Positions 1 through 64,000 of a DNA stretch of 64,000 bases are shown here, piece by piece. The translations under genes and the position numbers were made by a program. Position 1 is the first letter of the stretch, and every line of letters starts with the position of its first letter. Where the stretch lies: contig NC_092092.1 in assembly GCF_045679555.1 (NCBI RefSeq), positions 8,966,104 to 9,030,103 of the forward strand, given 5' to 3'. The notes below the pieces were generated by a model. It worked only from the letters and a program-made list of their open reading frames with translations, searched no databases and was not told the origin of the DNA. Origin of the DNA: Salvelinus alpinus. Taxonomy: Eukaryota > Chordata > Actinopteri > Salmoniformes > Salmonidae.

Positions 1-1322
1 CTCTCCGGCCTCTAGGTCATCAGGCTGAGACCAGATAAAACAGTGTTCCTGTCAGGTATAGTCCCTCTCCGGCCTCTAGGTCATCAGGCTGAGACCAGAT
101 AAAACAGTGTTCCTGTCAGGTATAGTCCCTCTCCGGCCTCTAGGTCATCAGGCTGAGACCAGATAAAACAGTGTTCCTGTCAGGTATAGTCCCTCTCCGG
201 CCTCTAGGTCATCAGACTGAGAATAGATAAAACAGTGTTCCTGTCAGGTATAGTCCCTCTCCGGCCTCTAGGTCATCAGGCTGAGACCAGATAAAACAGT
301 GTTCCTGTCAGGTATAGTCCCTCTCCGGCCTCTAGGTCATCAGGCTGAGACCAGATAAAACAGTGTTCCTGTCAGGTATAGTCCCTCTCCGGCCTCTAGG
401 TCATCAGGCTGAGACCAGATAAAACAATGTTCCTGTCAGGTATAGTCCCTCTCTGGCCTCTAGGTCATCAGGCTGAGACCAGATAAAACAGTGTTCCTGT
501 CAGGTATAGTCCCTCTCCGGCCTCTAGGTCATCAGGCTGAGACCAGATAAAACAGTGTTCCTGTCAGGTATAGTCCCTCTCCGGCCTCTAGGTCATCAGG
601 CTGAGACCAGATAAAACAGTGTTCCTGTCAGGTATAGTCCCTCTCCGGCCTCTAGGTCATCAGGCTGAGACCAGATAAAACAGTGTTCCTGTCAGGTATA
701 GTCCCTCTCCGGCCTCTAGGTCATCAGGCTGAGACCAGATAAAACAGTGTTCCTGTCAGGTATAGTCCCTCTCCGGCCTCTAGGTCATCAGGCTGAGACC
801 AGATAAAACAGTGTTCCTGTCAGGTATAGTCCCTCTCCGGCCTCTAGGTCATCAGGCTGAGACCAGATAAAACAGTGTTTCTGTCAGGTATAGTCCCTCT
901 CCGGCCTCTAGGTCATCAGGCTGAGACCAGATAAAACAGTGTTCCTGTCAGGTATAGTCCCTCTCCGGCCTCTAGGTCATCAGACTGAGACCAGATAAAA
1001 CAGTGTTCCTGTCAGGTATAGTCCCTCTCCGGCCTCTAGGTCATCAGGCTGAGACCAGATAAAACAGTGTTCCTGTCAGGTATAGTCCCTCTCCGGCCTC
1101 TAGGTCATCAGACTGAGACCAGATAAAACAGTGTTCCTGTCAGGTATAGTCCCTCTCCGGCCTCTAGGTCATCAGGCTGAGACCAGATAAAACAGTGTTC
1201 CTGTCAGGTATAGTCCCTCTCCGGCCTCTAGGTCATCAGACTGAGACCAGATAAAACAGTGTTCCTGTCAGGTATAGTCCCTCTCCGGCCTCTAGGTCAT
1301 CAGGCTGAGACCAGATAAAACA
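1..1322. repeat. 64-bp minisatellite, about 20.6 copies
   Basis: Tandem repeat with an exact 64-bp period. Each unit runs from CTCTCCGGCCTCTAGGTCAT through GATAAAACAG to GGTATAGTCC. Copies are nearly identical; scattered variants include CAGACTGAG for CAGGCTGAG, one GAATAGATAA and one CTCTCTGG. The array runs off the left edge of the window, so its full length is unknown. No coding potential or known family is evident. It stops abruptly at 1322 in ordinary sequence. Confidence 0.97.
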
Positions 1323-1411
1323 GCACTACGACTTGACCATTGAGCAAAGGTCTGTGCTGTGGTGCATATCTGTGAACCAATGTGGTGGTAAATCAGACAA
1401 ACACTACTGTA

Positions 1412-1625
1412 CGTCCCACATGGCACCCTATTCCCTACATAGTGCACTAGTTTAGATTAGAGCCCTATTCCCTACATAGTGCACTAGTTTAGATTAGAGC
1501 CCTATTCCCTACATAGTGCACTAGTTTAGATTAGAGCCCTATTCCCCATATAGTGCACTAGTTTAGATCAGAGCCCTATTCCCCATATAGTGCACTAGTT
1601 TAGATTAGAGCCCTATTCCCTACAT
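1412..1625. repeat. 37-bp minisatellite (left part) inside a palindromic MITE arm
   Basis: The stretch opens with the left arm of the common salmonid palindromic repeat (CATGGCACCCTATTCCCTAC). A 37-bp segment of that arm, containing TAGTGCACTAGTTTAGATTA, is then repeated in tandem. The array is interrupted at about 1625 by a LINE and resumes at about 4700 in the same register. Confidence 0.93.
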
Positions 1626-4600
1626 AAATCAAATCAAATCAAATTTTATTAGTCACATACACATGGTTAGCAGATGTTAATGCGAGTGTAGCGAAATGCT
1701 TGTGCTTCTAGTTCCGACAATGCAGTAATAACCAACAGTAATCTAACCTAACAATTCCACAACTACTACCTTACACACACACACAAGTGTAAAGGGATAA
1801 AGAATATGTACATAAAGATATATGAATGAGTGGTGGTACAGAACGGCATGGCAGATGCAGTAGATGGTATAGAGTACGGTATATACATATGAGATGAGTA
1901 CTGTAGGGTATGTAAACATAAAGTGGCATAGTTTAAAGTGGCTAGTGGTACATGTATTACATAAAGATGGCAAGATGCAGTAGATGATATAGAGTACAGT
2001 ATATACATATGAGATGGGTAATGTAGGGTATGTAAACATTGTATTAAGTGGCATTGTTTAAAGTGGCTAGTGGTACATTTTTACATAATTTCCATCAATT
2101 CCCATTTTTAAAGTGGCTGGAGTTGAGTCAGTATGTTGGCAGCGGCCGCTAAATGTTAGTGGTGGCTGTTTAACAGTCTGATGGCCTTGAGATAGAAGCT
2201 GTTTTTCAGTCTCTCGGTCCCTGCTTTGATGCACCTGTACTGACCTCGCCTTCTGGATGATAGCGGGGTGAACAGGCAGTGGCTTGGGTGGTTGTTGTCC
2301 TTGATGATCTTTATGGCCTTCCTGTGACATCGGGTGGTGTAGGTGTCCTGGAGGGCAGGTAGTTTGCCCCTGGTGATGCGTTCTGCAGACCTCACTACCC
2401 TCTGGAGAGCCTTACGGTTGTGGGCGGAGCAGTTGCCGTACCAGGCGGTGATACAGCCCGACAGGATGCTCTCGATTGTGCATCTGTAGAAGTTTGTGAG
2501 TGCTTTTGGTGACAAGCCGAATTTCTTCAGCCTCCTGAGGTTGAAGAGGCGCTGCTGCGCCTTCTTCACAACGCTGTCTGTGTGGGTGGACCAATTCAGT
2601 TTGTCCGTGATGTGTACACCGAGGAACTTAAAACTTTCCACCTTCTCCACTACTGACCCGTCGATGTGGATAGGGGGGTGCTCCCTCTGCTGTTTCCTGA
2701 AGTCCACAATCATCTCCTTTGTTTTGTTGACGTTGAGTGTGAGGTTATTTTCCTGACACCACACTCCGAGGGCCCTCACCTCCTCCCTGTAGGCCGTCTC
2801 GTCGTTGTTGGTAATCAAGCCTACCACTGTAGTGTCATCCGCAAACTTGATGATTGAGTTGGAGGCGTGCATGGCCACGCAGTCGTGGGTGAACAGGGAG
2901 TACAGGAGAGGGCTCAGAACGCACCAGTGTGGGGCCCCAGTGTTGAGGATCAGCGGGGTGGAGATGTTGTTACCTACCCTCACCACCTGGGGGCGGCCCG
3001 TCAGGAAGTCCAGGACCCAGTTGCACAGGGCGGGGTCGAGACCCAGGGTCTCGAGCTTGATGACGAGTTTGGAGGGTACTATGGTGTTAAATGCTGAGCT
3101 GTAATCGATGAACAGCATTCTCACATGGGTATTCCTCTTGTCCAGATGGGTTAGGGCAGTGTGCAGTGTGGTTGCGATTGCGTCGTCTGTGGACCTATTG
3201 GGTCGGTAAGCAAATTGGAGTGGGTCTAGGGTGTCCGGTAGGGTGGAGGTGATATGGTCCTTGACTAGTCTCTCAAAGCACTTCATGATGACGGAAGTGA
3301 GTGCTACGGGGCGGTAATCGTTTAGCTCAGTTACCTTAGCTTTCTTGGGAACAGGAACAATGGTGGCCCTCTTGAAGCATGTGGGAACAGCAGACTGGGA
3401 TAAGGATTGATTGAATATGTCCGTAAACACACCAGCCAGCTGGTCTGCGCATGCTCTGAGGACGCGGCTGGGAATGCCGTCTGGGCCTGCAGCCTTGCGA
3501 GGGTTAACACGTTTAAATGTTTTACTCACCTCGGCTGCAGTGAAGGAGAGCCCGCAGGTTTTGGTAGGGGGCCGTGTCAGTGGCACTGTATTGTCCTCAA
3601 AGCGGGCAAAAAAGTTGTTTAGCCTGTCTGGGAGCAAGACATCCTGGTCCGCGACGGGGCTGGTTTTCTTTTTGTAATCCGTGATTGACTGTAGACCCTG
3701 CCACATACCTCTTGTGTCTGAGCTGTTGAATTGCGACTCGATTTTGTCTCTGTACTGAGACTTAGCCTGTTTGATTGCCTTGCGGAGAGAATAGCTACAC
3801 TGTTTGTATTCGGTCATGCTTCCGGTCACCTTGCCCTGGTTAAAAGCAGTGGTTCGCGCTTTCAGTTTCACGCGAATGCTGCCGTCAATCCACGGTTTCT
3901 GGTTTGGGAATGTTTTTATCGTTGCTGTGGGTACGACATCGTCAATGCACTTCCTGATGAACTCGCTCACCGAATCAGCATATTCGTCAATATTGTTGTT
4001 GGACGCGATGCGGAACATATTCCAATCCGCGTGATCGAAGCAGTCTTGAAGCGTGGATTCAGATTGGTCGGACCAGCGTTGAACAGACCTGAGCGCGGGA
4101 GCTTGTTGTTTGAGTTTCTGTTTGTAGGCTGGAATCAACAAAATGGAGTCGTGGTCAGCTTTTCCGAAAGGGGGGCGGGGGAGGGCCTTATAAGCGTCGC
4201 GGAAATTAGTATAACAATGGTCTAGTGTTTTTCCAGCCCTGGTAGCACAATCGATATGCTGATAGAATTTAGGGAGTTTTGTTTTTAGATTAGCCTTGTT
4301 AAAATCCCCAGCTACGATGAATGCAGCCTCAGGGTGTGTGGTTTCCAGTTTACAAAGAGTCAGATAAAGTTCGTTCAGGGCCATCGATGTGTCTGCTTGG
4401 GGGGGAATATATACGGCTGTGATTATGATTGAAGAGAATTCCCTTGGTAGATAATGCGGTCGACATTTGATTGTGAGGAGTTCTAGATCAGGTGAACAGA
4501 ATGACTTGAGTTCCTGTGTGTTGTTATGATGATCACACCACTTCTCGTTAATCATAAGGCATACCCCCCCGCCCCTCTTCTTACCGGAAAGATGTTTGTT

Positions 4601-4699
4601 TCTGTCGGCGCGATGCATGAAGAAACCAGCTGGCTGCACCGACTCCGTTAGCGTCCCTTGAGTTAGCCATGTTTCCGTGAAGCAGAGCACGTTGCAATA
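1626..4699 (-). mobile_element. 5'-truncated L2/RSg-type LINE, minus strand
   Basis: Non-LTR retrotransposon on the minus strand. It ends at 1626 in an (ATTTG)n-type tail and is cut at the 5' end at about 4699. The first recognisable ORF2 residues are the endonuclease motif CFTETWL, so the start of ORF2 and the 5' UTR are missing. The 3' UTR spans roughly 1650-2155. Both flanks are units of the same 37-bp minisatellite with the register kept and little or no target-site duplication. It closely resembles the LINE at 41,227-43,247, so both belong to a young family. The assignment to the L2-like group rests on motifs only. Confidence 0.93.
2156..4699 (-). pseudogene. LINE ORF2 (endonuclease-reverse transcriptase), 5'-truncated and RT motif damaged
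   Basis: Open for about 847 codons. The N-terminal third is an APE-type endonuclease (CFTETWL, AGDFN, ADHDSILL). It is followed by reverse transcriptase motifs: [24 protein letters not shown], the first catalytic aspartate in FIDYSSAFN, and KFADD with the catalytic aspartate pair. A C-terminal cysteine-containing region follows. There is no genuine start codon, because the frame simply continues into the flanking minisatellite. The normally conserved [10 protein letters not shown] motif reads GAPHWCVLSP here through two adjacent base changes, while the copy at 41-43 kb keeps PQG. This copy is therefore probably inactive. Confidence 0.9.
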
Positions 4700-5160
4700 G
4701 TAGTGCACTAGTTTAGATTAGAGCCCTATTCCCCATATAGTGCACTAGTTTAGATCAGAGCCCTATTCCCCATATAGTGCACTAGTTTAGATTAGAGCCC
4801 TATTCCCTACATAGTGCACTAGTTTAGATTAGAGCCCTATTCCTCATATAGTGCACTAGTTTAGATCAGAGCCCTATTCCCCATATAGTGCACTAGTTTA
4901 GATTAGAGCCCTATTCCCCATATAGTGCACTAGTTTAGATTAGAGCCCTATTCCCCATATAGTGCACTAGTTTAGATCAGAGCCCTATTCCCCATATAGT
5001 GCACTAGTTTAGATTAGAGCCCTATTCCCATATAGTGCACTAGTTTAGATCAGAGCCCTATTCCCCATATAGTGCACTAGTTTAGATCAGAGCCCTATTT
5101 CCTACATAGTGCAGTACAAAAGTAGCAGACTAGAAAGGGAATAGTTTGCCATTTGGAACG
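4700..5160. repeat. 37-bp minisatellite (right part) and right arm of the palindromic MITE
   Basis: Continuation of the 37-bp array after the LINE. It ends at about 5105 and runs into AAAGTAG...GGGAATAG...TGCCATTTGGAACG, which is the inverted right arm of the same palindromic repeat whose left arm begins at 1412. Confidence 0.92.
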
Positions 5161-5375
5161 CAAGGAGAGAATAGACTTTCAACAGAAAGAGAAGGGACTG
5201 TCTGTACTGACAGAGAAGGTTTATACGCAGTGTAATATGGCAAGAGACTAACAATAAAGAATCTGAAGTATGAATAAACAGGAATGTCACGGTTAACAAG
5301 GATGGACGAGAGAGAGCGAGAGAGAAGACACTAGTCAATGAAACAGGAGAGAATATATCAAGTGTATAATCAGTC

Positions 5376-5600
<225 letters not shown>

Positions 5601-5770
5601 GCATGACTTTGTCTCCTCATCTGAGAGCATGATAACCCTGATGCCAGGTGCATCTGAAGAAGTTGAAAGGCGTTGTGGCCACAGCTGAATCTCTAATCCC
5701 CTGGTTAATCTCATGTGTTCACTTTATGAACTCTGACCTCTAACACTGATTCTTCATGCAACTTGTTGCT

Positions 5771-5882
5771 TCCCAAATGGCACCCTATTCCCTTTATGGT
5801 GCTCTACTTTTGACGAGGGCCCATAGGGCTCTGGTGGTCAACAGTAGTGCATTATATAGTGAACAGGATACCATAGGGTAAA
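5771..5882. mobile_element. palindromic salmonid MITE-like repeat
   Basis: Left arm TCCCAAATGGCACCCTATTC, centre GGGCCCATAGGGCTCTGG, then a decayed right arm (AGTAGTGCATTATATAGTGA). The two halves are inverted copies. Transposition class is not evident. Confidence 0.8.
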
Positions 5883-6074
5883 AGCCAGACCAGGTCTACC
5901 CTTCACCCTCTGCTCTTTTATTAGGTCTCTCCTCTCTGAAATCCAGACGCAGGAGGAACGGGGAAGCTATTGGAGACAGAGGATCCATCCTAAATGGTAC
6001 CCAATTCCACAACAGTAAAATGGGCTTAAAGAATTCTGGAATTATTTTCCAAGTGGTTTTCCCAGTTGATGTTT

Positions 6075-7125
6075 ACAGAGATGGTATCTAAGTGTTTGTT
6101 TTGGAGATGGTAACTAAGTGTTTGTTTTGGAGATGGTAACTAAGTGTTTGTTTTAGAGATGGTAACTAAGTGTTTGTTTTGGAGATGGTAACTAAGTGTT
6201 TGTTTTAGAGATGGTATCTAAGTGTTTGTTTTGGAGATGGTAACTAAGTGTTTGTTTTGGAGATGGTAACTAAGTGTTTGTTTTGGAGATGGTATCTAAG
6301 TGTTTGTTTTAGAGATGGCATCTAAGTGTTTGTTTTAGAGATGGTATCTAAGTGTTTGTTTTGGAGATGGTAACTAAGTGTTTGTTTTAGAGATGGTATC
6401 TAAGTGTTTGTTTTAGAGATGGTAACTAAGTGTTTGTTTTTGAGATGGTAACTAAGTGTTTGTTTTAGAGATGGTAACTAAGTGTTTGTTTTAGAGATGG
6501 TATCTAAGTGTTTGTTTTAGAGATGGTAACTAAGTGTTTGTTTTAGAGATGCTATCTAAGTGTTTGTTTTGGAGATGGTAACTAAGTGTTTGTTTACAGA
6601 GATGGTATCTAAGTGTTTGTTTTAGAGATGGTATCTAAGTGTTTGTTTTCGAGATGGTAACTAAGTGTTTGTTTTGGAGATGGTAACTAAGTGTTTGTTT
6701 TGGAGATGGTAACTAAGTGTTTGTTTTGGAGATGGTAACTAAGTGTTTGTTTTGGAGATGGTAACTAAGTGTTTGTTTTGGAGATGGTAATTAAGTGTTT
6801 GTTTTGGAGATGGTAACTAAGTGTTTGTTTTAGAGATGGTAACTAAGTGTTTGTTTTGGAGATGGTAACTAAGTGTTTGTTTTGGAGATGGTAACTAAGT
6901 GTTTGTTTTAGAGATGGTAACTAAGTGTTTGTTTTGGAGATGGTAACTAAGTGTTTGTTTTGGAGATGGTATCTAAGTGTTTGTTTTGGAGATGGTAACT
7001 AAGTGTTTGTTTTGGAGATGGTAACTAAGTGTTTGTTTTTTGGAGATGGTAACTAAGTGTTTGTTTTGGAGATGGTAACTAAGTGTTTGTTTTTTGGAGA
7101 TGGTAACTAAGTGTTTGTTTTGTAT
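6075..7125. repeat. 26-bp minisatellite, about 40 copies
   Basis: Unit GAGATGGTAACTAAGTGTTT plus GTTTTG. Two main alternations, GGTAAC/GGTATC and TTTTGG/TTTTAG, are mixed through the array. Two units near 7040 and 7095 carry two extra T's, and one near 6596 reads TTTACAGAG, matching the sequence just before the array at 6073. Confidence 0.97.
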
Positions 7126-7133
7126 ACTCTGAT

Positions 7134-7634
<501 letters not shown>

Positions 7635-7785
7635 ATACTACAGTATTACGTCAGTCCTCGGACTGGTGAGTTTAGGGAACGGTGAGAGAAATGGTCCATC
7701 TCGAACCACAGTCCTGACCTTCACAGTGTTATTGCTTCCCATATCTCCAGGGAACTCTTTGTGTGTGTGGGCTCAACCACTGGGG

Positions 7786-7963
<178 letters not shown>

Positions 7964-8093
7964 ACAGGAAGCAATGTAAAACACACACCAGCACGCCCAC
8001 ACACACACATACTGTACACACACACACCCAGTGGTTCTCTTCTGAAGGAGAATATCTGAGAACCCTGCATCAGGGGCCATCAAGGGAAAGTCC

Positions 8094-8253
<160 letters not shown>

Positions 8254-8404
8254 ATCCAGAGCCTCAGAAACTGGAGCAAGTCCCAGTGTTGTCACCGCAG
8301 TCTCTTTGATACGGGTTATGTTGTGACCTCTCCACTCCCTATAAATCTTTCATATTCCAACGGTGGATGCTGAAGTTATTGGGACCCTTGATTCGGCAAA
8401 CAGT

Positions 8405-8462
8405 GAAATGTACAAAACATTAGGAACACCTTCCTAATATTGAGATGCACTCCATTTGCCCA
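8405..8462. mobile_element. fragment of a Tc1-like element end
   Basis: Contains AACACCTTCCTAATATTGAG, which recurs at 8715-8735 in front of a Tc1-like transposase fragment. The two are separated by about 250 bp of other sequence. This is probably a terminal piece of the same family. Confidence 0.55.
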
Positions 8463-8687
8463 CATATACAGTCAAGGGTGGTAAATCTACAATTTACTCG
8501 AAAAGCAAGGCACTCCGGGAAATATTTGAATAAGGCTTTACTCTAAGCAGTGTTTAATTTAACACTGTTCCGGTGTCTATATGGGTTCACAGACTCCACA
8601 CTTTCAGTGTTGATTTAAAAAAAAAAATGAACACAGAAAATGTTTTATCATAAGTCCATGTCCCAGGCCATTTGTTGTGTAGATCCA

Positions 8688-8990
8688 TATACACTGAGTG
8701 TACAAACTTTTAAGAACACCTTCCTAATATTGAGTTGCACCCCTCCCCCTCCCCAATTTGTCTGGCCGCCTTTGGGTGGTGGACCATTCTTGATACACAC
8801 GGAAACTGTTGAGCATGAAAAACCCAGCAGCGTTGCAGTTCTTGACACACTCAAACCGGTGTGCCTGGCACCTACTACCATACCACGTTCAAAGGCAATT
8901 CAATCAAATTGTCTCAAGGCTTAAAAATCCTTCTTTAACCTGTCTCCTCCCCTTCATCTACACTGATTGAAGTGGATTTAAGGAATTGTA
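8688..8990 (-). pseudogene. Tc1-like transposase fragment (helix-turn-helix region)
   Basis: On the minus strand, 8881-8790 reads GARHTGLSVSRTATLLGFSC followed by STVS. This matches the paired-like helix-turn-helix of fish Tc1 transposases (pattern GARxAGLSxSxTAxLLGFSxTTVS). The frame then runs into unrelated sequence. The DDE catalytic domain is absent, so this is a dead remnant. Confidence 0.65.
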
Positions 8991-9395
8991 GATTCCACGT
9001 AGATTCACCTGGTCAGTCTATGTCATGGAAAGAGCCGTTCCTGATGACGAGACAAACAGAAACCTAGTAGTACAGCAGACCCATCGCCAGTAAAACTAAC
9101 TGTACTCATGCAGCGAAGATTCTGCTGGATCTTGTCTGTGGTGGAATGTCTAAAGTCAGAAAATGTGCGTGTGTGTGTGTGTGTGTGTGTGCACACGTGT
9201 GACTAATTGCCTTACCTACATGTCTTCATAATTGCGTGTGTTGGTGTGTCTGTGCCTGTCTTCCTGCATATTGACTGCCAGGACAAAAGGAGATGTAAGG
9301 TACAGAAGTCAACAACAACTGTGTGTGTCTGTTTGTTGACTGAGTGTTCAATAATACAGACAAGTAGCTTCATGCATCTCTTATATGTTGTGTAA

Positions 9396-9401
9396 CCCCC
9401 C

Positions 9402-9450
<49 letters not shown>
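9396..9450. repeat. (C)23 homopolymer followed by (CA)n
   Basis: Twenty-three consecutive C's (9396-9418) run straight into CA repeats to about 9450. The complementary G tract could form a G-quadruplex. Such runs are also common sites of sequencing error. Confidence 0.95.
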
Positions 9451-9452
<2 letters not shown>

Positions 9453-9624
9453 AGAGGGCAGTAAATATTGGATCCCACCCTAACCGTTCCCCCCTGATGC
9501 CTATTCCCTGAGAAATAGTTCTGCGTTGCTCCATTGATACAAACTCATATATGTTTTCTATCTGTTAATCTGACCCGATGAAAGATTAATCTGATCCCAG
9601 GTCTGTGGTTAGGGGTAGAAGCTA

Positions 9625-9706
9625 CGTCCCATTTCCCTACATAGTGCACAACTTTTGACCAGAGCCCTTGTGCACTAAATAGAGAATAGGGTTTCTATTT
9701 GGGACG
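9625..9706. mobile_element. palindromic salmonid MITE-like repeat
   Basis: ACGTCCCATTTCCCTACATA at the left and TAGGGTTTCTATTTGGGACG at the right are inverted arms of the AAATGGCACCC family, with a shortened centre. Confidence 0.8.
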
Positions 9707-9946
9707 TAACCAGTCGACCCCCAGGGATATTCCCCATCTTGTATGTGTGTCATTGTTTTAGTTGAGGAGCAGCTTCAGTAGCCTGCTGTCCATCAGTAGT
9801 GGTATGAAACGTGACGACCTTACGTAGAGTACCAGACACACGCACGCACACACACACACACACGCACACAGTGATGATAAAATGCCAGGAGCATCTTCAC
9901 CTGTAGCGTGACAGAGCATCACCAAATAAACAAAACACGTTGGGTG

Positions 9947-10058
9947 CATCCCAAATGGCACCCTATTCCCCATATAGTACACTACTTTAGATCAGAGCTC
10001 TGTGGGTCCTGGCCAAAAGTAGTGCACTAAATAGGTAATAGGGTACTATTTGGGACGT
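9947..10058. mobile_element. palindromic salmonid MITE-like repeat
   Basis: Good-quality copy. The left arm is CATCCCAAATGGCACCCTAT, the centre has GTCCTGGCCAAAAGTAGTGC, and the right arm is AATAGGGTACTATTTGGGAC. Confidence 0.85.
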
Positions 10059-10237
10059 AGACCTGTTAATGACATAGTGAAGGCTAAAAACAGACCTGTA
10101 CTCACCTGGTACAATATGCAGACAACAACTGAACAAGTGCAGTGTCTTTTTGACGGCAGAAAAAGTATTGGGAACTACTGTAGAAGAACATTGCTATGTA
10201 AGGTCCAAGTATTACATTAACACATTGTTTTACATAT

Positions 10238-10553
10238 TCTCTGACTCTCTCTCTCTCTCCTGCTCTCCCTCTCTCTGGACGCTCTCTCTCTCCTCTGTCC
10301 CTCCCTCTCTCCCTTTCTCTGACACTCTCTCTCCTGCTCTCCCTCTCTCTGGGCTCCCCCCCCACCCCCTTGTCTTTCCCTCTCTCCCTCCCTCGCTCAC
10401 TCTCTTTCAATTCAATTTTCAATTTAAGGGTCTCTCGCTCTCCCTGGGCTCTCCCTGGGCTCTCTCTCCCTCCCTCTCTCCTTCTCTCCCTCCCTCTCTC
10501 TCTCCCCCTCCCTCCCTTCCTCCCTCTCTCTCCCTCTCATTCTCTCTCTCACA
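10238..10553. repeat. polypyrimidine (CTCTCC)n low-complexity tract
   Basis: About 300 bp of near-pure C/T on the + strand, broken once by CAATTCAATTTTCAATTTAA near 10408. Mirror-repeat pyrimidine DNA can form triplex (H-DNA). The open frames here are compositional artefacts. Confidence 0.93.
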
Positions 10554-10792
10554 TGGCAAGACATAAGTTGAGCAGTAGCAGCAGGTTTAGCAGCAGCCTG
10601 AAGTCTTTGTGATGGCATGCCCAAAGAATTCCTGTCCAACATTTCACATTTCACTGCTTTGCCTCCTCAGGACACTCCAATGCCTATCCCTCTCAAACAC
10701 TCTGCTTCTGTTCTCTGATTATATCACTATAATGTCATATTGTGTTCATACCATTTCCATTGTTCTGTGTCTAACAGAGAGACAAGGGATCC

Positions 10793-10872
10793 GTCCCAGA
10801 TCACACCCTATTCCCTACGGGCCCTGGTCGAATGTAGTTCACTACAGAGGGAATTGGGTGCTATTTGGGACA
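10793..10872. mobile_element. palindromic salmonid MITE-like repeat
   Basis: GTCCCAGATCACACCCTATT at the left, GGTGCTATTTGGGACAG at the right, and a degraded GGGCCCTGGTC centre. Confidence 0.78.
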
Positions 10873-10879
10873 GAGCCAG

Positions 10880-11790
10880 GTATTTCCATCTCTGACTACA
10901 TTGTCACGGGAGCAGGGTTGCAAAAGTCCAGGAACTTTCAATAAATTGAGTGTTATATTACAATAATACTTTTCTGACCTCTTCATCGGAGAAATCCACT
11001 TCTGTTAGCTTTTTCAAACACTTTAAAACTGGCAGCAACGATTTTCAAAACACTCCAACATACACAATAAACCCACAGATGACTAACTACAGTAACACTC
11101 TGAGTAACGGTTACAGATGATCTTTGTTGCTGTTGATACGACTGTGATATGTTGTTGTTTTCCTACTTTAGTTGAATGCACCGACTGTACGTCACTCCAG
11201 ATAAGAGCATACATGTGAAAACAAACACTTGCAACGCATGCTAGGTATTATTCAAATGAGTACGAAATCTAGGAATGGTTTGTCAAGGCTCCACAGAAGC
11301 TGTGTGTGTGGGCGTGTCTTGACAGGCTTTGTTAACACATTTAATTGGCAAAAACAATAGAAACTGGATCTCAGCCGAATGTGTTCGTTCAGTATGAATA
11401 CAATGTAATATATATCTGCACCATATTCCTGACGTTCAGATTCAACGCAACAAAATGAGCATTCTAGATAATATGACAACACTCACCTCTTCTGTGGTTA
11501 TAGAGCCACAACACTCAGGCTATATGGAAAAGATCCTGCTTGTTTCTTTGACTTGGTTGTAGCCTGGTTTAGCCTGGTCTAGCCCACGTCTATCCCACCG
11601 TTAGTTTATCCAGGTTATATCCCAGTTAGTCTTCCTCAGATCCCTGCAGCCAGTCAGTGTGTGAGAGTCCTCCACCTCCAACGCTTCCCTACTAACACTG
11701 TACACTGCTGCCTGCTGCTTGCGGAAAGACCGGATCCTTGAAACAAGTGGAGAGGGGTGGGGGGGGATTGTTTATTTCACTTTTGTTTAT
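10880..11790. other. no recognisable gene or repeat
   Basis: About 900 bp without a recognisable exon, RNA gene or repeat. One long stretch is open on the minus strand at 11,252-11,482 but has no recognisable domain. Confidence 0.45.
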
Positions 11791-11794
11791 GATC

Positions 11795-11868
11795 TATTCC
11801 ACTTGCTTTGGCAATATAAACATGTTTCCCTTGTCAATAAAGCCCTTTGAATTGAGTTGAATTGATAG
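11795..11868 (+). mobile_element. LINE 3'-end fragment
   Basis: CTTTGGCAATATAAACATGT, then CAATAAAGCCC and a TTGAATTGAGTTGAATTGA tail, which is typical of teleost LINE 3' ends with pentameric tails. Only the terminal ~70 bp is present. Confidence 0.6.
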
Positions 11869-11988
11869 AGGTGTGAAGTAGCTGTAAGTAGATTCAACAG
11901 TTTGTCTGGACAAATGAAACAGATTGTTCTTCCAACGTTTTGTTGAGAATCATCTGTTGTAGGTCAATCGTTTTGAATGATGTACATG

Positions 11989-12521
11989 TGTAACAGTATA
12001 ACTTTAAACCGTCCCCTCGCCCCGACCCGGGCGCGAACCAGGGACCTTCTGCACACATCAACAACGGTCGCCCACGAAGCATCGTTACCCATCGCTCCAC
12101 AAAAGCCACGGCCCTTGCAGAGCAAGGGGAAACCCTACTTAAGTCTCAGAGCAAGTGACGTAACTGATTGAAATGCTAGTAGCGCGTACCCGCTAACTAG
12201 CTAGCCATTTCACATCCGTTACACTCACCCCCCTTTCAACCTCCTCCTTTTCCGCAGCAACCAGTGATCCGGGTCAACAGCATCAATGTAACAGTATAAC
12301 TTTAAACCGTCCCCTCGCCCCGACACGGGCGCGAACCAGGGACCCTCTGCACACATCAACAACGGTCGCCCACGAAGCATCGTTACCCATCGCTCCACAA
12401 AGGCCACGGCCCTTGCAGAGCAAGGGGAAACCCTACTTAAGTCTCAGAGCAAGTGACGTAACTGATTGAAATGCTAGTAGCGCGTACCCGCTAACTAGCT
12501 AGCCATTTCACATCCGTTACA
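11989..12521 (-). mobile_element. TRIM-like or dimeric tRNA-related element: two direct repeats around 63 bp
   Basis: Two direct repeats (11,989-12,223 and 12,287-12,521) flank a 63-bp spacer. Each repeat starts TGTAACAGTATAACTTT and ends CCGTTACA, so it is bounded by TG...CA. On the minus strand each contains a tRNA-like segment with a box-B match, GGTTCGCGCCC, and an upstream GTGGAGCGATGGGTAAC. Read on the minus strand, the spacer ends in a purine-rich run (GGAAAAGGAGGAGG) just before the second repeat, like a polypurine tract. The same arrangement and spacer occur at 39,153-39,689. It could also be a dimerised SINE. Confidence 0.8.
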
Positions 12522-12529
12522 CATGTTTA

Positions 12530-13065
12530 AGTAATCCAAGTTGAGCCTGAGGGTACAAAAGGTCTGATTGGATATCGTGATGATAATAACACTGTGATGT
12601 GAGAAGGATTTAATTAAACAGGACTGACATTTACATTTGTCGACTTGGAAAGAAGCCAGAATAGTCAAGATGTCAGAAAACAATACCCCTCATGCTGCTA
12701 CATGTCTAGTCATTATAGCAGAGGTCTTAAAAGGATGCTGACATATCGAACTACTTAAACCATGCCTTTCTGCTGACGTGAACATTAAGTTGACGGAGTT
12801 ATTGTCACAACAACGCCAAGAACCGTCTACTGTTTGATGGAAATCCTAACTTCACTCACTTACCTTAGTCACTCACTTACCTTAGACACACACACACACA
12901 CACACATTCTGTAACCAGCTCCTTGTCGTGATGACAAGGCTCAGTGATTTCTGTAAATCAAAACTCTCCATTCTAAAGAAGAAATGAATGCTTGACAGAT
13001 GATTGCTGCCTCATAGGGCTCTGGTTAAAAATAGGGCTCTGCACTATATTGTATATTTGCATTAT
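12530..13065. other. no gene seen; short (CA)n near 12,890
   Basis: No exon or RNA gene was recognised. A short CA run lies at 12,890-12,906, and a GCCTCATAGGGCTCTGG fragment near 13,009 resembles the centre of the palindromic repeat. Confidence 0.45.
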
Positions 13066-13071
13066 CTATGC

Positions 13072-13156
13072 TTAGTCACTTTAATAACTCTACCTACATG
13101 TACATATTACCTCAATTACCTCGACTAACCGGTGCCCCCGCACATTGACTCTGCAG
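13072..13156 (+). mobile_element. LINE 3'-UTR fragment, inverted relative to the array that follows
   Basis: CCTACATGTACATATTACCT through CGGTGCCCCCGCACATTGAC matches the LINE 3' UTR also seen at 44.8 kb and 61.3 kb, here in + orientation. Its reverse complement recurs at 21,692-21,758, so the giant array lies between inverted arms of about 70-75 bp. Confidence 0.82.
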
Positions 13157-13232
13157 TTTTAAAACAATACCAAAAAAAAGTAAGAGATAATAGTAACAAA
13201 TAATTAAAGATCAGCAGTAAAATAACAATAGC
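13157..13232 (-). mobile_element. LINE 3'-UTR fragment adjoining the array
   Basis: Reads on the minus strand as CTCGCTATTGTTATTTTACT and continues toward TTTGTTACTATTATC. This is the sequence that follows the 39-bp segment in this LINE 3' UTR. It marks the array as having grown inside a minus-strand LINE 3' end. Confidence 0.75.
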
Positions 13233-16200
13233 GAGACTATATACAGGGGTGGTACCGGTACAGAGTCAATGTGGAGGCTATATACAGGTGGTACCGGTAC
13301 AGAGTCAATGTGGAGGCTATATACAGGGGTGGTACCGGTACAGAGTCAATGTGGAGACTATATACAGGTGGTACCAGTACAGAGTCAATGTGGAGACTAT
13401 ATACAGGTGGTACCGGTACAGAGTCAATGTGGAGACTATATACAGGTGGTACCGGTACAGAGTCAATGTGGAGGCTATATACAGGGGTGGTACCGGTACA
13501 GAGTCAATGTGGAGACTATATACAGGTGGTACCGGTACAGAGTCAATGTGGAGGCTATATACAGGGGTGGTACCGGTACAGAGTCAATGTGGAGACTATA
13601 TACAGGGGGGTACCGGTACAGAGTCAATGTGGAGGCTATATACAGGGGTGGTACCAGTACAGAGTCAATGTGGAGGCTATATACAGGGGTGGTACCGGTA
13701 CAGAGTCAATGTGGAGGCTATATACAGGTGGTACCGGTACAGAGTCAATGTGGAGGCTATATACAGGGGGTACCGGTACAGAGTCAATGTGGAGGCTATA
13801 TACAGGGGGTACTGGTACAGAGTCAATGTGGAGGCTATATACAGGGGTGGTACCGGTACAGAGTCAATGTGGAGGCTATATACAGGTGGTACCGGTACAG
13901 AGTCAATGTGGAGACTGTATACAGGGTGGTACCGGTACAGAGTCAATGTGGAGGCTATATACAGGTGGTACCGGTACAGAGTCAATGTGGAGGCTATATA
14001 CAGGGGGTACCGGTACAGAGTCAATGTGGAGGCTATATACAGGGGTGGTACCGGTACAGAGTCAATGTGGAGGCTATATACAGGTGGTACCGGTACAGAG
14101 TCAATGTGGAGGCTATATACAGGGGGTACCGATACAGAGTCAATGTGGAGGCTATATACAGGGGTGGTACCGGTACAGAGTCAATGTGGAGGCTATATAC
14201 AGGGGTGGTACCGGTACAGAGTCAATGTGGAGGCTATATACAGGGGGTACCGGTACAGAGTCAATGTGGAGGCTATATACAGGTGGTACCGGTACAGAGT
14301 CAATGTGGAGGCTATATACAGGGGTGGTACCGGTACAGAGTCAATGTGGAGGCTATATACAGGTGGTACCGGTACAGAGTCAATGTGGAGACTGTATACA
14401 GGGTGGTACCGGTACAGAGTCAATGTGGAGGCTATATACAGGTGGTACCGGTACAGAGTCAATGTGGAGGCTATATACAGGGGGTACCGGTACAGAGTCA
14501 ATGTGGAGGCTATATACAGGGGGTACCGGTACAGAGTCAATGTGGAGGCTATATACAGGGGTGGTACCGGTACAGAGTCAATGTGGAGGCTATATACAGG
14601 TGGTACCGGTACAGAGTCAATGTGGAGGCTATATACAGGGGTGGTACCGGTACAGAGTCAATGTGGAGGCTATATACAGGAGGTACCGGTACAGAGTCAA
14701 TGTGGAGGCTATATAAAGGGAGGTACCGGTACAGAGTCAATGTGGAGACTATATACAGGGGTGGTACCAGTACAGAGTCAATGTGGAGGCTATATACAGG
14801 AGGTACCGGTACAGAGTCAATGTGGAGGCTATATACAGGAGGTACCGGTACAGAGTCAATGTGGAGACTATATACAGGGAGGTACCGGTACAGAGTCAAT
14901 GTGGAGACTATATACAGGAGGTACCGGTACAGAGTCAATGTGGAGGCTATATACAGGGGTGGTACCGGTACAGAGTCAATGTGGAGGCTATATACAGGAG
15001 GTACCGGTACAGAGTCAATGTGGAGGCTATATACAGGGGTGGTACCGGTACAGAGTCAATGTGGAGGCTATATACAGGGGTGGTACCGGTACAGAGTCAA
15101 TGTGGAGGCTATATACAGGGGGTACCGGTACAGAGTCAATGTGGAGGCTATATACAGGGGTGGTACCGGTACAGAGTCAATGTGGAGGCTATATACAGGA
15201 GGTACCGGTACAGAGTCAATGTGGAGGCTATATACAGGGGGTACCGGTACAGAGTCAATGTGGAGACTATATACAGGGGGTACCGGTACAGAGTCAATGT
15301 GGAGACTATATACAGGGGGTACCGGTACAGAGTCAATGTGGAGGCTATATACAGGGGTGGTACCGGTACAGAGTCAATGTGGAGACTATATACAGGGGGT
15401 ACCGGTACAGAGTCAATGTGGAGGCTATATACAGGTGGTACCGGTACAGAGTCAATGTGGAGACTATATACAGGGTGGTACCGGTACAGAGTCAATGTGG
15501 AGGCTATATACAGGTGGTACCGGTACAGAGTCAATGTGGAGACTATATACAGGAGGTACCGGTACAGAGTCAATGTGGAGACTGTATACAGGGGTGGTAC
15601 CGGTACAGAGTCAATGTGGAGGCTATATACAGGAGGTACCGGTACAGAGTCAATGTGGAGACTATATACAGGGGGTACCGGTACAGAGTCAATGTGGAGG
15701 CTATATACAGGAGGTACCGGTACAGAGTCAATGTGGAGACTATATACAGGGGGTACCGGTACAGAGTCAATGTGGAGGCTATATACAGGGGTGGTACCGG
15801 TACAGAGTCAATGTGGAGGCTATATACAGGAGGTACCAGTACAGAGTCAATGTGGAGACTATATACAGGAGGTACCGGTACAGAGTCAATGTGGAGACTA
15901 TATACAGGAGGTACCAGTACAGAGTCAATGTGGAGACTATATACAGGAGGTACCGGTACAGAGTCAATGTGGAGACTGTATACAGGGGTGGTACCGGTAC
16001 AGAGTCAATGTGGAGGCTATATACAGGGGTGGTACCGGTACAGAGTCAATGTGGAGACTATATACAGGGGGTACCGGTACAGAGTCAATGTGGAGACTAT
16101 ATACAGGGGGTACCGGTACAGAGTCAATGTGGAGACTATATACAGGGGTGGTACCGGTACAGAGTCAATGTGGAGACTATATACAGGAGGTACCGGTACA

Positions 16201-19200
16201 GAGTCAATGTGGAGGCTATATACAGGGGTGGTACCGGTACAGAGTCAATGTGGAGGCTATATACAGGTGGTACCGGTACAGAGTCAATGTGGAGGCTATA
16301 TACAGGGGGTACCGGTACTGAGTCAATGTGGAGGCTATATACAGGGGTGGTACCGGTACAGAGTCAATGTGGAGGCTATATACAGGAGGTACCGGTACAG
16401 AGTCAATGTGGAGGCTATATACAGGGGTGGTACCGGTACAGAGTCAATGTGGAGACTGTATACAGGGGTGGTACCGGTACAGAGTCAATGTGGAGGCTAT
16501 ATACAGGGGTGGTACCGGTACAGAGTCAATGTGGAGACTATATACAGGGGTGGTACCAGTACAGAGTCAATGTGGAGGCTATATACAGGGGTGGTACCGG
16601 TACAGAGTCAATGTGGAGACTATATACAGGTGGTACCGGTACAGAGTCAATGTGGAGACTATATACAGGGGTGGTACCGGTACAGAGTCAATGTGGAGAC
16701 TATATACAGGTGGTACCGGTACAGAGTCAATGTGGAGGCTATATACAGGTGGTACCGGTACAGAGTCAATGTGGAGGCTATATACAGGGGTGGTACCGGT
16801 ACAGAGTCAATGTGGAGGCTATATACAGGGGTGGTACCGGTACAGAGTCAATGTGGAGGCTATATACAGGTGGTACCGGTACAGAGTCAATGTGGAGACT
16901 GTATACAGGGTGGTACCGGTACAGAGTCAATGTGGAGGCTATATACAGGGGGTACCGGTACAGAGTCAATGTGGAGGCTATATACAGGGGGTACCGGTAC
17001 AGAGTCAATGTGGAGGCTATATACAGGGGTGGTACCGGTACAGAGTCAATGTGGAGGCTATATACAGGTGGTACCGGTACAGAGTCAATGTGGAGGCTAT
17101 ATACAGGGGTGGTACCGGTACAGAGTCAATGTGGAGGCTATATACAGGAGGTACCGGTACAGAGTCAATGTGGAGGCTATATACAGGGAGGTACCGGTAC
17201 AGAGTCAATGTGGAGACTATATACAGGGGTGGTACCAGTACAGAGTCAATGTGGAGGCTATATACAGGAGGTACCGGTACAGAGTCAATGTGGAGGCTAT
17301 ATACAGGAGGTACCGGTACAGAGTCAATGTGGAGGCTATATACAGGTGGTACCAGTACAGAGTCAATGTGGAGACTATATACAGGGGTGGTACCGGTACA
17401 GAGTCAATGTGGAGGCTATATACAGGAGGTACCGGTACAGAGTCAATGTGGAGGCTATATACAGGGGTGGTACCGGTACAGAGTCAATGTGGAGGCTATA
17501 TACAGGAGGTACCGGTACAGAGTCAATGTGGAGGCTATATACAGGGGGTACCGGTACAGAGTCAATGTGGAGGCTATATACAGGGGGTACCGGTACAGAG
17601 TCAATGTGGAGGCTATATACAGGGGTGGTACCGGTACAGAGTCAATGTGGAGGCTATATACAGGTGGTACCGGTACAGAGTCAATGTGGAGGCTATATAC
17701 AGGGGTGGTACCGGTACAGAGTCAATGTGGAGGCTATATACAGGAGGTACCGGTACAGAGTCAATGTGGAGGCTATATACAGGGAGGTACCGGTACAGAG
17801 TCAATGTGGAGACTATATACAGGGGTGGTACCAGTACAGAGTCAATGTGGAGGCTATATACAGGAGGTACCGGTACAGAGTCAATGTGGAGGCTATATAC
17901 AGGAGGTACCGGTACAGAGTCAATGTGGAGGCTATATACAGGTGGTACCAGTACAGAGTCAATGTGGAGACTATATACAGGGGTGGTACCGGTACAGAGT
18001 CAATGTGGAGGCTATATACAGGAGGTACCGGTACAGAGTCAATGTGGAGGCTATATACAGGGGTGGTACCGGTACAGAGTCAATGTGGAGGCTATATACA
18101 GGAGGTACCGGTACAGAGTCAATGTGGAGGCTATATACAGGGGTGGTACCGGTACAGAGTCAATGTGGAGGCTATATACAGGGGTGGTACCGGTACAGAG
18201 TCAATGTGGAGGCTATATACAGGGGGTACCGGTACAGAGTCAATGTGGAGGCTATATACAGGGGTGGTACCGGTACAGAGTCAATGTGGAGGCTATATAC
18301 AGGAGGTACCGGTACAGAGTCAATGTGGAGGCTATATACAGGGGGTACCGGTACAGAGTCAATGTGGAGACTATATACAGGGGGTACCGGTACAGAGTCA
18401 ATGTGGAGACTATATACAGGGGGTACCGGTACAGAGTCAATGTGGAGGCTATATACAGGGGGTACCGGTACAGAGTCAATGTGGAGGCTATATACAGGTG
18501 GTACCGGTACAGAGTCAATGTGGAGGCTATATACAGGGGTGGTACCGGTACAGAGTCAATGTGGAGACTATATACAGGTGGTACCGGTACAGAGTCAATG
18601 TGGAGGCTATATACAGGTGGTACCAGTACAGAGTCAATGTGGAGGCTATATACAGGTGGTACCGGTACAGAGTCAATGTGGAGGCTATATACAGGTGGTA
18701 CCGGTACAGAGTCAATGTGGAGACTATATACAGGGGTGGTACCGGTACAGAGTCAATGTGGAGGCTATATACAGGGGGTACCAGTACAGAGTCAATGTGG
18801 AGACTATATACAGGAGGTACCAGTACAGAGTCAATGTGGAGGCTATATACAGGAGGTACCAGTACAGAGTCAATGTGGAGGCTATATACAGGAGGTACCA
18901 GTACAGAGTCAATGTGGAGGCTATATACAGGTGGTACCGGTACAGAGTCAATGTGGAGGCTATATACAGGGGGTACCGGTACAGAGTCAATGTGGAGGCT
19001 ATATACAGGGGTGGTACCGGTACAGAGTCAATGTGGAGGCTATATACAGGAGGTACCAGTACAGAGTCAATGTGGAGACTATATACAGGGGGTACCAGTA
19101 CAGAGTCAATGTGGAGGCTATATACAGGAGGTACCAGTACAGAGTCAATGTGGAGACTATATACAGGAGGTACCGGTACAGAGTCAATGTGGAGACTGTA

Positions 19201-21696
19201 TACAGGGGTGGTACCGGTACAGAGTCAATGTGGAGGCTATATACAGGGTGGTACCGGTACAGAGTCAATGTGGAGACTATATACAGGAGGTACCAGTACA
19301 GAGTCAATGTGGAGGCTATATACAGGGTGGTACCGGTACAGAGTCAATGTGGAGACTATATACAGGGGTGGTACCGGTACAGAGTCAATGTGGAGGCTAT
19401 ATACAGGAGGTACCGGTACAGAGTCAATGTGGAGGCTATATACAGGGGTGGTACCGGTACAGAGTCAATGTGGAGGCTATATACAGGTGGTACCGGTACA
19501 GAGTCAATGTGGAGGCTATATACAGGGGTGGTACCGGTACAGAGTCAATGTGGAGGCTATATACAGGGGGGTACCGGTACAGAGTCAATGTGGAGGCTAT
19601 ATACAGGGGGGTACCAGTACAGAGTCAATGTGGAGGCTATATACAGGTGGTACCGGTACAGAGTCAATGTGGAGGCTATATACAGGGGTGGTACCGGTAC
19701 AGAGTCAATGTGGAGGCTATATACAGGAGGTACCGGTACAGAGTCAATGTGGAGGCTATATACAGGGGTGGTACCGGTACAGAGTCAATGTGGAGGCTAT
19801 ATACAGGGTGGTACCGGTACAGAGTCAATGTGGAGGCTATATACAGGGGTGGTACCGGTACAGAGTCAATGTGGAGACTATATACAGGAGGTACCGGTAC
19901 AGAGTCAATGTGGAGGCTATATACAGGGGGTACCGGTACAGAGTCAATGTGGAGGCTATATACAGGGGGTACCGGTACAGAGTCAATGTGGAGGCTATAT
20001 ACAGGGGTGGTACCGGTACAGAGTCAATGTGGAGGCTATATACAGGAGGTACCAGTACAGAGTCAATGTGGAGACTATATACAGGAGGTACCGGTACAGA
20101 GTCAATGTGGAGACTGTATACAGGGGTGGTACCGGTACAGAGTCAATGTGGAGGCTATATACAGGGGTGGTACCGGTACAGAGTCAATGTGGAGGCTATA
20201 TACAGGGGTGGTACCGGTACAGAGTCAATGTGGAGGCTATATACAGGAGGTACCGGTACAGAGTCAATGTGGAGACTATATACAGGAGGTACCGGTACAG
20301 AGTCAATGTGGAGGCTATATACAGGGGTGGTACCGGTACAGAGTCAATGTGGAGGCTATATACAGGTGGTACCGGTACAGAGTCAATGTGGAGGCTATAT
20401 ACAGGTGGTACCGGTACAGAGTCAATGTGGAGGCTATATACAGGTGGTACCGGTACAGAGTCAATGTGGAGGCTATATACAGGTGGTACCGGTACAGAGT
20501 CAATGTGGAGGCTATATACAGGGGTGGTACCGGTACAGAGTCAATGTGGAGACTATATACAGGGAGGTACCGGTACAGAGTCAATGTGGAGGCTATATAC
20601 AGGGGTGGTACTGGTACAGAGTCAATGTGGAGGCTATATACAGGGGTGGTACCGGTACAGAGTCAATGTGGAGGCTATATACAGGGGTGGTACCGGTACA
20701 GAGTCAATGTGGAGGCTATATACAGGGGGTACCGGTACAGAGTCAATGTGGAGGCTATATACAGGAGGTACCGGTACAGAGTCAATGTGGAGACTGTATA
20801 CAGGGGTGGTACCGGTACAGAGTCAATGTGGAGGCTATATACAGGGGTGGTACCGGTACAGAGTCAATGTGGAGGCTATATACAGGGGTGGTACCGGTAC
20901 AGAGTCAATGTGGAGGCTATATACAGGAGGTACCGGTACAGAGTCAATGTGGAGACTATATACAGGAGGTACCGGTACAGAGTCAATGTGGAGGCTATAT
21001 ACAGGGGTGGTACCGGTACAGAGTCAATGTGGAGGCTATATACAGGTGGTACCGGTACAGAGTCAATGTGGAGGCTATATACAGGTGGTACCGGTACAGA
21101 GTCAATGTGGAGGCTATATACAGGTGGTACCGGTACAGAGTCAATGTGGAGGCTATATACAGGGGTGGTACCGGTACAGAGTCAATGTGGAGACTATATA
21201 CAGGGAGGTACCGGTACAGAGTCAATGTGGAGGCTATATACAGGGGTGGTACCGGTACAGAGTCAATGTGGAGGCTATATACAGGGGGTACCGGTACAGA
21301 GTCAATGTGGAGGCTATATACAGGAGGTACCGGTACAGAGTCAATGTGGAGGTTATATACAGGTGGTACCGGTACAGAGTCAATGTGGAGACTGTATACA
21401 GGGTGGTACCGGTACAGAGTCAATGTGGAGGCTATATACAGGTGGTACCGGTACAGAGTCAATGTGGAGGCTATATACAGGGGGTACCGGTACAGAGTCA
21501 ATGTGGAGGCTATATACAGGGGTGGTACCGGTACAGAGTCAATGTGGAGGCTATATACAGGGGGTACCGGTACAGAGTCAATGTGGAGGCTATATACAGG
21601 AGGTACCGGTACAGAGTCAATGTGGAGACTGTATACAGGGGTGGTACCGGTACAGAGTCAATGTGGAGGTTATATACAGGGGGTACCGGTACAGAG
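13233..21696. repeat. giant 39-41 bp minisatellite, about 213 copies (8.5 kb)
   Basis: Core GTACCGGTACAGAGTCAATG continues TGGAGGCTATATACAGG (37 bp) and is followed by a variable linker (TG, GG, AG, GTG, GAG, GGG or GGTG), giving 39, 40 or 41 bp units. Each unit carries the 10-bp palindrome GTACCGGTAC with a single CpG. Sequence variants are GGAGACTATA, GGAGACTGTA, GGAGGTTATA and ACCAGT for ACCGGT. No unit contains a stop codon in any of the three forward frames, so huge open frames arise by chance; none is supported as a gene. Higher-order duplications are visible, for example 17,017-17,230 repeated at 17,613-17,826, and about 20,101-20,450 repeated at 20,781-21,130. Confidence 0.97.
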
Positions 21697-21757
21697 TGTG
21701 CGGGGGCACCAGTGTCGAGGTAATTGAGGTAATATGTACATGTAGGTAGAATTATTA
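21697..21757 (-). mobile_element. LINE 3'-UTR fragment on the far side of the array
   Basis: GTGCGGGGGCACCAGTGTCG followed by AGGTAATATGTACATGTAGG is the reverse complement of the left-flank LINE fragment. It lies just upstream, in LINE sense, of the 39-bp segment that expanded. Confidence 0.78.
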
Positions 21758-21958
21758 AATGGCGGCAGGTAGCCTAGTGGTTAAGAGCTTTGGGACAATA
21801 ACCAAAAGGTTCCTAGAACGAATCCCTGAGCTGACAAGGTACAAATCTGTCGTTCTGCCCCTGAACAAGGCAGTTAATGCACTGTTCTTAGGCCGTCATT
21901 GTAAATAAGAATTTGTTATTAACTGACTTGCCTGATTAAATATAAATCTAAATGAAGT
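21758..21958 (+). mobile_element. HpaI-type tRNA-derived SINE
   Basis: The tRNA-related head GGCGGCAGGTAGCCTAGTGG (box A) is followed by the box-B-like CGAATCCCTGAGC. The body TCTGTCGTTCTGCCCCTGAA and the tail AAGAATTTGTTATTAACTGA, CTTGCCTGATTAAATA complete it. This order is characteristic of the salmonid HpaI SINE. The 3' tail is shared with the LINE fragments at 29.8 and 53.2 kb. It is inserted directly at the edge of the LINE fragment flanking the giant array. Confidence 0.88.
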
Positions 21959-21959
21959 G

Positions 21960-23022
<1,063 letters not shown>

Positions 23023-23210
23023 GGTGCGCACGTGTGCGTTGGAGCTATTTCCACCAGAGAGAAAGAGACTGTGCCAAGCCTCCATCTGTGGAAGATAAAG
23101 AGCATGCAGGGTCACAGCTTCCGCAGGTCAGAAGGAATGTCCCAGCATGCTCTACTTCTACTTTAAACACACCACATTACTTTCATCAACCAGGAAAGAC
23201 TTTGGATTTC

Positions 23211-23297
23211 GTCCCAACTCTATTCCCTATATAGTGCAATACTTTTGTCCAGGGCTCATAGGGTTCACCATAAAGGGAATAGGGTGTCATTTGGGAG
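23211..23297. mobile_element. palindromic salmonid MITE-like repeat
   Basis: CGTCCCAACTCTATTCCCTA at the left, CAGGGCTCATAGGGTTCACC at the centre, AATAGGGTGTCATTTGGGAG at the right. Confidence 0.82.
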
Positions 23298-23399
23298 TCC
23301 ACTACTTTCATCAGCTAGGCTTGTCTTGGAGACGTTCAAGGAACCGCTTCTGCTCTGGTGATGTATGTGAGAAGTTAAGTGCCATGCTATCAAACTGAG

Positions 23400-23493
23400 G
23401 ACGTTTCCTAAATGGAACCCTATACTGTCTAGTGCACTATTTTTGTCTGGAGCAATACCTACAAGATATAGGGAATAGGGTACCATTATGGAC
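23400..23493. mobile_element. palindromic salmonid MITE-like repeat (diverged)
   Basis: CCTAAATGGAACCCTATACT at the left and GGAATAGGGTACCATTATGG at the right; the centre is largely lost. The sequence GGAGACGTTCAAG flanks this copy (near 23,510) and also occurs near 23,330, suggesting local duplication of the pair. Confidence 0.72.
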
Positions 23494-23888
23494 GCATTTA
23501 GAGACTTGGAGACGTTCAAGAACCGCCACTGTTCTAGGGGTGTACTGGTATGTGGAAGTTGAATGCACTACTGACAACCTGAGACTCATCAAACTGGGTT
23601 CAGACATGCACTGTTCATGGGTCGAGAGAACACGTCAGTCAAGACACCACAAAAATACATTCCTAACGACGTAATATTTACATGGTCTACATGGTGTTAG
23701 ATACTATGGAAGCACTGCAGTTCACTCCCTTAAGTAGGTAGTGTGAATGAAATGACACTGGACTAAAGAACTATCTTCTGCAGTACTATCAAATCAACAC
23801 TCATTGACCTCTCTTGTTCTACTGTATCTACAATCTATTACATAATATCCACAGAACAGAGCCATGGAACAGGTAGGCAAACCAAACA

Positions 23889-24030
<142 letters not shown>

Positions 24031-24233
24031 CCTGCAAATGTTAGTCCATGTAGGAATCAGGTGTCAATTGGGTATAGCAGCCAACATACACTAGCTCCAC
24101 ACCAACAATCTAAAATGGGCTACTAAAATCACTATCATGATGTATTGCCACTCAGCCTGGCCCTCGTCTCTTTCTCTTCTGTTCAAATGTGGATCAGTGG
24201 CGCTGCAGTACATCTTTCAAAACAGTGGCATAC

Positions 24234-25218
24234 CCAGACCAGAGCAGCAGAACAGGAGCAGCTCCAGACCAGAGCAGCAGAACAGAAGCAGCTCCAGACC
24301 AGAGCAGCAGAACAGGAGCAGCTCCAGACCAGAGCAGCAGAACAGAAGCAGCTCCAGACCAGAGCAGCAGAACAGGAGCAGCTCCAGACCAGAGTAGCAG
24401 AACAGAAGCAGCTCCAGACCAGAGCAGCAGAACGGAAGCAGCTCCAGACCAGACCAGCAGAACAGGAGCAGCTCCAGACCAGAGCAGCAGAACAGAAGCA
24501 GCTCCAGACCAGAGCAGTAGAATAGAAGCAGCTCCAGACCAGAGCAGCAGAACAGAAGCAGCTCCAGACCAGAGCAGCAGAGCAGAAGCAGCTCCAGACC
24601 AGAGCAGCAGAACAGAAGCAGCTCCAGACCAGAGCAGCAGAATAGAAGCAGCTCCAGACCAGAGCAGCAGACCAGAAGCAGCTCCAGACCAGAGCAGCAG
24701 AGCAGAAGCAGCTCCAGACCAGAGCAGCAGAACAGGAGCAGCTCCAGACCAGAGCAGCAGAACAGGAGCAGCTCCAGACCAGAGCAGCAGAGCAGAAGCA
24801 GCTCCAGACCAGAGCAGCAGAACAGGAGCGGCTCCAGACCAGAGCAGCAGAACAGGAGCAGCTCCAGACCAGAGCATCAGAACGGGAGCGGCTCCAGACC
24901 AGAGCAGCAGAACAGGAGCGGCTTCAGACCAGAGCAGCAGAACAGAAGCAGCTCCAGACCAGAGCAGCAGAACGGGAGCGGCTCCAGACCAGAGCAGCAG
25001 AACAGGAGCAGCTCCAGACCAGAGCAGCAGAGCAGAAGCAGCTCCAGACCAGAGCAGCAGAACAGGAGCAGCTCCAGACCAGAGCAGCAGAACAGGAGCA
25101 GCTCCAGACCAGAGCATCAGAACGGGAGCGGCTCCAGACCAGAGCAGCAGAACAGGAGCGGCTTCAGACCAGAGCAGCAGAACAGGAGCGGCTTCAGACC
25201 AGAGCAGCAGAACGGGAG
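24234..25218. repeat. 30-bp minisatellite, about 33 copies
   Basis: Unit AGCAGCAGAACAGGAGCAGC then TCCAGACCAG, with an exact 30-bp period. Because 30 is a multiple of three and the unit lacks stops in several frames on both strands, frames of over 300 codons arise on both strands. No splice context or domain supports a protein. A block containing CATCAGAACGGGAGCGGC followed by CAGGAGCGGCTTC recurs near 24,870-24,930 and 25,110-25,170, indicating a 240-bp internal duplication. Confidence 0.95.
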
Positions 25219-25254
25219 AATGCTAACTGGAGAGCAGTTAATTTGGGAGATGCC

Positions 25255-25400
25255 GGAACAAAAACTGAGCGCTAGGTGCTATTGGACCAGGTCTCTCTTG
25301 GAAAAGAGACTTTATCTCAATGAGAAAAAAACCTGTATAAATAAAGGTAAAATAAAACATTTAAATAAAATAAAGGTGACCTGGGGAGTTCACCTTTATA
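25255..25400 (+). mobile_element. probable LINE 3'-end fragment
   Basis: CTATTGGACCAGGTCTCTCT, then TCTCAATGAGAAAAAAACCT and a TAAATAAAGG-type tail resemble common teleost LINE 3' termini. The fragment abuts the 30-bp array. Confidence 0.5.
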
Positions 25401-25734
25401 ATAAATGTCATCGCATTTGCATAATGGCATAGGTCAGTAGAGGCACTTACAGAAGATGCACACATGGGGATAATGTTTTAGTAGCCTATGGTCCGGGAAA
25501 ATGTTGGCATTTTATAAACGCATTTCATGCAATTCTACGTCATTTTACATGACTGGAGACCGGCCAAATGATCGAATTGGCAGGCTACTTTGACACTGAC
25601 AAACTGAGAATGTGAGATCATTAAAAACGACCTGGTCTTGAATCCATCAATAGCCTGGACCAGGTGTGTGGAGAAACACATTGAACAATATGAGGGAATT
25701 ATAATGCTAAAAAGCTTTCCAGTTTCACCGACTC

Positions 25735-27180
25735 ACCCAATGACGCTCAGCTAACTCCTTGGTGATGGCCAATGACACGCAGCTCACTCCCTGGTGATGG
25801 CCAATGAGACGCAGCTCACTCCCTGGTGATGGCCAATGACACGCAGCTCACACCCTGGTGATGGCCAATGACGCGCAGCTCACTCCCTGGTGATGGCCAA
25901 TGACACGCAGCTCAATCCCTGGTGATGGCCAATGACACGCAGCTCACTCCCTGGTGATGGCCAATGACACGCAGCTCACTCCCTGGTGATGGCCAATGAC
26001 ATGCAGCTCACTCCCTGGTGATGGCCAATGACACGCAGCTCACTCCCTGGTGATGGCCAATGACACGCAGCTCACTCCCTGGTGATGGCCAATGACGCGC
26101 AGCTCACTCCCTGGTGATGGCCAATGACAGGCAGCTCACTCCCTGGTGATGGCCAATGACGCGCAGCTCACTCCCTGGTGATGGCCAATGACACGCAGCT
26201 CACTCCCTGGTGATGGCCAATGACGCGCAGCTCACTCCTTGGTGATGGCCAATGACGCGCAGCTCACTCCCTGGTGATGGCCAATGACACACAGCTCACT
26301 CCCTGGTGATGGCCAATGACACGCAGCTCACTCCCTGGTGATGGCCAATGACACACAGCTCACTCCCTGGTGATGGCCAATGACACGCAGCTCACTCCTT
26401 GGTGATGGCCAATGACACGCAGCTCACTCCCTGGTGATGGCAAATGACACACAGCTCACTCCCTGGTGATGGCCAATGACACGCAGCTCACTCCTTGGTG
26501 ATGGCCAATGACACGCAGCTCACTCCCTGGTGATGGCCAATGACACACAGCTCACTCCCTGGTGATGGCCAATGACACGCAGCTCACTCCTTGGTGATGG
26601 CCAATGACACGCAGCTCACTCCCTGGTGATGGCCAATGACACACAGCTCACTCCCTGGTGATGGCCAATGACACGCAGCTCACTCCTTGGTGATGGCCAA
26701 TGACACGCAGCTCACTCCTTGGTGATGGCCAATGACACGCAGCTCACTCCTTGGTGATGGCCAATGACACGCAGCTCACTCCCTGGTGATGGCCAATGAC
26801 ACGCAGCTCACTCCTTGGTGATGGCCAATGACGCTCAGCTCACTCCCTGGTGATTGCCAATGACGCTCAGCTCACTCCCTGGTGATGGCCAATGACACGC
26901 AGCTCACTCCCTGGTGATGGCCAATGACACTCAGCTCACTCCCTGGTGATGGCCAATGACACGCAGCTCACTCCTTGGTGATGGCCAATGACACGCAGCT
27001 CACTCCCTGGTGATGGCCAATGACGCTCAGCTCACTCCCTGGTGATGGCCAATGACACGCAGCTCACTCCCTGGTGATGGCCAATGACACGCAGCTCACT
27101 CCCTGGTGATGGCCAATGACACGCAGCTCACTCCCTGGTGATGGCCAATGACACGCAGCTCACTCCCTGGTGATGGCCAA
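25735..27180. repeat. 32-bp minisatellite, about 45 copies
   Basis: Unit GGTGATGGCCAATGACACGC then AGCTCACTCCCT. Variants are ACGCGC/ACGCTC/ACACAC/ACATGC and CCCTGG/CCTTGG. A roughly 128-bp, four-unit pattern recurs between 26,380 and 26,700. Each unit carries GGCCAATGA, a match to the NF-Y CCAAT consensus. Confidence 0.97.
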
Positions 27181-27189
27181 TGTGTTCCT

Positions 27190-29404
27190 GTCAAAAACAT
27201 CTCTCTGTCTCTCTCTCTTTGTAAAACAATATTTGGAAATTGATCAAGTATTTTGGTAGGCTACAGCATAGTCTTCACTTTTCAGCAGGAACCATTTGCC
27301 TTCCAAGCTGTGTTTTCCATCGGTTGTATTTGAAATATTGCAAAAGGCCTGTTTTGTCTGCATGCTGTTTTGACAGATTTGGCACGTTCCCGACTGTATG
27401 CTATTCCTTGTTATTGGGCTACACTCCACAACTAGGCTTTTTTTTTTTTTTAAGAAGCAATTGATCCTCTGTGGCTAAATTATAGGCCTTCTCATGGTGT
27501 ATATATAGGCCTTCTCTTCTGAATGATTTATTTCTGAACAGACAGTAGTAATTCTGTAATATAGGCTGATGTATTTATCAAGGGTGCTGCAGATCCTTCA
27601 GAACCCTTCGCGCGGCTATGATTCTAAGCAATAAATGATGAAGTGCAACGCTGGAGAGATGAGAGTTGCAAGCTCATGTCTATCAGAACAGAGAGGGAGA
27701 GATATCATAGAAAGTGAATCTCATTCTAGTTATGTGAGAGATACTGACACGCTTCTCACACAGACAAGGACAGGCTTTGGTCTCAAACATAGGTTACAAT
27801 GTTGCACAAACCATAAACCTGGGCCGGCTCAACCCAAATCAACTCATATAATATTAGGGCCGGGCTGAAAATGTTTTTTGTTTTTTCAAATAACGTTTTT
27901 TTGTGGGGGCAGGAGAATAAACGAAGAGGCAACTCAAATTAACTGGATGCTTTTATTATTGTTGTTGCATCGCAAAAAGTGAGAGTGAAAAATGTCATGC
28001 CATGGTAACGGATCCGGCCGAAATAGGTTCCGGAACAAAACAGTCCAAAACGGATAGATTGACAGGATCCGGCTGAAATGATGAGTTGGTGGACTGCTGT
28101 GTGAGGCGCTCAGTGTGGTGAACTGCGTCTCCTACTGGCTACCCCCGCTACTACAGGCAGGGCTGGAGCCCTCTCTACTGCTGAATCCCAAATCTACATG
28201 ATCCACCAAAATACCAAAGAAGAAATTGTCTAATTTGTGTAACGTGTCATTCCAGTCTTCAATGCAGTAGTTTAACGACGGAATTAAGCATGGAATGGAA
28301 ACAATCAGGAAGTAGTTGATTCCACTAGTTAACACAGCCACATTGTAAACATGTATGGTCTTCATTCAAGGTTAGGGTTAGGCATACATGTATCCGTGTG
28401 GTTAAGGTTAGAGCTAGATTAAACATTTAATATTTAGAAGCGAAATTGTAGAAATGTGCGGGATTTAGGACTTTGTGGCTGTGGTAACTAGTGACGACAG
28501 AAGTAGTGGATACTATATTACCCAGGGTCCCCTTTGCGTGTCTACATACACTTTATAGAAACAATTTTTGATTATTTGCCGTAATTCCACCAAAAACACT
28601 TACATATAAAGCGACAAGAATATGGTCGTGAAAACCTTATCTATGCGTCTCTGACCAGACCATATAATTGGGCACAACAATATTTATCCATAACCGTTAT
28701 CGAGATTGATAGTGCTGTGAATCTGGTTGGTGTCAATCCCTTCAAACATCAGTACGCTCTGGTTTCTCTTCAGATCGCATAAATCTTTCGCCTTTTACTA
28801 AAGATTTCCGTGGAGAGGAACATTATGAGTATCAACTAATTTTTTGATGCCCGGTCTTACGGCTGGGCTTCCTACACTTGTTGAAAGTAAAATTAATTTA
28901 GTACATATTTGAGTGGAAGTGTCCAGTTTGAAACCTCTATTTTGCCTGCCTTTTAGACCTATGCAGCATTGATACAGTATCTTGGGAGGAAAATAGAGGG
29001 AGTGCTCAAAGAGTACCTCTAGTTTCCAAACTCACAGTGTACGAGGCAAGAGGATCGTTCTGCAGCCTATCAGTTTAAATCCATCCAGTTTTTTAAATAT
29101 TGGATATACATACTGCACAGTACATCATTTTCTGTACTTTGTGTCGCTTGTAAAGGGAGTTTGGGGTTCATTCTACTCGGGAGCACTTTTTTTGCAGCCC
29201 TGATAGTGGCCCATCAGCTTAAATCCAATCTGTTTTTCCATATTGGACATACTTAGTACACACTTTTATGTACGTTGTGTCACAGTAAAAGGGTGTCCAT
29301 TCTACTCAGGAGCACTTCAGCTTTCCAAATCCACAGATTTTTACAGCGTCTCTGCTCATTTGGCGGTCCTTAAAATCCTCTGAAATGAAGTATGTTTTTC
29401 ATAT
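27190..29404. other. no recognisable gene; about 2.2 kb
   Basis: No exon, RNA gene or catalogued repeat was recognised. Minor items are a T run at 27,439-27,452, paired GGATCCGGC motifs near 28,011 and 28,066, and GGTTAGGGTTAGG at 28,370, which is too short to be telomeric. Confidence 0.45.
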
Positions 29405-29600
29405 TGTATACAGAGCCTTCAGAAAGTATTTACACCCATTGACTTTTTCCACATTTTGTTGTGTTACAGCCTGAATATTTAAAATGGATAAAATTGAGAT
29501 ATTGTGTCACTGACCTACACACAATACCCCATAATGTCAAAGTGGAATTGTGTTTTTAGAAATGTTTACAAATGCTCCTCTGGGTGTAAACTCTGTGTAT
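29405..29600. mobile_element. Tc1/mariner-like terminal fragment
   Basis: CAGAGCCTTCAGAAAGTATT, TCCACATTTTGTTGTGTTAC and CACACAATACCCCATAATGT in this order are the signature of the terminal inverted repeat and subterminal region of a widespread salmonid Tc1-like transposon. The transposase is absent. Confidence 0.75.
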
Positions 29601-29784
29601 TTCTTAACTACAAGTGCTTCTGAGTAGAATGGACCCCCTTTGACAACGTACTATCAGTATGGTGCAATATGTATATTCAATATGGAAAAACTAGTTGATT
29701 TAAATTGATGGGCCACTCTATAAGGGCCAAATGATGTAAATCCTGTATGTAAATCCATGAAATTACATTTAGTGTGATATGTTA

Positions 29785-30440
29785 AGTTTTCTATTTTATT
29801 TAACCTTTATTTAACTAGGCAAGTCAGTTAAGAGCAAATTCTTATTTACAATGACGGCCTACCAAAAGGCCGGGGGCCTGGGATAAAAAAATTAAAATAA
29901 ATACAATATACATATAGGACAAAACACACATCACAACAAGAGAGACAACACTACATAAAGAGAGACCTAAGACAACAGCATAGCAAGGCAGGAACACATG
30001 ACAACACAGCATGGTAGCAGAACTAAACATGACACAAACATTATTGGGCATGGACAACAGCACAAAGGGCAAGAAGGTAGACACACAAATACATCACACA
30101 AAGCAGCCACAACTGTCAGTGAGTGTCCATGATTGCGTCTTTGAATGAAGAGATTGAGATAAAACTGTCCAGTTTGAGTGTTTGTTGCAGCTCGTTCCAG
30201 TCGCTAGCTGCAGCGAACTGAAAAGAGGAGCGACCCAGGGAAGTGTGTGCTTTGGGGACCTTTAACAGAATGTGACTGGCAGAACGGGTGTTGTATGTGG
30301 AGGATGATGGCTGCAGTAGATATCTCAGATAGGGGGAGTGAGGCCTAAGAAGGTTTTATAAATAAGCATCAACCAGTGGGACTTGCGACGGGTATAGAGA
30401 TGACCAGTTTACAGAGGAGTATAGAGTGCAGTGATGTGTG
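29785..30440 (-). mobile_element. RSg-1-like LINE 3' end (C-terminal ORF2 and tail)
   Basis: On the minus strand this runs from an ORF2 C-terminal region (compare TLKLDSFISIASFKD-type reading near 30,150) through the 3' UTR to a tail containing GTCATTGTAAATAAGAATTT. That tail is shared with the HpaI SINE at 21.8 kb. Homologous sequence lies at 53,234-53,905, where the C-terminal ORF2 reading is longer. The SINE-LINE tail sharing is known for HpaI and RSg-1; the assignment here is by motif. Confidence 0.72.
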
Positions 30441-30768
30441 GCAAATCTGATGGCCAAATGACAAAAAACATCTAAGTTATTTATTAATTTGAATTACAAC
30501 TCGTATATGTTTCGAATTTGCGAACGCGTATGATATGTTACGAATTCTAATTTGTTGTGGCTAACGTTAGCTAGGTGACTAAAGCTACCGTTAGCTACCT
30601 GGCTAACATTAGCTAGGCTATGGGTAAGGGTTAGCTAACATGTTAAGTAGTTGAAAAGTAGCTCAAAAATAGCAAGTGCAGTAGTTGAAAAGTGTCTAAA
30701 AAGCTAAACAAAAAAAGTTGTCCACGATGAGATTTGAACACACAATACAGTAGGTGGTGGGGACGATG

Positions 30769-30896
30769 GTGTCCTTCGCCCCCGCCTGTCGGGCACAGTT
30801 TTCTCCGGTGGTACTAACTAACTAGCAAGCCAGCACACGGTGTCGCTAACTAACGACGGTGAGGGCAGGTGTTCAGCTGGCGGTAGCGAAAGACAC
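30769..30896. repeat. imperfect inverted repeat
   Basis: GTGTCCTTCGCCCCCGCC at the left and GGCGGTAGCGAAAGACAC at the right are inverted with about 15 of 18 matches, spanning 128 bp. Function unknown. Confidence 0.45.
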
Positions 30897-30899
30897 TGT

Positions 30900-31943
30900 C
30901 TACTGGTGTCGCTCCTGCTAGCGAGCAAGGAGTACTCCGGTAGGCGGAGGCAATAAACTCAGATAATATTTTTTATTTTCATTTTTGACCCACATTCAAA
31001 AGTGTCACACACGCGTGAAGATGACGTGCTCGACGCGGTTCCTGAATGAAAGAACCAATGGGAAGCTCGACGGGGGGCGTCCCTGCAACGCATGAATACC
31101 CACATGCAGGAACAGGAGTCGCACTATTGTCTTTCACTGCGACACAACCGACAGATCATCTTAGATGGGTGTATGAGCGCACACACAAAAAAACATTGTT
31201 TATCATTTAGGCTTAAACAAATAAAGATAAAGCAAATACATGGCATAATATATTTTAGAAATACTTTAAATTGTTCTTTGTATGATAACTAGTATAAAAT
31301 ATACCGATAAATGTTTCAATAATTTTCGCCCTAATTATTCATTTACAAAGAATACAGGACATGGCTTTAATTCTGAAGGATTCCCCCCCAAAAAACGTGA
31401 CCCAGAAGTACTTAGTTATTATTTTCCGCTTCACATAGGTGGGGCTATTTTGGTTTGTTTACGTAAGTAGCGAAAACTCTTGTTAGCGGCTAACTAGCTC
31501 ATTTATAACTAGCCTCCTAGCATGATTGTGCCCTTAACTACTATCGTAGCTACATACAGTAGCTAACAATTTAAAAGACGACCAGCTAGTTTTTACTATT
31601 TGTATCTACGCGCTTTACATACTATTAAGCCTTATTTCTTATATCTAACACTCATACAGTCCACTCGTCTAGTATTGCTAGTTAACTAACATCAACGGTA
31701 GCTAGCTAACCTTAGTATGTAACTATAACTAGTTAAGTTAACTAGCTAATGTATGACCGGGTTATCGATCCTTGGCCACAGCTCGGTTGTACTTTTTCTC
31801 ATGTTGCATGTCAAACATACCCAGGTATACGAACGTTGTAACGTTTAATATATAATAAGCCTAGTTAGCTAGCTTATTAGCCTAGCCAGCTAAATCGTTG
31901 ACCCATTATTTAGCCAGTTTTGGAGAGCGTCCCGACCTTATTC
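30900..31943. other. abca5 upstream region
   Basis: About 1 kb ahead of the first abca5 coding exon. It is rich in GCTAGCTAACGTTA-like segments. No TATA box or clear CpG island was recognised, and the transcription start cannot be placed. Confidence 0.4.
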
Positions 31944-31976
31944 ATGACCCAGACAGTTGAAACAATGTGCTGGTAG
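31944..31976 (+). promoter_or_regulatory. possible upstream ORF ahead of abca5
   Basis: Two in-frame ATGs (31,944 and 31,965) share a TAG stop at 31,974-31,976, only 14 bp before the abca5 ATG and out of frame with it. If transcribed as 5' UTR, they would form a 10-codon and a 3-codon upstream ORF. The transcript start is unknown. Confidence 0.4.
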
Positions 31977-31990
31977 CTAGTAACGTTAGT

Positions 31991-34900
31991 ATGCAGCCCA
32001 TTATACACAGAAGAGATGCCGAAGTGTGGCATCAAACGAGAAGCCTGTTTTACAAGAATCTACTCATCAAATGGAGGACAAAAAAACAAAGCCTACAGGT
32101 TGGTAATTTGCAGCACCTTGTGCTTTGTCTGATTTTTAACAACATTAGGTCCGTATTAAGCCTAGTCTATGACAAAAAATAACTTTCAATTGAGATTCCC
32201 CATTGAGTTAGATGTTTTGTTGTTGTCCAGGACTAGCTTTAATATGCGTCCGGGACCTTTATGTTTTGCGTCTGAGAAAAGTAGCTAGCTGTATAGCTAA
32301 CTAGCCAACTCATCTGTATCTAACCAGTGGTGCCCGCATATTTTCCTGCTGACAGGAGAACGCTAATACGAAAGTATTGTACACACCACCCTTTGGGCTA
32401 TCCCCATTAGTACTATTAGTGATAGTTCGGTAATAGTACTACAGCCTGCTGAATGCTGCTTTGTTTGTGGCTATAGTCTACCTGCACCACTCAATCAGGT
32501 CCACCCTACTCCCCTAGGGCCATGATTACACTGTCATGGTCAGTCACATGTACTTTCTTGTGCATGGTTATTACTAGGAAATCATTTATCTTGTTTTATC
32601 TACCTCTAGAGCCGTTTGTCATTAGCATTTTATCCTACCCCACCTGCCAACAAGCTTCTGTCAACTTATTGTGACTAGTGAAAATATGACTGCCTTCTGC
32701 TTTGAAGCTCAGCAAGTCTCCACGATTCTTTCTTTCTTTGATTTAGATTTTTTTTTTATCCTGCTTTGTATGGCCATGCATTTTTCATTTTGATTAAGTT
32801 GATCTAATGCATTATTAATGTATGTGTCTCTTCATATTTTCCTCCAGGGGTAGCTAGTGTTTGAGAGGGGCCTCCTGGAAGTTAAAGTAGCTGTTTAAAG
32901 CAGCTAGTGGTGAATAACTTGGGTTGTTTTCCAAATGGCACCCTGTTTCCTTTGTAGTGCACAACTTTTTACCAAAACCCCATTAATCATGGTCAAAGGC
33001 TATTTTGGGAATAGGGTGCCATTTGGGACGAACCTAGCACTTAGAGCTCCTACTGTACTTGTATTGTCAAAATGAAGTGGTCGATAGGCTTGTATCCATA
33101 TTGTCATACCTTCATACAGACCTTGTGCCATCCCAGGACATTCGCTAATACCGGGGCACTGAACACAAGGGGCTAGCTAATTAAAAAAAACTTCAAAATA
33201 GATCGTTTCAATGCTTTTGCCTGTATTGAAAAACCATCCCGTGGCTTTTTCCAAATTCCCCGGTATACAGTATAGACTAGGCTTTTTAATCCTGCCCGCC
33301 GGTCATCATCCGTCTTGGGCTGGCTGCAATACTTTTAGATGTTATTAATACGCAACCAAATAAATGAAGCATGTTATGTAGTGTTCCAGGTCTCTGTGCC
33401 AGGCCTGTCAGGGAGCAGAGCATCAATGCCAGTTTAGCTCTAATAATTATCCTTTGACGAAGATGTGTTTATCAAACGTGTCCTTTTTTGGGGGGGATAT
33501 AACTGTTCATTACAGATTTATAAACTAACGATAAGCAAGTAATTCACTGCTCTTAAATTACTTAATACCCCCTTCACAGGGTGTGCTTTTTACTCCCAAG
33601 AAACCTTGTTTTAATATGGACCTGATAGAGGTTAAGGCCCTGTGAAAGACTAGCAAAGTGTCCAAGGGGTACATCAAGCTGCCTCACGCTACAGAAACAG
33701 GATATAGGCTCCTGCTCCTGTGAGCCATTCTGGCTTGCAACAGTCAAGGCTCATGCCAGGCTACTACTTACCTAATAGGCATATGACTAGGTATGTCATA
33801 GGAGCGGCTAACACATATTTTTTTAATCCTTTGCTGTTTGAAAGATACGCCAACCTCCAGCCGAGGGCTTGACATGCCAAACACTCTAATTTAGGGTTTC
33901 AATTCATCTCGCTGCTCCCCAAGGTCAGTCTGTCATAAATCAGGGTTGTTTAATAACACTGCTGGTTTGTCGCCGACCTTGATGGGAGGGAGAATTTGAG
34001 ACCTTGGACAAGCTGCAGACAGTGGGCTTGTTCGACATTGCAGCCGACAGCGTAAGCGACTACCGACTGACTCATTTACAAATCACCTCTCATCATAAGT
34101 AACTACTCAGTCATTACTGAATTGTAGATCAGTCAGCCAATCACAATGCATTACAGATTTGATCCGCTCAAATATGGTCATCTAGTGGTTATGTGGTAAT
34201 GGGGGAGGAGTAGTGAGTTTGGGGTGGAGATGTTATTAGGATGTTTACGGTAGTGTCACTGTGCTGTTTATTAGAATGACGTGGCAATATCTATTAGAAT
34301 GACGTGGCGATATCTATTAGAATGACGTGGCGATATCTATTAGAATGACGTGGCGATATCTATTAGAATGACGTGGCGATATCTATTAGAATGACGTGGC
34401 GATATCTATTAGAATGACGTGGCGATATCTATTAGAATGACGTGGCGATATCTATTAGAATGACGTGGCGATATCTATTAGAATGACGTGGCGATATCTA
34501 TTAGAATGACGTGGCGATATCTATTAGAATGACGTGGCGATATCTATTAGAATGACGTGGCGATATCTATTAGAATGACGTGGCGATATCTATTAGAATG
34601 ACGTGGCGATATCTATTAGAATGACGTGGCGATATCTATTAGAATGACGTGGCGATATCTATTAGAATGACGTGGCGATATCTATTAGAATGACGTGGCG
34701 ATATCTATTAGAATGACGTGGCGATATCTATTAGAATGACGTGGCGATATCTATTAGAATGACGTGGCGATATCTATTAGAATGACGTGGCGATATCTAT
34801 TAGAATGACGTGGCGATATCTATTAGAATGACGTGGCGATATCTATTAGAATGACGTGGCGATATCTATTAGAATGACGTGGCGATATCTATTAGAATGA

Positions 34901-36933
34901 CGTGGCGATATCTAGTAGAATGACGTGGCGATATCTATTAGAATGACGTGGCGATATCTATTAGAATGACGTGGCGATATCTATTAGAATGACGTGGCGA
35001 TATCTATTAGAATGACGTGGCGATATCTATTAGAATGACGTGGCGATATCTATTAGAATATCCCCACGTTTTAATTTGACCTCAGTCTTGTGAATTTCCG
35101 TCTAGGCCGGGTTACTGTAAAGTGCTGATATTAAAGGGCTTTATACATTTTTTGATTTAATAGATTCCCTTTATCCCTTTGCTTGATTCATTTAGTGAGT
35201 GGTTGGTTGATTGGTTGCCCTTCCAGGAGTTGATTTGATTTATTGATTGATTGATTTGATTGGCGCCTTTTCTGCTCCAGGAGTTGATCCTGCTGCTGCT
35301 CTGCCTGCTGTTTCTGATCAGCATCCTGAACCCCCATGTCTACTATGGAGGTATCAGTACTATGGAGCTGGACACGGTACACTACTCCGTCCTCAACGTC
35401 CTGGGATACACCCCCGTCAACAATGCCACCAATCACATCATGGAGCAAATGGCCCAGGAAATGAGTAAGTAGCAGGATGGACATGAAGTGTGAAAAATGA
35501 TCATATAAGAGATATTGCATTGGATTTGTGGCATAAATGTGAAAAAGTTAGCATTTGGAGACCGTGACCAGGTAAACAAAAACCTAAGGCATGGATTGCA
35601 CCCTCCCTGTCTCTTTATGGATTTAAAAACATTGCATTGCTCTGGGTTAAGTATTGACTGGAGTCTGGAGTGAAATTCGCTGTGGCCGACTCTGACTGAC
35701 TCCGTTTGGGTATGCAGACCCCACTGCTGCCCCTCATGAAGAGTTCAGATCTTTATTGCAGCCCCCAACAGAGTTGCCCATCCCTGGTTTACTGTCTTGG
35801 TGGCTTTACATGTGTATGCGTCCCAACGGCACCCTATTCCCTATATAGTGCACTACGTTTCAACAGTGCACTAACGGAAATAGTGTTCCATTTGGGTTGC
35901 AGACGGTGTCTTTACGTCTGCCTTGATTCTTGTGGTTTCTTCACTGTAGACATGCCGGGCCGTCGGGAGAGTTTCTCTAGTGAAGAGGATCTGGAGAATG
36001 CCAGTCTGTATGAGCCATCAGGCTACATCGGGGTGGTCTTCATAGGAAGCATACCCACCTCTTACAGACTGCGCTTCCCTCACCACCGGCTGCCCATACC
36101 CACCTCTTACAGACTGCGCTTCCCTCACCACCGGCTGCCCATACCCACCTCTTACAGACTGCGCTTCCCTCACCACCGGCTGCCCATACCCACCTCTTAC
36201 AGACTGCGCTTCCCTCACCACCGGCTGCCCATACCCACCTCTTACAGACTGCGCTTCCCTCACCACCGGCTGCCCATACCCACCTCTTACAGACTGCGCT
36301 TCCCTCACCACCGGCTGCCCATACCCACCTCTTACAGACTGCGCTTCCCTCACCACCGGCTGCCCATACCCACCTCTTACAGACTGCGCTTCCCTCACCA
36401 CCGGCTGCCCATACCCACCTCTTACAGACTGCGCTTCCCTCACGACCGGCTGCCCATACCCACCTCTTACAGACTGCGCTTCCCTCACCACCGGCTGCCC
36501 ATACCCACCTCTTACAGACTGCGCTTCCCTCACCACCGGCTGCCCATACCCACCTCTTACAGACTGCGCTTCCCTCACCACCGGCTGCCCATACCCACCT
36601 CTTACAGACTGCGCTTCCCTCACGACCGGCTGCCCATACCCACCTCTTACAGACTGCGCTTCCCTCACCACCGGCTGCCCATACCCACCTCTTACAGACT
36701 GCGCTTCCCTCACCACCGGCTGCCCATACCCACCTCTTACGGACTGCGCTTCCCTCACCACCGGCTGCCCATACCCACCTCTTACAGACTGCGCTTCCCT
36801 CACCACCGGCTGCCCATACCCACCTCTTACAGACTGCGCTTCCCTCACGACCGGCTGCCCATACCCACCTCTTACAGACTGCGCTTCCCTCACCACCGGC
36901 TGCCCATGCCCAGCGACTACACTCAGAACATCG
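31991..36933 (+). CDS. abca5: ABCA-family transporter, abca5-like; first three coding exons only
   Basis: Three exons join in phase: 31,991-32,098 (108 nt, phase 0), 35,281-35,464 (184 nt, ends A|GTAAGT) and 35,950-36,933 (984 nt, ends ATCG|GTAAGA). All introns are GT-AG. Exon 1 encodes a cytoplasmic start (EVWHQTRSLFYKNLLIKWRT) that matches the VWRQTR...KNYLIK.RTKK start of ABCA5. Exon 2 encodes the first membrane segment (LILLLLCLLFLISIL) and LGYTPV, also seen in ABCA5. Exon 3 enters the large luminal loop (GYIGVVF). ABCA5 is a full-length lipid transporter of lysosomal and endosomal membranes with two nucleotide-binding domains. None of the later exons was recognised in the following 27 kb, so the gene is truncated here or resumes beyond. 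Exon 3 contains a 19-copy, 45-bp in-frame repeat. The start is the first ATG in frame with the homology. ABCA6/8/9/10-type identity is less likely. Confidence 0.78.
32931..33030. mobile_element. palindromic salmonid MITE-like repeat in abca5 intron 1
   Basis: CCAAATGGCACCCTGTTTCC at the left and GGAATAGGGTGCCATTTGGG at the right are well-preserved inverted arms. Confidence 0.85.
33040..34260. other. abca5 intron 1, no other feature seen
   Basis: About 1.2 kb of intronic sequence between the palindromic repeat and the 23-bp array. No exon with matching phase was recognised. Confidence 0.5.
34268..35059. repeat. 23-bp minisatellite in abca5 intron 1, about 34 copies
   Basis: Unit TCTATTAGAATGACGTGGCG plus ATA. 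The array is strikingly homogeneous: only the first unit (GTGGCAATAT) and one unit near 34,913 (CTAGTAGAATG) differ. Every unit carries TGACGTGG, matching the ATF6/UPRE consensus TGACGTG(G/A). It ends about 220 bp before exon 2. Confidence 0.97.
35819..35902. mobile_element. palindromic salmonid MITE-like repeat in abca5 intron 2
   Basis: CGTCCCAACGGCACCCTATT at the left and ATAGTGTTCCATTTGGGTTG at the right. It lies about 48 bp before the exon 3 acceptor. Confidence 0.8.
36054..36908 (+). repeat. abca5: 45-bp coding minisatellite in abca5 exon 3, exactly 19 copies
   Basis: Unit CCCACCTCTTACAGACTGCG continues CTTCCCTCACCACCGGCTGC then CCATA. It is 45 bp (15 codons) and reads PTSYRLRFPHHRLPI. 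The 855 bp keep frame throughout. Only a few variants occur: CACGAC (HD for HH) in units near 36,441, 36,621 and 36,846, TCTTACGG (Gly for Arg) near 36,738, and the last unit ends ATG. Related transporters have one such segment at this position (pattern SYELRF...), so the array adds about 270 residues to the first luminal loop. Confidence 0.93.
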
Positions 36934-37256
36934 GTAAGAGATTATTTAAATATTGGTGTAGGCGAAATAAAGATCTTGTTTTTTGAGCAAGATTTGTGTC
37001 CCTTCCTTATGTCCATTGGTGAGGGAGTAATATTACCCTGCTCTCTGTACAATCAGGTTATCCTCAATACTATAGAATCCTTCCTCTGTGGAAGAATTGG
37101 ATGTTTGATCACTGCAAGATGATTATAATCTCCAATATGTGAGTTATAAAATAACAGGCTCTCCCGCCCTCTGTCTCCTTCGCCCTCTGTCTCTCTGTCT
37201 GCACTACAAAATTTACACAAACGTTGTGTGTTGTCTAGTCTATATAAATTCTGCTG

Positions 37257-37262
37257 TTTATT
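37257..37262 (-). terminator. poly(A) signal of protease gene A
   Basis: AATAAA on the minus strand, about 640 bp after the stop codon. The same signal is conserved in copy B. Confidence 0.55.
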
Positions 37263-37902
37263 GGAAATAAAAAAAGAACTAGACAATTCATTCATCATTT
37301 TAATTTCCAGATGCAACAGTAGATCAAGTCTTTACATTTATATAAATCATTTCCTGATCTGTCTCATAACATGAAATACTGACCTGCATAGACTTGATAA
37401 TAGACTACAAAGAGAGAATACTTGTGAACTGATTACAGTGGCAGTTTCATATTTCAATCCAGTCAGAATAAATAAACAATTAGATGAGATAAACCTTCTG
37501 GTTTTAGTAGACTGTTGCAGGCAGCGTTAGACCAGGCAGTGTTCGTGGACAAATCCTGCACATAAACCAAATAATCTGTTGAGGCATAGGATAACGAGCA
37601 GCAGTAGTTACAATGTTTATGTTTTCCTCACTGATAATTTGGACCTATCAGGATTGGGCGAAGGCGGTGCTTAAATTTCACTGCTTTGGCTGAGAGTTTC
37701 CTTTTGCAAAGGATGGAGACATCGCAAACCCAGACTCTCAATTTGAAACACATGGACCCAGAAATAAATCATGCAGCTGACCAAATTACGCAAGATTTTA
37801 GTTCTGGGTTAACAAAGATTAAACTCACCAAAAAATTCTAGAGCAAACAGAGCACATTTAGACCCTATTGCCAGAGGTTTACATGAAGGTGACTCTTCAG
37901 CG

Positions 37903-40900
37903 TCACCTGGCTTGACCGAGAGACAGAAGGAGAGAGAGGAGAGACAAGAAGAGCAGGACCAGGGATGAGTGGGCCAGAGTTACCCCACTGGTAGTTGCAC
38001 TGACAGTTGTGCTGTTGGCAGTGTTGTTGTTATTGACGGGGGTTCTGGCTGTGACGGGTGAAGGGAACGTGCCCACAGTGGTCTGAAGGAAGCTCTGGAA
38101 GCGAGCGGCTTTGGTGAAGACCTGGATGTTGGAGGAGCGAGGACTCTGGCTCCATCGTGTTTTGCTGGAGCTGGTCTTGTTGCTGCTGTTGACAGTCAAC
38201 ACAGCAGCTTGGTACCATGCATCACCCTGCTTACACATGAGAGGACCACCCCCTTCACCCTGTGGGGAGAGAGAAGAATGAACACACGGGGGGAGAGGTC
38301 AGCATTGTCATGTCAGATAGACAGCCAGACTGGTTGCCTACCAAGCTACTGGAAGATCATTATGAAACTTGGGACTTAGGTGGATCTAAATGTCCTACCA
38401 TCAGGCAGGCTCTGCTGACGTCAATACTGGAGATACCAAAGTCAAATAGATCACATCCCAACAGTTGCAGAGCTATCCTCAATAGCTAAACAGACATAAT
38501 GCAACCATCCTTGCTGTACACCAGTTGACACTTCTGAGTCGACATTTGAAACCCGTTATTGTGCGTTTGCTTTGTTTGTCGGACCCATCTGTACCTGTCG
38601 AAGGTCCAAGGCAGCAGTGCAGATGTTATCAGAGGAGCCAGAGCTCCCACAATCCACCACAGAGGTCTGGTACTGCTCCAAGTTCTGTTCAGCTAAGGAA
38701 CGACACAGAATAGAGAAATAGAGGACGAAAATCACAAGTTGACCAAACAGAAAGAACACATTTATTTTATCAGGTAAGTTGACTGAGAACACATTCTCAT
38801 CTACAGCAATGCCCTGGGGAATAGTTACAGGGGAGAGAGGATGAATGAGCCAATTGGAAGCTGGGGATGATTAGGTGGCCATGATGGTCAGATTGCGAAT
38901 TTAGTGAGGACATCAGGGTTAACAACCCTACTATTACGATAGGTGCCATGGGATCTTTAGTGACCACAGAGAGTCAGGACACTTGTTTAAAGTCCCGCCC
39001 TACACACGGCAATGTCCCGAATCACTGCCCTGGGGCATTGGGATATTATTTTCTTATGACCAGAGGAAAGAGTGCCTCCTACTGGCCCTCCAACACCAAT
39101 TCCAGCAGCATCTGGTCTCCCATCCAGGACCAACCCTGCTTAGTTTCAGAGGTGTAACAGTATAACTTTATGTCGTCCCCTCGCCCCGACACGGGCGCGA
39201 ACCAGGGACCCTCTGCACACATCAACAACTGACACCCACGAAGCGTCGTTACCCATCGCTCCACAAAAGCCGCGGCCCTTGCAGAGCAAGGGGCAACACT
39301 ACATCTAGGTTTCAGAGCAAGTGACGTAACTGATTGAAACGCTACTAGCGCGTACCCGCTAACTAGCTAGCCATTTCACATCCGTTACACTCACCCCCCT
39401 TTCAACCTCCTCCTTTTCCGCAGCAACCAGTGATCCGGGTCAACAGCATCAATGTAACAGTATAACTTTAAACCGTCCCCTCACCCCGACACGGGCGCGA
39501 ACCAGGGACCCTCTGCACACATCAACAACAGTCACCCACGAAGCGTCGTTACCCATCGCTCCACAAAAGCCACGGCCCTTGCAGAGCAAGGGGCAACACT
39601 ACATCTAGGTTTCAGAGCAAGTGACGTAACTGATTGAAACGCTACTAGCGCGTACCCGCTAACTAGCTAGCCATTTCACATCCGTTACAGAGGCATGCCA
39701 GAAGTGTTAGTCTGTTCCAGTATTACACACTGACTCACCTCCACCCTGGCCCCTGCCCCAGCCAGCCACCCAGCACTGAGTCCCTATGCTGAAGGTGCTG
39801 CTTCCCTGGTCCACACAGATGGGCTGGATGTAGTCAGACAACGTGGGTTGGCTGGCCAGTCTGAGGATTGCCACGTTGTTGGCCGTCAAGTTGCTCATGG
39901 TGATGTTGATGACTTTAAGGGTTACCTCGTTGGGGTTGGAGCCGTTCTGCTTCAGACGACCCATGATCACGGTCCACTGAGAGGCGTCGGACTGACTGGG
40001 AGGTGGGAATAGTGAAGTTGGGGAACTTTAGCTTGGCATTACCGATACCTTCTATGTAACAGGTCCTTGTTTCAACTTGAGCACCAAGACACCAAGTGAT
40101 GGAGATCTGACCATATGCATCTGACCAACTCACCCGTTTACATACAAGTGGAGTGTGTTACCTGGAGAAGCACCCAGCATCGCTCATGACATAGTCCTCT
40201 GCCACCATTGTGCCCCCGCAGACGTGTGTTCCGTTTGTCTGTAGACTGGCTATCCAGGGCCAGGATCCCCCTGAGGCCAAGCCCCCACCAGTAAGGGAGT
40301 TCAAAGAGGCACTGCCGCACACCACGGCTGCAGAAACAGGGAGAGAAGCACTACAGAAATCAGGACTGACTTTTGGCTGAGTGTAGATTTAAAGAGAGGG
40401 ATAAACACTAACGTTTGGATGTGGTCAAATGGAGAGTTACAGATACGTTGGCTATAGCTACAACAGGAGTAACAGATGGGTGTGGCTACAAGAGGAGGCA
40501 GCAATTTGTGTGTTTCACAGAGGGAAATAAATCCACTTACGTTCAGGAGTGGTTTTAGGGACAGTTGTGGTGGTGGCTGGGGTTGGAAGACCAGTACAGG
40601 AGACACTGAGGTCAGAATCAGTCCCACTGGAGGAGAAGGTGACGTAGCCTGGCTGGTCACTGGTGATCTGGGTGTTGATCCAGGTCTGGTACTGAGACAC
40701 CCTTGCGTACACTCCTGGGAGATTTGCCTGGGCACACCCGTTGCCGAAACTCACAACGCCAGACTGGATCCAGCGAATACCCTGTTTGCTCACCATTGGA
40801 CCTCCTGAGTCCCCCTATGCATTGACAGATTTACAGTCACTGAGATTAGATTTTCTTATGAAACATAATGGGTCAGTTTTTCAGACACCAATTAAAACAA

Positions 40901-43900
40901 GTTTTGGACTAAAAAGCACTTTTAATGGATAATCTCTATTTAAAGTGCTTTTCAATTTAGGACTAGGCTAGGTATAATCTGGGTCTGAGAAACCAGACAC
41001 AGATTATGAATGTGTCATTAGCCCACATTGTAATAAACAAAGAAGATAACCAAGAGATTTTACCTGACAGGAATCCTTTCCTCCTGCTGATAGACCAGCA
41101 CAGATCATGTTATCAGTGATAGAACCAACTCCATTGTTACAGTTACACTGCCTGTTCCCCACTACTGGCACATCCACTTCCTGTAGGGTCTGTGGTGAGG
41201 GCAGGGACACTGAGGAGAGACAACAGTTTAGCCTGCTCCCAGACAGGCTAAACAACTTTTTTGCCCGCTTTGAGGACAATACAGTGCCACTGACACGGCC
41301 CCCTACCAAAACCTGCGGGCTCTCCTTCACTGCAGCCGAGGTGAGTAAAACATTTAAACGTGTTAACCCTCGCAAGGCTGCAGGCCCAGACGGCATTCCC
41401 AGCCGCGTCCTCAGAGCATGCGCAGACCAGCTGGCTGGTGTGTTTACGGACATATTCAATCAATCCTTATCCCAGTCTGCTGTTCCCACATGCTTCAAGA
41501 GGGCCACCATTGTTCCTGTTCCCAAGAAAGCTAAGGTAACTGAGCTAAACGACTACCGCCCCGTAGCACTCACTTCCGTCATCATGAAGTGCTTTGAGAG
41601 ACTAGTCAAGGACCATATCACCTCCACCCTACCGGACACCCTAGACCCACTCCAATTTGCTTACCGACCCAATAGGTCCACAGACGACGCAATCGCAACC
41701 ACACTGCACACTGCCCTAACCCATCTGGACAAGAGGAATACCCATGTGAGAATGCTGTTCATCGATTACAGCTCAGCATTTAACACCATAGTACCCTCCA
41801 AACTCGTCATCAAGCTCGAGACCCTGGGTCTCGACCCCGCCCTGTGCAACTGGGTCCTGGACTTCCTGACGGGCCGCCCCCAGGTGGTGAGGGTAGGTAA
41901 CAACATCTCCACCCCGCTGATCCTCAACACTGGGGCCCCACAAGGGTGCGTTCTGAGCCCTCTCCTGTACTCCCTGTTCACCCACGACTGCGTGGCCATG
42001 CACGCCTCCAACTCAATCATCAAGTTTGCGGATGACACTACAGTGGTAGGCTTGATCACCAACAACGACGAGACGGCCTACAGGGAGGAGGTGAGGGCCC
42101 TCGGAGTGTGGTGTCAGGAAAATAACCTCATACTCAACGTCAACAAAACAAAGGAGATGATTGTGGACTTCAGGAAACAGCAGAGGGAGCACCCCCCTAT
42201 CCACATCGACGGGTCAGTAGTGGAGAAGGTGGAAAGTTTTAAGTTCCTCGGTGTTCACATCACGGACAAACTGAATTGGTCCACCCACACAGACAGCGTT
42301 GTGAAGAAGGCGCAGCAGCGCCTCTTCAACCTCAGGAGGCTGAAGAAATTCGGCTTGTCACCAAAAGCACTCACAAACTTCTACAGATGCACAATCGAGA
42401 GCATCCTGTCGGGCTGTATCACCGCCTGGTACGGCAACTGCTCCGCCCACAACCGTAAGGCTCTCCAGAGGGTAGTGAGGTCTGCAGAACGCATCACCAG
42501 GGGCAAACTACCTGCCCTCCAGGACACCTACACCACCCGATGTCACAGGAAGGCCATAAAGATCATCAAGGACAACAACCACCCAAGCCACTGCCTGTTC
42601 ACCCCGCTATCATCCAGAAGGCGAGGTCAGTACAGGTGCATCAAAGCAGGGACCGAGAGACTGAAAAACAGCTTCTATCTCAAGGCCATCAGACTGTTAA
42701 ACAGCCACCACTAACATTTAGCGGCCGCTGCCAACATACTGACTCAACTCCAGCCACTTTAAAAATGGGAATTGATGGAAATTATGTAAAAATGTACCAC
42801 TAGCCACTTAAGCAATGCCACTTAATACAATGTTTACATACCCTACATTACCCATCTCATATGTATATATACTGTACTCTATATCATCTACTGCATCTTG
42901 CCATCTTTATGCAATACATGTACCACTAGCCACTTTAAACTATGCCACTTTATGTTTACATACCCTACAGTACTCATCTCATATGTATATACCGTACTCT
43001 ATACCATCTACTGCATCTGCCATGCCGTTCTGTACCACCACTCATTCATATATCTTTATGTACATATTCTTTATCCCTTTACACTTGTGTGTGTGTGTAA
43101 GGTAGTAGTGTGGAATTGTTAGGTTAGATTACTGTTGGTTATTACTGCATTGTCGGAACTAGAAGCACAAGCATTTCGCTACACTCGCATTAACATCTGC
43201 TAACCATGTGTATGTGACTAATAAAATTTGATTTGATTTGATTTGAGGTATTCCTCAACATACATAATACCTATCAGAATTATGATCCATCATCAGCAGC
43301 ACTTAAATCAAGCTACAGCACTCACCTTCACTGTGGATGCTGCCCCAGCCGGTGACCCAGCTAGTAGCCCCAGCATGGAAGGAGCTGCCTGGTGCAGCTA
43401 GGCAGACTGGCCGAATGAAGTTTGTAAAAGTCACAGTGGAGGAGAGCTTCAGCAGACACATGTCATTGTCACTGGTACTTCTGGTGTAGTTGGGGTGGCA
43501 GATAATCTGAGTGACTGTCCGGGTCACCTCGTTGGGGTTGGAGCCCTCCTGGCTCAGACGACCCACGTAGACTACCACATTTAATGTACTGGTACTGCGA
43601 GAGTAAATATATAAAAATGTAACAGTATTGTTTTTAAAAGAGTGGAACTGTTAAGTTTGGTGTTCGGATTAAATGTTTCCCACAATCCTACAAATCCTTA
43701 CCTGGAAAAGCAGTGAGCAGCAGTCAATACCCACTCTTTGTTGATGAGGGATCCCCCACAAAAATGGCTGCCTAATCTGTGAAGACTGGCCTGCCATGGC
43801 CAACTCCCTGCAGGAGCATCCTGACCCCCCACGATCCTAGTGTTAAGAGGAGGGGTTCCGCACACTAACAGAGATAGAGAATGATGGGTTATTTGGAAGG

Positions 43901-46900
43901 TTTTTGTTGAATAGGTCACATTGGTGTAACAGTGCATTATAAAAGGTTTTAATCATGTTTAGAGAATATCTGTAAGTGGTGAAAAGGACTTACCATTCAG
44001 CTGTGAATGAGAGCCTGAAATACAAGACAGAAAGAAAAGGAAATTCCTTCATCCTTAACAAAGGTGTCATCCCTTACTCTCTGTATCCAAACCCTGGCAT
44101 TTTCACTGGGTACACTTGGTTCTATCTCGAACCTAAAAGGATTTCTTAGCCTGTCCCCATGGCAACACTCTTTGAAGAACCCTTTTGGGTTCCAGGTAGA
44201 ACCCTTTCCACAGACAGTTCTATATGGTACCCAAGAGGGTTCTCTGTGGAACCTAAAAGGGTTCTTCAAAGGGTCTGCCATGGGGACAGCCAAAGAACCC
44301 TTTTGGAACTCTTGTTTTCTAAGACTGTACAAACTGTCCCATACTGATCAGAGTGAACATACCGACTGACGTCAGCATAAGTACCAATTGTTATAACACA
44401 CTGATTGTTAAACCTCTTAAGGATCATACCCAAATCTAACTGCCTGTAGCTCAGGACCTGAAGATGGCGGCGGAAGAAATGGCAGCCGTTTTACAGGCGA
44501 CAAACCAACTGTGCTATTATGTGGTTTTTTTCTCATATTATTTGTTAATTATTTTGTACATCATGTTTCTCCCACCGTATCTTACGGCAAAAAAGAGCTT
44601 CTGGATGTCAGGACAGCGATCCCTCACCTCGGATTAGACTAAGATTTTTTCTTCAACAAGCAGGACGCACAGGATGTACTTCAGACGCTCGACAAGGCCA
44701 AAATCCCTGTCATAGCCTGACTAACCAGTAACCCCACACATTGGCAACCCGGACTATTTGCATTGTGTCCCGCCAACCCTCTTTTACGCTGCTGCTACTC
44801 TCTGTTTATCATCTATGCATAGTCACTTTAACTGTACCTACATGTACATAATACCTCAATTAGCCCAACTAACCGGTTCCCCCACACATTGACTCTGTAG
44901 CTGTACCACCTGTATATGGCCTCGCTACTGTTATTTTCACTGTCATTTTACAGCTTTTTATTTTATTTCTTTACTTATCTATTGTTTACCAAATACCCAT
45001 TTTGTATTAAAAATTACACTGCTTGTTAGGACTTGTAAGTAAATATTTCACGTTGTACTCAACCTGTTGTATTCGGCGCACGTGACAAATAAACTTTGAT
45101 TTGAAGCAAGGATATGCATATTCTTGATACCATTTGAAAGCTAACATTGAGGTTTGTGGGAATCTAGGAGAATATAACACATTAGATCTGGTAAAAGATA
45201 ATACAAAGAAAATAACATGCATTTTTTTATCATCTTTGAAATGCAAGAGAAAGGCCACAATGTATTATTGCAGTTTTGGCACAATTTTGATTTTGGCCAC
45301 TAGATGGCAGCAGTGTATGTGCACAATGTTCTACACTGATTCAATGAACCATTGCATTACTGTTTCAAAATGTTGTATCAAGACTGCCTAAATGTGCCTA
45401 ATTGGTTTATTGATACGTTTTCAAGTACATAACTGTGCACTCTCCTCAAACAATAGCATGGTATTCTGTCCATATCAGATATGTCCGTGTCCTGGGAAAT
45501 TTTCTTGTTACTTACAACGTCATGCTAATCACATTAGCGCACGTTAGCTCAACCGTCCCTTGGGGGGGACACCAATCCCGTAGAGGTTTTCTTACCGTAT
45601 GTTCCCAGTCAAAACAGTTTGCACATATACTATGACGTTTTTGTTTTGGTCTTAGGCAGTTTTTTTCCGGCTGTTCGTGCACACCAAAAAATGATTGAGG
45701 CAAGTCGAAGTTCGGTAGTTGAAGTCTACGCCCTTTTGTCGGTGACTGGTCAAACGTACTACTCCTAGTAGGAGTGGAAACATCAACCCACTGGGCACAG
45801 ACGTCAGTTCAATGTCTAGTTTGGATTTACTTTGGTTGAATTGTCAACTAACGTGAATACAACGTGAAATCAACAAAAACATCACCATGTCATTGGATTA
45901 AGGTTAAAAGTTGGGTGAAAGAAAATATGATGTTTACTTTTTTACATTGATCAACATCACTTTGACTGTCTGGGTTGAAATGACGTGAAAACAATGTTGA
46001 TTCAACCAGTTTTTGCCCAGTGGGAAGTGTTTGCTGTCATTTAATGAGAAATGACTAGTTTTCATGCACATTTTTTCACATGAGAAATACTGCACCAAAC
46101 ATCTTAGCTAGATGTTGAACTGCTTGGCTAAGACCTCCTCGGCTCCAATTTACTCAACACTTTTGAAAACGCATAGGCCTACCTGTAAACTATAATCCAG
46201 AATCTAGATGTATCAGTGTGACTTGTTACCTTTCTTATTTCCTCAATGTCATCAATTAGTATTTCTGCTTCACACAATACTTTTGAAAACACATACCTGT
46301 CCACCTGCACACATGTGGCTTATTAACTTGAAGAACTTGAAAGTTGAGTCTGCTAGGTATGCTTTCCCATCACCAAGTACTTATAGGACAACAGACACAA
46401 GAAACATATCTTCCTACCCAGTGACTCATACATTTCTCAGAAATCGCTCAAACGTTTCCTGGTTGCAAGAATTCTTATAGTTCACCTTATTTCAGTTTAT
46501 TTGACAAAACAAGCAGTCATTGTGTACAGAATCATTGCACAATCTAAACCGGTGTGAATAACTTTTCCATAAGCCAAAATATTGTATTTTCAGCGGTTTG
46601 AAGTTGGTGTATAAACCCGAAAGTAAAAGACTCAAAAACGCTTCTTAGACTTACTTTCAAAGAGAATGAGATATCTGTAACTCACATTTCTATGTGAATT
46701 TGGGTGTGTCGCCCAAAAAGTTACATATTGCAGTGTTAAATCGATTTGAGTTCAGTTTATTCATTCAGTCCAAATGTCTTTATATACAAACTGAAATAAA
46801 CTTAGTAGCGAACTTCTTTAAACCAGGTGAGTATAAATGAAGAACGCTGTAGGATAAAGACAGCGATAAATTGAGAATTGTACTACTTACATTTTGGTGA

Positions 46901-46951
46901 CAGGAATGTCACCATTATGGTCACCACACAAAGAGTCCTGAGGAAGGCCAT
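37903..46951 (-). CDS. tandem serine protease/pseudoprotease, GPI-anchor type (copy A, 603 aa)
   Basis: Ten exons on the minus strand: 46,891-46,951; 43,994-44,014; 43,702-43,864; 43,326-43,594; 41,064-41,209; 40,541-40,814; 40,162-40,327; 39,739-39,995; 38,595-38,692; 37,903-38,259. All junctions are GT-AG and phases agree; the total is 1,812 nt. The signal peptide starts [17 protein letters not shown]. Domain 1 is a prostasin-like trypsin fold: cleavage site TR|IVGG, His78 in TAAHC, Asp126 in DNDMCLL, Asp in KDSCQ for Arg/Lys specificity, and Ser223 in GDSGGP. A short Thr/Pro linker (about residues 300-311) leads to domain 2, which has SDAGC, ANNVA and GEGGGP in place of the triad motifs and lacks an activation site. 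A hydrophobic C-terminus suggests GPI anchoring at the cell surface. A LINE in intron 4 ends 17 bp from the exon 5 acceptor, so correct splicing is uncertain. The exact orthologue is unknown; polyserase and prostasin/testisin-type proteins are the nearest relatives in architecture. Confidence 0.85.
39153..39689 (-). mobile_element. TRIM-like or dimeric tRNA-related element in protease A intron 8
   Basis: Direct repeats at 39,153-39,389 and 39,453-39,689 (237 bp each, TGTAAC...GTTACA) surround a 63-bp spacer, exactly as at 11,989-12,521. GAGG occurs immediately on both sides (39,149-39,152 and 39,690-39,693). The homologous site in copy B (near 57,890) has TTAGTTTGAGGCATGCC with no insert, so the whole dimer entered as one unit. 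It lies 49 bp from the exon 8 donor. Confidence 0.88.
41227..43247 (+). mobile_element. 5'-truncated L2/RSg-type LINE in protease A intron 4
   Basis: A plus-strand LINE, antisense to the host gene, runs from within ORF2 to an (ATTTG)n tail at 43,225-43,247. Copy B has the uninterrupted sequence GACAACAGGTATTCCTC at the corresponding point (59,708-59,724), which fixes the boundaries. No long target duplication is visible. It is nearly identical to the minus-strand LINE at 1.6-4.7 kb and is truncated further in. Confidence 0.95.
41228..42714 (+). pseudogene. LINE ORF2 fragment (reverse transcriptase and C-terminal region)
   Basis: Starts inside ORF2 ([16 protein letters not shown]) and runs about 495 codons to TAA. 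The reverse transcriptase motifs are intact, including [19 protein letters not shown] and KFADD. The endonuclease domain is missing, so the copy cannot move on its own. It is a 5'-truncated remnant rather than a host gene; the open frame upstream of 41,228 is host exon 5 read on the wrong strand. Confidence 0.92.
44083..44335. mobile_element. AGAACCCTTTTGG palindromic repeat (intron 1, copy A)
   Basis: Repeated inverted GAACCCTTTTGGGTTCC and AACCTAAAAGGGTTCTTC segments form a palindrome typical of a salmonid MITE-like family. The same element lies at 60,567-60,795 in copy B, so it predates the duplication. Confidence 0.78.
44464..45103 (+). mobile_element. internally deleted LINE (5' end fused to 3' UTR), copy A
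   Basis: Starts with ATGGCGGCGGAAGAAATGGC, a LINE 5'-end type sequence. It continues through a short ORF2 N-terminal part ([16 protein letters not shown]), then jumps near 44,720 to the 3' UTR and ends in ACAAATAAACTTTGATTTG. Endonuclease and reverse transcriptase are missing. The 3' UTR contains a single copy of the segment that is amplified at 13.2-21.7 kb. It interrupts an older repeat (CAGGACCTGAAG / AAGCAAGGATATGC). Confidence 0.82.
45787..46024. mobile_element. MITE with CCCACTGGGCA terminal inverted repeats, copy A
   Basis: Left end CCCACTGGGCACAGACGTCA, right end TTTTTGCCCAGTGGG. It is a widespread teleost non-autonomous DNA transposon. It is also present at 62,251-62,485 in copy B. 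Confidence 0.85.
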
Positions 46952-47554
46952 GCTTTCTTGTTGGTACCCTGGACTCAATCTTCCTTCCTAAGCAACCCTC
47001 TCTTCTGTTGTCTTTTCTCAGCTCCTCCCTTCCACACACCACATTACCTGCTAGACACACACGTGATACGTCCCTTACATACTTTTCCTTCAAAAAATGT
47101 TCCCCTCTGTCCACTTCCTTCAAAGCATGCATAACTAATGCTGTAATCTATGGTTAGCCCAAGCCTAGCTCTTTGGTATCCATTACAGAGTTATAATGTC
47201 CGCACTATTTTTATCACACCATTGCCAATTTAGAATAATTTTACTGTTATCATTTTAAAAGACTAATTTAGTTGTAATTTTACATCTGTATCTTATAAAT
47301 GTTATATGTAGATGTTAACAGTGCTATCTTTCATTGCCCGACAACAAAGCAATGCATGAAATTGTGAAGGATTGTCTGGAATTCTTTATGATCATGAGAC
47401 TAAAATCAACACACCTGATACTTACTGTGAGTTTTCCATGTCTAGGAGCACTGACTAAGTTTAGCCACCGAGGCCCAAGACAAGAACCTACCCTAAACCC
47501 TAATCCTAACCCTTACCTTAGAAGCCCCTAAAGTCGATGTCTGGGCCTTCATAA
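46952..47554. promoter_or_regulatory. upstream region of protease gene A
   Basis: Sequence ahead of the minus-strand start codon, conserved in copy B. It contains purine-rich AGGAAGTGG (ETS-like) and a CACGTG E-box near 47,061. No TATA box was recognised, and the transcription start is unknown. Confidence 0.4.
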
Positions 47555-47599
47555 TCTAATTAGCATAAACACCTGTTAGTTTAAACTAGACATATCTGG

Positions 47600-47965
47600 A
47601 TTTTTGCATTGGATGAGTCTCAATTCACAGCATCTGCCGATGCCGCACTTCCTCATCTGCTGTGGAAGGTGACAGAGCTAGAGCGGTGTTTGTCAGACCA
47701 TGAGACATCCCCAAAAATGGTCTTCTCACAAAATCGCCTGCAGCGTCGGAACGGTTTGCTCTGTGACCCCCACAAGCATCTTGGGACTAGTCTGAAGTTG
47801 GTACAGCCGATTTGCCAGCTTCAGTCTGTAGCGTCCGAACAGTTTGGGCTACACACTAATATGACCCCTCTGTGGAAAGGAGCACGCACAGGGCTTAGAC
47901 TGTTATGGGTTAACCGTTTTAAAGGTAAACTTCAATTGGGTGATGTCATAGTTGGGTTGTCCTAA
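47600..47965. repeat. interspersed repeat of unknown class
   Basis: Open for 118 codons on the + strand, but it resembles a dispersed salmonid repeat (CAGCATCTGCCGATGCCGCA, GCGTCGGAACGGTTTG). No protein domain was recognised and there is no splice context. Confidence 0.5.
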
Positions 47966-48506
47966 GCATACTACTCATCAAAAACCCAATGACAACACGG
48001 TGAAAAATGCCAGTCCGTAAACAGGATTTTTTTGAGTGGTATTTTTTCACGAAGATAATATGATAAAGTGATCTCTCTTCCTCCTGGGTTGTTTTGAAGA
48101 AAAAGGTGTGGCTGTTCTAAATAAATAAAGCTTTGTATCCTCATTCCTACTTAAGGCCAGGCACCACAGGCTAACAGGGATTTTTTCACCCTTACTGTCA
48201 TCTGACTGAAACTTTACCAGTTGAAAGTATACATAAATACAAGCTATTATTGTATTGCAAGTTTTATTTATTTTAAAATTAAAATATGCAAATGAGGCAA
48301 ACCATTCTTAAATGTGTGATAATTTGCATATTACGAGAATCTGTTTTTCAACACATTGCTTCAAGGAAGAATATTTTTCTTTTATTGTGATAAGACACTC
48401 AATGGTCAGACTTTTACAGAACAGTTTATCTAAATATTGTAATTTCATGGAATTATTTAAAAAACACTATTCACATGTATGACGGATGCAGATTTAGCAT
48501 ATATTT

Positions 48507-48645
48507 ACACAGCATAGTCTAGTGGTTAGAGTGTTCTGCCCCTGAACAAGGCAGTTAACCCACTGTTCATAGGTTGTCATTGAAAATAAGAATTTGTTCT
48601 TAACTGACTTGCCTAGTTAAATAAAGGTAAAATTAAAAAATTAAA
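48507..48645 (+). mobile_element. HpaI-type SINE, internally deleted
   Basis: ATAGTCTAGTGGTTAGAGTG (box A) is joined directly to TTCTGCCCCTGAACAAGGCA and the AAGAATTTGTTCTTAACTGA tail. The box-B region between them is missing. Confidence 0.82.
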
Positions 48646-49033
48646 ACGACATAAGATATCAAATTTAAAAAAGCCTCGGTAAAAGTCTGACAACAAAACC
48701 TGAGAACCTGTGTGTGGAATAATGGGAATGTATGTCCTTTGAAGACTGAAGGAAATGAATTGGCGCACCAGGAACATGTCATTTTGAGAAAATGGCCGAT
48801 AAAGATAGGCTAATGCAATTAAAATGTACTTTCCATAAATATGACCATTTATGTCACATTAATTAAACTCGTATTCAATTATCACTTCTAAACCGACAAA
48901 TACACATAAAATATACCTTTTATAAAAACATTAGCACGTTTAATACATTTGTTTCAAGCAATAGAGCATATGCTTTGAATACTGGTCTGTTGGGCAAATA
49001 TGTAGTTTTGGACAAATTCTCATATCACTTTGC

Positions 49034-49660
49034 TCAATTTGTCACATACAAGGATTTTGTATGGTTGTTGAAATGTGCAGAACATGAATCAGCTATGCCT
49101 GCCCCATATGTAAGGCCCTCTTTGAGTTGTTGCTGGTGACACTTTACTTTCTTGACTGTGTCATGGGACCTGCACCTACGCTTGACACACTCCATTGAAG
49201 CAGCATCAGCTCTCACAACTCCTCTCTGACTGCTCCAGTCTCACCAAAGTGCTGTCAATCCACAATTTGTTCATCACATTTGTTATAGCAGTGGCTCCAT
49301 CATTGAACGTGGCTACTGCCATACTGGCTGCTCCGTCAATGCGGCTTTTGCCCATGAAGACAGTTTTGGGGCATCGCGACCATATTACAGAGTTCAGACA
49401 CTCATTTGCATTCTGTGTTCCTCCGTGATACATTCTTTTGAGGACGTTATCATTTGACATCCTCAAATATACAGATACCATTTTCTCTAATAGATACCTC
49501 TATTAAAAAAATGTATGGCCTCCAAGGTTCTGGTGACAGGGTGGATTTTCACAATTCTGGCTCGCTGGTACCAGCACCAATGCACACACCTATCCCGTAG
49601 TTGGAATTGAATCCTCTCTTGTGCCATCGAAGGATACATTAGTGTCTATGATGACATCAT
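49034..49660 (-). pseudogene. Mutator-like (MULE) transposase remnant
   Basis: On the minus strand, 49,655-49,622 reads TNVSFDGT, the start of the Mutator-like catalytic core. The frame then shifts and soon stops. Separate frames follow: HGGTQNANECLNSVIWSRCP (near 49,420-49,360) and EGLTYGAG (near 49,115), which are C-terminal hallmarks. The middle of the domain is deleted and the pieces are in different frames. The acidic repeat array at 49,655-50,492 sits in frame directly before the VSFDGT motif. Confidence 0.65.
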
Positions 49661-50492
49661 CATCCTCCTTCAGCGTCTCTGCTATGTCTGGGTCTATATC
49701 TGTATCATCATCCTCCTTCAGTAACTCTGCTATGTCTGGGTCTATATCTGTATCCTCATCCTCCTTCAGTAACTCTGCTATGTCTGGGTCTATATCTGTA
49801 TCCTCCTTCAGTAACTCTGCTATGTCTGGGTCCATATCTGTACCCTCATCCTCCTTCAGCGTCTCTGCTATGTCTGGGTCTATATCTGTATCCTCATCCT
49901 CCTTCAGTAACTCTGCTATGTCTGGGTCTATATCTGTATCATCATCCTCCTTCAGTAACTCTGCTATGTCTGGGTCTATATCTGTATCATCATCCTCCTT
50001 CAGCGTCTCTGCTATGTCTGGGTCTATATCTGTATCCTCATCCTCCTTCAGTAACTCTGCTATGTCTGGGTCTATATCTGTATCCTCAACCTCCTTCAGT
50101 AACTCTGCTATGTCTGGGTCTATATCTGTACCCTCATCCTCCTTCAGCGTCTCTGCTATGTCTGGGTCTATATCTGTATCCTCATCCTCCTTCAGTAACT
50201 CTGCTATGTCTGGGTCTATATCTGTATCCTCATCCTCCTTCAGTAACTCTGCTATGTCTGGGTCTATATCTGTACCCTCATCCTCCTTCAGTAACTCTGC
50301 TATGTCTGGGTCTATATCTGTATCCTCATCCTCCTTCAGTAACTCTGCTATGTCTGGGTCTATATCTGTATCCTCATCCTCCTTCAGTAACTCTGCTATG
50401 TCTGGGTCTATATCTGTACCCTCATCCTCCTTCAGTAACTCTGCTATGTCTGGGTCTATATCTGTATCCTCATCCTCCTTCAGTAACTCTGT
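49655..50492 (-). repeat. 48-bp minisatellite, about 17 copies, encoding an acidic repeat on the minus strand
   Basis: Unit (plus strand) TCCTCCTTCAGTAACTCTGC continues TATGTCTGGGTCTATATCTG then TATCCTCA. One unit near 49,800 is 42 bp. On the minus strand it reads EDTDIDPDIAELLKED without stops and leads in frame into the transposase motif at 49,650. The opposite strand is also open and Ser-rich, but that frame has no homology. Confidence 0.9.
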
Positions 50493-50737
50493 GTTGAGGT
50501 GGGGGAGGGGCGTAGGCTGCTTTGACCCTGTCCTGGCCCATTGTGTGCAGGTAAGAGGTAAGAGTCATAGTCCCAACGGAACCCATCGCTATTGTTGGTT
50601 AAGGGCTTGTAAGTATTGTATTCAGCGCATGTGTCAAAAATCATTGGATTTGAGTTGGTCTTGTGTTTTCAGATTTGTGAAAGACGGGAGGAATGAAGGA
50701 GAGGACACAAATGAAGGAGAGGAGATGAAAGTGACAG

Positions 50738-50878
50738 GGTAGAGCATGGCGCTTGCAACGCCAGGGTTGTGGGTTCATTCCCCACGGGGGGACCAGGATG
50801 AATATGTATGAACTTTCCAATTTGTAAGTCGCTCTGGATAAGAGCGTCTGCTAAATGACTTAAATGTAAATGTAAATG
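50738..50878 (+). mobile_element. tRNA-derived SINE
   Basis: GGGTAGAGCATGGCGCTTGC (box A region) and GGGTTCATTCCC (box B) are followed by the conserved teleost tail GTCGCTCTGGATAAGAGCGT, CTGCTAAATGAC and (AAATGT)n. Confidence 0.85.
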
Positions 50879-51098
50879 TAAAGAGGCCTAATCCCTTTTT
50901 AAATACACATGCAGGCACACCCACACCTGACTCAACAGAGTGAGAGTGTAATCAATACATTAGCTGGATCTACAGTATCTCACTAGACTGGCCAGGACAG
51001 GAACTGTAGTTGAGCTGTAAAACTGAGTGGGACAAGAGTCCTGTAGCGCCCTCTGCTGTTTATGTGCTGTAACATCAACATCTAACTATACATGTGAA

Positions 51099-52080
<982 letters not shown>

Positions 52081-52350
52081 AAGGGATTATAAACTGGGTG
52101 GTTTGAGCCCTGAATTTTGATAGGCTGAAAGCCATGGTATATCAGTCCGTATACCACGGGTATGACAAAACATTTATATTTACTGCTGTAATTACATTGG
52201 TAACCAGTTTATAATATAAAATATGGCTTCTCAGGGGTTTGTGATATATGGCCAATATACCACGGCTAAGGGCTGTGTCCAGGCACGTGCATAAGAACAG
52301 CCCTTAGCCGTGGTATCTTTTGGCCATATAACACACCCCTTCGGGGTTTA
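52081..52350. mobile_element. hairpin-forming salmonid repeat
   Basis: TATATGGCCAATATACCACG with GCTAAGGGCTGT is followed about 30 bp later by its inverse, ACAGCCCTTAGCCGTGGTAT. A related, more decayed copy lies at 54,362-54,485. Confidence 0.7.
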
Positions 52351-52364
52351 TTGCTTACATATAT

Positions 52365-52600
52365 ACTTAGCTGATAGTTTATTAGGTACACCACCCCATT
52401 CACAGAAATGGATCACTCCTACAGACAGTGGCCGTGGCTTGTTATATCGAGCAGACAGACAGGCGTCAAGAATGAATTTGCAAACCGAGTGACCTAAGTG
52501 ACTTTGACCGTGGTATGATCGTCGGTGCCAGGCGCCAGTTCCAGTATCTCAGAAATCGCCGGCCTCCTGGGCTTTTCATGCACAACAGTGTCTTCGGTTT
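52365..52600 (+). pseudogene. second Tc1-like element, 5' part only
   Basis: TTATTAGGTACACCACCCCA is a terminal sequence. GACTTTGACCGTGGTATGAT then CGTCGGTGCCAGGCGCC encodes the transposase N-terminus (DFDRGMIVGAR). The frame is lost soon after through small deletions, though helix-turn-helix coding remains recognisable to about 52,600. The rest is absent. Confidence 0.78.
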
Positions 52601-53233
52601 ACTGAGATTGATGCCACAAACTTTATAATAAATCCCTTTTGTGGGGAAAAACCTGTTCTGATTGGCTGGGCCTGGCTCCCCAGTGGGTGGGCCTATGCCT
52701 TCCAAGGCATTTTAGCCAAGAGAGACGGCATGCATAGCATTGATATTAGTCCTCTGATTACAGTAAAGAGCAAGACATTAATATAAGTATTTTTTTTTTA
52801 ATACTTATCGATGTTACGGATGAGCACGTTGTTTGTTTGTTCTGTTCCTCTCTCTCTCCATCTCTGTAGCTTCCAGGTATGCTGGATAAGGACCCGAGCT
52901 AAGGGAATTGGGCTGATTTTCCCAGTCGGAGCCAGTTCTTTTCCCAGAACTCTCAGTTGTCTTGAACACACTGAAGTCTGAAATTTCCCAAGTTCCCAGT
53001 TGTTTTGAACGCAGCATTTCTACCACTGTTCTTGTTGGGCGCTAGCTCCCCATCTTATCACTACAAGCGCTATTTGATTCACCAGATAATCTACACACCC
53101 ACGTTCTGAATATGTCAAGGACAAAGAGGGACGGATCAAACAGCCAATGGATAGGTAAAACGAAATGCTCGGCCAGCTGGGCTCAGCAAGGATACTGAGC
53201 TAGAGAGAGCAGGGTTGTACACCAAAGTTACAC

Positions 53234-53905
53234 ATTTTATTTATTTAATTTCACCTTTATTTACAATGACGGCCTATCAAAAGGCTTCCTACAGGGACGG
53301 GGCCTGGGATTTAAAAAAAATTATGAATACAATATAAATATAGGACAAAACACACATCACAACAAGAGACAACACAACACTACATAAAGAGAGACCTAAG
53401 ACAACAATATAGCAAGGCAGCAACACATAACACAGCATGGTAGCAACACAACATAACAACAACATGGTAGCAACACAACATGGTAGCAGCACAAAACATG
53501 GTACAAACATTATTGGGCACAGACAACAGCACAAAGGTCAAGAAGGTAGACACAACAATACATCACACAAAGCAGCCACAACTGTCAGTAAGAGTGTCTA
53601 TGATTGAGTCTTTGAATGAAGAGATTGAGATAAAATTGTCCAGTTCGAGTGTTTGTTGCAGCTCGTTCCAGTCGCTAGCTGCAGCGAACTCGAAAAGAGG
53701 AGCAACCCAGAGATGTGTGTGCTTTGGGGACATTTAACAGAATGTGACTGGCTGAACGGGTGTTGTATGTGGAGGATGAGGGCTGCAGTAAGATATCTCA
53801 GATAGGGGGGAGTGAGGCCTAAGAGGGTTTTATAAATAAGCATCAACCAGTGGGTCTTGCGACGGGTATACAGAGATATGATATTTGTGCGTCTAACTTT
53901 CTCAC
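53234..53905 (-). mobile_element. RSg-1-like LINE 3' end, second copy
   Basis: Matches 29,785-30,440. The minus-strand frame starting near 53,909 reads RRKTHWLMLIYKTLLGLTPP, an ORF2 C-terminal motif, followed by SLGRSS-type sequence with frameshifts. The tail has lost the GGCAAGTCAGTTAAGAGCAA segment. Confidence 0.75.
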
Positions 53906-53929
53906 TCATTATTCACGATTCATTATGGA

Positions 53930-54360
53930 TTATCCACATTAATGTAGAAGTGTTTAGAAACATAAAAATTTACAATAAAAGTTACTCCAAAATGACACAA
54001 TACATTATTTATCATTAATTTCTATTGGGCACAAAATATTTGGAAACGCAACCAAAACAAACAGCAAATGCATCCAACATTTTTTTTGAGTCAAAAGCTT
54101 GATGTAGTCATTGCTTTTTATGAAAATTGGGACCAAATACTTCACTTTTCCCTACTTTAATACACATATAACTGAATTTGTCCCAATACTTTTGGGCCCC
54201 TAAAATGGGGGACTATGTACAAAACGTGCTGAAAATAGCCTTAAATGAAAGCTGACAGTCTGTACTTTATATCATTTAAAATCCAAAGTGCTGGAGTACA
54301 GAGCCAAAACAATTTATTTGTCACTGTCCCAATACTGTTGGAGCTCACTGTATGTTGCCA
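53930..54360. mobile_element. non-autonomous Tc1-like element end
   Basis: ACTTTTGGGCCCCTAAAATG and the terminal CACTGTCCCAATACTGTTGG then AGCTCACTGTA match the ends of a Tc1-related salmonid repeat. No transposase was seen. Confidence 0.6.
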
Positions 54361-54361
54361 A

Positions 54362-54485
54362 CCGTTTTATAAAGCAATAACGCCCTCAAACCCGAGGATT
54401 ATCGTGTGATAACTCCCGACTAAGGGCTGTTCTTAGGCCCAAGGCGAAATCGAGTTGTCACACGATAATCCCCAGGTGCCTTAAT
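54362..54485. repeat. hairpin-forming repeat
   Basis: GGATTATCGTGTGATAACTC and TTGTCACACGATAATCCCC form inverted arms around CTAAGGGCTGTTCTTAGG. It is related in layout to the element at 52.1-52.35 kb. Confidence 0.65.
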
Positions 54486-54672
54486 GCTTAAATAATCAAT
54501 GAGAGGGATAAATATATTGGAAAGAAAGGGACTTACATCTGTATATTAGAAGATGATACTGACTAATAGTGATTTGAATAATTATATACATTTTGAAATC
54601 GCTAGAAGTACATATTTTTTTGTTTTAATTGATCACTTTCAGAGCAATAGGATCAAAGCAATAGGCTGCAAC

Positions 54673-55006
54673 TGTCACGACTTCCGCCGAAGTCGGTCCC
54701 TCTCCTTGTTCGTTCGGCGGTCGACGTCACCGGCCTTTTAGCCATCGCGGATCCACTTTTAATTTTCAATTTGTTTTGTCTTTGTCTTACATACCCGATT
54801 TCAATCCCCTAATTACTTGTTCATTATTTAAACCTCTGTTCCCCCATGTTTGTTTGTGAGTGATTGTTTGTATGTTATACGGTCCGTTATGTGGACTTGC
54901 CTTATTGTATTGTATTTGCCTATTTTGAGTAAATGACGTTTATTTACTCATATCTGCTGTCCTGCGCCTGACTCCTCTACTCAAGCTACACACAGACCTC
55001 TTAACA
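54673..55006. mobile_element. solo LTR (Gypsy/Ty3-like), 334 bp
   Basis: Starts TGTCACGACTTCCGCCGAAG and ends CAGACCTCTTAACA, bounded by TG...CA. It is flanked by a perfect 5-bp direct repeat, GCAAC (54,668-54,672 and 55,007-55,011). No internal region or second LTR is present, so it arose by LTR-LTR recombination. The family assignment is by resemblance of the LTR start. Confidence 0.85.
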
Positions 55007-55242
55007 GCAACACTGAACATGTGAGTCAAAGTTTGTGTGTGTGTGCGCGTGCGCCTGCATGCTTTTATCATATATTGTGTGTGTGTCTTATGTTTTTCTT
55101 ATTTGTGTCCTGTGTGTTTCTCATATAATTGTGAGTGTGTGTGGTGTATTGGAGGAGGTGGACATTTCCCACAGTTAGCTCCTACAGTGTGGAGACTTCT
55201 CTTCCTTTGACTGGGACGACCATTGATCCGACACAGGCTGGA

Positions 55243-55790
55243 GCTCATCAAGGACATTACCGAGACAGCTGTCAAAGGACATGACCGAGACAGCTATCAA
55301 AGGACATGACCGAGACAGCTGTGAAAGGACATAACCGAGACAGCTATCAAAGGACATGACCGAGACAGCTATCAAAGGACATGACCGAGACACATATCAA
55401 AGGACATGACCGAGACAGCTGTGAAAGGACATAACCGAGACAGCTATCAAAGGACATGACCGAGACAGCTATCAAAGGACATGACCGAGACACATATCAA
55501 AGGACATGACCGAGACAGCTGTGAAAGGACATTACCGAGACAGCTATCAAAGGACATGACCGAGACAGCTATCAAAGGACATGACCGAGACAGCTGTCAA
55601 AGGACATGACCGAGACAGCTATCAAAGGACATGACCGAGACAGCTATCAAAGGACATGACCGAGACAGCTATCAAAGGACATGACCGAGACAGCTATCAA
55701 AGGACATGACCGAGACAGCTATCAAAGGACATTACCGAAACAGATATCAAAGGACATTACCGAGACAGATAAAGGACATTACCGAGACAG
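55243..55790. repeat. 25-bp minisatellite, about 21 copies
   Basis: Unit GGACATGACCGAGACAGCTA plus TCAAA. Variants are GCTGTCAAA, GCTGTGAAA, CACATATCAAA and ACATTACC. A block of four units (from GCTGTGAAAGGACATAACC) recurs with 100-bp spacing near 55,320-55,520. The right end decays to GACAGATAAAGG. Confidence 0.96.
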
Positions 55791-56026
55791 ATATTGCTCT
55801 TCTATTGTTAAAATGATTCTGGATTTTTGTTTATATAAAGGATATACTGTAATGTAACTCTCAATACGGAATTAAAGATAATATTTTCAAGTTGAATATA
55901 ATCTATGACCTATAGTAATCACTCAGGTTGTACAACTGATATAAAACACGTTTGACACAATCGTTTGGCTGCACTACAACATTTACACAAATGTTGTGTG
56001 GTGTCTAGTCTATATAAATTCTGCTG

Positions 56027-56032
56027 TTTATT
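56027..56032 (-). terminator. poly(A) signal of protease gene B
   Basis: AATAAA on the minus strand, conserved with copy A, about 585 bp after the stop codon. Confidence 0.55.
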
Positions 56033-56615
56033 GGAAATAAAAAGATAACTAGACAATTCATCATTTTAATTTCCAGATGAAACAGTAGATCAAGTCATTA
56101 CATTTAAATAAATAATTTCCTGATCTGTCTCATAACATGAAATACTGACCTGCATAGACTTGATAATAGACTACAAAGAGAGAATACTTGTGAACTGATT
56201 ACAGTGGCAGTTTCATATTTCAATCCAGTCAGAATAAATAAACAATTAGATGAGATAAACCTTCTGCATAGGATAACGAGCAGCAGTAGTTACAATGTTT
56301 ATGTTTTCCTCACTGATAATTTGGACGTATCAGGATTGGGCGAAGGTGGTGCTTAAATTTCACTGCTTTGGCTGAGAGTTTCCTGTTGCAAAGGATGGAG
56401 ACATCGCAAACCCAGACTCTCAATTTGAAACACATGGACCCAGAAATAAATCACGCAGCTGACCAAATTACGCAAGATTTTAGTTCTGGGATAACCAAGA
56501 TTAAACTCACCAAAAAATTCTAAGCTGCAATATATAAAGCGCAAGGGTACATACTTCAAACAGAGCACATTTAGACCCTATTGCCAGAGGTTTACATGAA
56601 GGTGACTCCTCAGCG

Positions 56616-59600
56616 TCACCTGGCTTGACCGAGAGACAGTAGGAGAGAGAGGAGAGACAAGAAGAGCAGGACCAGGGATGAGTGGGCCAGAGTTACCCCA
56701 CTGGTAGTTGCACTGACAGTTGTGCTGTTGGCAGTGTTGTTGTTATTGACGGGGGTTCTGGCTGTGACGGGTGAAGGGAACGTGCCCACAGTGGTCTGAA
56801 GGAAGCTCTGGAAGCGAGCGGTTTTGGTGAAGACCTGGATGTTGGAGGAGCGAGGACTCCGGCTCCATCGTGTTTTGCTGGAGCTGGTCTTATTGCTGCT
56901 GTTGACAGTCAACACAGCAGCTTGGTACCATGCATCACCCTGCTTACACATCAGAGGACCACCCCCTTCACCCTGTGGGGAGAGAGAAGAACGAACACAC
57001 GGGGGGAGAGGTCAGCATTGTCATGTCAGATAGACAGCCAGACTGGTTGCCTACCAAGCTACTGGAAGATCATTATGAAACTTGGGACTGTCCTCAATAG
57101 GTGGATCTAAATGTCCTACCATCAGCAGGCTCTGCTGACGTCAATACTGGAGATGCCAAAGTCAAATAGATCACATCCCAACAGTTGCAGAGCTATCCTC
57201 AATAGCTAAACAGACATAATGCAACCATCCTTGCTGTACACCAGTTGACACTTCTGAGTCGACATTTGAAACCCGTTATTGTGCATTTGCTTTGTTTGTC
57301 GGACCCATCTGTACCTGTCGAAGGTCCAAGGCAGCAGTGCAGATGTTATCAGAGGAGCCAGAGCTCTCACAATCCACCACAGAGGTCTGGGACTGCTCCA
57401 AGTTCTGTTCAGCTAAGGAACGACACAGAATAGAGAAATAGAGGACGAAAATCACAAGTTGACCAAACAGAAAGAACACATTTATTTGATCAGGTAAGTT
57501 GACTGAGAACACATTTTCATCTACAGCAATGCCCTGGGGAAAAGTTACAGGGGAGAGAGGATGAATGAGCCAATTGGAAGCTGGGGATGATTAGGTGGCC
57601 ATGATGGTCAGATTGCGAATTTAGTCAGGACATCAGGGTTAACAACCCTACTATTACGATAGGTGCCATGGGATCTTTAGTGACCACAGAGAGTCAGGAA
57701 ACTTGTTTAAAGTCCCGCCCAAAAGACACCACCCTACACAGGGCAATGTCCCGAATCACTGCCCTGGGGCATTGGGATATTCTTTTCTTGTGACCAGAGG
57801 AAAGATTGCCTCCTACTGGCCCTCCAACACCACTTCCAGCAGCATCTGGTCTCCCATCCAGGGACCAACCAGGACCAACCCTGCTTAGTTTGAGGCATGC
57901 CAGAAGTGTTAGTCTGTTCCAGTATTACACACTGACTCACCTCCACCCTGGCCCCTGCCCCAGCCAGCCACCCAGCACCGAGTCCCTATGCTGAAGGTGC
58001 TGCTTCCCTGGTCCACACAGATGGGCTGGATGTAGTCAGACAACGTGGGTTGGCTGGCCAGTCTGAGGATTGCCACGTTGTTGGCCGTCAAGTTGCTCAT
58101 GGTGATGTTGATGACTTTAAGGGTTACCTCGTTGGGGTTGGAGCCGTTCTGCTTCAGACGACCCATGATCACGGTCCACTGAGAGGCGTCGGACTGACTG
58201 GGAGGTGGGAATAGTGAAGTTGGGGAACTTTAGCTTGGCATTACCGATACCTTCTATGTAACAGGTCCTTGTTTCAACTTGAGCACCAAGACACCAAGTG
58301 ATGGAGATCTGACCATATGCATCTGACCAACTCACCCGTTTACATACAAGTGGAGTGTGTTACCTGGAGAAGCACCCAGCATCGCTCATGACATAGTCCT
58401 CTGCCACCATTGTGCCCCCGCAGACGTGTGTTCCGTTTGTCTGTAGACTGGCTATCCAGGGCCAGGATCCCCCTGAGGCCAAGCCCCCACCAGTAAGGGA
58501 GTTCAAAGAGGCACTGCCGCACACCACGGCTGCAGAGACAGGGAGAGAAGCACTACAGAAATCAGGACTGACTTTTGGCTGAGTGTAGATTTAAAGAGAG
58601 GGATAAACACTAACGTTTGGATGTGGTCAAATGGAGAGTTACAGATACGTTGGCTATAGCTACAACAGGAGTAACAGACGGGTGTGGCTAGAAGAGGAGG
58701 CAGCAATTTGTGTGTTTCACAGAGGGAAGTAAATCCACTTACGTTCAGGAGTGGTTTTAGGTACAGTTGTGGTGGTTTTAGGGGTAGTTGTCGTCATAGG
58801 TGTGGTGGTAATGGATGGAGCAGTTGTGTTGGTCGTCGAGGCAGCTTTGGTCACAAGGGCAGTTGTGGTGGTAGTGGTGTTTGTGGTTTTAGGGGCAGTT
58901 CTGGTGGTAGTGGTGGTGGTGGTTGTGGTTATAGGGGCAGTTCTGGTGGTAGTTGTGGTTCTAGGGGCAGTTCTGGTGGTAGTGGTGGTGGTGGTGGTTG
59001 TGGTTTTCGGGGCAGTTCTGGTGGTAGTTGTGGTCGTAGGTGCAGTTGTTGTGTTGGTGGCTGGGGCTGGAAGACCAGTACAGGAGACACTGAGGTCAGA
59101 ATCAGTCCCACTGGAGGAGAAGGTGACGTAGCCTGGCTGGTCACTGGTGATCTGGGTGTTGATCCAGGTCTGGTACTGAGACACCCTTGCGTACACTCCT
59201 GGGAGATTTGCCTGGGCACACCCGTTGCCGAAACTCACAACGCCAGACTGGATCCAGCGAATACCCTGTTTGCTCACCATTGGACCTCCTGAGTCCCCCT
59301 ATGCATTGACAGATTTACAGTCACTGAGATTAGATTAGATTTTGTTATGAAACATAATGGGTCAGTTTTTCAGACACCAATTAAAACAAGTGTTGGACTA
59401 AAAAGCACTTTTAATGGATAATCTCTATTTAAAGTGCTTTTCAATTTAGGACTAGGCTAGGTATAATCTGGGTCTGAGAAACCAGACACAGATTACGAAT
59501 GTGTCATTAGCCCACATTGTAATAAACAAAGAAGATAACCAAGAGATTTTACCTGACAGGAATCCTTTCCTCCTGCTGATAGACCAGCACAGATCATGTT

Positions 59601-62600
59601 ATCAGTGATAGAACCAACTCCATTGTTACAGTTACACTGCCTGTTCCCCACTACTGGCACATCCACTTCCTGTAGGGTCTGTGGTGAGGGCAGGGACACT
59701 GAGGAGCGACAACAGGTATTCCTCAACATACATAATACCTATCAGAATTCTGATCCATCATCAGCAGTACTTAAAGCAAGCTACAGCACTCACCTCCACT
59801 GTGGATGCTGCCCCAGCCGGTGACCCAGCTAGTAGCCCCAGCATGGAAGGAGCTGCCTGGTGCAGCTAGGCAGACTGGCCGAATGAAGTTTGTAAAAGTC
59901 ACAGTGGAGGAGAGCTTCAGCAGACACATGTCATTGTCACTGGTACTTCTGGTGTAGTTGGGGTGGCGGATGATCTGAGTGACTGTCCGGTTCACCTCGT
60001 TGGGGTTGGAGCCCTCCTGGCTCAGACGACCCACGTAGACCACCACATTTGATGTACTGGTACTGAGAGAGTAAATATATAAAAATGTAACAGTATTGTT
60101 TTTAAAAGAGTGGAACTGTTGAGTTTGGTGTTTGGGTTAAATGTATCCCACAATCCTACAAATCCTTACCTGGGAAAGCAGTGAGCAGCAGTCAATACCC
60201 ACTCTTTGTTGATGAGGGATCCCCCACAAAAATGGCTGCCTAATCTGTGAAGACTGGCCTGCCATGGCCAACTCCCTGCAGGAGCGTCCTGACCCCCCAC
60301 GATCCTAGTGTTAAGAGGAGGGGTTCCGCACACTAACAGCGATAGAGAATGTTGGGTTATTTGGAAGGTTTTTGTTGAATAGGTCACATTGGTGTAACAG
60401 TACATTATTAAAAGGTTTTAATCGTGTTTAGAGAATATCTGTAAGTGGTGAAAAGGACTTACCATTCAGCTGTGAATGAGAGCCTGAAATACAAGACAGA
60501 AAGAAAAGGAAATTCTTTAATCCTTAACAAAGGTGTCATCCCTTACTCTCTGTATCCAAACCCTGGCATTTTCACTGGGTACACTTGGTTCTATCTAGAA
60601 CCTAAAATGATTTCTTAGCCTGTCCCCATGGCAGAACTCTTTGAAGAACCCTTTTGGGTTCCAGGTAGAACCCTTTCCACAGACAGTTCTATATGGTACC
60701 CAAGAGGGTTCTCTGTGGAACCTAAAAGGGTTCTTCAAAGGGTCTGCCATGGGGACAGCCAAAGAACCCTTTTGGAACTATTTTGTACAAACTGTCCCAT
60801 ACTGATCAGAGTGAACATACCGACTGACGTCAGCATAAGTACCAATTGTTATAACACACTGATTGTTAAACCTCTTAAGGATCATACCCAAATCTAACTG
60901 CCTGTAGCTCAGGACCTGAAGATGGCGGCGGAAGAAATGGCAGCCGTTTTACAGGCGACAAACCAATTGTGCTATTATGTGGTTTTTTTCTCATATTATT
61001 TGTTAATTATTTTGTACATCATGTTTCTCCCACCGTATCTTACGGCAAAAAAGAGCTTCTGGATATCAGGACAGCGATCCCTCACCTCGGATTAGACAAA
61101 GATTTTTTCTTCAACAAGCAGGACGCACAGGATGTACTTCAGACGCCCGACAAGGCCAAAATCCCTGTCATAGCCTGACTAACCAGTAACCCCACACATT
61201 GGCAACCTGGACTATTTGCATTGTGTCCCGCCAACCCTCTTTTACGCTGCTGCTACTCTCTGTTTATCATCTATGCATAGTCACTTTAACTGTACCTACA
61301 TGTACATAATACCTCAATTAGCCCAACTAACCGGTGCCCCCACACATTGACTCTGTAGCTGTACCACCTGTATATGGCCTCGCTACTGTTATTTTCACTG
61401 TCATTTTACAGCTTTTTATTTTATTTCTTTACTTATCTATTGTTTACCAAATACAAATTTTTTATTAAAAATTACACTGCTTGTTAGGACTTGTAAGTAA
61501 ATATTTCACGTTGTACTCAACCTGTTGTATTCGGCGCACGTGACAAATAAACTTTGATTTGATTTGAAGCAAGGATATGCATATTCTTGATACCATTTGA
61601 AAGCTAACATTGAGGTTTGTGGGAATCTAGGAGAATATAACACATTAGATCTGGTAAAAGATAATACAAAGAAAATAACATGCATTTTTTTTAATCATCT
61701 TTGAAATGCAAGAGAAAGGCCACAATGTATTATTGCAGTTTTGGCACAATTTCGATTTTGGCCACTAGATGGCAGCAGTGCGTTGCAAAGTTTTAGACTG
61801 ATCCAATGAACCACTGTATTACTGTTTCAAAATGTTGTATCAAGTCTGCCTAAATGTGCCTAATTGGTTTATTGATACATTTTCAAGTACATAACTGTGC
61901 ACTCTCCTCAAACAATAGCATGGTATTCTGTCCATATCAGATATGTCCGTGTCCGGGGAAATTTTCTTGTTACTTACAACGTCATGCTAATCACATTAGC
62001 GCACGTTAGCTCAACCGTCCCTTGGGGGGGGACACCAATCCCGTAGAGGTTTTCTTACCGTATGCTTCCCAGTCAAAACAGTTTGCACATATACTATGAC
62101 GTTTTTGTTTGGGTCTTAGGCAGTTTTTTTCCGGCTGTTCGTGCACACCAAAAAATGATTGAGGCAAGTCGAAGTTCGGTAGTTGAAGTCTACGCCCTTT
62201 TGTCGGTGACTGGTCAAACGTACTACTCCTAGTAGGAGTGGAAACATCAACCCACTGGGCACAGACGTCAGTTCAATGTCTAGTTTGGATTTACTTTGGT
62301 TGAATTGTCAACTAACGTGAATACAATGTGAAATCAACAAAAACATCACCATGTCATTGGATTCAGGTTAAAAGTTTGGTGAAAGAAAATATGTTTACTT
62401 TTTTACATTGATCAACATCACTTTGACTGTCTGGGTTGAAATGACGTGAAAACAATGTTGATTCAACCAGTTTTTGCCCAGTGGGAAGTGGTTGCTGTCA
62501 TTTAATGAGAAATGACTAGTTTTCATGCACATTTTTTCACATGAGAAATACTGCACCAAACATCTTAGCTAGATGTTGAACTGCTTGGCTAAGACCTCCT

Positions 62601-63374
62601 CGGCTCCAATTTACTCAACACTTTTGAAAACGCATAGGCCTACCTGTAAACTATAATCCAGAATCTAGATGTATCAGTGTGACTTGTTACCTTTCTTCTT
62701 TCCTCAATGTCATCAATTAGTATTTCTGCTTCACTCAATACTTTTGAAAACACATACCTGTCCACCTGCACACATGTGGCTTATTAACTTGAAGAACTTG
62801 AAAGTTGAGTCTGCTAGGTATGCTTTCCCGTCACCAACTACTTATAGGACAACAGACACAAGAAACATATCTTCCTACCCAGTAACTCTTATATTTCTCA
62901 GAAATCGTTCACCTTATTTCAGTTTATTTTACAAAACAAGCAGTCAATGTGTAGAGAATCATTGCACAATCTAAACCGGTGTGAATAACTTTTCCATAAC
63001 CCAAAATATTGTATTTTCAGCGGTTTGAAGTTGGTGTATAAACCCGAAAGTAAAAGACTCAAAAACGCTTCTTAGACTTACATTCAAAGAGAATGAGATA
63101 TCTGTAACTCACATTTCTATGTGAATTTGGGTGTGTCGCCCAAAAAGTTACATATTGCAATGTTAAATCGATTGAGTTCAGTTAATTCATTCAGTCCAAA
63201 TGTCTTTATATACAAACTGAAATAAACTTAGTAGCGAACTTCTTTAAACCAGGTGAGTATAAATGAAGAACGCTGTAGGATAAAGACAGCGATAACTTGA
63301 GAATTGTACTACTTACATTTTGACAGGAATGTCACCATTATGGTCACCACACAAAGAGTCCTGAGGAAGGCCAT
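56616..63374 (-). CDS. tandem serine protease/pseudoprotease, GPI-anchor type (copy B, 696 aa)
   Basis: Ten exons on the minus strand: 63,317-63,374; 60,463-60,483; 60,170-60,332; 59,794-60,062; 59,553-59,698; 58,743-59,298; 58,364-58,529; 57,941-58,197; 57,315-57,412; 56,616-56,972 (2,091 nt, all GT-AG, phases consistent). The order is signal peptide ([19 protein letters not shown]), activation site TR|IVGG at 36/37, His77, Asp125, Asp216 in KDSCQ (trypsin-like S1 pocket), and Ser222 in GDSGGP. A Thr-rich stalk covers about 299-404. The second protease fold (405-600) has His replaced by Gly (SDAGC, 456), Asp by Asn (ANNVA, 500) and Ser by Gly (GEGGGP, 581), with no activation site. A hydrophobic tail of about 18 residues ends LGQAR, suiting a GPI signal. 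The exon phases of domain 2 repeat those of domain 1, showing internal duplication of five exons. The likely role is a secreted or surface trypsin-like protease with a non-catalytic partner domain; the substrate is unknown. Confidence 0.88.
58746..59048 (-). repeat. Thr-rich coding repeat (mucin-like stalk) in protease B exon 6
   Basis: ACC/ACA/ACT-rich coding sequence reading [20 protein letters not shown] and similar blocks with RTAP spacers. Copy A has only [13 protein letters not shown] here. The difference is 282 bp, or 94 codons, with frame kept. Such Thr/Pro stretches are typical O-glycosylated stalks. On the + strand it appears as GTGGTGGTAGTT-type repeats. Confidence 0.9.
60567..60795. 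mobile_element. AGAACCCTTTTGG palindromic repeat (intron 1, copy B)
   Basis: Counterpart of 44,083-44,335. A short CTTGTTTTCTAAGACTGT-type segment at its right end is missing relative to copy A. Confidence 0.78.
60922..61566 (+). mobile_element. internally deleted LINE, copy B
   Basis: Counterpart of 44,464-45,103. The ORF2 N-terminal remnant is open from [20 protein letters not shown] to a TGA near 61,178. The 3' tail carries one more GATTT than copy A. Confidence 0.82.
62251..62485. mobile_element. MITE with CCCACTGGGCA terminal inverted repeats, copy B
   Basis: Counterpart of 45,787-46,024, with a 3-bp internal deletion (AATATGTTTACT versus AATATGATGTTTACT). Confidence 0.85.
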
Positions 63375-64000
63375 GCTTTCTTGTTGGTACCCTGGACTCA
63401 ATCTTCCTTCCTAAGCATCCTTCTCTTATGTTGCCTTTTCTCAGCTCCTCCCTTCCACACACCACATTACCTGCCAGATACACACGTGATACGTCCCTTA
63501 CATACTTTTCCTTCAAAAAATGTTCCCCTCTGTCCACTTCCTTCAAAGCATGCATAACTAATGCTGTAATCTATGGTTAGCCCAAGCCTAGCTATTTGGA
63601 TTCCATTAGAGTTATAATGTCGGCACTATTTTTATCACACCATTGCCAATTTAGAATAATTTTACTACTGTAATTTAGTTGTAATTTTAAAAGACTAATT
63701 TAGTTGTAATTTTACATCTGTATCTTATAAATGTTATATGTAGATGTTAACAGTGCTATCTTTCATTGCCCGACAACAAAGCAGTGCATGAAATTGTGAA
63801 GGGGAGAACCAGTTCCTGTGTCTGGAAATCTTTATGATCATGAGACTAAAATTAACACACCTGATACTTACTGTGAGTTTTCCATGTCTAGGAGCACTGA
63901 CTAAGTTTAGCCACCGAAACCCAAGACAAGAACCTACACTAAACCCTAATCCTATCCCTTACCTTAGAAGCCCCTAAAGTCGAAGTCTGGGCCTTCATAA
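63375..64000. promoter_or_regulatory. upstream region of protease gene B
   Basis: Matches the region upstream of copy A closely, with a short insertion (AGTTGTAATTTTAAAAGACT region near 63,677) and a GGGGAGAACCAGTTCCTGTG segment near 63,800 absent from A. No TATA box was recognised. Confidence 0.4.

Follow-up and report, generated by a model that had tools for sequence, protein, structure and literature searches.

A reading frame that stays open through 19 copies of a 45-bp repeat in an ABCA5-like exon of Salvelinus alpinus raises the question of whether the repeat has rebuilt a transporter or sits in a gene that has ceased to be one. In an assembly of 2.37 Gb, the exon lies on contig C7, in a stretch of 64,000 nucleotides, hereafter the window; unless a contig is named, positions refer to the window. 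A tblastn search with human ABCA5, a query on which the gene identification rests, matched the N-terminal part of the protein to three exons in order on C7 (33–62% identity; E values of 7e-5, 0.03, and 2e-4), in agreement with the ABCA5-like assignment made in a preliminary description of the window. The features are as follows, with a second ABCA5 copy on contig C3 serving for alignment.

31991–32098, plus strand: coding portion of ABCA5-like exon 1, 36 codons beginning with the ATG (tblastn, human ABCA5 residues 6–34, 62% identity; boundaries set by eye).
35281–35464, plus strand: ABCA5-like exon 2 (tblastn, 33% identity, E 0.034 when taken alone; aligned with C3).
35950–36933, plus strand: ABCA5-like exon 3 containing the array, with consensus acceptor and donor (tblastn and sequence reading).
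36051–36905, plus strand: 45-bp array of 19 in-frame units (Tandem Repeats Finder and unit-by-unit reading).

The exon 2 match falls in order between exons 1 and 3. All three exons of the C7 copy have an open frame and good splice sites, and those of exon 3 (AG before 35950 and GT after 36933) are intact, as had been described. A Pfam search with exons 1–3 carrying one unit found no family at E values up to 1. The corresponding PDB search returned six chains at E values up to 10, the best being ABCA1 at 0.42, and adds no support to the assignment. One aligned ABCA1 stretch (0.0 bits) would place the repeated segment after the GIVF motif of the lumenal domain; this putative place in the ABCA fold is only a lead.

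Tandem Repeats Finder described the array in the window as 19.2 copies of 45 bp at 36050–36912, with 98% matches and 0% indels, and the in-frame reading gave 19 units of 45 bp at 36051–36905. The preliminary description had the same number of units, but its coordinates were shifted by 3 bases. The unit sequence IPTSYRLRFPHHRLP is identical in 15 of the 19 units, and each of the remaining four carries one substitution: CAC to GAC (His to Asp) in units 9, 13, and 18, and AGA to GGA (Arg to Gly) in unit 16. Both of these distinct substitutions are nonsynonymous. The units are arranged head to tail in several copies, and their length falls within the 10–100 bp of a minisatellite. Recent expansion or homogenization had been proposed from the near-identity of the units, and the homogeneity seen here probably does reflect a recent expansion; by analogy, the copy number would likely differ between individuals. 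When a 70-base probe from the array was searched against the whole assembly (928 contigs), 19 of the 20 matches fell inside the array, and the sole match outside was a single unit on the minus strand of C3 (C3:67999402–67999454; 83% identity over 53 bases). The literature searched, in part under the name ABCA5 and mostly in journals outside subscription, yielded no report of the 45-bp array.

It had also been pointed out that the array keeps the frame and contains no stop codon. Both statements are true, but they carry little weight. As is to be expected from repetition of one short unit that lacks stops, five of the six frames run across the array region uninterrupted, and the lack of stops was accordingly rejected as a sign of coding function. 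A unit length divisible by three was likewise rejected as a sign of selection, because half of the arrays listed for 174 kb of C7 (17 of 34) show it. When the exon 3 frame including the array was searched, Pfam returned only a sub-threshold match to a 14-residue leader-peptide model, which we took as chance. The structure predicted for this frame from the single sequence, with no alignment, was uninformative (mean pLDDT of 38.9, one short predicted strand per unit).

On the minus strand of C3, matches to ABCA5 exons follow one another in order from 68016228 to 67915804, a stretch of about 100 kb. In the tblastn search, these matches span residues 6 to 1638 of human ABCA5, with the first to the last exons in order. 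The copy was read except for 5,000 N at C3:67960404–67965403 and about 21 kb, and we call it apparently whole on the basis of the exon matches. Exon 3 of this copy has one unit. The earlier statement that homologous transporters carry one such segment thus holds for C3, the only homolog that was readable. Intron 3 on C3 is 314 bp long, and exon 4 follows at once. The C7 and C3 gene stretches align at 67–88%, and from their sequences the two copies appear to be an old duplicate pair, which probably arose in the salmonid whole-genome duplication. Comparison of 155 aligned codons of exons 1–3 gave a dN of 0.116 and a dS of 0.310 (ratio 0.375), the dS showing an old duplicate only and neither its origin nor its date. 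Counting against the reading of the C7 copy as a relic, the ratio, together with the open frame and the good splice sites, points to constraint on exons 1–3 during some or all of their history. Nine private amino-acid changes were counted on C7 and four on C3, with 18 unresolved (human ABCA5 as the outgroup, gapped columns dropped), and this comparison revealed no significant relaxation on C7 (p = 0.27).

The alignment of intron 3 between the two copies bears directly on the fate of the C7 copy, and involves two further features.

36934–37195, plus strand: remaining intron 3, homologous to C3 intron 3 (314 bp) up to the polypyrimidine tract (C7/C3 alignment).
37196–44000, minus strand: beginning of a low-copy repeat that contains coding pieces of the trypsin family; the repeated DNA continues to the right, and the right end is approximate (repeat comparison; Pfam Trypsin in three of the four minus-strand pieces tested).

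The intron of C7 aligns with that of C3 into the polypyrimidine tract, to about 37195, and ends before exon 4. The gene copy on C7 is cut 262 bp past exon 3, and no exon 4 is present there. The low-copy repeat starts exactly at 37196 and has the same left edge at four other places on C7 (55966, 71761, 121623, and 150902). It is at this left edge that the ABCA5 copy breaks off.

The exons that should follow were sought in 174 kb of C7, including about 117 kb downstream of exon 3. There, tblastn with human ABCA5 gave no match at E < 0.5 from residue 152 to residue 1416, and tblastn with middle peptides derived from C3 found no middle exon. One weak match of the C3 peptides (E 0.30) was rejected; it is the C-terminal exon, which was matched because it resembles the first ATP-binding domain. 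We also searched the whole assembly with a 916-residue exon query, which was made without human residues about 480–634 and 1009–1512 and whose last about 107 residues were derived from C7. Among the 54 matches listed (50 of 87 candidates scored), C7 near the array matches only residues 1–124 and 811–916. The listed matches outside C3 and the array locus, on C1, C4, C5, C6, C7 at 53.5 Mb, C8, C11, C15, C19, C20, C23, C31, and C39 (31–64% identity), are taken, from their sequences, as other ABCA members.

The C-terminal exons are present on C7 at window-scale positions 97172–93858, on the minus strand; they are inverted and lie 57–60 kb from exon 3. Compared with C3, the last coding exon lacks 2 bp, which shifts the frame for the final residues. 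This deletion alone would not be sufficient to disable the protein, and the remaining C-terminal exon matches look open. Because the middle exons were not found and the C-terminal exons are inverted at that distance, no reading unit with two transmembrane and two ATP-binding domains was recognized for this copy in the 174 kb of C7. A counterpart that is apparently whole (C3) and a copy with several lesions (break, missing exons, inversion, and 2-bp deletion) are what is expected of a pseudogene, although the loss of the middle exons is based on one assembly, amid low-copy repeats mostly 93–98% alike, where assembly errors are plausible. The preliminary description had predicted that the array adds about 270 residues to the lumenal loop of a transporter. 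This prediction of a transporter with a longer loop is not supported: the gene copy is cut 262 bp after exon 3, no middle exon was found, and the last exons lie inverted 57–60 kb away with a 2-bp deletion. That description was made from 64 kb alone and without database searches, and the end of the gene was not visible in it.

We consider, with a probability of about 0.8, that the 19 units represent minisatellite expansion in exon 3 of an ABCA5 duplicate that is now truncated and that is probably the partner of the C3 copy from the whole-genome duplication. One 45-bp segment may have been duplicated by slippage or unequal exchange, and the near-repeat CATACCCA / CATGCCCA at the two ends of the segment perhaps helped this first duplication. 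The duplicated segment would then have expanded and been homogenized. If the break preceded the expansion, selection would no longer have removed growth of the array. A loss of constraint following the break would be the most economical account of how the array came to be tolerated. Exon-overlapping arrays are found also in the apparently whole C3 copy, in which 6.8 copies of 59 bp lie over an exon end, so such arrays can sit in an apparently whole gene too. No function of the repeat is needed to explain the array, which has the appearance of a commonplace unstable repeat within the remains of a gene, and not of a remodelled transporter. An open in-frame repeat within a recognizable exon was weak evidence for a remodelled protein, because the 64-kb view hid the failure of the gene to continue. 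The two copies, with their different exon-overlapping arrays, offer a case in which the growth of minisatellites could be dated relative to the breakage of a duplicate.

An error of assembly in this region of low-copy repeats, which would have produced either the number of repeats or the truncated and inverted state of the gene, is an unlikely explanation. The direct and inverted repeats that fill the region, mostly 93–98% alike, and the coincidence of the break with a repeat edge would favor such an error. However, the break lies between 262 bp of recognizable intron 3 and a repeat edge that is seen at four other places, and the 2-bp deletion is independent of the join. In addition, the matches listed (50 of 87 candidates scored) did not include another set of the middle exons queried, and the array units show both private and shared substitutions, like real arrays.

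Expression of the stump as a putative short membrane-anchored repeat protein, encoded by exons 1–3 and reading into intron 3 up to a stop at 36984–36986, seems very unlikely, and the same low probability is given to its having been kept after truncation as a new gene for a putative small single-pass membrane protein. The frame does run without a stop from exon 3 to 36986, an AATAAA at 36966–36971 lies beside that stop, and exons 1–3 bear a signal of constraint. This constraint may nevertheless predate the break, AATAAA is a common hexamer, and the single-sequence structure prediction (mean pLDDT of 38.9) is uninformative. If the stump were retained in this way, its lumenal part would be a variable ladder of basic 15-residue repeats, all descended from a single segment of the lumenal domain of ABCA proteins. 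A functional ABCA5 transporter whose first lumenal loop holds a basic insertion of 270 residues is also very unlikely: it agrees with the open frame and splice sites of exons 1–3 and with the dN/dS ratio of 0.375, but no exon 4 or later exon was found on the plus strand in the 117 kb downstream, no middle exon was found, and the C-terminal exons lie in inverted orientation with the 2-bp deletion.

The surroundings of the truncated duplicate are rich in similar repeats. Arrays with a unit of at least 15 bp and at least five copies numbered 34 in 174 kb of C7, one being a TG run, and three in 90 kb of C3, after overlapping rows had been merged. The C3 stretch, which includes 5,000 N, is the sole density control and an imperfect one, since an array of 42 copies of 44 bp at the C3 gene end falls outside the census. 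The C7 region is filled with direct and inverted low-copy repeats, mostly 93–98% alike. In paralogous repeats, 48-bp arrays have 17.5, 7.5, and 12.0 copies, and 25-bp arrays have 22.2, 15.2, 14.2, and 17.2 copies. These unequal copy numbers indicate that arrays in the C7 region change length. Another array was found within the C7 gene copy itself.

34269–35059, plus strand: second minisatellite, 23 bp × 34.4, lying in the first intron of the C7 copy (Tandem Repeats Finder and C3 comparison).

One diverged unit of this 23-bp array is present at the C3 counterpart. The exonic and the intronic array both grew within a 2.7-kb stretch of the C7 copy, and neither grew at the same sites of C3.

Gene pairs from the salmonid whole-genome duplication in which one partner is pseudogenized are a known type. 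The present pair resembles them in that one copy is apparently whole (C3) and the other is truncated and rearranged (C7); for this pair, the dS of 0.31 says only that the duplicate is old.

Tandem repeats within exons are widespread. A tandem repeat of some kind is reported to occur in 17,800 coding regions of 7,372 genes in Atlantic cod (PMC5241972), and human minisatellite VNTRs overlap 3,512 exons (PMC8096271). Such exonic VNTRs share with the 45-bp array the tandem units within an exon, the high identity, and the fast change in number; they differ in that the host of the 45-bp array appears to be a truncated duplicate and that the array is known from one assembly. An expanded tandem repeat is also described in human ABCA7, another gene of the ABCA subfamily, with reported effects on splicing and expression (PMC5954066). 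That VNTR is intronic and belongs to a working gene, whereas the 45-bp array is exonic and lies in a relic.

Several other repeats were noted. The 59-bp array of the C3 ABCA5 copy (C3:67941931–67942330, minus strand, 6.8 copies, in the census) has a donor-like CAG/GT in each of seven units. Six units amount to 354 bp, and in one frame no stop occurs before the last donor. As 354 is divisible by three, use of either the first or the last predicted donor would keep the frame. The array of 42 copies of 44 bp lies at C3:67916673–67918600, in the 3′ part of C3 ABCA5, and reaches the edge of the 3-kb piece examined; similar repeats occur on C7 at window-scale positions 94774–95802. The 17.5-copy 48-bp array at 49656–50491 contains, on the minus strand, an open frame of 324 residues with DIDPDIAELLKEDEDT units, whose single Pfam match was sub-threshold and was taken as chance. 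A 39-bp array of about 213 copies occupies 8.5 kb at 13233–21697.

Trypsin-family pieces lie on the minus strand in two blocks of low-copy repeats, 37196–44000 and 55966–60500, and every piece tested with Pfam came from the first block. More direct and inverted copies of these protease-bearing repeats continue to about 153 kb. Within the first block, a reverse-transcriptase stretch (Pfam RVT_1, E 4.9e-34) is located at 41214–43245. It was not seen by eye at the corresponding place in the second block, and an inverted copy of it with 99.4% identity is located at 1626–3636.
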